Assembly (NCBI GenBank): GCA_020852855.1
Contig: JADZAA010000005.1
Span: forward strand, 1 to 36,859
From: Bacteroidota bacterium
GTDB taxonomy: Bacteria; Bacteroidota; Ignavibacteria; Kapaibacteriales; UBA961
DNA length: 36,859 nucleotides
Direction of reading: 5' to 3'
Below are positions 1 to 36,859 of this stretch, one piece after another (within the stretch, counting starts at the first letter, position 1; each line of letters begins with the position of its first letter). The position numbers were made by a program, and so were the translations under genes. Under the pieces are notes generated by a model. That model did no database searches and was not told the DNA's origin. It saw nothing but the letters and a program-made list of their open reading frames with translations.

Positions 1-723
1 ATTGTTACCCAAATTGAAAAACAAAAAGCGATTATTGAAGGAGCGGATTTGGTTTTGAAAAATTGGGAGATTGACGAAACAGCTTTTGCGAATTTGCCTT
101 TTTCAGAACTTGATAAACATTTAACGTTTGTGTCGAGTGGAGCTACACCGTTGGGTGGTTCAAATGTTTATGTTCAAGAGAATGGTGTTTTATTTATTAG
201 GAGCCAAAATGTTCTCATAAACAAAACTGATTTTTCAGATGCTGTATTAATCCCGAATGAAGTTCACCAAAAAATGAAAAGAACGCAAGTGAGAAAGGGT
301 GATGTTTTTTTAAATATTACAGGTGCTTCAATAGGTCGAAGTGCAGTAATGAAGGAAGAAAGAGAAGCAAACGTAAACCAACACGTTGCAATTTTAAGAC
401 CTAATGAATCAATTTTGCCTGAATACTTATCAGCAGTTTTAAATACCCCAAATCTTCAAAGACAAATTGATAAACTTCAGACAGGTTCTTCAAGACAAGG
501 ACTAAACTTTGATCAAATTAGGAAATTAATTATTCCTATAACTGAAACAAATTCACAACTTGAAATTATTGAGAATCTTAAAACTCAGTTACGTGTTTTA
601 AATGGAATAAGCAAAATGAAATCTGAAGCCCAAAAGAAAATCAACCAAATATTGTCAGATGTTTGGGGAGTTGAATTTATTGAACCTATAAACGAATTAG
701 TAGAAGATGAGCAAGAAAATTAA
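1..723 (+). CDS. hsdS: Type I restriction-modification specificity subunit, C-terminal part (cut by window edge)
   Basis: The frame is open from base 1, so the gene starts upstream of the window. The first residues (IVTQIEKQKAIIEGAD) form the long helix that closes target-recognition domain 1 in HsdS proteins. They are followed by a second TRD of about 140 residues and a C-terminal coiled coil ending in a Trp-Gly motif (SDVWGVEF). HsdS reads the DNA target and docks two HsdM and two HsdR subunits. The first methionine-like codon inside the frame (TTG at 49) lies within the conserved helix and is not a true start. The stop overlaps hsdR by 17 bp, so the two are translationally coupled. The missing 5' part may be a separate hsdS or the end of an M-S fusion; hsdM is not in the window. 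The base composition is A-rich, unlike the flagellar genes. Confidence 0.88.
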   Translation: MVTQIEKQKAIIEGADLVLKNWEIDETAFANLPFSELDKHLTFVSSGATPLGGSNVYVQENGVLFIRSQNVLINKTDFSDAVLIPNEVHQKMKRTQVRKGDVFLNITGASIGRSAVMKEEREANVNQHVAILRPNESILPEYLSAVLNTPNLQRQIDKLQTGSSRQGLNFDQIRKLIIPITETNSQLEIIENLKTQLRVLNGISKMKSEAQKKINQILSDVWGVEFIEPINELVEDEQEN

Positions 724-3088
724 CGAAGCCACTTCTACCGATTTACCAATCATACTCAAACTTATCAATGAGTATGGCTGGAAGATAGAAGACACGCTGT
801 TGTATCAGCAGATTTATGATATTCCTGAAAATCTGAAAAAGGATTATCCCAATCTTAAAAACATTCGTCCCGATATTGTTTTGCAAGATTTGAACGGTGA
901 AGTATTAGCCGTTATTGAAAATAATCTTGACAAAGAAAATAAAGACTTGTTGAAATTGCGTACCGTAGTTACGCATTTACTCAAGCCCCGTTTTCTGTAT
1001 GCTTGCAGTGCCGAACGCATTTTGTTCTACGACAACGCTTGGAAAGGTTTAGACGCAGGAGAATTTAAGCAAGTAACCAACTTTATGAGCTTGGAAGAAA
1101 TGAAGCTCAAAGTGGAACAGCAGAAAAAAATCGCTTCCAACAAAGAAATTACCATTGACACCACTATTGCAGGCGGTTTTGACCCTAGTATTGGCAAAGA
1201 AAGATATTACCAACTGCAATGCATTCGCACAATCATAGAAAACTACAAAGCAGGGAAGCAAAAAATGCTTATCCATATGGCAACAGGTTTGGGTAAAACC
1301 CGAACAGCCGTTGCAATGGTAAGAGCGTTATTAGGTAGTGGTTTGTGTAAACGCATTTTGTTTGTGGTGGACAGACGAATGTTAGCCAAACAATCGGTTG
1401 ATGACGGTTTTGCTTTAATTAGCAGAGAACACACCAGTAGTTGGATAACCACTTCAAATTTCAGGGCAAGAAAACACGCCAGTATTCACGTTGTGGTAAT
1501 TGACACCTTGGAATTAATTCACAGCGATTTACCTTCCAACTTTTACGATTTAATAATTGTGGACGAGTGCCACAGAAGCATAAACGTAAACAGAAAATTA
1601 ATCTTCGACCATTTTCTTTGTCCAAGAGTTGGTTTAACAGCCACACCAAGAATTGCCACACCCAAAGAAGGAACAGAAGTTGACGAAGAAGACTTAGCAA
1701 TCATTGACACCTATAAATTATTTGGTTGCGAAACAGGCGAACCCGATTTTCAATTTGATATGGAAAAAGGAATCAGCGAAGGTTTCCTTGCACCCTACAA
1801 ACCCATTGAATTACTTTCTTCACTCATTCAAGAAGCAGAAGAAAACGGGATTTCATTTGACCACGTTTTAGACCCACAGGAAAAATACACCATTGCACTC
1901 GGAGCAGAAAAGAAACTAAAATTGGAGCAACTCAACCGCAAATTTATTTCAGAAGAAAACTGTTTACGCATTGCGGAAGAACTGAAAAAGAATACGCAAT
2001 ACGGTGAGAAAGTAATTCTGTTTGGAGTTAGTCAGGCACATTGTATGGAGCTAACTAAAGCCATCAATAAAGTTTTTGAAAATGATTATGAAGGGGGCAC
2101 TCATTACAGTGAATATGTGATTTCTGAAAATAATGAAATGAACGAAACACTGAAAGCTTGGTTTAAGAAACCTTATCAAAAGCCATACATAGTTACTTCG
2201 GTGGATATTTTAAGCACAGGCGTTGACATTCCTTGTGTGCGTTACATAGCATTTGCCGGACTTACAAAATCCGTTGGCAAATACATTCAAATGGTTGGAC
2301 GTGGCACACGTCTTGACCCCAAAACAGGCAAATTCAGTTTCACCGTTTTAGACTTTGTGGGCTTATGCCGCAGAATGGAAGACAACGGAAAAGGAACGCT
2401 AAAAGAAAACAATAAAGTTGTAAAACCAGGCGACCAAACACCAAGATTGCCAGGAACACCACAACCCAAAGGCGACTACTTTTTAATTGACAACCCCGAC
2501 CCTGCTCATTTAATTCAGCGTGTAGAAATTCACGGTGATTCAATTATTGTAAAAGACAATATTCCAATTGAAGAAGCTAAACGCATTTTTGAAGAAGAAT
2601 TAAAGAAAACACAAGAACCTGTAATGGCAGACTTGAAAACAAAAGCAGAACAAGCCGACTATCAACCGACAGATGAAGAAATGGCTAAACTGCTTGACTG
2701 GTTGAGCAAGCCAAACACATTTCTGGACGAAGGACATTTGCAAAAAATGTACGACTTCCCCGAAGGTTCGGCTTGGGACTTCTTGCTTCACGCTTTAGGC
2801 AAAAAGAAAATTCCGACACCAAAAGAACGAATAGAGAAAAACTATCTTTCCTACATACACACTTACGACTTTACAGACGAACAGATAATTGTATTGAAGA
2901 AAATCAAAGACATTTTCGCTTCCAACCTTGCTTCAAAACGTAGCATTGACGAAAAAGACATTTTTGGAAATCCGATTTACGAAAGACTTATTGGTTCGTA
3001 TAACGATGTTAATAAAAAATTTAACGAACAATTTAGCGCAGAGTTTAATAAGCTGAAAACAATGTTCGTAAACAAACCAAGCGCGTAA
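707..3088 (+). CDS. hsdR: Type I restriction endonuclease, R subunit (EcoEI-like)
   Basis: This 793-residue protein is close to the usual length of the EcoEI-type R subunit. The N-terminal PD-(D/E)xK-like nuclease region (about 1-120) has P55-D56 and E71. An SF2 translocase core follows: Walker A ATGLGKT at 192-198, DECH box at 286-289, TAT motif at 311-313 and motif VI QMVGRGTR. A helical C-terminal region would bind the methylase. The enzyme would cleave unmodified DNA after ATP-driven translocation. The ATG lies inside the end of hsdS. One oddity is that the residue two after E71, normally the catalytic lysine, is Asn73 (GAA AAT AAT), so cleavage competence is uncertain while the motor motifs look intact. 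The A/T-rich composition suggests horizontal acquisition. Confidence 0.93.
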   Translation: MSKKINEATSTDLPIILKLINEYGWKIEDTLLYQQIYDIPENLKKDYPNLKNIRPDIVLQDLNGEVLAVIENNLDKENKDLLKLRTVVTHLLKPRFLYACSAERILFYDNAWKGLDAGEFKQVTNFMSLEEMKLKVEQQKKIASNKEITIDTTIAGGFDPSIGKERYYQLQCIRTIIENYKAGKQKMLIHMATGLGKTRTAVAMVRALLGSGLCKRILFVVDRRMLAKQSVDDGFALISREHTSSWITTSNFRARKHASIHVVVIDTLELIHSDLPSNFYDLIIVDECHRSINVNRKLIFDHFLCPRVGLTATPRIATPKEGTEVDEEDLAIIDTYKLFGCETGEPDFQFDMEKGISEGFLAPYKPIELLSSLIQEAEENGISFDHVLDPQEKYTIALGAEKKLKLEQLNRKFISEENCLRIAEELKKNTQYGEKVILFGVSQAHCMELTKAINKVFENDYEGGTHYSEYVISENNEMNETLKAWFKKPYQKPYIVTSVDILSTGVDIPCVRYIAFAGLTKSVGKYIQMVGRGTRLDPKTGKFSFTVLDFVGLCRRMEDNGKGTLKENNKVVKPGDQTPRLPGTPQPKGDYFLIDNPDPAHLIQRVEIHGDSIIVKDNIPIEEAKRIFEEELKKTQEPVMADLKTKAEQADYQPTDEEMAKLLDWLSKPNTFLDEGHLQKMYDFPEGSAWDFLLHALGKKKIPTPKERIEKNYLSYIHTYDFTDEQIIVLKKIKDIFASNLASKRSIDEKDIFGNPIYERLIGSYNDVNKKFNEQFSAEFNKLKTMFVNKPSA

Positions 3089-3122
3089 GAATATTGTGTC
3101 GTCTTTGTGAAAGTGTTGCAAA

Positions 3123-3176
3123 GTGATTTTGTTTGATTTTTTTCTATTATTTTTAAAATGTGAGTTACAAAATCAC
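3123..3176. repeat. 10-bp inverted repeat downstream of hsdR
   Basis: GTGATTTTGT (3123-3132) and its exact reverse complement ACAAAATCAC (3167-3176) flank a 34-base T-rich spacer. This is the only clear structure in the 187 bp between hsdR and the next gene. It could be a weak terminator hairpin or a binding site. It also sits at the change from the A/T-rich restriction locus to the local background. No direct repeat or integrase is visible. Confidence 0.4.
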
Positions 3177-3275
3177 GCTTGTATTTTCATGCGGTATATT
3201 GTTTTTGCAAATTCCGCAAGCAACAATGAGTATTTAAAATGTTAATTTATACAACAGATAAACTATAAAAAAATA

Positions 3276-3926
3276 ATGTCAAAAAAAATCTTAGAATATA
3301 TCGAATCGGGAGCAATGAAGCCCGATGATGCAATTTGTGTATGGTGCGTTTCGGCTTTGGTTGTACAAAATTACGATACTCTTAGCGATGGAATCGTAAT
3401 GGCTGTTGAAATGGGAGTTTCTGCTTTACGACTGTACGAAATTTTATTGCAAAGTTATCTTTTCGCCGGATTTCCGGCGGCAATCGAAGGTTTATCGGTT
3501 CTCGCCGTGCAATTACGCGCACACGGAATAGAATTTACGCCGCCTCCGGCCGAAGATTACGACGCAACTACATTCGCCGCGCGTGGAACTCCTTTATGCG
3601 AAACGATATACGGCGGCATATTTCAAAAGATGAGCGAAACTGCGATTTCTTTGTCGCCTGATTTGTATTCGTGGATGATTATCGAAGGTTATGGCAAAAC
3701 GCTTTCGCGAAACGGTGCGCCGATTGTTCTGCGCGAACTTGCCACCGTAGGAATATTAGCTGTTCTTGGCTGGCAACGGCAGCTTTTTTCGCATATAAGG
3801 GGCGCGATAAACGTAGGCGCAACTGCAGACGAAGTGCTCCACGCGGTATATGTCTGTCATTTCTTGGCCGAATCGAAATACGCGGTTGCACTTGAAACGT
3901 TTAACGAAGCAATTCGCAAAAAATAA
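3276..3926 (+). CDS. Carboxymuconolactone decarboxylase (CMD/AhpD-like) family protein with two tandem domains
   Basis: The 216 residues contain two CMD-like helical units. The first is about 35-80, with YLFAGFPAAIEGL. The second is about 125-200, with RELATVGILAVLGWQRQL and then GAINVGATADEVLHAVY. CMD proteins are small all-helical oligomers: some decarboxylate gamma-carboxymuconolactone and some are AhpD-type peroxide-defence proteins. The AhpD CxxC pair is absent from its usual place. A C21-x2-C24 pair lies earlier in the N-terminal helix, so thiol peroxidase activity is doubtful. The ATG at 3276 is the first in frame and has no clear SD sequence. The gene is monocistronic and converges with the J-domain gene 25 bp away. 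The family is fairly certain; the substrate is unknown. Confidence 0.75.
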   Translation: MSKKILEYIESGAMKPDDAICVWCVSALVVQNYDTLSDGIVMAVEMGVSALRLYEILLQSYLFAGFPAAIEGLSVLAVQLRAHGIEFTPPPAEDYDATTFAARGTPLCETIYGGIFQKMSETAISLSPDLYSWMIIEGYGKTLSRNGAPIVLRELATVGILAVLGWQRQLFSHIRGAINVGATADEVLHAVYVCHFLAESKYAVALETFNEAIRKK

Positions 3927-3951
3927 TACTACAAAAAATAATACCAAAAAT

Positions 3952-4866
3952 TCAACGTCCGCCAAAATACGTGTTATCAAAAAAATCATCATCGGAGAAC
4001 TGTTCCGATTTTTTATTTTCGTCGGTTGCTGCTCCTGTTTCCGAGACGAATTTACTGCCGGTTAATTCGTGAAATAAATCGCGTCTGTATTTAATTTCGC
4101 GCTCTTTTTGTTCGATTTGTCCGCGTAGAAAATTTTCTCGTTCTTCAATCCATTCCTTCCGGTTTAATTTATCGACAAACGCAAAAGGTTCCTCGTTACG
4201 AAGTCGCGATATTTTTCGTCGCTCAATTTCCACTTTTTGCCGCAGGTCATACTCTTGTTGCTCAAGCTCGGCAAGTTCATCTTCCGAACTATTAAAACGG
4301 GTGTCAAATTCGGGCAAGTCGTCGCCTGCGAGTACAATGTACAAAGCCCGCATTTGAGCGGCGTTTTTTGTTTCAAAAGCATTCTGCGCCACATTCCAAT
4401 ATTTTTGGAAATTATCCGTAGCATCGGAAACGTCGGGGTGTAATTTTTTCACAATAGTACGATACATTTTCGGTATATCGTCGTCAGAGTGTTTTGTCGC
4501 GCTCGCACTTTGCTTGGCGTTGTAGCCGTCAAGGTCGTCGTAAAGCCGTTGTCTGAATTTCTTGAACTCATTATCAACTATGGCGTTAACTAATCGGATA
4601 ATATCGCTTGTAATATGCTCGCCACGTTGCTGTTTCATAGCCAATAATTCAGCACGCCTGCCTATGTCGGCTGCTTCGAGTGCCTTGCGCTGAATTTCAA
4701 TTTCGAGGTTGCCGAACAAAGCGTCATATTTGGCCGTTAATTCCGGGCGCAATACATTTTCCAAAGTAAACCATTCTTCAATCAACGACTGCAATTCTTT
4801 GCGCAAAGCCGATATATTTTCGCGCTTTTGTGCTGTATCTTCGTGCAACCGTAAGAAACTCGACAT
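3952..4866 (-). CDS. Coiled-coil protein with a central J-domain-like segment
   Basis: This 304-residue soluble protein has no signal peptide. Residues 1-110 and about 195-270 are charged heptad-like helices, probably coiled coils. Between them, about 128-180 resembles helices II-III of a J domain: MYRTIVKKLHPDVSDATDNF with the HPD triad at 143-145, then a helix ending in ALYIVL. Canonical J domains recruit Hsp70 (DnaK) through HPD. Helix I is not obvious, so the domain may be minimal. The C-terminus is acidic. The gene starts 18 bp after the GH51 stop on the same strand and is probably cotranscribed with it. No specific client can be inferred. The J-like assignment rests on the HPD motif and the spacing of the helices around it. 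Confidence 0.6.
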   Translation of the reverse strand: MSSFLRLHEDTAQKRENISALRKELQSLIEEWFTLENVLRPELTAKYDALFGNLEIEIQRKALEAADIGRRAELLAMKQQRGEHITSDIIRLVNAIVDNEFKKFRQRLYDDLDGYNAKQSASATKHSDDDIPKMYRTIVKKLHPDVSDATDNFQKYWNVAQNAFETKNAAQMRALYIVLAGDDLPEFDTRFNSSEDELAELEQQEYDLRQKVEIERRKISRLRNEEPFAFVDKLNRKEWIEERENFLRGQIEQKEREIKYRRDLFHELTGSKFVSETGAATDENKKSEQFSDDDFFDNTYFGGR

Positions 4867-4884
4867 TATTTATTCTAAGTTATC

Positions 4885-7167
4885 TCAATAAACTACGGCA
4901 AAAGGCCGCACTAAAGTATGTTCACCTGCCATTATTCGGGCATAATATTGACCGGATGGCAATTTTGATACGTCAAAACGCAAAATTATGTCTCTGCCGT
5001 CAAGATTTTTGCGTGACTGTGACGCTACGATATGTCCCAATACGTCGTAAAATTCGACGACTATTTCGCCTAAGTATTTATTCGATTTAATTTTTGCTTC
5101 GAGTGTTCCTTGCGTGGGTTGGGGAAATAATTGGGCATCAAACTCTAAACTTTCTACGTTTTGATTACTGTTTATACTGCTTGCAAAAGTGAGAGTTGTA
5201 AAAGAATGTGGGGGCAACGTAACATAGCCGCTATAATCAAGATAATCCGTTTCCGGTTTTATACGTTCGGGATTATTTGGGTTATTTATATCTGAATATT
5301 TTTCCGAATTAAGAACAGTACGCCGCATTGCGCCTGACGCAGAGTCGAAATAAAGTTGTACCGATATAGCCGAATCCGGATGGCGATTAACCAAAGCAAT
5401 ATAGATAGAATCGGATTTGTACGCCGCCGAGCCTGCTATGTATGGTATACCGTCCAATCCTTCAAAATTATATGAGGGCGATTGAATGTCGAGCGGTAAA
5501 AGTTCGCCGCCTCCCAAAGGGCGCAACATCAAAGCGGCGTAATATCCTGGCGTTTTATATAAAAAGCGGGCATTTGTTTTCGGATTTATACAGCAATTTC
5601 TAAGCCCTACAAAGGACGTTCTGTTCGCAAGAGAATAAAAATTCGATAAATTAATGAAGTGCAAATATGTAAGAGCGTTCCAAAGTCCGCTCGACAAGCT
5701 GCCAAATCGCGGGTCGTGATATAATCCTGCATTTCCGTTATATTTATGCCACCATTCCGTCAATGCAATTTTCTGGTTTGGCAACAGCCCGGAGACTGTT
5801 ACGGCTTTTTTCAGCAATTCCATCCACATATTCAGGAACTTAGAGTCGGAAACAAGCATAGTGTACCAAAAGTCGTCGGAAGTAATAGAATCGTCTATGC
5901 CGTAACCCGTTCCCAAGTGAAGCGAAAACATATCTATGTGTGGCTGTGCATTTCGAATTACCGAATCGTTCCAAGAGAAACTCCACGTATCGCCATTGAA
6001 TATAGAAATAATATCGGGCGAAACGGCTTTTATTGCCTGCGAAAATTCAACGGCACGTTTGGCGTATAAATCGGGCGTAGTGTGCCCTACTTCCCAAATT
6101 CCGTATTGCTCGTTGCCGATTTCCACGTATTGCACATTGTACGGATCCGGATGTCCGTTTGCCGCACGAATTGCTCCGAATTTCGTATCAACCGAGCCGT
6201 TGCAATATTCTATGTAATTCGCCGCATCTTGGGGGGTGCTGCTGCCGAAATTGATTGTTAATTGCGGTTTTGCTCCTATGTATTTGCAGAACGCCATATA
6301 TTCGTCCGTTCCGAAATCCATTCGCTGATAATCTCCCACCCAATCTATAAGCGGCGAGCATCGTTGGTCTCTGTCCCCTATGCCGTATTCCCATTGAAAT
6401 ACGTTCTGGTCGGAAAAACAGCCTCCCGGATAGCGAAGCAGAGGCGGCGCAAGTTCTTTGTAAAATTCGGCGTATTCGCTTCTTATTCCGGCAATATTAT
6501 CGTCGGGCATCAGCGAGGCCTCGTCGAGCTGCAAAATACCCGCATCGCTAAATGAAAATACAACCTTAGCTCTGCCCGAAATCGGCACAGGCGGAACAGT
6601 AACCGTAGTTTTTTGCCAAACATCTTTCGCGTCTATTTGTACGCGCTTGGAAAACAAAACATCTTTTTCGTCCGTCGAAATAATTTTCATGGAAGCGCGT
6701 TGCGCCGTTCCGCGTGCATAAACGTAGAACGTATGCGGCACATTTCCGTTTATCACAATATCTTGAGCAATTCCCGACTCCGTTTGCGAGGAATCATTTC
6801 TTATAATTGTTTGGGCATATACTCCGCGCTTATTATAGCCGCCGGAATCGAGGCGGTAAGTCGTAGCGGATATGACTTCCGTATCGCCGAAAGGTTGCCA
6901 ATTTTCAGATATACCTTCGTATTTTCCTTTGCGGTCGAATCCGCGATGCAGAATTTCTTCGGCATACATTCCGAACGGGCCGTTCATCGTATCCCAAATA
7001 AATTCAATGAAACTACCGAACAGTTCCGGCGGAATTGTCTGTTTGAAATACGGCGAAGGTATTGGCGTAATAGTTGCTTTTATAGTTTGCGAAAGCGACT
7101 TTTGGCTACCGAACACAATGCACAGCGCGGTTGCAAGTGCGAATAGAAAAAAACGTTGAGAAGTCAT
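4885..7167 (-). CDS. Secreted GH51-type alpha-L-arabinofuranosidase with T9SS C-terminal sorting domain
   Basis: The ATG at 7167 (760 aa) is preferred over an in-frame TTG two codons upstream. Residues 1-27 form a Sec signal peptide. The start of the catalytic region (about 43-80) contains PPELFGSFIEF, and a beta-sandwich, carbohydrate-binding-like insert covers about 100-220. The TIM barrel carries RYPGG near 245, the acid/base Glu in EIGNEQYG (E353) and the nucleophile Glu in ALTEWW (E471), as in GH51 enzymes that release arabinofuranose from arabinan or arabinoxylan. A C-terminal beta-domain follows. The last ~80 residues have LFPQPTQG, VEFYDVLGHIV and LPSGQYYARI, the pattern of a type A T9SS sorting signal, so the enzyme should be exported through the outer membrane and attached or released. 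A J-domain-like gene follows closely. Confidence 0.87.
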   Translation of the reverse strand: MTSQRFFLFALATALCIVFGSQKSLSQTIKATITPIPSPYFKQTIPPELFGSFIEFIWDTMNGPFGMYAEEILHRGFDRKGKYEGISENWQPFGDTEVISATTYRLDSGGYNKRGVYAQTIIRNDSSQTESGIAQDIVINGNVPHTFYVYARGTAQRASMKIISTDEKDVLFSKRVQIDAKDVWQKTTVTVPPVPISGRAKVVFSFSDAGILQLDEASLMPDDNIAGIRSEYAEFYKELAPPLLRYPGGCFSDQNVFQWEYGIGDRDQRCSPLIDWVGDYQRMDFGTDEYMAFCKYIGAKPQLTINFGSSTPQDAANYIEYCNGSVDTKFGAIRAANGHPDPYNVQYVEIGNEQYGIWEVGHTTPDLYAKRAVEFSQAIKAVSPDIISIFNGDTWSFSWNDSVIRNAQPHIDMFSLHLGTGYGIDDSITSDDFWYTMLVSDSKFLNMWMELLKKAVTVSGLLPNQKIALTEWWHKYNGNAGLYHDPRFGSLSSGLWNALTYLHFINLSNFYSLANRTSFVGLRNCCINPKTNARFLYKTPGYYAALMLRPLGGGELLPLDIQSPSYNFEGLDGIPYIAGSAAYKSDSIYIALVNRHPDSAISVQLYFDSASGAMRRTVLNSEKYSDINNPNNPERIKPETDYLDYSGYVTLPPHSFTTLTFASSINSNQNVESLEFDAQLFPQPTQGTLEAKIKSNKYLGEIVVEFYDVLGHIVASQSRKNLDGRDIILRFDVSKLPSGQYYARIMAGEHTLVRPFAVVY

Positions 7168-7311
7168 TAGCAATTATGAGAAAACAGGTGTCTGACGGAA
7201 ATGTCGGATGAACCGTCGTTTTATGTAAAATTTGGCATAAAGGTCTACGCTACGTAATTTACCGAAAAAAAATGCAACAGAAGTCAAAAAACCTCATACA
7301 ATTCCCCAGTA
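7168..7311. other. Divergent intergenic region between the arabinofuranosidase gene and pdxH
   Basis: This 144-bp spacer must hold the promoters for both divergent genes. It contains a short inverted repeat (GACGG/CCGTC, around 7195-7217). It also has a near match to the Bacteroidota -7 element (TAAAATTTG, one base too long between TA and TTTG) oriented toward pdxH. Neither is strong enough to call a promoter. Confidence 0.3.
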
Positions 7312-7992
7312 ATGAATTTGGAAAGCAGCGAAAAACAAGGCGAAAATAAGAATAATTCCGGCGCAGTAGCGGCGGCTATGCGCGTAGACTATGTAGCAGG
7401 TTCTTTGGACGAAGCAGACATTGCCGCAAATCCGTTCGAGCAATTTGCCGCTTGGTTCGATGAAGCCATGGTGTGCGTACCCGAGCCGAATGCCATGATA
7501 TTGGCCGTTGCCGGCGCAGACGGCCGGCCGTCGGCACGAGTGATGTTGTTGAAAGGATTTTCGCCCGAAGGATTTGTTTTTTATACAAATTACAGTAGCG
7601 CGAAAGGGGGTGCGTTGTCGGAAAATCCGCAGGCTGAAATTCTGTTTTTTTGGCAGGAATTGCAACGTCAAATCAGAATTTCGGGCGAAGTCTTCCGTAT
7701 TTCGGCGGCAGAGTCGGACGAGTATTTCCGTAGCCGTCCGCTTGGTAGCCGTATCGGTGCGGTAGCGTCGCCTCAAAGCGAAACAATAGTATCGCGAAAT
7801 GTACTCGAGGAGAGATTCGGTGCAGTTGCGGCAAAATACGGCGATGATGTTCCGCGCCCGGATAATTGGGGCGGCTTTCGGTTAATCCCCGATAAAATCG
7901 AGTTTTGGCAAGGTCGCGCAAGCCGTATGCACGACCGCCTGCGTTATCGCCGCGAAAATGACACGTGGATAATCGAGCGTCTTGCTCCTTAG
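7312..7992 (+). CDS. pdxH: Pyridoxamine 5'-phosphate oxidase
   Basis: This 226-residue enzyme oxidises pyridoxine or pyridoxamine 5'-phosphate to pyridoxal 5'-phosphate with FMN and O2, the last step of PLP synthesis and salvage. The whole family pattern is present: NPFEQF near the N-terminus, RVMLLKGF and GFVFYTNYSSAKG for FMN binding, FFWQELQRQIRISG, SRPLGSRIGAVAS, and the C-terminal RMHDRLRYRR ... WIIERLAP. The length is typical apart from a roughly 20-residue N-terminal extension. The ATG is the first in frame; the upstream region is A/T-rich without a strong SD. The ABC ATPase gene follows on the same strand after about 55 bp. Confidence 0.96.
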   Translation: MNLESSEKQGENKNNSGAVAAAMRVDYVAGSLDEADIAANPFEQFAAWFDEAMVCVPEPNAMILAVAGADGRPSARVMLLKGFSPEGFVFYTNYSSAKGGALSENPQAEILFFWQELQRQIRISGEVFRISAAESDEYFRSRPLGSRIGAVASPQSETIVSRNVLEERFGAVAAKYGDDVPRPDNWGGFRLIPDKIEFWQGRASRMHDRLRYRRENDTWIIERLAP

Positions 7993-8047
7993 AGCAATTT
8001 CCATATAATCCAATCTAAAAAACTTGACAAATAATATCGAAAAAATA

Positions 8048-9829
8048 ATGGACGTTATACTCGAAGTAAAAAATTTAACTACGGAATTTCGCGCAGAGCG
8101 TCAAGTCGTAACTGCCGTCAATAATATAAGTTTTTCGTTGCGGCGCGGAAAAACTCTTGGCATTGTAGGCGAGTCCGGCTCGGGCAAGTCCGTTACTTCG
8201 CTCTCGATAATGCGCCTTATACCCGACCCTCCGGGGAAAATAGTCGGCGGGCAGGCTTTATTTACGGAAAAGGGCGGCGAGCAGACCGATTTGCTTGCAT
8301 TGCCCGAATATCAAATGCGCAATTATCGCGGCAATCGCATTTCGATGATTTTTCAAGAGCCGATGACCTCGCTAAATCCGGTGTTCCGTTGCGGCGACCA
8401 AATTATCGAGGCAATTATGCTGCATCAGAAATGCAACAAAGACGAAGCCTGGCAAAAAACGCTGCAACTTCTTAAAGAAGTTCAACTGCCGCGCCCCGAA
8501 ACTATGATTTACCAATATCCGCATCAGCTTTCCGGCGGGCAAAAGCAGCGCGTGATGATTGCAATGGCTATGTCGTGCAATCCCGATATTCTTATTGCCG
8601 ACGAACCTACGACTGCGCTCGATGTAACGGTGCAGGCTACGATTCTGGACTTGATGCGCGATTTGCAAAGTAAAAGGGATATGAGCATTATGTTCATTAC
8701 TCACGATTTGGGCGTGGTTGCCGAAATTGCCGATGAAGTTATCGTAATGTACAAAGGCGCGATAGTCGAAGCCGGCTCTGTATTGCAAATCTTTGAGAAT
8801 CCGCAGCATCCTTACACCAAAGGACTTCTTGCATGCCGTCCGCGATTGGATAAAAAATTGAAAATTTTGCCTACTGTGCGCGATTTTATGGAGGAAACGT
8901 CCGACGGCGCGATAATAGAACGCGAAAACGTTTCCATTGATGAAAAATCAATAGCATTCACAAGCGAGGAAATAATTGCAAGGAACGAAAAATTATTCGC
9001 AAAAGAGCCATTGCTCAACGTAAAAAATTTGGAGGTGCATTTTCCTGTGAAAACAGGGGTTTTCGGTGCAACAAAGGGATATGTGAAAGCGGTCGACGGT
9101 ATTTCGTTCTCCGTTATGCCCGGCGAAACACTTGGGCTTGTGGGCGAGTCCGGTTGCGGAAAAACTACTACGGGACGCGCTATTTTGCGTCTTATAGAGC
9201 CAACCGGAGGCAGCGTAATATTCGACGGAAAAAATATAAGAGATTTATCGAGAGGCAACTTGAAAAATTTGCGAAAAGATTTTCAAATTATTTTTCAAGA
9301 CCCGTACAGTTCGCTGAACCCGCGCTTGTCCGTTGGCGGCGCAATAATGGAAGTTCTTAATGTACATAATATTATGACCAGCGAAAAAGAGCGACGGGAT
9401 TACGTGTCTTATTTATTGGAAAAAGTTAATTTATCACCGCATCATTTTTATAATTATCCGCATGAATTTTCCGGCGGTCAGCGTCAAAGAATTTGCATAG
9501 CCCGCGCATTGGCATTGAAACCGAAATTTCTGATTTGCGACGAGTCCGTTTCCGCACTCGACGTATCGGTGCAGGCGCAAGCGTTGAACCTGCTCGTTTC
9601 GTTGCGCAACGAATTTAATTTGACGTATATTTTTATTTCTCACGATTTATCGGTAGTAAAATTCATTTCCGACAGAATCGCTGTTATGAGCAAAGGCAAA
9701 ATCGTGGAAACAGGATATGCAAATGATATTTACGAGAATCCAAAAGAAGAATATACCCGAAACCTCATCGAAGCTATTCCAAAAGGCTCGATAGACGAGA
9801 TAAAATTGCGGAAAGGATTCGCCGCATAA
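8048..9829 (+). CDS. Fused dual-ATPase subunit of a dipeptide/oligopeptide ABC transporter (DppDF/YejF/GsiA type)
   Basis: I take the ATG at 8048 (593 aa); an upstream in-frame TTG at 8024 is less likely. Two complete ABC domains lie in tandem. Domain 1 has Walker A GESGSGKS (41-48), signature LSGGQKQR (from 161) and Walker B LIADEPTTALD. Domain 2 has Walker A GESGCGKT (366-373), signature FSGGQRQR and Walker B LICDESVSALD, where Ser replaces the usual Pro. Each domain ends with the peptide-transporter extension (YTKGLLAC / YTRNLIEAIP). This architecture powers import of oligopeptides, glutathione or nickel-peptide complexes from the inner face of the cytoplasmic membrane. No permease or binding-protein gene lies beside it, so its partners must be elsewhere. 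The substrate is unknown. Confidence 0.93.
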   Translation: MDVILEVKNLTTEFRAERQVVTAVNNISFSLRRGKTLGIVGESGSGKSVTSLSIMRLIPDPPGKIVGGQALFTEKGGEQTDLLALPEYQMRNYRGNRISMIFQEPMTSLNPVFRCGDQIIEAIMLHQKCNKDEAWQKTLQLLKEVQLPRPETMIYQYPHQLSGGQKQRVMIAMAMSCNPDILIADEPTTALDVTVQATILDLMRDLQSKRDMSIMFITHDLGVVAEIADEVIVMYKGAIVEAGSVLQIFENPQHPYTKGLLACRPRLDKKLKILPTVRDFMEETSDGAIIERENVSIDEKSIAFTSEEIIARNEKLFAKEPLLNVKNLEVHFPVKTGVFGATKGYVKAVDGISFSVMPGETLGLVGESGCGKTTTGRAILRLIEPTGGSVIFDGKNIRDLSRGNLKNLRKDFQIIFQDPYSSLNPRLSVGGAIMEVLNVHNIMTSEKERRDYVSYLLEKVNLSPHHFYNYPHEFSGGQRQRICIARALALKPKFLICDESVSALDVSVQAQALNLLVSLRNEFNLTYIFISHDLSVVKFISDRIAVMSKGKIVETGYANDIYENPKEEYTRNLIEAIPKGSIDEIKLRKGFAA

Positions 9830-9924
9830 ATCCTACCGAGTTTTTCTAAATTAAAAATAATTTTTTACGGTGTTTTATTCTTTGATTTTACAGCCATAAA
9901 TTACGGCATTTTAACATCAAGCCG

Positions 9925-10698
9925 ATGATTCGCTTCAACAGTCCGATTAAAAACTTTGCCTACTTTTGCTATCGCTGGATAGCACCCGTTATTGACCCGA
10001 TAAAATTACTGCGTTCAATACCGAATTATTTTGGTTTCTTCGCAGATTGGTTGCGCTATAAATCGCTTGACGGTGCAGAGCGGGTGAAATTATCGGACTT
10101 ATGGCCGAATATTCACGACAAAACTTCGACTACGCCATTTTTACGCCATTATTTTTACCAAGATGTATGGGCGGCGCGGAATATAGCGCAGACGGGCGTT
10201 GTAAGCCACGTTGACGTAGCGTCACGTATTGATTTTGTAGGATTTCTTACTTCTGTTACTCACGTAACTTTTATTGATATTCGGCCGCTCGAGGCCGACT
10301 TGCCGAATTTTACGGGCAAAGCGGGCAGCATTCTGGCGATGCCGTTTGCCGACGGCGAAATAGCGTCGCTGTCATGCCTGCACGTGGCCGAGCATATAGG
10401 CTTGGGGCGTTATGGCGACCCACTCGACCCGCAAGGAACAATAAAAGCCTGCAAAGAATTGGCGCGTGTACTGGTGCCGGGAGGGCGGCTTTATTTTTCA
10501 ACTCCGATAGGCGCACCGCGCTTATGCTTCAATGCGCATCGTATTCACAGCGTAGATATGATTTTAGAGTATTTTTCCGACCTTACGCTCGTTCGATTGG
10601 ACGGCATTGACGATGCAAACCGCTATCACGACAATATTGACCGCTCTTTGCTCGACGGTGCAAATTATGCTTGCGGGCTGTTTATTTTCACAAAATAG
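9925..10698 (+). CDS. DUF268 family protein (methyltransferase-like fold)
   Basis: This 257-residue protein has the DUF268 pattern, with a SAM-methyltransferase-like arrangement. DVASRIDFVGFL (97-108) stands where the first strand and glycine loop would be, FIDIRPLE (116-123) where the acidic strand-2 residue would be, and SILAMPFADGEIASLSCLHV (135-154) follows. The hallmark HVAEHIGLGRYGDPLDPQG covers 153-171. LARVLVPGGRLYFSTPIG resembles the late methyltransferase strands. The first loop is not a classical GxGxG, so SAM binding is plausible but unproven. Relatives are often found in polysaccharide or LPS gene clusters, but nothing here supports that context. The N-terminus is hydrophobic/aromatic without a clear signal peptide. 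The gene converges with the hydrolase gene after 20 bp. Confidence 0.75.
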   Translation: MIRFNSPIKNFAYFCYRWIAPVIDPIKLLRSIPNYFGFFADWLRYKSLDGAERVKLSDLWPNIHDKTSTTPFLRHYFYQDVWAARNIAQTGVVSHVDVASRIDFVGFLTSVTHVTFIDIRPLEADLPNFTGKAGSILAMPFADGEIASLSCLHVAEHIGLGRYGDPLDPQGTIKACKELARVLVPGGRLYFSTPIGAPRLCFNAHRIHSVDMILEYFSDLTLVRLDGIDDANRYHDNIDRSLLDGANYACGLFIFTK

Positions 10699-10718
10699 CG
10701 ACATTCTACAGAATTATT

Positions 10719-11390
10719 TCAGCGCAGGAACGGATTGCCGCACCGTTCGGCACCAATATCGGTAGGGTCGCCATGCCCGGGAAATACTTCGATGCTATCG
10801 GGTAAAATAAGCAGTTCGCGCCGTATTGAATCAAGTAATTCGTCCATATTGCCGCCGGGTAAGTCAGTACGCCCTATACTTCCGGCAAAAAGAGTGTCGC
10901 CCGAAAAAATAAGCCCAAGTTTATGCTCGACAAAACAGATGCCGCCTTCCGTATGTCCGGGTGTATGCCGAACTTCTATGCTAAATCGCCCAAAAGTCAA
11001 AATGCTCCCATTTTCAAGGTAAAAATTTGCCTCAGCCGGCTCTATTTCAAACGGTAATGCCCAAACTGTATGTTTATTCGGCTCTGTAAGACGATATTCG
11101 TCGGCACTATGAACATAAAGCGGTGCGCCGAGCCTGCGCTTTAAGGCGGCGGCGGCGGCTGTATGGTCCCAATGCGTATGCGTCAGTAGAATTGCGGCTA
11201 CGACATAACCCTCGCGTTCGCATAGTTGTCCGAAAATTTCGTCTGTATGTTGCGGTGCGTCAATGATTAAGGCCGTTTTTGCCGCTACGTCTGCAAGGCA
11301 ATAGCCAAAAGTTAATGCCATTCCGGTTTCGGCGGCATACAAGCGTACTCCGGGAGCGGGTTCGTATTGAATTAAGTCGGATATAGTCAT
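10719..11390 (-). CDS. Metallo-beta-lactamase-fold hydrolase (glyoxalase II-like)
   Basis: This 223-residue cytosolic protein has the full metal-binding set of the MBL superfamily: THTHWDH (H71, H73, D75, H76), H146 in HTPGHTEGG, D165 in IFSGDTLFAG and H206 in FPGHGDPT. The SIGRTDLPGG segment is typical of the YcbL-like group related to hydroxyacylglutathione hydrolase (GloB). It probably hydrolyses a thioester or similar substrate with two metal ions. A C-terminal substrate-binding helical domain like that of true GloB is missing, so I do not call it gloB. It follows the asparaginase gene on the same strand after 58 bp and may share its transcript. Confidence 0.85.
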   Translation of the reverse strand: MTISDLIQYEPAPGVRLYAAETGMALTFGYCLADVAAKTALIIDAPQHTDEIFGQLCEREGYVVAAILLTHTHWDHTAAAAALKRRLGAPLYVHSADEYRLTEPNKHTVWALPFEIEPAEANFYLENGSILTFGRFSIEVRHTPGHTEGGICFVEHKLGLIFSGDTLFAGSIGRTDLPGGNMDELLDSIRRELLILPDSIEVFPGHGDPTDIGAERCGNPFLR

Positions 11391-11448
11391 AGAGCTTAGA
11401 GAAGATTGAATTGTACGAACAACTTATAGAATCATTTCGAAAACAGGG

Positions 11449-12462
11449 CTAAAACTTATCGTTTTCTTGCAGACTTGCCCATTCAAATGCGCGGCGTATT
11501 TCTTCTATGCCATAGCCCGCGCCCAAAGCGCACATAAGTTTTATACGCGCTTTCTGTCCGTTCATATAATCGGCAAAAATAACTCCTGCCTCATACAATT
11601 GTTTGCCCGCGCCTTCATAAGCATAAGTATGTTCGATGCGCCCCACCGGACAGCGTGAAACCAAGACAACGGGCAGGCCTTGCTTTACACACTCCACCAG
11701 ATCGTAAAATACCGGCGGTGGTACGTTTCCCGCGCCGAATCCTTCAATCACAAATCCGGCGGCACCGTTTTCGCGACATAATTTCACCAATCCGCCTTCC
11801 ATGCCGGCATAGCATTTAAACAGCGGTACAAAAGCGGGTAATTCTTTTACGTCGAAATGGTCGCGGTGAACAGGCTTGCGATATAAAAACAGCGAAGAAT
11901 TGGATATTCGTCCAACCGGACCAAAGTTCATACTTGCAAATGTGTTAATATCGGTTGCGTCGGTTTTTGTAGCTTCCGATGCCGCATTGATAACGTCGGA
12001 CAAACATATAAGCGTACCGTAGTCTTGTGCTTCATGCCGCGAAGCTATAATCACGGCATCGCGCAGATTGCGAGGCCCGTCCCAATCGGCTTCGGCCGAA
12101 TTTCGCATTGCACCCACCACAACTACGGGTTTCGAGGTTTTGAGTGTGCAGTCAAGGAAAAAGGCCGTTTCTTCGAGTGTGTCCGTGCCATGCGTTACGA
12201 TAATTCCGGCTACTTCCGGCCGCTCGGCGTGATATTGTGCCAAACGCGAGAGTTGCAACATAATTTCGGGCGTAATGTGCGGGCTTGGGTAGCGTCCGAA
12301 CTCTACTGTTTCCACGCGGGCAATATTCTCCAAATCGGGAACAGAATTCAGAATTTCAGCGGCTGAAAGTTTCGGAACTACACCGCCGGAGCCAGCGTCG
12401 GGCTTCATTGCAATCGTGCCTCCGGTAAATATAGCCGTTACCAATGGTTTTTGTCGGTTCAT
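11449..12462 (-). CDS. L-asparaginase (bacterial type I/II family)
   Basis: The 337 residues match the asparaginase/glutaminase family. The first catalytic motif is TGGTIA (nucleophile Thr13). The second is THGTDTLEET (T90-H91-G92-T93-D94), which carries the Thr/Asp pair. VVVVGAMRNSAEADWDGPRN and the C-terminal small domain are also typical. It converts asparagine to aspartate and ammonia. No signal peptide is seen, so it is probably cytoplasmic and closer to type I enzymes, but sequence alone does not settle the subtype. The ATG at 12462 is the natural start. The gene diverges from the flagellar cluster across a 283-bp spacer and lies upstream of the MBL-fold gene. Confidence 0.93.
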   Translation of the reverse strand: MNRQKPLVTAIFTGGTIAMKPDAGSGGVVPKLSAAEILNSVPDLENIARVETVEFGRYPSPHITPEIMLQLSRLAQYHAERPEVAGIIVTHGTDTLEETAFFLDCTLKTSKPVVVVGAMRNSAEADWDGPRNLRDAVIIASRHEAQDYGTLICLSDVINAASEATKTDATDINTFASMNFGPVGRISNSSLFLYRKPVHRDHFDVKELPAFVPLFKCYAGMEGGLVKLCRENGAAGFVIEGFGAGNVPPPVFYDLVECVKQGLPVVLVSRCPVGRIEHTYAYEGAGKQLYEAGVIFADYMNGQKARIKLMCALGAGYGIEEIRRAFEWASLQENDKF

Positions 12463-12745
12463 GTTATTGCTTGTCGAAATATGATTTTTAGGGCAAAAAT
12501 ACCGAAAGTGCGCTCAACGGCCGTCCGAATTGCGGTGATGATTGGGAGAATAATAGCCAACGCGCTAATATTCGCCCGACAATGGATGCCGCCGCCGACC
12601 GGCAGGCATGCCCCAAGCCATGTGTAAATTTTCGTAAACTATTGTTGTTAAAGGGTTGAGCAGTTTTTGTACATTTTCTTTTTCCTGCTGGCATTACTTT
12701 TGTTTTCTTGTGCGCAAACGAATGCCGTATTTCTTGGAAAAAAAT
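12463..12745. promoter_or_regulatory. Divergent spacer ahead of the flagellar cluster with a candidate Bacteroidota-type -7 element
   Basis: The 283-bp region separates the asparaginase gene (minus) from flgB (plus). TACTTTTG at 12695-12702 matches the Bacteroidota primary-sigma -7 consensus TAnnTTTG. A TTTTTG hexamer lies 25 bp upstream, somewhat farther than the usual 19-21 bp. The start of transcription would then fall near 12709, giving a short leader before flgB. I see no convincing sigma-28 or sigma-54 (-24/-12) promoter. The call is tentative. Confidence 0.35.
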
Positions 12746-13168
12746 ATGCTTTTGCGCGACCACCTCTATAACAAAGGCCGGCTCAACCTGATGAACAGAG
12801 CTCTTGATGCTTATGCCATGCGTCAGCAGGTTTCGGCAAAAAACATAGCAAACGCAACGTCGCCCACCTATCGTCCGCAGCACGTGAGGTTCGAGGAAGA
12901 ATTTAACGATGCAGTAGTGGTGTTGCGCGGTTTGCGCAATGACGAGCGTCATATTCCCGTAGGCGGTATGCGCGACGATGAAGTAACTGCCAATTCGGAA
13001 GATGCGCCTGTTCCAAGACCGGAAGTTCTGTTTTCGGGAGAAAGCCACGTGAATGTGGACAAAGAAATGGCCGCACTCGCCCAAAATCAAATTCGTTTTC
13101 GTTTTGCTTCACGTATGGCGGCAAGGTATTTCCAGGGTCTTCAAACTTCCATACGCGGTTCGGTATAA
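12746..13168 (+). CDS. flgB: Flagellar proximal rod protein FlgB
   Basis: I take the ATG at 12746 (140 aa), which is preceded by GGAAAA at suitable spacing. Longer in-frame starts at 12722 (ATG) and 12656 (TTG) would add an untypical Cys/aromatic-rich leader. The N-terminal rod signature LDAYAMRQQVSAKNIANATS, followed by PTYRPQ, and the C-terminal helix (NVDKEMAALAQNQIRFRFAS) are typical of FlgB, and the length fits. FlgB is exported by the flagellar type III apparatus and forms part of the rod that connects the MS ring to the distal rod. It is the first gene of the cluster, with flgC 16 bp behind. Confidence 0.93.
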   Translation: MLLRDHLYNKGRLNLMNRALDAYAMRQQVSAKNIANATSPTYRPQHVRFEEEFNDAVVVLRGLRNDERHIPVGGMRDDEVTANSEDAPVPRPEVLFSGESHVNVDKEMAALAQNQIRFRFASRMAARYFQGLQTSIRGSV

Positions 13169-13184
13169 TTTAAGGAAATTCGCC

Positions 13185-13670
13185 ATGGCAGAAAATATAT
13201 TCAAGTCGTTCGGCATTAGCGGCCAAGGATTAAGCGTACAACGCCTGCGTTTATCGGCTACCGCAAAAAATATTGCCAATGCAAATACTACGCGCGGTGC
13301 GGACGGGCAGGTTTACAAGCGGGAAATTGTAGTGGCGCGTGCGGTTCCGGACTCTTTTTTTGAAAGAGAATTGCAACAACAGATAACGCTGACCGGCACA
13401 AACGGATTGCACGGCGGCAATACGGGATTTTCCGATAAACCTGCGGGCATTAAGGCGGTAGAAGCTTTCACCGCTACCGATTCGTCGCCTGCACGCAAAG
13501 TCTATGACCCGTCGCACCCCGATTCAGACGGCGACGGCTACGTGGAGATGCCCAATGTAAATATCGTTACGGAAATGGTAGAAATGATAAGTGCGCAACG
13601 TGCATTTGAAGCGAATACATCGGTTTTCAGTGCAGCCAAGAATATTGCCAAAGAGTCATTGGAAATCTAA
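13185..13670 (+). CDS. flgC: Flagellar proximal rod protein FlgC
   Basis: The ATG at 13185 gives 161 aa and has AAGGAAA at 13172-13178 as a ribosome-binding site. An earlier in-frame ATG inside flgB (13053) would add 44 unrelated residues. The N-terminal helix carries SGQGLSVQRLRLSATAKNIA, then NANTTR. The C-terminus has NIVTEMVEMISAQRAFEANT, the classic rod/hook family ending. FlgC assembles with FlgB and FliE at the base of the periplasmic rod after export. There is a small insertion with DSDGDGYVEMPN, a segment also seen in canonical FlgC proteins (DPxGYVxxPNV). Confidence 0.94.
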   Translation: MAENIFKSFGISGQGLSVQRLRLSATAKNIANANTTRGADGQVYKREIVVARAVPDSFFERELQQQITLTGTNGLHGGNTGFSDKPAGIKAVEAFTATDSSPARKVYDPSHPDSDGDGYVEMPNVNIVTEMVEMISAQRAFEANTSVFSAAKNIAKESLEI

Positions 13671-13676
13671 ATAATC

Positions 13677-13922
13677 ATGAATATTGCCGCAATAAAAGCA
13701 TATTCGGCGGCGGCCGGTGTCAGACCTACGCTTCCCGTGCGAAATACAATTACCGACGATTTTGACGATAACGGCAACGGCACGGCGCAGAAACACGCAG
13801 AAACAATCGGCAAACGTTACGAGCCGGCCGGCGGCAAAGAATTATTCGCTCTATTTAACGCTTCCGGCAGGCTTGAAACTGTTTCGAGCATTAAAGGCGG
13901 CATTTTTGACGGTAAAGCATAA
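13677..13922 (+). CDS. Small unknown protein between flgC and fliE
   Basis: This 81-residue ORF begins 6 bp after the flgC stop and ends 15 bp before fliE, so it is embedded in the flagellar transcript. I do not recognise a family. The N-terminus is Ala-rich (MNIAAIKAYSAAAGVRPTLP), the middle is polar with many Asp/Asn/Gly, and the C-terminus has KRYEPAGGKELFALFNASGR and then SSIKGGIFDGKA. There is no signal peptide or membrane segment. Tight spacing and codon use like the neighbours argue that it is real. It could be an exported rod accessory, a chaperone or a regulator. A competing +1-frame ORF (13717-13941) is Lys/Arg-rich and looks like a shadow. Confidence 0.65.
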   Translation: MNIAAIKAYSAAAGVRPTLPVRNTITDDFDDNGNGTAQKHAETIGKRYEPAGGKELFALFNASGRLETVSSIKGGIFDGKA

Positions 13923-13937
13923 GCGAAAGAAACATCT

Positions 13938-14273
13938 ATGATAATCAGCGACATTCTTGCTGCGCGGCAATTTAACCCGTTGCAACAACAACGCCTTAAT
14001 GCCTCGAACGATGTTGCGGGCAATGCTGTTCCGCAAAATCCCAACGACGACGGCACAACTTTCGCCGCCACATTGCGCGAATTTATCGGCGACGTAAACG
14101 ACTCGCAACATAAATCGGCCGAAGCGACTGAAAAACTTATAAAAGGCGAACCTGTTGATATTCACGACGTTATGATTTCGGCAGAGAAAGCCAAAACGTC
14201 GTTTCAACTTCTTCTTGAATTGCGCAATAAGGCTCTTGATTTATACCGCGAAGCAATTCGCATCCAAGTGTGA
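13938..14273 (+). CDS. fliE: Flagellar hook-basal body protein FliE
   Basis: This 111-residue protein has the conserved C-terminal half of FliE: FAATLREFIGDVND, then ATEKLIKGEPVDIHDVMISA and EKAKTSFQLLLELRNKALDL, followed by YREAIRIQV. FliE joins the MS ring to the rod and is the first substrate of the flagellar export apparatus. The length is normal. The ATG at 13938 follows the small unknown gene by 15 bp and has a purine-rich GAAAGAAA upstream. fliF follows after 46 bp. Confidence 0.95.
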   Translation: MIISDILAARQFNPLQQQRLNASNDVAGNAVPQNPNDDGTTFAATLREFIGDVNDSQHKSAEATEKLIKGEPVDIHDVMISAEKAKTSFQLLLELRNKALDLYREAIRIQV

Positions 14274-14319
14274 GCATTTATTGCAATAACAATACGATAT
14301 TACTCTAAAAAAATACATT

Positions 14320-16005
14320 ATGGCTGAGTCGCCTTTACAACAAGCGCGTAACTTCTGGGGAAAATTATCGCGCATACAGAAACTTACCATTGCCGGAGTT
14401 GTCTTGCTTGCAACTGTGGGAATTATTGCTGTGGCATTGGGAACAAATGCCGATTCCAAAGCGGTATTGTTCTCGGATGTCGACCAAAAAGACGCGGCTG
14501 TTATAGTGGAAAAACTCAAAGAAAGAAAAATAGAGTACGAACTTGCAAAAAACGGAACTGCCATACTTGTTCCGCAAGAGGCCGTCTATGAAACGCGATT
14601 TGCACTTGCCGCCGAAGGGCTTCCGCAAACGGGAACGGTAGGCTACGAGATATTTGATAAAACAAATCTCGGAATGTCGGATTTTGTACAAAAATTAAAT
14701 TACCGTCGCGCACTCGAAGGCGAGCTGTCGCGCACGGTAAATTCTATTGAGGAAGTTCATAAATCACGTGTTCATATAGTAGTTCCTGAAAAGGCATTGT
14801 TCGATAAAGACCAGAAAAAGCCTACTGCATCTGTAATATTGCAATTAAAATCGGGGCGTAGCGTAAGCAAAATAAATATTGAAGGCATACAAAATCTTAT
14901 TGCGGGAAGTGTGGAGGGAATGGATCCCGGCTCGGTTACGGTAGTCGACCAGAAAGGTCAGATTCTTTCGGAAATTCCGCGCGATAAAAATACACTTGCC
15001 GGTATGACCTCTACGCAATATGAATTGCAACAGAAAATAGACCAATACTTGACCTCGAAAGCGCAAAGTATGCTGGACGGCGTGATTGGCGCCGGTAATG
15101 CAATGGTGCGTGCTACGGCAGAATTGGATTTTACGCAAATAGAAAAAACTACCGAAGATTACGACCCGGATAAGCAGGTGGTGCGCAGTGAGCAAAAAGT
15201 AGACGAAACTTCCCGCTCGGCCGATTCGCTGAATTATCCGGCAACCAATTCGGCAAGCCAGCGCGGAAATGTTATCACAAATTATGAAATATCAAAAACT
15301 ATAGAAAAAGTTGTTTCCAACGGCGGCGGCATAAAACGCCTGACCGTAGCGGCTCTAATTAACGGAAATACGAAAATAATCGAAGGCGAAAATCCAACTT
15401 TGGAATATAAGCCGCGCACGCCGGAACAAATGGATCAACTGAAAAAAATCGTTATGAATGCCGTTGGCTACGACCCGTCGCGCAACGACCAAATCAGCAT
15501 AGAAAATATTCAGTTCGACGCAACACAACAGGAAGAAGAGCTTAAGCAACTGAAAGGCTTGCGCCTGCCGATGACTACGGAGGAGATTATCGAAAAAGTA
15601 TTTATCGGTCTGGCTATGCTTCTGGCTATATTTATGATACGCAAATTGTTCGCTTCGCCGGAAGTTCGCCGCCGCATTGAATATGCTCTTGCTCCTGCCG
15701 ATGAAATACAGCCTGCGTTGGCAGCCTTTACGCCGGAAGAGCAACAGCTGCTTTTGGCGGCCGGCGAAGTTCCGCAATTAACTCCGCAAGGTGAATTGCC
15801 CGCGCCGGACGACCGCGAGGCTATTGTGGCACGTGCCAAGGCTAAGGTTGAAAAATCCATGCAACGCGATATGAGTGAAGATGAATTAGTTTCGCTCGAA
15901 ATGCGCAATCGTGTTCTGAAATATATCGAAGAAAGTCCGGGCGATGCCGTGCGCTTATTTAAAATAATGATGGCCGGCGACGAAGAGGCTGCAAAAAAAC
16001 GGTAG
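14320..16005 (+). CDS. fliF: Flagellar MS-ring protein FliF
   Basis: This 561-residue inner-membrane protein forms the MS ring. TM1 lies at about 23-43 (LTIAGVVLLATVGIIAVALG). YscJ/FliF ring-building domains follow, with DQKDAAVIVEKLKERKIEYE, GTVGYEIFDKTNLG and LNYRRALEGELSRTVNSIEE, and then RVHIVVPEK. A periplasmic beta-collar region covers about 240-400. TM2 is about 428-446. The cytosolic tail has ERMRN-like segments (SLEMRNRVLKYIEESPGDAV and RLFKIMM) that bind FliG. The length is normal. The ATG at 14320 is the first in frame. Only 41 bp separate it from fliG. Confidence 0.97.
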   Translation: MAESPLQQARNFWGKLSRIQKLTIAGVVLLATVGIIAVALGTNADSKAVLFSDVDQKDAAVIVEKLKERKIEYELAKNGTAILVPQEAVYETRFALAAEGLPQTGTVGYEIFDKTNLGMSDFVQKLNYRRALEGELSRTVNSIEEVHKSRVHIVVPEKALFDKDQKKPTASVILQLKSGRSVSKINIEGIQNLIAGSVEGMDPGSVTVVDQKGQILSEIPRDKNTLAGMTSTQYELQQKIDQYLTSKAQSMLDGVIGAGNAMVRATAELDFTQIEKTTEDYDPDKQVVRSEQKVDETSRSADSLNYPATNSASQRGNVITNYEISKTIEKVVSNGGGIKRLTVAALINGNTKIIEGENPTLEYKPRTPEQMDQLKKIVMNAVGYDPSRNDQISIENIQFDATQQEEELKQLKGLRLPMTTEEIIEKVFIGLAMLLAIFMIRKLFASPEVRRRIEYALAPADEIQPALAAFTPEEQQLLLAAGEVPQLTPQGELPAPDDREAIVARAKAKVEKSMQRDMSEDELVSLEMRNRVLKYIEESPGDAVRLFKIMMAGDEEAAKKR

Positions 16006-16046
16006 ATTAGATGAAAGCGTATCGAAAATAAGCCGAATAATACGAC

Positions 16047-17072
16047 ATGAAAGACATAGAAAAAATAGATTTCAAGGCTTTGACCGGACGGCAACGAGTG
16101 GCTATTTTGCTGATGACGGTAGATATGGATGTGGCGACGCATATTTTTCGTATGTTTGACACCCGCGAAGTAGAGCAAATTTCCGTAGAAATTACCAATC
16201 TGAAAGGTGTACCGGACCGAATTGTGCAACAAGTAGTCGAGGAATACTTCCAAATGATGACGGCGCAAGGCTATATCATGGAGGGCGGGCTCGAATATGC
16301 CACTATGATTTTGCAGAAAACGTTCGGAATGGAAAAGGCCAAAGAAATTATCGAAAAAGTGAGAATGTTGACTGCTATCCGCGGTTTTGATATTCTGAAA
16401 AAAGCCGACCCGCAACAACTTGCAAGTTTTTTGTCCAAAGAGCATCCGCAAACCGTTTCTTTGATACTTTCGCATTTGCCGGCAGACCAATCGGCCGAAA
16501 TTCTGAATGAATTTTCCGACGAACTGCGTTCGGACGTTTTGATGCGTATCGCTACTTTGGGTAAGGTATCGCCGCAAGTCGTTAATGAAATCGAACAAGT
16601 AGTCGACCAAATCGGTGAATCTGTTCTGGCGCAGAATCTGGCGAAAACCGGCGGTGCGCATTTGGTTGCCTCTATCTTGAATAAAACTACTACCGCTACC
16701 GCAAAAACATTGCTTGAAAGTATCGAGGAAAAAGACCCTAACATGGGAATGGAAATTAAACGATTGATGTTCCTATTCGAAGATATTGTGCTGATAGACG
16801 ACAAAGGTATTCAGCGTTTGTTGCGCGATATTGATAAGCGTGACCTGGCTTTGTCGCTAAAAGTCAGCGACGAGAAAATACGCGAAAAAATATTTAAGAA
16901 TATGTCGGAGCGCGCTTCGGCCGTTATCAAAGAAGAGCTCGAATTTATGCCGCCGGTAAAACTCAAAGATGTAGAAGCTGCGCAAATGCGAATAGTGGAA
17001 GTAGTGAAACGGCTCGAAGAACGCGAGGAAATCGTCATTGCCGGGCGCGGCAAAGACGCAATGTTCGTATGA
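16047..17072 (+). CDS. fliG: Flagellar motor switch protein FliG
   Basis: This 341-residue rotor protein has all three FliG domains. The N-terminal domain begins LTGRQRVAILLMTVDMDVA and packs on the FliF tail. The middle domain carries the EHPQTVSLILSHL motif (132-144), which contacts FliM. The C-terminal torque domain has FLFEDIVLIDD and then IQRLLRDIDKRDLALSLK, the charged helix that faces the MotA stator. FliG converts ion flow through the stators into rotation and sets direction. The length and domain order are canonical. fliH follows after 25 bp. Confidence 0.97.
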   Translation: MKDIEKIDFKALTGRQRVAILLMTVDMDVATHIFRMFDTREVEQISVEITNLKGVPDRIVQQVVEEYFQMMTAQGYIMEGGLEYATMILQKTFGMEKAKEIIEKVRMLTAIRGFDILKKADPQQLASFLSKEHPQTVSLILSHLPADQSAEILNEFSDELRSDVLMRIATLGKVSPQVVNEIEQVVDQIGESVLAQNLAKTGGAHLVASILNKTTTATAKTLLESIEEKDPNMGMEIKRLMFLFEDIVLIDDKGIQRLLRDIDKRDLALSLKVSDEKIREKIFKNMSERASAVIKEELEFMPPVKLKDVEAAQMRIVEVVKRLEEREEIVIAGRGKDAMFV

Positions 17073-17097
17073 TTTTTAATTTCCGATGTAAATTCTT

Positions 17098-17790
17098 ATG
17101 ATAAAGCGGCTTAGTATACGTTCGGTACGCCCGGTGAATCGTGTGGAAATTCTGCGTGGCGGAGATGACGACGTTGTAGAAGCACCTATTTTTGAAGATC
17201 TTGCGCCGCCGTCTATAGAAACGGTTGTTGAAGAGCCGATGATACGGATAAGCGATGCCCGCAAGCAAGTACAAAACGGATATGACCGCGGATTTGCCGA
17301 CGGAAAACAAGTAGCCACCGCCACAATGCTTGTAGAGGTGCAACGGCAGTATGAAGTTCTGAAAAATTTCGACACATTGCTTGACAATCTTCACGATGAA
17401 TTCACAAAATCGTTTGCCGTAATGGAAAATACGGCCGTCGAACTTGCATTGATTGCAGCGGAAGCCGTTATCGGGGAAGAAGTACGCCGCGATAAATCTG
17501 CCGTTATCGCTCAGATTAAAAAATCGCTTGAGGCATTGCGCGGAGCCGACAGCATTACAATTCGGTTGAATACAGACGATTACGATGCTTTGGCGCAAGC
17601 AAAAAGTACGTATATAGATGACCCGATTAAAGCGGCGAAAGTGAAAATTATTGCCGACGATTCCGTGGAGTCCGGCGGTTGCATAGCGGAATCTTCGCTT
17701 GGCTCCATAGATGCGCAACTACGTTCCCAATTTCGAAGAATTGCAGAGGCTTTTACGTCAAATATCAAAAAACCGTTCGCAGAAAATTGA
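17098..17790 (+). CDS. fliH: Flagellar export ATPase regulator FliH
   Basis: This 230-residue protein lies between fliG and fliI, the normal place of fliH. The N-terminus is polar and acidic. A central helical region (about 57-110, including QNGYDRGFADGKQVATATML) is followed by the FliH/HrpE-like C-terminal domain: LALIAAEAVIGEEVRRDKSA, then NTDDYDALAQAKSTY and SGGCIAESSLGSIDAQLRSQ. FliH forms the peripheral stalk that links FliI to the C-ring. The C-terminal SGGCIxE...G.iDA pattern is diagnostic. The stop is 3 bp before the fliI start. Confidence 0.93.
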   Translation: MIKRLSIRSVRPVNRVEILRGGDDDVVEAPIFEDLAPPSIETVVEEPMIRISDARKQVQNGYDRGFADGKQVATATMLVEVQRQYEVLKNFDTLLDNLHDEFTKSFAVMENTAVELALIAAEAVIGEEVRRDKSAVIAQIKKSLEALRGADSITIRLNTDDYDALAQAKSTYIDDPIKAAKVKIIADDSVESGGCIAESSLGSIDAQLRSQFRRIAEAFTSNIKKPFAEN

Positions 17791-17793
17791 TAT

Positions 17794-19110
17794 ATGATAA
17801 CGACCGAAGGCATATTGACAAAATATCGTTCGCTTGCGCACGAAGCTGCCGCCATATTGCCTATAGGCAGAGTAACGCGAGTAATGGGATTGGTCATAGA
17901 GTCGGCCGGACCATACGCGCCGATAGGCGAGATTTGCGTTTTGCGCGATAAACGCGGATCCGAAGCGGCGCGTTGCGAGATAGTCGGATTTCGAGATAAC
18001 TTCATACTTTCAATGCCGATAGGTGAAATTCGCAGTATAGAGCCGGGCATGGAAATAGTAGCGACAGGCGCAGGATTAACCGTAAGTCCGAGTAATGATA
18101 TGCTGGGACGTGTATTAGACGGATTAGGCAATCCGATTGACGATAAAGGCGAACTTCCGCCCTCGTCGCGACGTAGCATATACGCACAACCGCCGAACCC
18201 TATGTCGCGTCGGCGTATAGTCGAGCCAATCGAAACCGGCACACGCGCCATTGATGGCCTGCTGACTATGGGCAAAGGCCAGCGTATCGGGATTTTTGCC
18301 GGCTCAGGAGTGGGAAAATCAACTCTGATGGGAATGATAGCCCGCAATACCAACGCCGATGTGAATGTGATTGCACTTATAGGAGAGCGCGGCCGCGAAG
18401 TGCTGGATTTTATTGAAAAAGACCTTGGAGAAGACGGCCTGAAACGCTCGGTTGTTATTGTATCTACAAGCGATACGCCGCCGCTGGCGCGCATTAAAGC
18501 GGCATATGTTGCCACGACCATAGCCGAATATTTCCGCGATGAAGGACTTGATGTTATGATGATGATGGACTCGGTTACACGGCTTGCAATGGCGCAACGC
18601 GAAGCCGGATTGAGCATAGGCGAACCACCTACCACAAAAGGATATACGCCGTCGGTTTTTGCAATGTTGCCGCAACTGATGGAACGCGCCGGAACCTCGG
18701 CGGACGGTTCTATAACCGCACTATACACCGTATTGGTGGAAGGCGACGATATGAACGAGCCGATAGCTGATGCAGCACGAGGAATCTTGGACGGGCATAT
18801 AGTATTAACGCGCAAATTAGCCGCTATGGGACATTATCCGGCTATTGATGTACTTGAAAGCATAAGCCGCTTGATGGGCGATGTAGCCGCGCCCGAGCAT
18901 CGTCGTATTGCCCGACAATTCAAGGAGATGATGGCTGCCTATCGTGAGGCAGAAGACCTGATTTCGGTCGGTGCATATCAGCGCGGCAGCAATGCACTCG
19001 TGGATAAGGCTATTGATAGAAAAAAAGAAACCGATGATTTTCTTCGGCAGGATTACGACGAATATTGTGCGATGCGAACCGCAATCGAGCAACTTGGTAA
19101 GGTTGTATAA
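17794..19110 (+). CDS. fliI: Flagellum-specific ATP synthase FliI
   Basis: This 438-residue homologue of the F1 beta subunit energises flagellar type III export. Walker A is GSGVGKST (170-177), with IALIGERGREV, the Walker B region VMMMMDSVTRLAMAQREAGL, GEPPTTKGYTPSVFAMLPQL and LVEGDDMNEPIADAARGILD, followed by GHIVLTRKLA. The C-terminal helical domain ends with KETDDFLRQ. The length is canonical. The last base of its TAA stop is the first base of the fliJ ATG, which points to coupled translation. Confidence 0.97.
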   Translation: MITTEGILTKYRSLAHEAAAILPIGRVTRVMGLVIESAGPYAPIGEICVLRDKRGSEAARCEIVGFRDNFILSMPIGEIRSIEPGMEIVATGAGLTVSPSNDMLGRVLDGLGNPIDDKGELPPSSRRSIYAQPPNPMSRRRIVEPIETGTRAIDGLLTMGKGQRIGIFAGSGVGKSTLMGMIARNTNADVNVIALIGERGREVLDFIEKDLGEDGLKRSVVIVSTSDTPPLARIKAAYVATTIAEYFRDEGLDVMMMMDSVTRLAMAQREAGLSIGEPPTTKGYTPSVFAMLPQLMERAGTSADGSITALYTVLVEGDDMNEPIADAARGILDGHIVLTRKLAAMGHYPAIDVLESISRLMGDVAAPEHRRIARQFKEMMAAYREAEDLISVGAYQRGSNALVDKAIDRKKETDDFLRQDYDEYCAMRTAIEQLGKVV

Positions 19111-19544
19111 TGGCCAAAAATTTCCGATTTACGCTTGAATCTCTGCTAAAATTGCGCTCTTATACGGCAGAAATAAAAAAAACGGCATTGGCGGAAATTA
19201 TTCGGTTGCGCGAAGACCAAGACAGACTTATTCAAGAAAAACAGCAATATCTTGTATCAATTACGGATACCGGATATGCACGAACAACAGTTGCGGGAGC
19301 AATGCAGGCGGCACACACACACCGTGAATCCGTGAAAGGCGAAATAACCGTTCTATATCGGAAACAGAAGCAACTGTCGGAAATAGAACAGCTTAGGCGA
19401 AAAGAATATTCAGAAGCCTTGAAAGAGGTTAAAGTCTTGGAAAAGCTTAAAGAGCGGCAGAAAGATGCGTATAGGGCGGAGATGAACCGTGAAGAGCAAC
19501 AGTTTCTGGACGAAACTGCACGGCGCATCGCAAGCATTAAATAA
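19110..19544 (+). CDS. fliJ: Flagellar export protein FliJ
   Basis: This 144-residue, almost fully helical coiled-coil protein overlaps fliI by one base. The start FRFTLESLLKLRSYTAEIKK and the later heptads (RREQ-like EQLRRKEYSEALKEVKVLEK) match FliJ. FliJ sits in the centre of the FliI hexamer like the gamma subunit of F1 and promotes ATPase-export gate coupling. The length is normal. Assignment rests on position plus the N-terminal F.f.LesLLklR pattern. Confidence 0.93.
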   Translation: MAKNFRFTLESLLKLRSYTAEIKKTALAEIIRLREDQDRLIQEKQQYLVSITDTGYARTTVAGAMQAAHTHRESVKGEITVLYRKQKQLSEIEQLRRKEYSEALKEVKVLEKLKERQKDAYRAEMNREEQQFLDETARRIASIK

Positions 19545-19571
19545 AAATAGAAACAGCGATGGAATATTTAA

Positions 19572-20123
19572 ATGAATTCCATACTTCAAACATTCATGGC
19601 GATAGCCGTAATTTTCACCGTAGCATTCGGTTTGCTTGCTGCGGTTTATATAATGCGTCCAGAGTGGTTGGGATTGCCTTCGGAATTATCGGCGGATTCC
19701 GTGCAACAGCAGCCGACAACAATCTCTTTGGAAGTACCCGCTTACAAGTTACTGGTAAAAGAGCGTGATTCGCTAAAAAAAACGCTTGCCAAAACGACGG
19801 ATACAGCGAATAAATATCAGGCGAATTACAAGGCGGCAATTCAAGATGTTTCAGATTTGCAACAGCGGCTATCCGTTCAAGACCAAGAGTATATGCGAAA
19901 AATGGATTCGCTGGAAAAATTTAACTGGAGATTATTTGCTAAAATTTACGACAAAGCCGAACCGAAAGAAGTAGCCGAAATTCTATCGGAACTTGACGAA
20001 CGCGATGCTGCTTTTATTCTGAAAAGCATGAAGCCGAAGGTTGCGGCAAAAGTATTGGAAAATATAGCACCCGAAACAGCCGCGGCTATTATGGCGTTAA
20101 GCAGAACGCAAAGGTTACAATAA
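19572..20123 (+). CDS. MotE-like flagellar protein (MgtE-N/FliG-like C-terminal domain)
   Basis: This 183-residue protein has one N-terminal membrane segment (about 9-30), a long coiled coil (about 60-120), and a C-terminal helical domain with KAEPKEVAEILSELDERDAA, then FILKSMKPKVAAKVLENIAP and AAAIMA. This is the MotE / YlxF arrangement, in which the C-terminal part resembles the MgtE intracellular N domain and FliG middle domain. MotE was described as a chaperone for the stator-associated protein MotC. YlxF holds the same fliJ-fliK position in Bacillus. Whether it serves a stator protein here is inference. Start at ATG 19572. Confidence 0.8.
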   Translation: MNSILQTFMAIAVIFTVAFGLLAAVYIMRPEWLGLPSELSADSVQQQPTTISLEVPAYKLLVKERDSLKKTLAKTTDTANKYQANYKAAIQDVSDLQQRLSVQDQEYMRKMDSLEKFNWRLFAKIYDKAEPKEVAEILSELDERDAAFILKSMKPKVAAKVLENIAPETAAAIMALSRTQRLQ

Positions 20124-20184
20124 ATACTATCGCGGATTCAGGCAGGCAAGGATGCCGCCGTACCGCTCGCAAGGAAGCGAAATT

Positions 20185-23100
20185 ATGACTCTGAAACTCA
20201 CGTCGGAACTGCCCAAACTCCTGCAATTTGCGGGAATACCCAATGCGACGATTTCTTCGCCGGCCGCCATAGATTTCTCTGATATTTTGGCGACGGAATA
20301 CGATGGAACGGCCTATGTAAATTCGTATGCCCGTATCCCGGCCGACACGCAGTTTGCCCAGATGCAAATTGACGGTAATCCGCTTCCGCAAGCCGTTGCT
20401 TTTTCCGAATATTCTTGCTCGCTCGACAAAACAAACAGTGAAAATAATGCGAATAATAACGCAACTGTATTCGTAGAAAACACGTCTTTAACGCAGGCGG
20501 AACTTTCTCGGATTATTCTTCCGAACTCTGCCGTTTCGGTTGTAGAAACTGCAAACTCCGTAATTCTTATAGCACCTCAAAATACGCTTGCCACGCTGAA
20601 AAAAATAACGCCGAATAATTCGGAATCCGCAATTGTAAATTTGCAAGGCATTGATATAGAGGTGATTCCGACAGGCGATACATCTGCGATGCAGTCAAAA
20701 TATCGGGATTTCTTCGATAAATATATTACAAATACGGCAAATATGCCGCTTAGTGAAAGTATTGCAGTAAAAAATGTCGCAAGCGATGATTCCGAAATAA
20801 ACACATCGGCATATACATCGCCGACTAAGGCGCAAAACACCGTAGAATTTCCAGATATAAACGCGAAATTAAATACTGTAAAGACCGATAAAATTGTTTG
20901 GCAGGCGGATAGCATTGCGGTTGACTCGGCTAAGAGCGAACAATTTGTAAACAGTAAAGGTTTATCTGATTACGAGCCTTTGCAAAATAAAATAGATAAT
21001 ACCGAACGGGATATTGTTGGAATCGGAATAAATACAGACAATTCTAATTTAATATTACAGGCACCGGAAAACGCTAAGAACAACAAATTTGAAGATAATA
21101 ATTCGCCTGTATCCGAAATTATCGCCGCAGCCGATAATTTAATCAATTCCGCGGATATTGCCGCAACGCCAAATGCAGGGTTGCCGCCCAAATCAGATTT
21201 ATCGAAAAATAATGCAGGCGAACAAATTTTCGCACGGGTAAAAGGCAAAAATGCCGTTGCGTCGAATTTAACGGTGCATAATATTTTGAACGCCGGCGAG
21301 ATGCCCGTTCCACACGACGGAATAATATATTCCGAGAGATATCAATTAAAAACCACGTTTTCTGCAAAAGACTATCCGCAAAGCCCGTTTTTATCAGACG
21401 GTAAAGAGATAAGTGCCGAAATACCGATTACTTATCAACAAATTGCAAAGACGAATAATAAGTCGGAGGTTGATGTAGCTGCCTACAATAAAAAGGATGT
21501 TTCTTATACAGTAGAGCAATCTGACGCTGCTGCTTTGCAATCATCCGTAATGCTTCGAAACTTTGACGGAAATACGATTTTTCAAGCAGACGATACACAA
21601 AAATCAGATGATAATTCTGCCGGAAATACATTCGGTCAAATGTCCGGTAATTTAATTAAAAACAGCAACAACGTATATATACAGAGCAATAAGCCGTTGC
21701 ATAACTTCACGGTAAAAGCTGAGCATTCCGAGAAAAAAAATACTCACTCTTTGAGCGCACATTTATCGCCGAATGTACCGCCGGATTCACGTGAATTACG
21801 GACGGATATTTCCCCGACCGACGGCAGCTATATTTCCGATATTGAAAACGGCAACGATGAGGATACCGATGTTTTTAATAAAGCCTCCGCTACAACAGAA
21901 AACATAGGAATCTCGGTTGAGTTAACGACAATAGGCAATGCAAAAATTTCTAACCTCGCATCAGAGGTAGAACTACCGTACAATAATGAGGCTCACGTTG
22001 TAAACGATAATGGCATAAAAACAAAAAATAATGCCGAATTCTTGCAATACAAAGAAAATGCGCCGCCAACAGATAATTCTGCAAATGATTTGTTGTATAC
22101 ATTGTCTCGTGAACAAGGGCGTATATCTGCAAATAGCGAGCCGGAAGAAGAGGTGAAAAAACAAGATACCGGTAATGTTAAAGTTCCCGACATTTACAGA
22201 AGTAATCTGCAAAATAATTTGCCGATTAATATTGAGGACATTTCTTCCGGCGGACAATTATCGAACGTGCGCCCGGAATTGTTGATTACGTTACATAATG
22301 CGTTGGCACAAATTCCTATCGAAAATATATCGGATATTGAAGCAATAATCATTTCCGTTCCTAAAAATACGGCTGATAATACAGTTGGCAATACGATGCA
22401 AAATTCGGCGGATATTTTGCCGAGCGAAACAGCGGCCGCAACTAAACCGGAAATACAGGTAAAAAGCGATAATAGTAATTTCAAACATCAGAATTATTTT
22501 ATTGGCAATAATTATTCGGTATCTAAAATATCGGACATTACTTCTGAGCCTGCTGTCTTGCCGTTGTCGAATACAGACGTTCCTATGCAAAAATTGGGGT
22601 TGCGGCAGACCGACGGGCAAATTGTGCCGCAACATCTTGTTGAGCCGCAATTCAAAGATAAAAGCGAAATGTTGCCTGAAAAGCTCGTAAGCAATAGCGG
22701 CAAAATTGCCTCTGTGCGAAGTTATGAATTATTCGACAAGACAAAACAAATTACGGAGAATAAGCCCGTAATACGTTTGAATAATGCCGCTGACACTACA
22801 ACGTCATTACCTATGAAAGACGGACGCAGACAGCAGGTCCTTTCGCCGTTGCAAGCTGTTGCAGCAGCCTCAATACCTTCCACGTATTTCTCCGTTCCGA
22901 CTGCCGCCGGTAATTTGCAGAGCAACACGTCCGACAAATATCCGGTTTTGCAACAGAACATCGGCGACATGCCCGACGCGCAACAATTAGTTTCCGATAA
23001 ATACGCGCCTGAAATTATTTACACCGCGACACAACGACCTGTTGCTGCCGTTTTGTCGGGCACAGAGTTTTTCAATGAGATCGCTTATAGTCCTGAAACG

Positions 23101-25671
23101 CAAATCGGCAATATATCGAAAGAGGTAAGTGAAAAGTCGTTGCACCGACCAGCGGTACAAATGAATGATATAACGACTCAAAATAACCTCTCAATAAATG
23201 AAATTCTGTCGACGGACGCTACATTTTCTCAAAGTACGTTAAACAAATATATTGCAGCAGAAAATACAATAACGAAAAATGATAGAAATACAGATATAAC
23301 AGATGCACCATCATACGATTACGCAACAGAATTTATAAATTCTGTAAATAATGAAAGTAACGATACGAAATATGCACGAGAAAATGTACGCAATACCCAT
23401 TTTATGTCAATAAATAATAATGAACAATATAGTAACAAGACGTTGGGAGTAACAGCAAAAGATGGCGTATCTAGCGGTGGTAATGAAATATATCGCGGCA
23501 ATATATTGACTGACAGTGTATCAAGTTCGCAATCGTTCGCAACTTATAGTTCCGAAACAGCAGAGAAAATAAATAAACAAGATAATTCCTCTAAATTATC
23601 CGGCTTAACGGAAAATAAGGACGAACAAAATCGAGTGATAAAAAATAACGATGCTCCTGCAATTAAAACAACCATACCTGATGCAATCTCGTTGCAAACT
23701 ACTGCTGCGATAAACGATGCTTCCGTCGGATATTATTCGGAAAATACGGACGACGAACAAATAGCGCAGACTTTAACAAAGCAGAATAACGATAATTACA
23801 TAGGAAAGATAACACAGCCGATATCATCGGGAAATATTGTTGCAAATTCATCTAAGTATATTTTCGAACAAAATGTTGCAACGCTGAAAATTACGGACGA
23901 ATCTTCTGACAGGCATCATACTGCGGAAAATACGCCGGTAAATAAAACTGTATTTTTATCGAATGACAGCACCGAAATAGAACCAAATATAAAAACAGTA
24001 AATACCGTAAAATCCGAAGTTTCCGGCAAACCGGCAAATACTGTCTCGATAGATTCCGTTCGTGAAGACGAAGCGCTTGCAGCGGCAGAAGTATTGCCGA
24101 GAGCAGAGCAAAAAACGGAGTCGAAAATACCGGCAAAATTACCGTCCGAAAACCACTCAACCAGTAAATTACCGGCTGAAAATACCGTAAAATCCGAAGT
24201 TTCCGGCAAACCGGCAAATGCTGTCTCGATAGATTCCGTTCGTGAAGACGAAGTGCTTGCAGCGGCAGAAGTATTGCCGAGAACAGAGCAAAAAACGGAG
24301 TCGAAAATACCGGCAAAATTACCGTCCGAAAACCGCTCAACCAGTAAATTACCGGCTGAAAATACCGTAAAATCCGAAGTTTCCGGCAAACCGGCAAATA
24401 CTGTCTCGATAGATTCCGTTCGTGAAGACGAAGTGCTTGCAGCGGCAGAAGCATTGCCGAGAGCAGAGCAAAAAACGGAGTCGAAAATACCGGCGAAATT
24501 ACCGTCCGAAATAAATCGTTCCAACGGTGCCGATATTTTTAATTCGCAACCGACAGCAATAAATGATTTTGAGATATCCGAAAATCCGTCGGGTAGTTCA
24601 CCTATGCCGAGAACTGAAAATACAGCACTTCATTCTTTGGAAACTCGCCCGCAAGTACAAGCTGAAAAGGTTTTCAGAACTTACAATACGACGGCTCTGA
24701 ACGACTATACTTTGCCGTCATTGTCAGTTGCGGCGGATTTGTCGGGCGATGATTTATCGGATATTTCAAGTGCATCTGCCGCGCTGAATAAGCAATCTGT
24801 ACGCATACTCCAGAGTGGGGCAACGCAATCTGAACCCATGTTGAAAAAATCACGGCGTACTATTACTGAAGATGTAAAAATACTATCGTCTGCCGAAAAC
24901 TCTGTAATTACCGAAACAGAACGGCAAATCGCACCTGCGCAACAATCATTTGATAATAATCGGAGCTATGAACGACCATTTTTCAATGGTAACGGTTATC
25001 TGCATGGGCGTGAAAACATATCGCCATTTGCACTAAATACGGCAGACCGTGCCGAAGTGCCTCAACACACAGAACAGCAACAAACGACCTCAGAAATGCA
25101 GCCGGCTGCTCTTTTTTATGAACAGCCTCAGATTTTTCAGCAGTTGAATATTGCGCCGTTGATGCGCACATTGCCTAAGAGAAACATGATACAGGAATTT
25201 CGACAAGTGGACGCAACGCGAACTACAGAGTACGCAGTACAGCTTGCAGAAAACACGCCGTCCGGTTCTAAGTCTTCGGTTGTATTGCACTTGCGGCCGG
25301 AGTCTCTGGGTGCGGTAACGCTTTCGGTAGCGGTGAATGGATCCGGCGTGTCGGTTGCAATAAATGTAGAAACGGCTGATGCGCGGCAGGCTGTAGCGGC
25401 ACAGGTTTCATCGTTGCGCGAGCAATTGGCAAAATCGGGTATTTCGGCGCAATCTATTGAGGTTCGTCAGCAGCCGCAAGATGCCACGTTCCAGCAGTCC
25501 GGCGGTTTTATGCAATCGCATGGGGGCGGCGGGCGCGATGACCAAGAGCAACGCCAAGCATATTTGCGTTCGTTCAGATTTGCCGCCGACAGGCATGAGG
25601 TTGCTGAGAATACCGATAAATCGGCAAAACAGCGAATTATTTCTGCCGGAGCAGTTGAACAATATATTTAA
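20185..25671 (+). CDS. fliK: Giant flagellar hook-length control protein FliK
   Basis: I choose the ATG at 20185 (1828 aa), which has AAGGAAG 8 bases upstream; the ATG at 20152 would add 11 residues. The C-terminal substrate-switch domain (about 1676-1766) is clearly FliK: YAVQLAENTPSGSKSSVVLH, then LRPESLGAVTLSVAVNGSGV and VAAQVSSLREQLAKSGISAQ. It ends with a Gln-rich and Gly-rich tail. FliK is exported, measures the hook and then flips the export gate from hook to filament substrates. Typical FliK proteins have about 400-700 residues. Here about 1670 residues of Asn/Ser/Thr/Asp-rich, low-aromatic sequence precede the switch domain, with one Cys (C78) and one Trp (W239) that I can find. Residues about 1273-1442 are a near-identical 60-residue tandem repeat. 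It follows the motE-like gene and precedes flgD. Confidence 0.92.
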   Translation: MTLKLTSELPKLLQFAGIPNATISSPAAIDFSDILATEYDGTAYVNSYARIPADTQFAQMQIDGNPLPQAVAFSEYSCSLDKTNSENNANNNATVFVENTSLTQAELSRIILPNSAVSVVETANSVILIAPQNTLATLKKITPNNSESAIVNLQGIDIEVIPTGDTSAMQSKYRDFFDKYITNTANMPLSESIAVKNVASDDSEINTSAYTSPTKAQNTVEFPDINAKLNTVKTDKIVWQADSIAVDSAKSEQFVNSKGLSDYEPLQNKIDNTERDIVGIGINTDNSNLILQAPENAKNNKFEDNNSPVSEIIAAADNLINSADIAATPNAGLPPKSDLSKNNAGEQIFARVKGKNAVASNLTVHNILNAGEMPVPHDGIIYSERYQLKTTFSAKDYPQSPFLSDGKEISAEIPITYQQIAKTNNKSEVDVAAYNKKDVSYTVEQSDAAALQSSVMLRNFDGNTIFQADDTQKSDDNSAGNTFGQMSGNLIKNSNNVYIQSNKPLHNFTVKAEHSEKKNTHSLSAHLSPNVPPDSRELRTDISPTDGSYISDIENGNDEDTDVFNKASATTENIGISVELTTIGNAKISNLASEVELPYNNEAHVVNDNGIKTKNNAEFLQYKENAPPTDNSANDLLYTLSREQGRISANSEPEEEVKKQDTGNVKVPDIYRSNLQNNLPINIEDISSGGQLSNVRPELLITLHNALAQIPIENISDIEAIIISVPKNTADNTVGNTMQNSADILPSETAAATKPEIQVKSDNSNFKHQNYFIGNNYSVSKISDITSEPAVLPLSNTDVPMQKLGLRQTDGQIVPQHLVEPQFKDKSEMLPEKLVSNSGKIASVRSYELFDKTKQITENKPVIRLNNAADTTTSLPMKDGRRQQVLSPLQAVAAASIPSTYFSVPTAAGNLQSNTSDKYPVLQQNIGDMPDAQQLVSDKYAPEIIYTATQRPVAAVLSGTEFFNEIAYSPETQIGNISKEVSEKSLHRPAVQMNDITTQNNLSINEILSTDATFSQSTLNKYIAAENTITKNDRNTDITDAPSYDYATEFINSVNNESNDTKYARENVRNTHFMSINNNEQYSNKTLGVTAKDGVSSGGNEIYRGNILTDSVSSSQSFATYSSETAEKINKQDNSSKLSGLTENKDEQNRVIKNNDAPAIKTTIPDAISLQTTAAINDASVGYYSENTDDEQIAQTLTKQNNDNYIGKITQPISSGNIVANSSKYIFEQNVATLKITDESSDRHHTAENTPVNKTVFLSNDSTEIEPNIKTVNTVKSEVSGKPANTVSIDSVREDEALAAAEVLPRAEQKTESKIPAKLPSENHSTSKLPAENTVKSEVSGKPANAVSIDSVREDEVLAAAEVLPRTEQKTESKIPAKLPSENRSTSKLPAENTVKSEVSGKPANTVSIDSVREDEVLAAAEALPRAEQKTESKIPAKLPSEINRSNGADIFNSQPTAINDFEISENPSGSSPMPRTENTALHSLETRPQVQAEKVFRTYNTTALNDYTLPSLSVAADLSGDDLSDISSASAALNKQSVRILQSGATQSEPMLKKSRRTITEDVKILSSAENSVITETERQIAPAQQSFDNNRSYERPFFNGNGYLHGRENISPFALNTADRAEVPQHTEQQQTTSEMQPAALFYEQPQIFQQLNIAPLMRTLPKRNMIQEFRQVDATRTTEYAVQLAENTPSGSKSSVVLHLRPESLGAVTLSVAVNGSGVSVAINVETADARQAVAAQVSSLREQLAKSGISAQSIEVRQQPQDATFQQSGGFMQSHGGGGRDDQEQRQAYLRSFRFAADRHEVAENTDKSAKQRIISAGAVEQYI
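24001..24510 (+). repeat. 180-bp in-frame tandem repeat inside fliK (2.8 copies)
   Basis: The units start at 24001, 24181 and 24361, each with AATACCGTAAAATCCGAAG. The third is cut at about 24510. Units 1 and 2 differ at only four positions that I can see across 180 bp, and unit 3 has a similar level of identity. The unit is exactly 60 codons, so copy-number changes keep the frame. Each encodes TVKSEVSGKPANTVSIDSVR followed by EDE, AAAE and a Lys/Glu/Pro-rich segment. The near-identity at synonymous sites implies recent duplication. Confidence 0.97.
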
Positions 25672-25709
25672 TTTCTTCGGATAAAAACATTTCATAGATA
25701 GGAGCAATC

Positions 25710-26414
25710 ATGGCGACAGAAGCGATAGATTCCAAATCCGGTGCGGCGGAAGTTTTTGCTCGGATTCGTCAGCAACAGCAAGCAAAAACAGCAAATAAAG
25801 AATTGGGGAAAGACGAGTTTCTCAAATTACTGACTTATCAGATGAAAGCTCAGAATCCTCTTAAACCGCAAGACGGACAAGAGTTTGCGGCACAACTGGC
25901 TCAATTCAGTCAATTAGAGCAATTAGCCAATATAAAGCAATTACTTGCTGACCAATCGAAAGCATCACTGTTTCTTACGCAGACTGTGGCAAACTCAAGC
26001 GCACCCTCGTTTATAGGTAAAACAGCGCGGGCAACTGCACAGCAGGTATATTCCGACGGCTCTACGCCTATAGATTTCGGCTGGAATTTCGACGAAAATC
26101 AGCAATCGGCTTCGGTGGAAATCAAAACTCCGGCGGGTGCTCTAATACGTTCTTACGAATTAACTCCGGCGCAAATTCGTGCCGGTGAGCATACGCTTCA
26201 ATGGGATGGAAAGAACAATCGCGGCGAGAATGTAGGAGTGGGGAAATATGTTGTTTCCATAAAGGCCACACCCTCGACGGGCGGTACGCCGGTAACGGTT
26301 ACGCCTTTTATCAACGGAAAAATAACGGCTGTAAAATTCCGGATAGACGGTAGTGTTGCCGTCATCAACGGATCCGAGATTCCGCTTTCGGATATTCTCG
26401 ACGTTTCACTTTAA
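25710..26414 (+). CDS. flgD: Flagellar hook-capping protein FlgD
   Basis: This 234-residue protein has the FlgD N-terminal scaffold motif (LGKDEFLKLLTYQMKAQNPL, then KPQDGQEFAAQLAQFSQLEQ). A Tudor/Ig-like module follows, with SFIGKTARATAQQVY, GWNFDENQQSASVEIKTPAG and HTLQWDGKNNRGENVGVGKY, which corresponds to the FlgD Ig-like domain. FlgD caps the growing hook and helps FlgE polymerise; it is removed when the hook is complete. The ATG has AGGAG at good spacing (ATAGGAGCAATC). The length is typical. Confidence 0.96.
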   Translation: MATEAIDSKSGAAEVFARIRQQQQAKTANKELGKDEFLKLLTYQMKAQNPLKPQDGQEFAAQLAQFSQLEQLANIKQLLADQSKASLFLTQTVANSSAPSFIGKTARATAQQVYSDGSTPIDFGWNFDENQQSASVEIKTPAGALIRSYELTPAQIRAGEHTLQWDGKNNRGENVGVGKYVVSIKATPSTGGTPVTVTPFINGKITAVKFRIDGSVAVINGSEIPLSDILDVSL

Positions 26415-26453
26415 TTTTTTCTGTTATTTACGGCAATATACACGTATTTTTTT

Positions 26454-26485
26454 AAGGAGAAATAAATATGAATAATTAAATTATT
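26454..26485 (+). other. Three-codon ORF (Met-Asn-Asn) with a strong ribosome-binding site and an AT palindrome
   Basis: AAGGAG at 26454-26459 is placed 8 bases before an ATG at 26468, followed by two Asn codons and TAA (26477-26479). The stop lies within an AT inverted repeat (AATAATT at 26471-26477, AATTATT at 26479-26485). The initiation signal is much better than that of most genes here. It may be a minimal ORF acting on downstream translation, or the remnant start of a lost gene. No longer frame continues from it. Confidence 0.45.
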
Positions 26486-26559
26486 TTCCCGTAATCGTTG
26501 CAGCGTGTCGGAATTTAAGTTGCAAACGCACATTGGGAACTGAAAGGAGGTGAAAACAA

Positions 26560-26949
26560 ATGTCTGAAATTAACGGTGTTAATTTACCGTTTTTGCCGAT
26601 TGGCGGGGCACGCGAGTTAGAGCGCAAGCAACATATCTTTACGAACGATACAAATGATATTCCATCGTTTCGTGATATGTTCGAACGGGAAGCCGGCACT
26701 CTCAAATTCTCGGCTCATGCCAGGGCGCGAATAGCCAGCCGCGACATTTCGCTGTCCGACGACGATATACGTCGGCTTGAGCGAGCAGCCGAGCGGGCAG
26801 AGCAAAAAGGAGGTAAAGACTCGCTTGTGGTATTGCGCGATATGGCGTTCATTGTCAGCGCAACCAATCGCATCGTTATTACGGCTATCGGTGGTGCAGC
26901 AGCAGAAAACATAGTGTTTACAAATATTGATTCTGCGGTATTCGCCTGA
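26560..26949 (+). CDS. Flagellar operon protein of the TIGR02530 type
   Basis: This 129-residue cytosolic protein sits between flgD and flgE, as in many Bacillus/Clostridium-type flagellar operons. The family core is clear: LKFSAHARARIASRDISLSD, then DDIRRLERAAERAEQKGGKD, SLVVLRDMAFIVSATNRIVI and TNIDSAVF. Its molecular role is not established; position suggests hook assembly or its control. It has the best SD sequence of the window, AAAGGAGGTGA at 26543-26553, with the GGAGG core 9 bases from the ATG. The N-terminal ~45 residues (before FRDMFERE) are variable. Confidence 0.85.
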   Translation: MSEINGVNLPFLPIGGARELERKQHIFTNDTNDIPSFRDMFEREAGTLKFSAHARARIASRDISLSDDDIRRLERAAERAEQKGGKDSLVVLRDMAFIVSATNRIVITAIGGAAAENIVFTNIDSAVFA

Positions 26950-27088
26950 TTTTATCAACGAGGAATCGGACTGTGCGGCAAGGTACTTCGCAGAAATTCC
27001 TCCCGATAATTAAGAGCGGCTTCCGAACGACCGACGAAACGCTCTAAAACATTTTTTAATTTTTTATTTTTTCTTTACGGAGGGCATC
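26950..27088 (+). promoter_or_regulatory. Structured leader before flgE
   Basis: This 139-bp spacer holds two potential hairpins. The first pairs GAGGAAT (26960-26966) with ATTCCTC (26996-27002). The second pairs AGAGCG (27013-27018) with CGCTCT (27040-27045) and is followed by a long T-rich tract (27051-27075), which resembles a weak intrinsic terminator or attenuator. The flgE ribosome-binding site (ACGGAGGG, 27077-27084) comes directly after. It could reduce or tune read-through so that FlgE is expressed separately from upstream genes. This is inferred from sequence only. Confidence 0.4.
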
Positions 27089-28420
27089 ATGCCACTAATT
27101 CGTTCACTTACATCGGGTTCAAGTTCCCTGAAAGCACATCAGCAACGCCTTGACGTTATCTCGAATAATATTGCAAACGTGAATACGACGGGCTTTAAGG
27201 CCAGCCGTGCCACTTTCAGCGACCAATTCAGCCAAACTTTTAATCTTGGCAATGCGCCGAGCAATATTGCGGCAGGCGGCATAGGCGGTATTGACCCGTT
27301 GCAAATAGGGCTTGGAGTTAAACTCGGGGCGGTTAAGGTTAATTTTATGCAAGGTGCAATTCAGACTACGAACCGTCCGCTTGACCTTGCATTGCAAGGC
27401 GAAGGCTATTTTGTATTGCGCTATAACGGTCAGGAGCGTTATACCCGCGCCGGTTCGTTCTCGTTCGATACCGACGGCAATCTCGTGGACGGTGCTACAG
27501 GCGCGTATGTGCAGGGGTACAATCTCGAAACAGACAGCCAAGGGCGCGTACTAAAAGATTCCAGCGGCAATAATCGGCTTAACCGCACGGTGACAAATGT
27601 GCAAGTGCCGCCTACGTTCAAATCTGCGCCGCGCCAAACGCAAAGCGTTTCGGTTTCGGGCAATTTGAATGCAGGCTCGGCAACCGGCGATTCGTTCAAT
27701 ACAAGTATTACGATTTTCGATAATCAAGGCGGAACGCATCAACTCAATCTGCGATTCTCGAAAAGTGCTACCGTAAATCAGTTTGATTTGCAAGCAACCA
27801 TTGATAATTCTGCGACTCCTATCGCAGGCGTTCCGGCGACCATAACGTTCAATGACGACGGCACGTTGAATACGCCCCTGGATTTTACGATGACAGCCGC
27901 CGACCTTAATACCGCACTCGCTACTTCCGCGCCGTTCGACGCAACTACACCTAAAAACGTAGTGGTAACTCTGGCAGATTCCGGCAATGTTTTGGGCGGT
28001 TTAACGCAATTTGCCGGACAGAACACCGCAACAGTGCGCGAACAAGACGGTTACGGTTCGGGCGAACTTTCTCAAATCGCCGTTGACCAAGCGGGACGAT
28101 TAGTCGGCTCATTTACCAACGGACAATCGGAACTGTTGGGGCAAGTGGTTATAGGCAAATTCACCAACCCGGGAGGATTGGTGCGTAACGGCAATTCGTT
28201 CTTTAGTGTTTCGCCAAACAGCGGATTGCCTAATTTGGGAACAGCCGTTGAAATTTTCCCGTCAAGCAGCATTTCCAGCGGTTCGCTTGAAGAATCCAAC
28301 GTAGATTTAACCGAAGAATTTACCGACCTGATTTCTACACAACGTGCTTTCGAGGCCGCATCGCGCACCGTTACAATCAGTGACCAATTCCTGCAGGAAA
28401 TAAATCAGTTGAAACGATAA
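27089..28420 (+). CDS. flgE: Flagellar hook protein FlgE
   Basis: This 443-residue protein has the rod/hook N-terminal motif LDVISNNIANVNTTGFKASR and FSDQFSQTF, then RPLDLALQGEGYFVLR and RAGSFSFDTDGNLVDGATGA. A central FlgE D2-like domain has GGTHQLNLRFSK. The C-terminus is SNVDLTEEFTDLISTQRAFE, then AASRTVTISDQFLQEINQL. It polymerises into the hook, the flexible joint between rod and filament. The length and hook-type D2 domain favour FlgE over the shorter FlgG rod protein. A GGAGGG site precedes the ATG. It is the last gene of the cluster before a hairpin terminator. Confidence 0.94.
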   Translation: MPLIRSLTSGSSSLKAHQQRLDVISNNIANVNTTGFKASRATFSDQFSQTFNLGNAPSNIAAGGIGGIDPLQIGLGVKLGAVKVNFMQGAIQTTNRPLDLALQGEGYFVLRYNGQERYTRAGSFSFDTDGNLVDGATGAYVQGYNLETDSQGRVLKDSSGNNRLNRTVTNVQVPPTFKSAPRQTQSVSVSGNLNAGSATGDSFNTSITIFDNQGGTHQLNLRFSKSATVNQFDLQATIDNSATPIAGVPATITFNDDGTLNTPLDFTMTAADLNTALATSAPFDATTPKNVVVTLADSGNVLGGLTQFAGQNTATVREQDGYGSGELSQIAVDQAGRLVGSFTNGQSELLGQVVIGKFTNPGGLVRNGNSFFSVSPNSGLPNLGTAVEIFPSSSISSGSLEESNVDLTEEFTDLISTQRAFEAASRTVTISDQFLQEINQLKR

Positions 28421-28460
28421 GCGGTTTAATTAGCCGGTTACAGGATATTTTCAACATAAT

Positions 28461-28497
28461 AAGAGCCGGGTTTTCAATAAAGCCGGCTCTTTGTATT
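28461..28497 (+). terminator. Intrinsic terminator of the flagellar cluster
   Basis: A perfect 9-bp stem AAGAGCCGG (28461-28469) / CCGGCTCTT (28483-28491) with a 13-base loop is followed by TGTATTT. It lies 40 bp past the flgE stop, between convergent flgE and the histidine kinase gene. A-rich sequence on the other side may let it act in both directions. Confidence 0.85.
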
Positions 28498-28573
28498 TCG
28501 ACTTAATCCAAACGGTTGCAAATTGTAATGAAATAAAATTTACGTTCCGTTCCCAAATAAAATATTATCTGCG

Positions 28574-30523
28574 CTAAATAACTTCTTTTTCAAATTTGTA
28601 CTTATTTGCGGCAGTCGGATTCACGGGCAATGTAATGATAAAAGTAGTTCCTTTGCCTACAACGCTTTCGCAACGCACATGCCCGCCAAGCAACTCCGTA
28701 AGTTTTTTGACTATGGACAGCCCAAGTCCGGTAGAATTTTCGCCTGCCGTAGGTTTGGCTGTAAGACGCGAAAATTTGGTGAATAATTTACGCAAATCCG
28801 TATCGGGGATACCTGGCCCTTCATCGCGTATACCTATGGAAATCGTATCACTTTCGTCCGAAGCCGTAATAAATATATTGCGATCGGGCGGTGAAAATTT
28901 TATGGCATTGCTCAATAGATTATCTAAAATTTCTTTCAAACAACGTTTATCTGTAATTAGCTCCAAATTATTGCCGACAGAACAAAAAATACCTATTTTT
29001 TTTGCATTGAGCCGGCTACGGTATTCGTCTGTCAATTCCAATATTATAGGCTCAACGGCAGCAGACTCGTAAGTAATATTTATTTTGCCGGATTCAAGTG
29101 CATTAACATCAAGCAGCTTCGTAACAAGTTCCTTCATCGAGTCGGTAGTGCGAAGTATCATACGCAACTGTTCGTTAAGTTGATTATTCGTCATACTTTT
29201 ACGATGCTCGAATATCAGCGAAACAGCAATGGCTACGCCCGCAAGAGGATTTTTTAAGTCATGTGCCACAACCGCCAGAAGCTCGTTTTTCTCTTTATTC
29301 AGGCGTGCAAGCTCACGATTTGCATTGGCAAGTTCTACGTTTTTAAGGCGATATATTTCCGTTGATTTTTGTGCTTTTTCTATTTCATAACTATAAATAA
29401 GATTTTGCATCACTTGCTCTGATTGCTTAGTCATCATCGCTTCTTTAATCGAGTGAAATTCGTGAAAATGCTCCAAAGCTTTTTCGAGGCGGTTGGCATT
29501 TCGATATAATTTATAGAGCTGCTCATGCGTTTCCATCATTATTCCGTTTGCGCGAATCTCTTGCCCTACGCGCAAAGCGTCGGACAGATACGCTTCTGCC
29601 AACGTGAAATACTTGGGTTTGGACATTTCACCGGAGAAAAGTTCCGTATATATTTCTCCAATTGCGCGCCATGCTTTTCCTTCTGCCCATTTATCGCAAT
29701 TTACGATGGCTAACCGTGCGGAAAGCCAAAAATTACGAATGGAAACAGAAGCATCCTGCTTGCGCCCGTAAATTTCACCACGCAAGTAAAGTGAGCCGCA
29801 AAGGCTGCGAATGTCATTATATTGCTTGCAAATAGACAGCGAACGTTCGCAATATTCCAATGCTTTGCCGAAATCTCCAAGATACAGATAGGCGCGACCT
29901 AAATCCCAAAATATTGTGTTTTCAGCAGTTCTGTCAAGCAACGATTCGCGCAAATGAAGCGATTTGTAGAAATAATCAAGAGCAGTTCTATAGTCATGTA
30001 AGTTGAAATATGCACGGCCTATAAAAGTGTAGCATTTAGCTGTATTATCCTCATCTTCGTGTTCTTCATATATTTGAAGTGCATCCAAAAAAAATTTAAG
30101 CGCGACAGCGTAATTTCCGGCGCGTAAATGAACAAGTCCTATCCATATAGTAGAGCGACTTATGCCTTTCGGCCTGTTGATTCGGTAGAAAAGCTCGCGC
30201 GCCCGCAAAAGATCTTCGAGAGCAGAGTCGTATTCGGAAGTATTACGGCGATAAATGCCCCGCGCAAGCAGGGCATTTGCCATTCCTTCTTCATAACTTA
30301 ATTCTTTTGAGAATGCAAGTGCTTCTTCGGCCAGGGAACCGGAACGAGAACTGTCCAAACTGCGCAACTCCCACGAAAGTTCATTCAGCAAATCTACGAA
30401 CCGACGACTTTTTTCTCCGCTTTGACGTGCAACGTCAATACGATCTTCAAGAAATAGTATTTCGGAGGAGTATCCTATGTTAACAGAAGACATTTTCTGT
30501 TGTCGTTTCGGCTCGTTTAACAT
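28574..30523 (-). CDS. Soluble TPR-containing sensor histidine kinase
   Basis: I take the ATG at 30523 (649 aa). A TTG-initiated version would overlap the upstream gene, and a second ATG at 30493 is also possible. Residues about 65-360 are tetratricopeptide repeats (LRAGNYAVALKFFLDALQIY, RAYFNLHDYRTALDYFYKSL, RAYLYLGDFGKALEYCERSL). A coiled coil (about 375-420) leads into a HisKA domain with the phospho-acceptor His421 in VVAHDLKNPLAG. The HATPase_c domain has an N box LDNLLSNAIKFSPP (about 533-546), G1 DEGPGI (567-572) and G2 GLGLSIV (599-605). There is no signal peptide or membrane helix, so the input is probably a cytosolic ligand or protein bound by the TPRs. No response regulator lies beside it. 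It is the last gene of a minus-strand group. Confidence 0.92.
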   Translation of the reverse strand: MLNEPKRQQKMSSVNIGYSSEILFLEDRIDVARQSGEKSRRFVDLLNELSWELRSLDSSRSGSLAEEALAFSKELSYEEGMANALLARGIYRRNTSEYDSALEDLLRARELFYRINRPKGISRSTIWIGLVHLRAGNYAVALKFFLDALQIYEEHEDEDNTAKCYTFIGRAYFNLHDYRTALDYFYKSLHLRESLLDRTAENTIFWDLGRAYLYLGDFGKALEYCERSLSICKQYNDIRSLCGSLYLRGEIYGRKQDASVSIRNFWLSARLAIVNCDKWAEGKAWRAIGEIYTELFSGEMSKPKYFTLAEAYLSDALRVGQEIRANGIMMETHEQLYKLYRNANRLEKALEHFHEFHSIKEAMMTKQSEQVMQNLIYSYEIEKAQKSTEIYRLKNVELANANRELARLNKEKNELLAVVAHDLKNPLAGVAIAVSLIFEHRKSMTNNQLNEQLRMILRTTDSMKELVTKLLDVNALESGKINITYESAAVEPIILELTDEYRSRLNAKKIGIFCSVGNNLELITDKRCLKEILDNLLSNAIKFSPPDRNIFITASDESDTISIGIRDEGPGIPDTDLRKLFTKFSRLTAKPTAGENSTGLGLSIVKKLTELLGGHVRCESVVGKGTTFIITLPVNPTAANKYKFEKEVI

Positions 30524-30563
30524 TTGCAACTGCTTCCCACAATAATTGTGCCAAGCGGGCGAT

Positions 30564-31274
30564 TTACCTGCGCCTGCCGAGTAATCTAAGCAATAAAAGG
30601 AATAAGTTGATAAAGTCAAGGTAAAGCGTAAGTGCGCCGCGAACGGCGAATCGTCCGGCTAGAAATTCACCGTCGGTTCCTGCTATTTCCAAATACTGCT
30701 CTTTTATACGTGCGCTGTCATATACCGTGAGTCCGGCAAACACTATCACACCTATAATTGTTGCCGCAAATCCGAACGGGCCGCCGGGGAAAAATATATC
30801 CACTACGAAAGAAAGCATTACGCCGACCAACCCTATAAACAGAAAACTTCCCCAGCCGGAAATATCGCGTTTTGTGGTAAGTCCGAATAAAGACAATGCA
30901 GCGAATGCCAACGCTACGGTTGTGAATACATTGAAGATGGAATCCGACGTATAAACAAAAAATATGGAGGAAATCGTAAGGCCGGTCAATGCAGAGTAGG
31001 CGAGAAATACTGTGGCAGCAACTCCCGTGGACATTCTTTGCACCCAGCCGGATAATGCGCCTACAAGCAGTATTTGTCCGATGAATAAGCCTATCAATAT
31101 TATACTGTTGGAAAAAACAGCCTCTAACAGTATCGGTGAAGAAATCGTGAAGTAGGACGAAAGAGCGGTAGTCAAAAGCCCGCCAGCCATCCAACCGTAC
31201 ACTTTTGTCATGTAGTCTTGAACGCCGGATTCGGCTATTGCACCGGCGGTTTTACGAGAAATTTCGTAAGCCAT
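30564..31274 (-). CDS. Bax inhibitor-1 / YccA family membrane protein
   Basis: This 236-residue inner-membrane protein has about seven hydrophobic helices, starting after VQDYMTKVYGWMAGGLLTTA. Family signatures are the Gly/aromatic-rich first helix, YDSARIKEQY near 186-195, and the C-terminal GALTLYLDFINLFLLLLRLL. Eukaryotic BI-1 and bacterial BsYetJ conduct calcium in a pH-dependent way; in bacteria other members such as YccA are linked to FtsH. The function here is unknown. It lies 46 bp downstream of the asmA-like gene and 40 bp upstream of the kinase gene, all on the minus strand. Confidence 0.9.
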   Translation of the reverse strand: MAYEISRKTAGAIAESGVQDYMTKVYGWMAGGLLTTALSSYFTISSPILLEAVFSNSIILIGLFIGQILLVGALSGWVQRMSTGVAATVFLAYSALTGLTISSIFFVYTSDSIFNVFTTVALAFAALSLFGLTTKRDISGWGSFLFIGLVGVMLSFVVDIFFPGGPFGFAATIIGVIVFAGLTVYDSARIKEQYLEIAGTDGEFLAGRFAVRGALTLYLDFINLFLLLLRLLGRRR

Positions 31275-31320
31275 AACAGTCTCTTTCTTTGAAAATGTGA
31301 TTGTAATTACTTCTTGTTGA

Positions 31321-33948
31321 TTATTTAGGTCCGAACGGATTAAAAGGTGATTTTTTCAGCAATTCTTCCGCTTTTTTCTTGGCTTCTTCTTCGGCGCGTT
31401 TTTTTAATCTGTCTTGCTCATCCCGTATTTTTTGTTTTGCTTTTTCTTCTTCCTCTTTAATTTTTTGTCGTAATTTTTGCTCTTCGTCGCGGGCATGCTG
31501 CTCCAATTTTGCTTTTTCTTCGTCAATTTTGCGCTTCGCTTCGTCCTGCAATGCTTTTGCGGCGTTTTCCAGTTGCGATGCCGCTGCATTATCAAGAGAT
31601 ACGGAAACCTGCGGATTATCGAATGTACCTTTGAACAAAATATTCACGGGAACAGGCGCGTTGCCGAATGTCGCCATGTCTTTTTTTAATAAACCGCTCA
31701 AAGCCCGATTTGCGCTCTGCGACATAGAGCCGGTCGGCACATTTACTGTAAGCGTATAATCAATGCTTTTGTCCAAGCCGTTGGAGCCTTGTATAAAACC
31801 GTCGTAACCGGCAAATTTCAACGAAGTTCTCGAGATGTTGAATTTGCCTTTTTCTATTGCGAATCTCGATGCAATTTGCGTAAGCGAGGGATTATTTAAA
31901 AACTCCATTTTCAAAAGTCCGGCCGCTTGCGTAAACGGTTTGAAGCCTTCTACTGCAATTCTCTCGATATTTAATCCGCCCAAACTCGAAAGTGTCGAAT
32001 AATCGGGCTTTAACTCACCGTTGAGGTCTGTTTCAAGGCTCATTTTCGCGTCGAAATTACCTCGCATATACTCTAAAAACGGGGCAAATGTTTGTACCGT
32101 TCCAAATAATTTATACGCCTCGGCAATATCTATTTTTTTAAGCGATAATTCAAAATCGGAACGCGGTTTTTCTTTTATTCGCGTATCAAACGAACCTTTA
32201 ATTGCTATATTGCCGCCGGCCGCGTCCATCGAAGCATTCTCTATCGTAAGTATTTTGTTTTTAAGACGCAATCGTGCCGTAACGTTCCGAGCCGTTATAT
32301 TGTCGTATAATACTTCAGCGGCATTTGCAACGAATGTGAAATCTACTTTATCGGGTAATTCTATTGGCTTCGATGTCGTTTGCTCTTGTTTCGGCTGTGT
32401 TCCCGGGCTTAGTCCAAGCCATGAATTGCAGTCAAATTTTCGGGATTGCACCGTAAGCGAACCCGTCAAAAGTTCATCTGCAAGAATAAACCCTATGATA
32501 TTGTCTAACTGCCCGCCGGCGCGAAAATCGCTTGCACCAATTGAGCCGTCCAAATTTGAAAGTACGGCAAATTCAGGACTTAGCGCAAGCGCGGCCGTTC
32601 GCAGAGTAAGCGGCGCAGGCAACGCCGAAGCTGTTGCAGTAAAATTACTTAATACAATTGTTCCGGTAGCCGTAAATTTATCGAAATTTTTCGATTTAAT
32701 CGCCGACATTTTTCCGTTCAAGGCAGCGTCGGTCGTGATTTTTCCGTCTATATTACTGCCTGCCGGCAAAGTCAAATTATTTTTCCAAGCGGCAAGATTA
32801 ATTACCCCTTTCATTGCGGCGTCAATAAACGGGTCGGAAATGGGGTTGCGCACTGTGGTACGCAAAGAAAACGGATCTCCGCCTACATTCAAAGTAAGGT
32901 TTTTCAGGTCAATAATCGTGTTGTCAGGTTTTCCGTCGGGATTATTTACCGATAAATTCATCTGAATATTCTGTATGCCGACCGGTGCGCTTTTACCTTG
33001 AAACGAGCCGTTGGAAATTATTACGGCAAGAGAAAATCCGGGAATATTATCGTCGTCCATTCGTCCATTCAATTTTGCTGTTGCCGACACATTTCCCGAA
33101 ACGTATTTTAATTCTTCGCTTTTTGACGGCATTTTGGGAACTATCGAAAGAAACTTGCCGAAATCGGACGAAGGCACCTTGATGTTAAGAGCGAAATCCA
33201 TATATTTTTCGGCCATATCCATAGTTCCGTCAACCGAAAGCGGCAACTCGTTAAGTTTGAATTGATTGTCTTTCAAAATATAATGCTGTTTGCCTATATC
33301 TATCGTTACCGATGCCGTGCCCGATGTGCTGACCGCGTCAAGCATGGTAAATCCGCCTTTTTCAAAAGATGTAATTGCCGAAACCGATGCGCTCAAATCG
33401 CAAATATTATTACTGTAATCGGCTTCGCCGTTCATTGTAATGTTGTTCATTGCAAAGCGTTTACCGCCGGCCTCATCCCAAAATGCCAGCCGTCCGTTCT
33501 TAATCGAAATGTCACGCAAGCGAATATTCATGTTTCCCGAATCTTTTTTCTCTTCAGATTTTGCGATATTCCAATTTTTTGTGCTGTCGCGTGCTATATG
33601 TGCGAATATATTCGGACTGTCTAAATGAAGTGCAAGAATCTCGACGCGCGAGTCGGCTATAAGCGTCCAGAGGTCAAGCGAAACGCGAATCGCTTCGGCT
33701 TGAAATAAAGTATCATGAAATGGAGGCAAATTCGCAATGGAAATATTCGATATTTCCACGCTGGCACGAGGAAAATCACGCAATAAACTTATGTCCGCAT
33801 CACTGAAATTCAATGCGGCATTCATATTGTCGTCAGCCGTTCTTTTTACTATGTCAAGAACGGTGTTTTTCAGAAATAAAGGTGCAATAAATACAGCCGA
33901 TAATAGTACGGCGACAATCGAAGCGGATATTAAAAGCGTCTTTTTCAT
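31321..33948 (-). CDS. AsmA-family envelope protein with a long charged C-terminal helix
   Basis: I take the ATG at 33948 (875 aa) rather than an upstream TTG. An N-terminal membrane anchor (LLISASIVAVLLSAVFIAPL) is followed by the AsmA start pattern (LNFSDADISLLRDFPRASVE, then ISNISIANLPPF) and many beta-strand repeats of the AsmA / repeating-beta-groove type. The C-terminal AsmA region (about 640-770) has LNGELKPDYSTLSSLGGLNI and DYTLTVNVPTG. AsmA-like proteins span the periplasm and have been linked to phospholipid transport to the outer membrane. Here the last ~80 residues (after NAAASQLENAAKALQDEAKR) are an almost pure Glu/Lys/Arg helix ending in SPFNPFGPK. The gene heads a minus-strand group. 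Confidence 0.87.
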   Translation of the reverse strand: MKKTLLISASIVAVLLSAVFIAPLFLKNTVLDIVKRTADDNMNAALNFSDADISLLRDFPRASVEISNISIANLPPFHDTLFQAEAIRVSLDLWTLIADSRVEILALHLDSPNIFAHIARDSTKNWNIAKSEEKKDSGNMNIRLRDISIKNGRLAFWDEAGGKRFAMNNITMNGEADYSNNICDLSASVSAITSFEKGGFTMLDAVSTSGTASVTIDIGKQHYILKDNQFKLNELPLSVDGTMDMAEKYMDFALNIKVPSSDFGKFLSIVPKMPSKSEELKYVSGNVSATAKLNGRMDDDNIPGFSLAVIISNGSFQGKSAPVGIQNIQMNLSVNNPDGKPDNTIIDLKNLTLNVGGDPFSLRTTVRNPISDPFIDAAMKGVINLAAWKNNLTLPAGSNIDGKITTDAALNGKMSAIKSKNFDKFTATGTIVLSNFTATASALPAPLTLRTAALALSPEFAVLSNLDGSIGASDFRAGGQLDNIIGFILADELLTGSLTVQSRKFDCNSWLGLSPGTQPKQEQTTSKPIELPDKVDFTFVANAAEVLYDNITARNVTARLRLKNKILTIENASMDAAGGNIAIKGSFDTRIKEKPRSDFELSLKKIDIAEAYKLFGTVQTFAPFLEYMRGNFDAKMSLETDLNGELKPDYSTLSSLGGLNIERIAVEGFKPFTQAAGLLKMEFLNNPSLTQIASRFAIEKGKFNISRTSLKFAGYDGFIQGSNGLDKSIDYTLTVNVPTGSMSQSANRALSGLLKKDMATFGNAPVPVNILFKGTFDNPQVSVSLDNAAASQLENAAKALQDEAKRKIDEEKAKLEQHARDEEQKLRQKIKEEEEKAKQKIRDEQDRLKKRAEEEAKKKAEELLKKSPFNPFGPK

Positions 33949-34296
33949 TTCTTGATACAAACAAAGATGACTTTACACAATGACAAAATGCAATATAGCG
34001 TAATTCTGCGAAAAAATAATGCTTTTTATTGCCGCAAAACCCGATGCTGTCGGATAATTATACAGTAAAATTCAGAATAAAACCAATTTATTAAACTTCG
34101 CATAAAAATACGGCGAAAGAAAGTATGCTATGAAAATACGGTAATAATAAGGCTGTGTTTCGGAAAAAATGCAACTGTTTTTAACGAGAACAACAGTTGA
34201 AAAAGTTAAAATGCTTGTACAAGCCGTATTTTTGCAAATATCACTCGTAAATTATCGAGGTGTTTTTCTCTTGTTCTACAATCGCAAATTACATTT
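33949..34296. promoter_or_regulatory. 348-bp divergent intergenic region with two inverted repeats and a candidate promoter
   Basis: The region lies between divergent asmA-like and paaN-like genes and has no credible ORF. It holds an 8-bp inverted repeat CAACTGTT/AACAGTTG (34172-34179, 34192-34199), a perfect 12-bp palindrome GCTTGTACAAGC (34213-34224), and TATTTTTG (34227-34234), which matches the Bacteroidota -7 consensus TAnnTTTG and points toward paaN. The palindrome touches the promoter spacer, where an operator would act. No clear -33 element (TTTG) is present. The left half (33949-34130) is A/T-rich with nothing recognisable. Confidence 0.45.
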
Positions 34297-35970
34297 ATGA
34301 CTCAATTAACCGAACTTGTCGAGCGTCATTCGGCCGTACTATCCGTAGCGGCGGCAGCCAACCGTTCGCGTGAATTTTACGCGCATTGGCCGGAAGCACC
34401 GAGCGGGAAAATATACGGCGAAACGGCAAATGCCGACGGAACAGCCGAATTTGAAGGTTATTTAAATAAATTTTTTGACGGACTTAATCAAGAAGGTGCA
34501 AGCGGCCGTTGCGGAAACGAAGTGTCGCCTTACGGATTTTCGCTTGGTATCACATATCCGGCTTTTGATGCCGACACGTTGGTGCAACGCGCAAAAACAG
34601 CACAAAATTCTTGGCGCAAACTATCGCCCGATGAACGTGCGGCCGTGTTGCTCGAATGTTTGGAACGTGCCGCAAAGCATTTTTTTACAATAGGTTATGC
34701 GACAATGCACACTACCGGACAAGGCTTCGTAATGGCATTCCAAGCTTCCGGTCCGCATGCATTTGACCGTGCGTTGGAGGCAGTGGCTACCGCACTTGCC
34801 GCACAAAAGGAATTTGCCGGACAAGTCGAATGGAAAAAGCCCATGGGCAAAACGGAAATAGTGCTGGACAAGCGTTTTCATATAGTACCGCGAGGTATAA
34901 ATCTGACCATAGGTTGCTCTACTTTTCCGCTGTGGAATTCTTTTCCCGGGATATTCGCAAGTTTAGCCACAGGAAATGCTTCGATAGCCAAAACTCATCC
35001 GGGCGCGATTTTGCCTGTGGCAATTTGTATAGCAAGTTTCCGCAGAACAATCGGCGAATTAGGATTAAATCCCGATATAATTCAACTTGCCGCCGATAAT
35101 GCCGATGCGCCCGTAACTTGGGATTTTGTTCTTCACAAAGATATTGCGCTTATTGATTATACGGGCGGTTCGGCGTTCGGCGAAGAATTGGAACGAAAAA
35201 TCGCGGGAACACACAAAATGCTTTATACCGAAAAAGCCGGTGTAAATTGCGTTATACTCGACAGCACCGAAAATTTAGATGCCGCTCTCGATAATTTGGC
35301 TTTCGGTGTTTCTCTTTATTCGGGACAAATGTGTACGGCACCACAGAATATTTTTATTCCGAAAAACGGTGTAACAACACCCGAAGGCCTTGTTACTCCA
35401 GAAGATACAGCGAAAAAATTTGCTGAAAAAATAGATTCCTTAATATTTAACGAAAAAATTGGGCCGGGAACTTTGGGAGCTGTTCAAAATGAAGTTACGG
35501 CTAATCGAGTTGTCGCCGCCGCTTCAATCGGTAAAACGATTCGCGAGAGTGCGCCGACGGTACAAGCCGGATTTGGTAATGCGCGAACGGCTTCACCTTT
35601 GGTAATTATGCTTGACGAAAAACAAAACGACGTTTACGAACGCGAATGGTTCGGTCCGATTTCTTTTATTATTCCCGTGGATTCTTTTGATGCGGCAGTC
35701 GAAAAAACGGCTGTTATTGCACGTTCCCACGGTGCTTTGTCCGGTGCTGTCTATACGGTTGAGGCGGAAAAAAAAGATAAGGCGGAAGATATTCTTATTC
35801 AGGCTGGGGTTCCCGTATCATTTAATTTCACCGGGCCGATTTGGGCGAATCAATCGGCCGCATTCAGCGATTTTCACGGAACAGGAATAAATCCGGCAGG
35901 CAGTGCGTCGTTTGCCGATTACAGATTTGTTGCCACACGCTTTGCCATCGTAGGCAGCCGCTCGAAATAA
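34297..35970 (+). CDS. paaN: PaaN-like aldehyde dehydrogenase (phenylacetic acid degradation family)
   Basis: The 557 residues match the PaaN branch of the aldehyde dehydrogenase superfamily. The N-terminal ~60 residues are family-specific (RSREFYAHWPEAPSGKIYGE). An NAD(P)-binding and catalytic core follows, with PRGINLTIGCSTFPLWNSFP, GNASIAKTHPGAILP, DYTGGSAFGEELE, Glu312 in TEKAGVN and catalytic Cys346 in YSGQMCTAPQN. It would oxidise the open-chain semialdehyde formed in phenylacetate catabolism, the job of the PaaZ dehydrogenase domain. There is no enoyl-CoA hydratase part as in PaaZ. No other paa genes are nearby, so the pathway link is family-based only. A bidirectional terminator follows 16 bp after the stop. 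Confidence 0.82.
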   Translation: MTQLTELVERHSAVLSVAAAANRSREFYAHWPEAPSGKIYGETANADGTAEFEGYLNKFFDGLNQEGASGRCGNEVSPYGFSLGITYPAFDADTLVQRAKTAQNSWRKLSPDERAAVLLECLERAAKHFFTIGYATMHTTGQGFVMAFQASGPHAFDRALEAVATALAAQKEFAGQVEWKKPMGKTEIVLDKRFHIVPRGINLTIGCSTFPLWNSFPGIFASLATGNASIAKTHPGAILPVAICIASFRRTIGELGLNPDIIQLAADNADAPVTWDFVLHKDIALIDYTGGSAFGEELERKIAGTHKMLYTEKAGVNCVILDSTENLDAALDNLAFGVSLYSGQMCTAPQNIFIPKNGVTTPEGLVTPEDTAKKFAEKIDSLIFNEKIGPGTLGAVQNEVTANRVVAAASIGKTIRESAPTVQAGFGNARTASPLVIMLDEKQNDVYEREWFGPISFIIPVDSFDAAVEKTAVIARSHGALSGAVYTVEAEKKDKAEDILIQAGVPVSFNFTGPIWANQSAAFSDFHGTGINPAGSASFADYRFVATRFAIVGSRSK

Positions 35971-35986
35971 CATCGAAAACAGAAGT

Positions 35987-36025
35987 AAAAAACGGGGCGA
36001 TATATTTTTGTCCCGTTTTTTTTTG
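35987..36025. terminator. Bidirectional terminator between paaN-like and lipoate-ligase-like genes
   Basis: AAAAAACGGG (35987-35996) pairs with CCCGTTTTTT (36012-36021), and the T run continues to 36024. The A-rich left arm gives a matching T run on the minus strand. It lies between convergent genes, just after paaN and 32 bp beyond the minus-strand stop, so it can serve both. Confidence 0.85.
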
Positions 36026-36056
36026 TCAACCATGATGATAAGCGACGGCGGTTTTG

Positions 36057-36794
36057 CTATAAAGCCGATAATAATGAGTCGGCTGCGATGCCGAATTCAA
36101 ATCTCTTACTCGTAATTTCTTCCAAGGTAACGCTTGCACTGCGCAAATACGAGCGAATATCTGCTCTGTCCTCTTCGGAAATGTGCAGAATATCTGCTAT
36201 TTCTTCATGTCCGTCTGCCAATAATATAGAGCCGTGTTGCAAAAGTACATTTCCTGCAATGCGTTGCGCACTTCCTACAAGCTTGCGCCCGTGCCATAGC
36301 AATTCGTGCCGTGCCGCACTTGCAAAACACGCCGCAGAGCGAGGAGCGCGATATTCTTCGCGGAAGTCGGGTTGATGCTTGGCAAATTCCACGTCTTGCG
36401 CACCCAAATTTGCGAGTCCGGCGGCAATCCAAAGGTGAACGTCGCGGTAAATATCTTGCGAATGAACAGCTTCGCTCAATCGAATATGAAGAGAATATGT
36501 TATTTCTCGGGCATGAAGCACAGCCCGTCCGCCCGTAGGGCGACGAACAATATCGAAGCCTCGCTTTTTACATTCCTCGGTGTTTATATCGGACTCGCGT
36601 TGATGCCGGCCAAGCGATGCGGCGAACGGTTGCCAAGAATACAAACGCAACAGCGGTGCGGCATCTGCTTGTTCTTGCATAAAATTCAGATATGCCGCGT
36701 CAGCCGACATATTATATTCGCCGGAACGTTCTTCCTCGACGCGTATTTCGAGCGGAGCATTTAAATAGCCGAATTTATCGGTTGCAGTTCTCAT
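36057..36794 (-). CDS. Lipoate-protein ligase A / octanoyltransferase (LipM-like) family protein
   Basis: This 245-residue protein has the BPL_LplA_LipB fold motifs: LLRLYSWQPFAASLGRHQ, RRPTGGRAVLH (84-94) followed by EITYSLHI, CFASAARHELLWHGRKLVGS (C156, K171) and LLQHGSILL (184-192). These enzymes attach lipoyl or octanoyl groups to the lipoyl domains of 2-oxoacid dehydrogenases and the glycine cleavage H protein. A single-domain form with a conserved Cys fits LipM-like octanoyltransferases, while the GRKLVGSAQ lysine fits LplA. The sequence does not separate them with certainty. The ATG at 36794 leaves 65 bp to the window edge with no recognisable promoter. Confidence 0.82.
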   Translation of the reverse strand: MRTATDKFGYLNAPLEIRVEEERSGEYNMSADAAYLNFMQEQADAAPLLRLYSWQPFAASLGRHQRESDINTEECKKRGFDIVRRPTGGRAVLHAREITYSLHIRLSEAVHSQDIYRDVHLWIAAGLANLGAQDVEFAKHQPDFREEYRAPRSAACFASAARHELLWHGRKLVGSAQRIAGNVLLQHGSILLADGHEEIADILHISEEDRADIRSYLRSASVTLEEITSKRFEFGIAADSLLSAL

Positions 36795-36859
36795 ATCTTA
36801 ATTGTAAATACGGAGTTACAAAAAAGACATATTTAATCGTTCCTGTTGCATATTAATTA

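Follow-up and report, generated by a model that had tools for sequence, protein, structure and literature searches.

The window analysed here is a stretch of 36,859 nucleotides from a Bacteroidota bacterium of the order Kapaibacteriales, whose genome is a draft of 2.8 Mb in 138 contigs and 99% complete. It carries a flagellar gene cluster in the order flgB, flgC, fliE, fliF, fliG, fliH, fliI, fliJ, a gene for an MgtE_N-domain protein, fliK, flgD, a TIGR02530 gene and flgE, of which flgB, fliE, fliG, fliH, fliI and fliJ were named from their translations and position, without a family search (Table 1). The MgtE_N-domain protein occupies what we take to be the place of YlxF in Bacillus subtilis. 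The fliK gene is thus encoded beside the hook genes flgD and flgE, and the order fliI-fliJ-MgtE_N-fliK-flgD-TIGR02530-flgE is kept in relatives. Over the length of the stretches available, the relatives examined share this order around fliK, with two exceptions: in family f6 the TIGR02530 gene is absent or undetected, and in family f5 FlgE was undetected beside FlgD. In another part of the window, the reverse strand at 4885-7173 encodes an arabinofuranosidase-like secreted protein whose end, from a reading of the translation, resembles a type IX secretion sorting domain.

Table 1. Features of the flagellar cluster around fliK (positions in the window).
Feature	Position	Strand	Basis or remark
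fliF	14320-16005	+	family search
fliG	16047-17072	+	translation reading; homologue in same position in relatives
fliH, upstream of fliI	17098-17790	+	translation reading; order in relatives
fliI	17794-19110	+	translation reading; same order in relatives
fliJ, downstream of fliI	19110-19544	+	translation reading; order in relatives
MgtE_N-domain protein, directly upstream of fliK	19572-20123	+	family search
fliK, giant hook-length control protein, 1828 codons	20185-25671	+	alternative start 20152
First ~36 residues of FliK, bearing the export-signal-like F-x-x-x-hydrophobic motif FSDIL (residues 31-35, nt 20275-20289)	20185-20292	+	motif count against shuffles
fliK central insert, about residues 37-1670, predicted disordered, Cys/Trp/Phe-poor	20293-25194	+	
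Tandem array in the insert, 180-bp (60-residue) unit, 2.8 copies	24000-24511	+	
FliK C-terminal export-switch domain, folded, residues ~1671-1767	25195-25485	+	Pfam, AlphaFold2 pLDDT ~90, fold match
FliK tail helix, conserved, residues ~1783-1807, around EQRQAYLRSFRFAADRH	25531-25605	+	AlphaFold2 and conservation
flgD, hook cap	25710-26414	+	family search
TIGR02530 flagellar operon protein	26560-26949	+	NCBIfam search
flgE, hook protein, 443 aa, ordinary size	27089-28420	+	family search

The fliK reading frame runs without interruption inside the flagellar operon and can be read from either of two ATG codons, at 20152 (1839 aa) or at 20185 (1828 aa); the latter, which is the start given in the first-pass annotation, is preferred because a Shine-Dalgarno-like AAGGAAG box stands just 5' of it. 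Flg_hook (PF02120) was the sole Pfam domain found in the 1828-residue protein; it covers residues 1692-1766 and scores 57.1 bits, the Pfam cut-off being 29.8. No Pfam or NCBIfam domain was matched in the insert, and no NCBIfam model matched the full protein at E <= 0.01; NCBIfam may or may not include a general FliK model, and such a match is not a defining feature of FliK. In the AlphaFold2 model of residues 1101-1828, the only confident unit was the one at ~1671-1767, plus the tail helix, and a Foldseek search with this C-terminal unit returned just two matches below 0.001, namely 2RRL (FliK-C, 8e-5) and 5CUK (the PscP switch domain, 1e-4). The first-pass annotation, made from the letters alone, had described an uninterrupted frame, a clear C-terminal FliK domain and about 1670 residues ahead of it; all three points held, the frame being open over its 1828 codons, the domain scoring above its cut-off with 2RRL and 5CUK as nearest folds, and the folded unit starting at ~1671.

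At the other end of the protein, a motif of the type FxxxPhi, the form of the gate recognition motif, was found as FSDIL. Of 26 N-termini of FliKs in the order, 25 carry an F-x-x-x-hydrophobic motif among their first 75 residues, mostly at residues 31-51, against a mean of 13.7 and a maximum of 21 of 26 when the same residues were shuffled. From its sequence, FSDIL is similar to the gate recognition motif with which early flagellar export substrates dock on FlhB and which in FlgD lies at residues 36-40 (PMC8983047). FlhB is encoded once in the same genome, its NPTH autocleavage site intact, and flagellins are encoded as well. Judged on its sequence and fold, the gene at 20185-25671 is an authentic fliK.

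A second protein of the genome (G000:C123:6427-6651; L063:5218-6699) gave a weak Flg_hook match of 27.8 bits, below the Pfam cut-off, within a frame of up to 493 aa that has a 3-hydroxyacyl-CoA dehydrogenase-like gene on one side and ribD on the other. Short, weak second copies of this sort (about 310-500 aa) are also present in relatives, in Bacillota and in Desulfobacterota, and they presumably recall YlqG of Bacillus. We rejected this second protein as a real ruler on account of its score, its metabolic neighbourhood and the similar copies common in Bacillota and Desulfobacterota.

The composition of the insert was compared with that of the other genes of the window. It contains one Cys where 12.2 were expected (Poisson P about 6e-5), one Trp where 12.8 were expected (P about 4e-5) and half of the expected Phe (P about 3e-6); Gly, Leu, Met and Arg likewise fall below expectation, there is an excess of Asn, Ser, Thr, Pro and Gln, and Tyr is unchanged. 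The near absence of Cys and Trp claimed in the first-pass annotation is borne out by these counts, whereas its description of the insert as low-aromatic stands for Trp and Phe only, because Tyr is not depleted. The structure model that it had proposed yielded no confident fold in the insert: AlphaFold2 predicted no confident structure for residues 1-1200 (mean pLDDT 29), and everything before ~1671 in the 1101-1828 model was coil (pLDDT ~31). Since the alignments had only 6-7 rows, the low pLDDT fits disorder and falls short of proof. A few weak AlphaFold2 elements at residues 61-220 were considered as a hidden conserved domain and rejected, as they were without similarity to other FliKs. Among the giant FliKs, net charge varies by lineage from -112 to +158 and Pro from 2.6 to 12.5%, yet despite this lineage-specific composition Cys is almost absent from all long forms.

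Our survey of the order (Kapabacteria-type Bacteroidota) took in 123 genomes, 73 of them with Flg_hook. Frames of 1724-2414 aa ending in Flg_hook were found in 11 genomes belonging to 7 genera and 4 families; measured from the first start codon, the proteins have 1678, 1732, 1839, 1937, 2041, 2072, 2165, 2215, 2216, 2242 and 2414 aa, the 2041-aa entry ending at a contig edge. Those relatives that bear names are MAGs, under the labels Ca. Kapaibacterium, Ignavibacteria or Bacteroidetes, and NCBI puts Kapaibacterium in Bacteroidota. Most other FliKs of the order are of 320-760 aa and an intermediate group is of about 850-1430, while the giant size extends through entire genera, at about 2.07-2.24 thousand aa for g3 and g8. 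Outside the order, the longest FliK frame within the same class has 1630 aa. For other phyla the comparison is a sample and no census: in about 350 sampled genomes with FliK, the longest frame among those listed has 1256 aa, the longest listed being 851 aa in 45 mixed genomes, 1256 in 79 Desulfobacterota and 966 in 81 Bacillota, and in Pseudomonadota (249 genomes) the longest among the matches listed has 856 aa. The giant FliK is a real and recurrent length class of the order, unseen among the frames listed for the sampled genomes of other phyla, and what had been noted as several times the usual length amounts to four to six times and recurs in relatives.

FlgE has 407-509 aa throughout and is 64-74% identical to the FlgE of the window (12 aligned), so that in the comparison of FliK length with FlgE size, another proposal of the first-pass annotation, FlgE does not scale with FliK. 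In a tree built from FlgE and FlgD, some of whose deep nodes are poorly supported, giant FliKs fall in f1, f9 and part of f4, and the short-FliK genus g7 (443-464 aa) is the sister of the giant f4 genera (1678-1732 aa), a difference of about fourfold; FliK length has therefore changed, up or down, more than once. Sister genus g2 of the window's own family had a Flg_hook match in 0 of 7 genomes, which suggests that flagella were lost within the family.

Sequence divergence is distributed very unevenly along the protein. Between the two species compared in g3, FlgE is 97.7% identical (dN/dS 0.02), FlgD 92.6% and the last 160 residues of FliK 86% (dN/dS 0.07), while the outer parts of FliK have 42-64% identity and the middle ~1400 residues 21-28%, with dN/dS of 0.5-0.7; the same comparison in g8 gave 42-68% identity and dN/dS of 0.4-0.9 for the middle. 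Where pairs of relatives exist, the insert evolves as coding sequence (dN/dS mostly 0.4-0.7). FliK is conserved mainly over its first ~260 residues, over the last ~400 and in the C-terminal domain. BLASTP with the window insert found no significant match to other FliKs, own family included, and similarity between inserts was confined to within genera. Net length differences between congeners are of 26-252 residues, the largest involving the broken copy of genome G006. A random walk of the inferred indels predicts a spread of 22-59 residues, the observed net differences are no smaller, and neither compensating indels nor excess conservation of exact length was detected among congeners; as the net differences equal or surpass the random-walk spread, we make no claim of stabilising selection on exact FliK length.

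Repeats were observed in several of these genes. The tandem copies of the 60-residue unit in the window insert have 97% matches. In genome G057 (L052, CDS nt 643-1604), a 159-bp unit is present 6.1 times in a FliK of 1106 aa, and this appears from the sequence to be the clearest sign of FliK length change through repeat copy number. Two of the shorter survey entries are fragments. In G024 (L043, about 9300-10300), the frame is broken inside imperfect repeats (EPITEDLPKMAAGAEQKVSIEVK...), probably by repeat collapse in the assembly. The fliK of G006 (L035, about 9400-10400) has two in-frame stops ~280 codons from the start in an otherwise continuous frame, which uninterrupted would give about 1420 aa; the stops are either a draft error or the mark of a decayed copy.

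The usual hook is 55 nm long and rises 0.41 nm per FlgE subunit. FliK of Salmonella enterica has 405 aa, with the ruler at 1-207, a linker at 208-267 and the switch at 268-405 (PMC6972891). In this species, FliK variants of 363-785 aa give tightly controlled hooks of 42-135 nm, that is, 0.2 nm per inserted residue, the hook also lengthens with foreign YscP segments inserted in FliK, and swimming is impaired with hooks above about 75 nm (PMC6126814). Extrapolated linearly at 0.2 nm per residue, a calibration that reaches only 785 aa, the 1828 residues would correspond to a hook of 340 nm with some 830 FlgE subunits, and the 2414-aa FliK to one of 457 nm. Limits for the predicted hook would be roughly 270 nm for an alpha-helical chain (0.15 nm) and 580 nm for a fully extended one (0.37 nm per residue; PMC6972891).

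The reading that we place first, and hold to be just on the probable side, is that an authentic secreted FliK uses its insert as a linear tape and gives rise to a giant hook. The Flg_hook match, the FliK fold, the FxxxPhi motif, the position in the hook operon, the NPTH-bearing FlhB and the flagellins of the genome, the Cys/Trp-poor insert with no predicted structure, its evolution as coding sequence, the 11 giant genomes and the lengthening of Salmonella hooks by inserted residues, foreign ones included (PMC6126814), are all in its favour. FliK would be secreted by the flagellar export apparatus while the hook grows, its unfolded insert threading the channel as a measuring tape, and the C-terminal domain would act on FlhB to switch export only when the hook has reached a length that the tape still fills. 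Over most of the tape, the number of residues would count and not their sequence, and the hooks would be several times longer than 55 nm if these rulers behave as in Salmonella. That a whole bacterial group builds hooks of ~300-450 nm by means of secreted rulers of about 1.7-2.4 thousand residues, their length kept and their sequence almost free, we put forward more tentatively, at somewhat short of an even chance. Against a giant hook stands the impaired swimming of long-hook Salmonella, a defect that concerns bundle formation by many flagella; these bacteria, however, may be flagellated differently. Also against it are the net length differences between congeners, which give no sign of constraint on exact length, and the small alignments behind the low pLDDT; the chief doubt is whether so long a chain would be read linearly, linear ruler behaviour being established only up to 785 aa. 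No hook measurement for them was found in the papers searched, and the literature search gave no paper combining FliK with Kapabacteria.

It is possible, although we consider it rather unlikely, that FliK switches export with an insert mostly unread as length, so that hooks are ordinary and only the conserved ends matter; the unread insert would stay coiled in the cytoplasm or be out of the channel by the time the C-terminal domain is tested. The range of FliK within the order (about 320-2414 aa), its ~4-fold difference between sister genera at unchanged FlgE and FlgD sizes, the conservation concentrated at the ends and in the C-terminal domain, and the harm that long hooks do to Salmonella swimming (PMC6126814) agree with this. 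However, no compact fold is predicted in the insert, foreign ruler sequence does lengthen the Salmonella hook (PMC6126814), and an idle insert of >1000 residues is unlikely to stay open in several lineages.

Tandem repeats in several inserts, net length changes as large as a random walk of indels would give, or larger, and the extreme sequence turnover of the insert point in turn to a loose control of the hook, in which replication slippage and repeats let the length of FliK drift and many hook lengths are workable, FliK setting a minimum and a clock or a stochastic switch doing the rest. We regard this as improbable: with dN/dS below 1, and with low Cys/Trp content and polarity persisting across lineages, the insert is not free of selection, and giant length is kept across the whole of g3 and g8. 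An extra secreted function, in which FliK export would carry the insert out to serve, for example, as an adhesive, matrix or surface protein, seems very doubtful; FliK is a secreted substrate in Salmonella and the insert is rich in Asn, Ser and Thr, but no Pfam or NCBIfam domain lies within it and, unlike a conserved adhesin, it has no similarity between genera. An assembly or gene-fusion artefact, the former raised in the first-pass annotation and either one that a draft of 138 contigs might invite, is scarcely credible and was refuted, since independent genomes share the same FliK architecture at the same operon position and the insert evolves as coding sequence in relatives with pairs.

The window FliK has in common with that of Salmonella the family and fold of the switch domain (2RRL), the N-terminal export-signal-like motif and a FlhB partner with NPTH; unlike it, FliKs of the window type are four to six times longer, and the additional ~1400 residues lack predicted structure and are not conserved in sequence outside the genus. 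The injectisome rulers YscP and PscP have a similar C-terminal switch fold (5CUK) and an intervening chain whose length matters, whereas the window gene belongs to a flagellar operon, beside flgD and flgE, and is several times longer. Long FliKs elsewhere (up to 1256 aa listed in Desulfobacterota and up to 1630 aa in the same class) also consist of a long open frame ending in Flg_hook, but they are shorter than the forms of 1.68-2.41 thousand residues concentrated in the order of the window.

The textbook example of a protein ruler is hook-length control, but the linear relation found was tested only at engineered lengths of 310-785 aa and in one peritrichous species. The giant FliKs bear on whether rulers work beyond 800 residues and on whether the 55 nm optimum is general, and the sister genera with a roughly fourfold difference in FliK and the same hook-protein size are a natural experiment on residue number setting hook length. 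The insert itself is a clear case of a chain, predicted to be disordered, that is kept very long while its sequence turns over.
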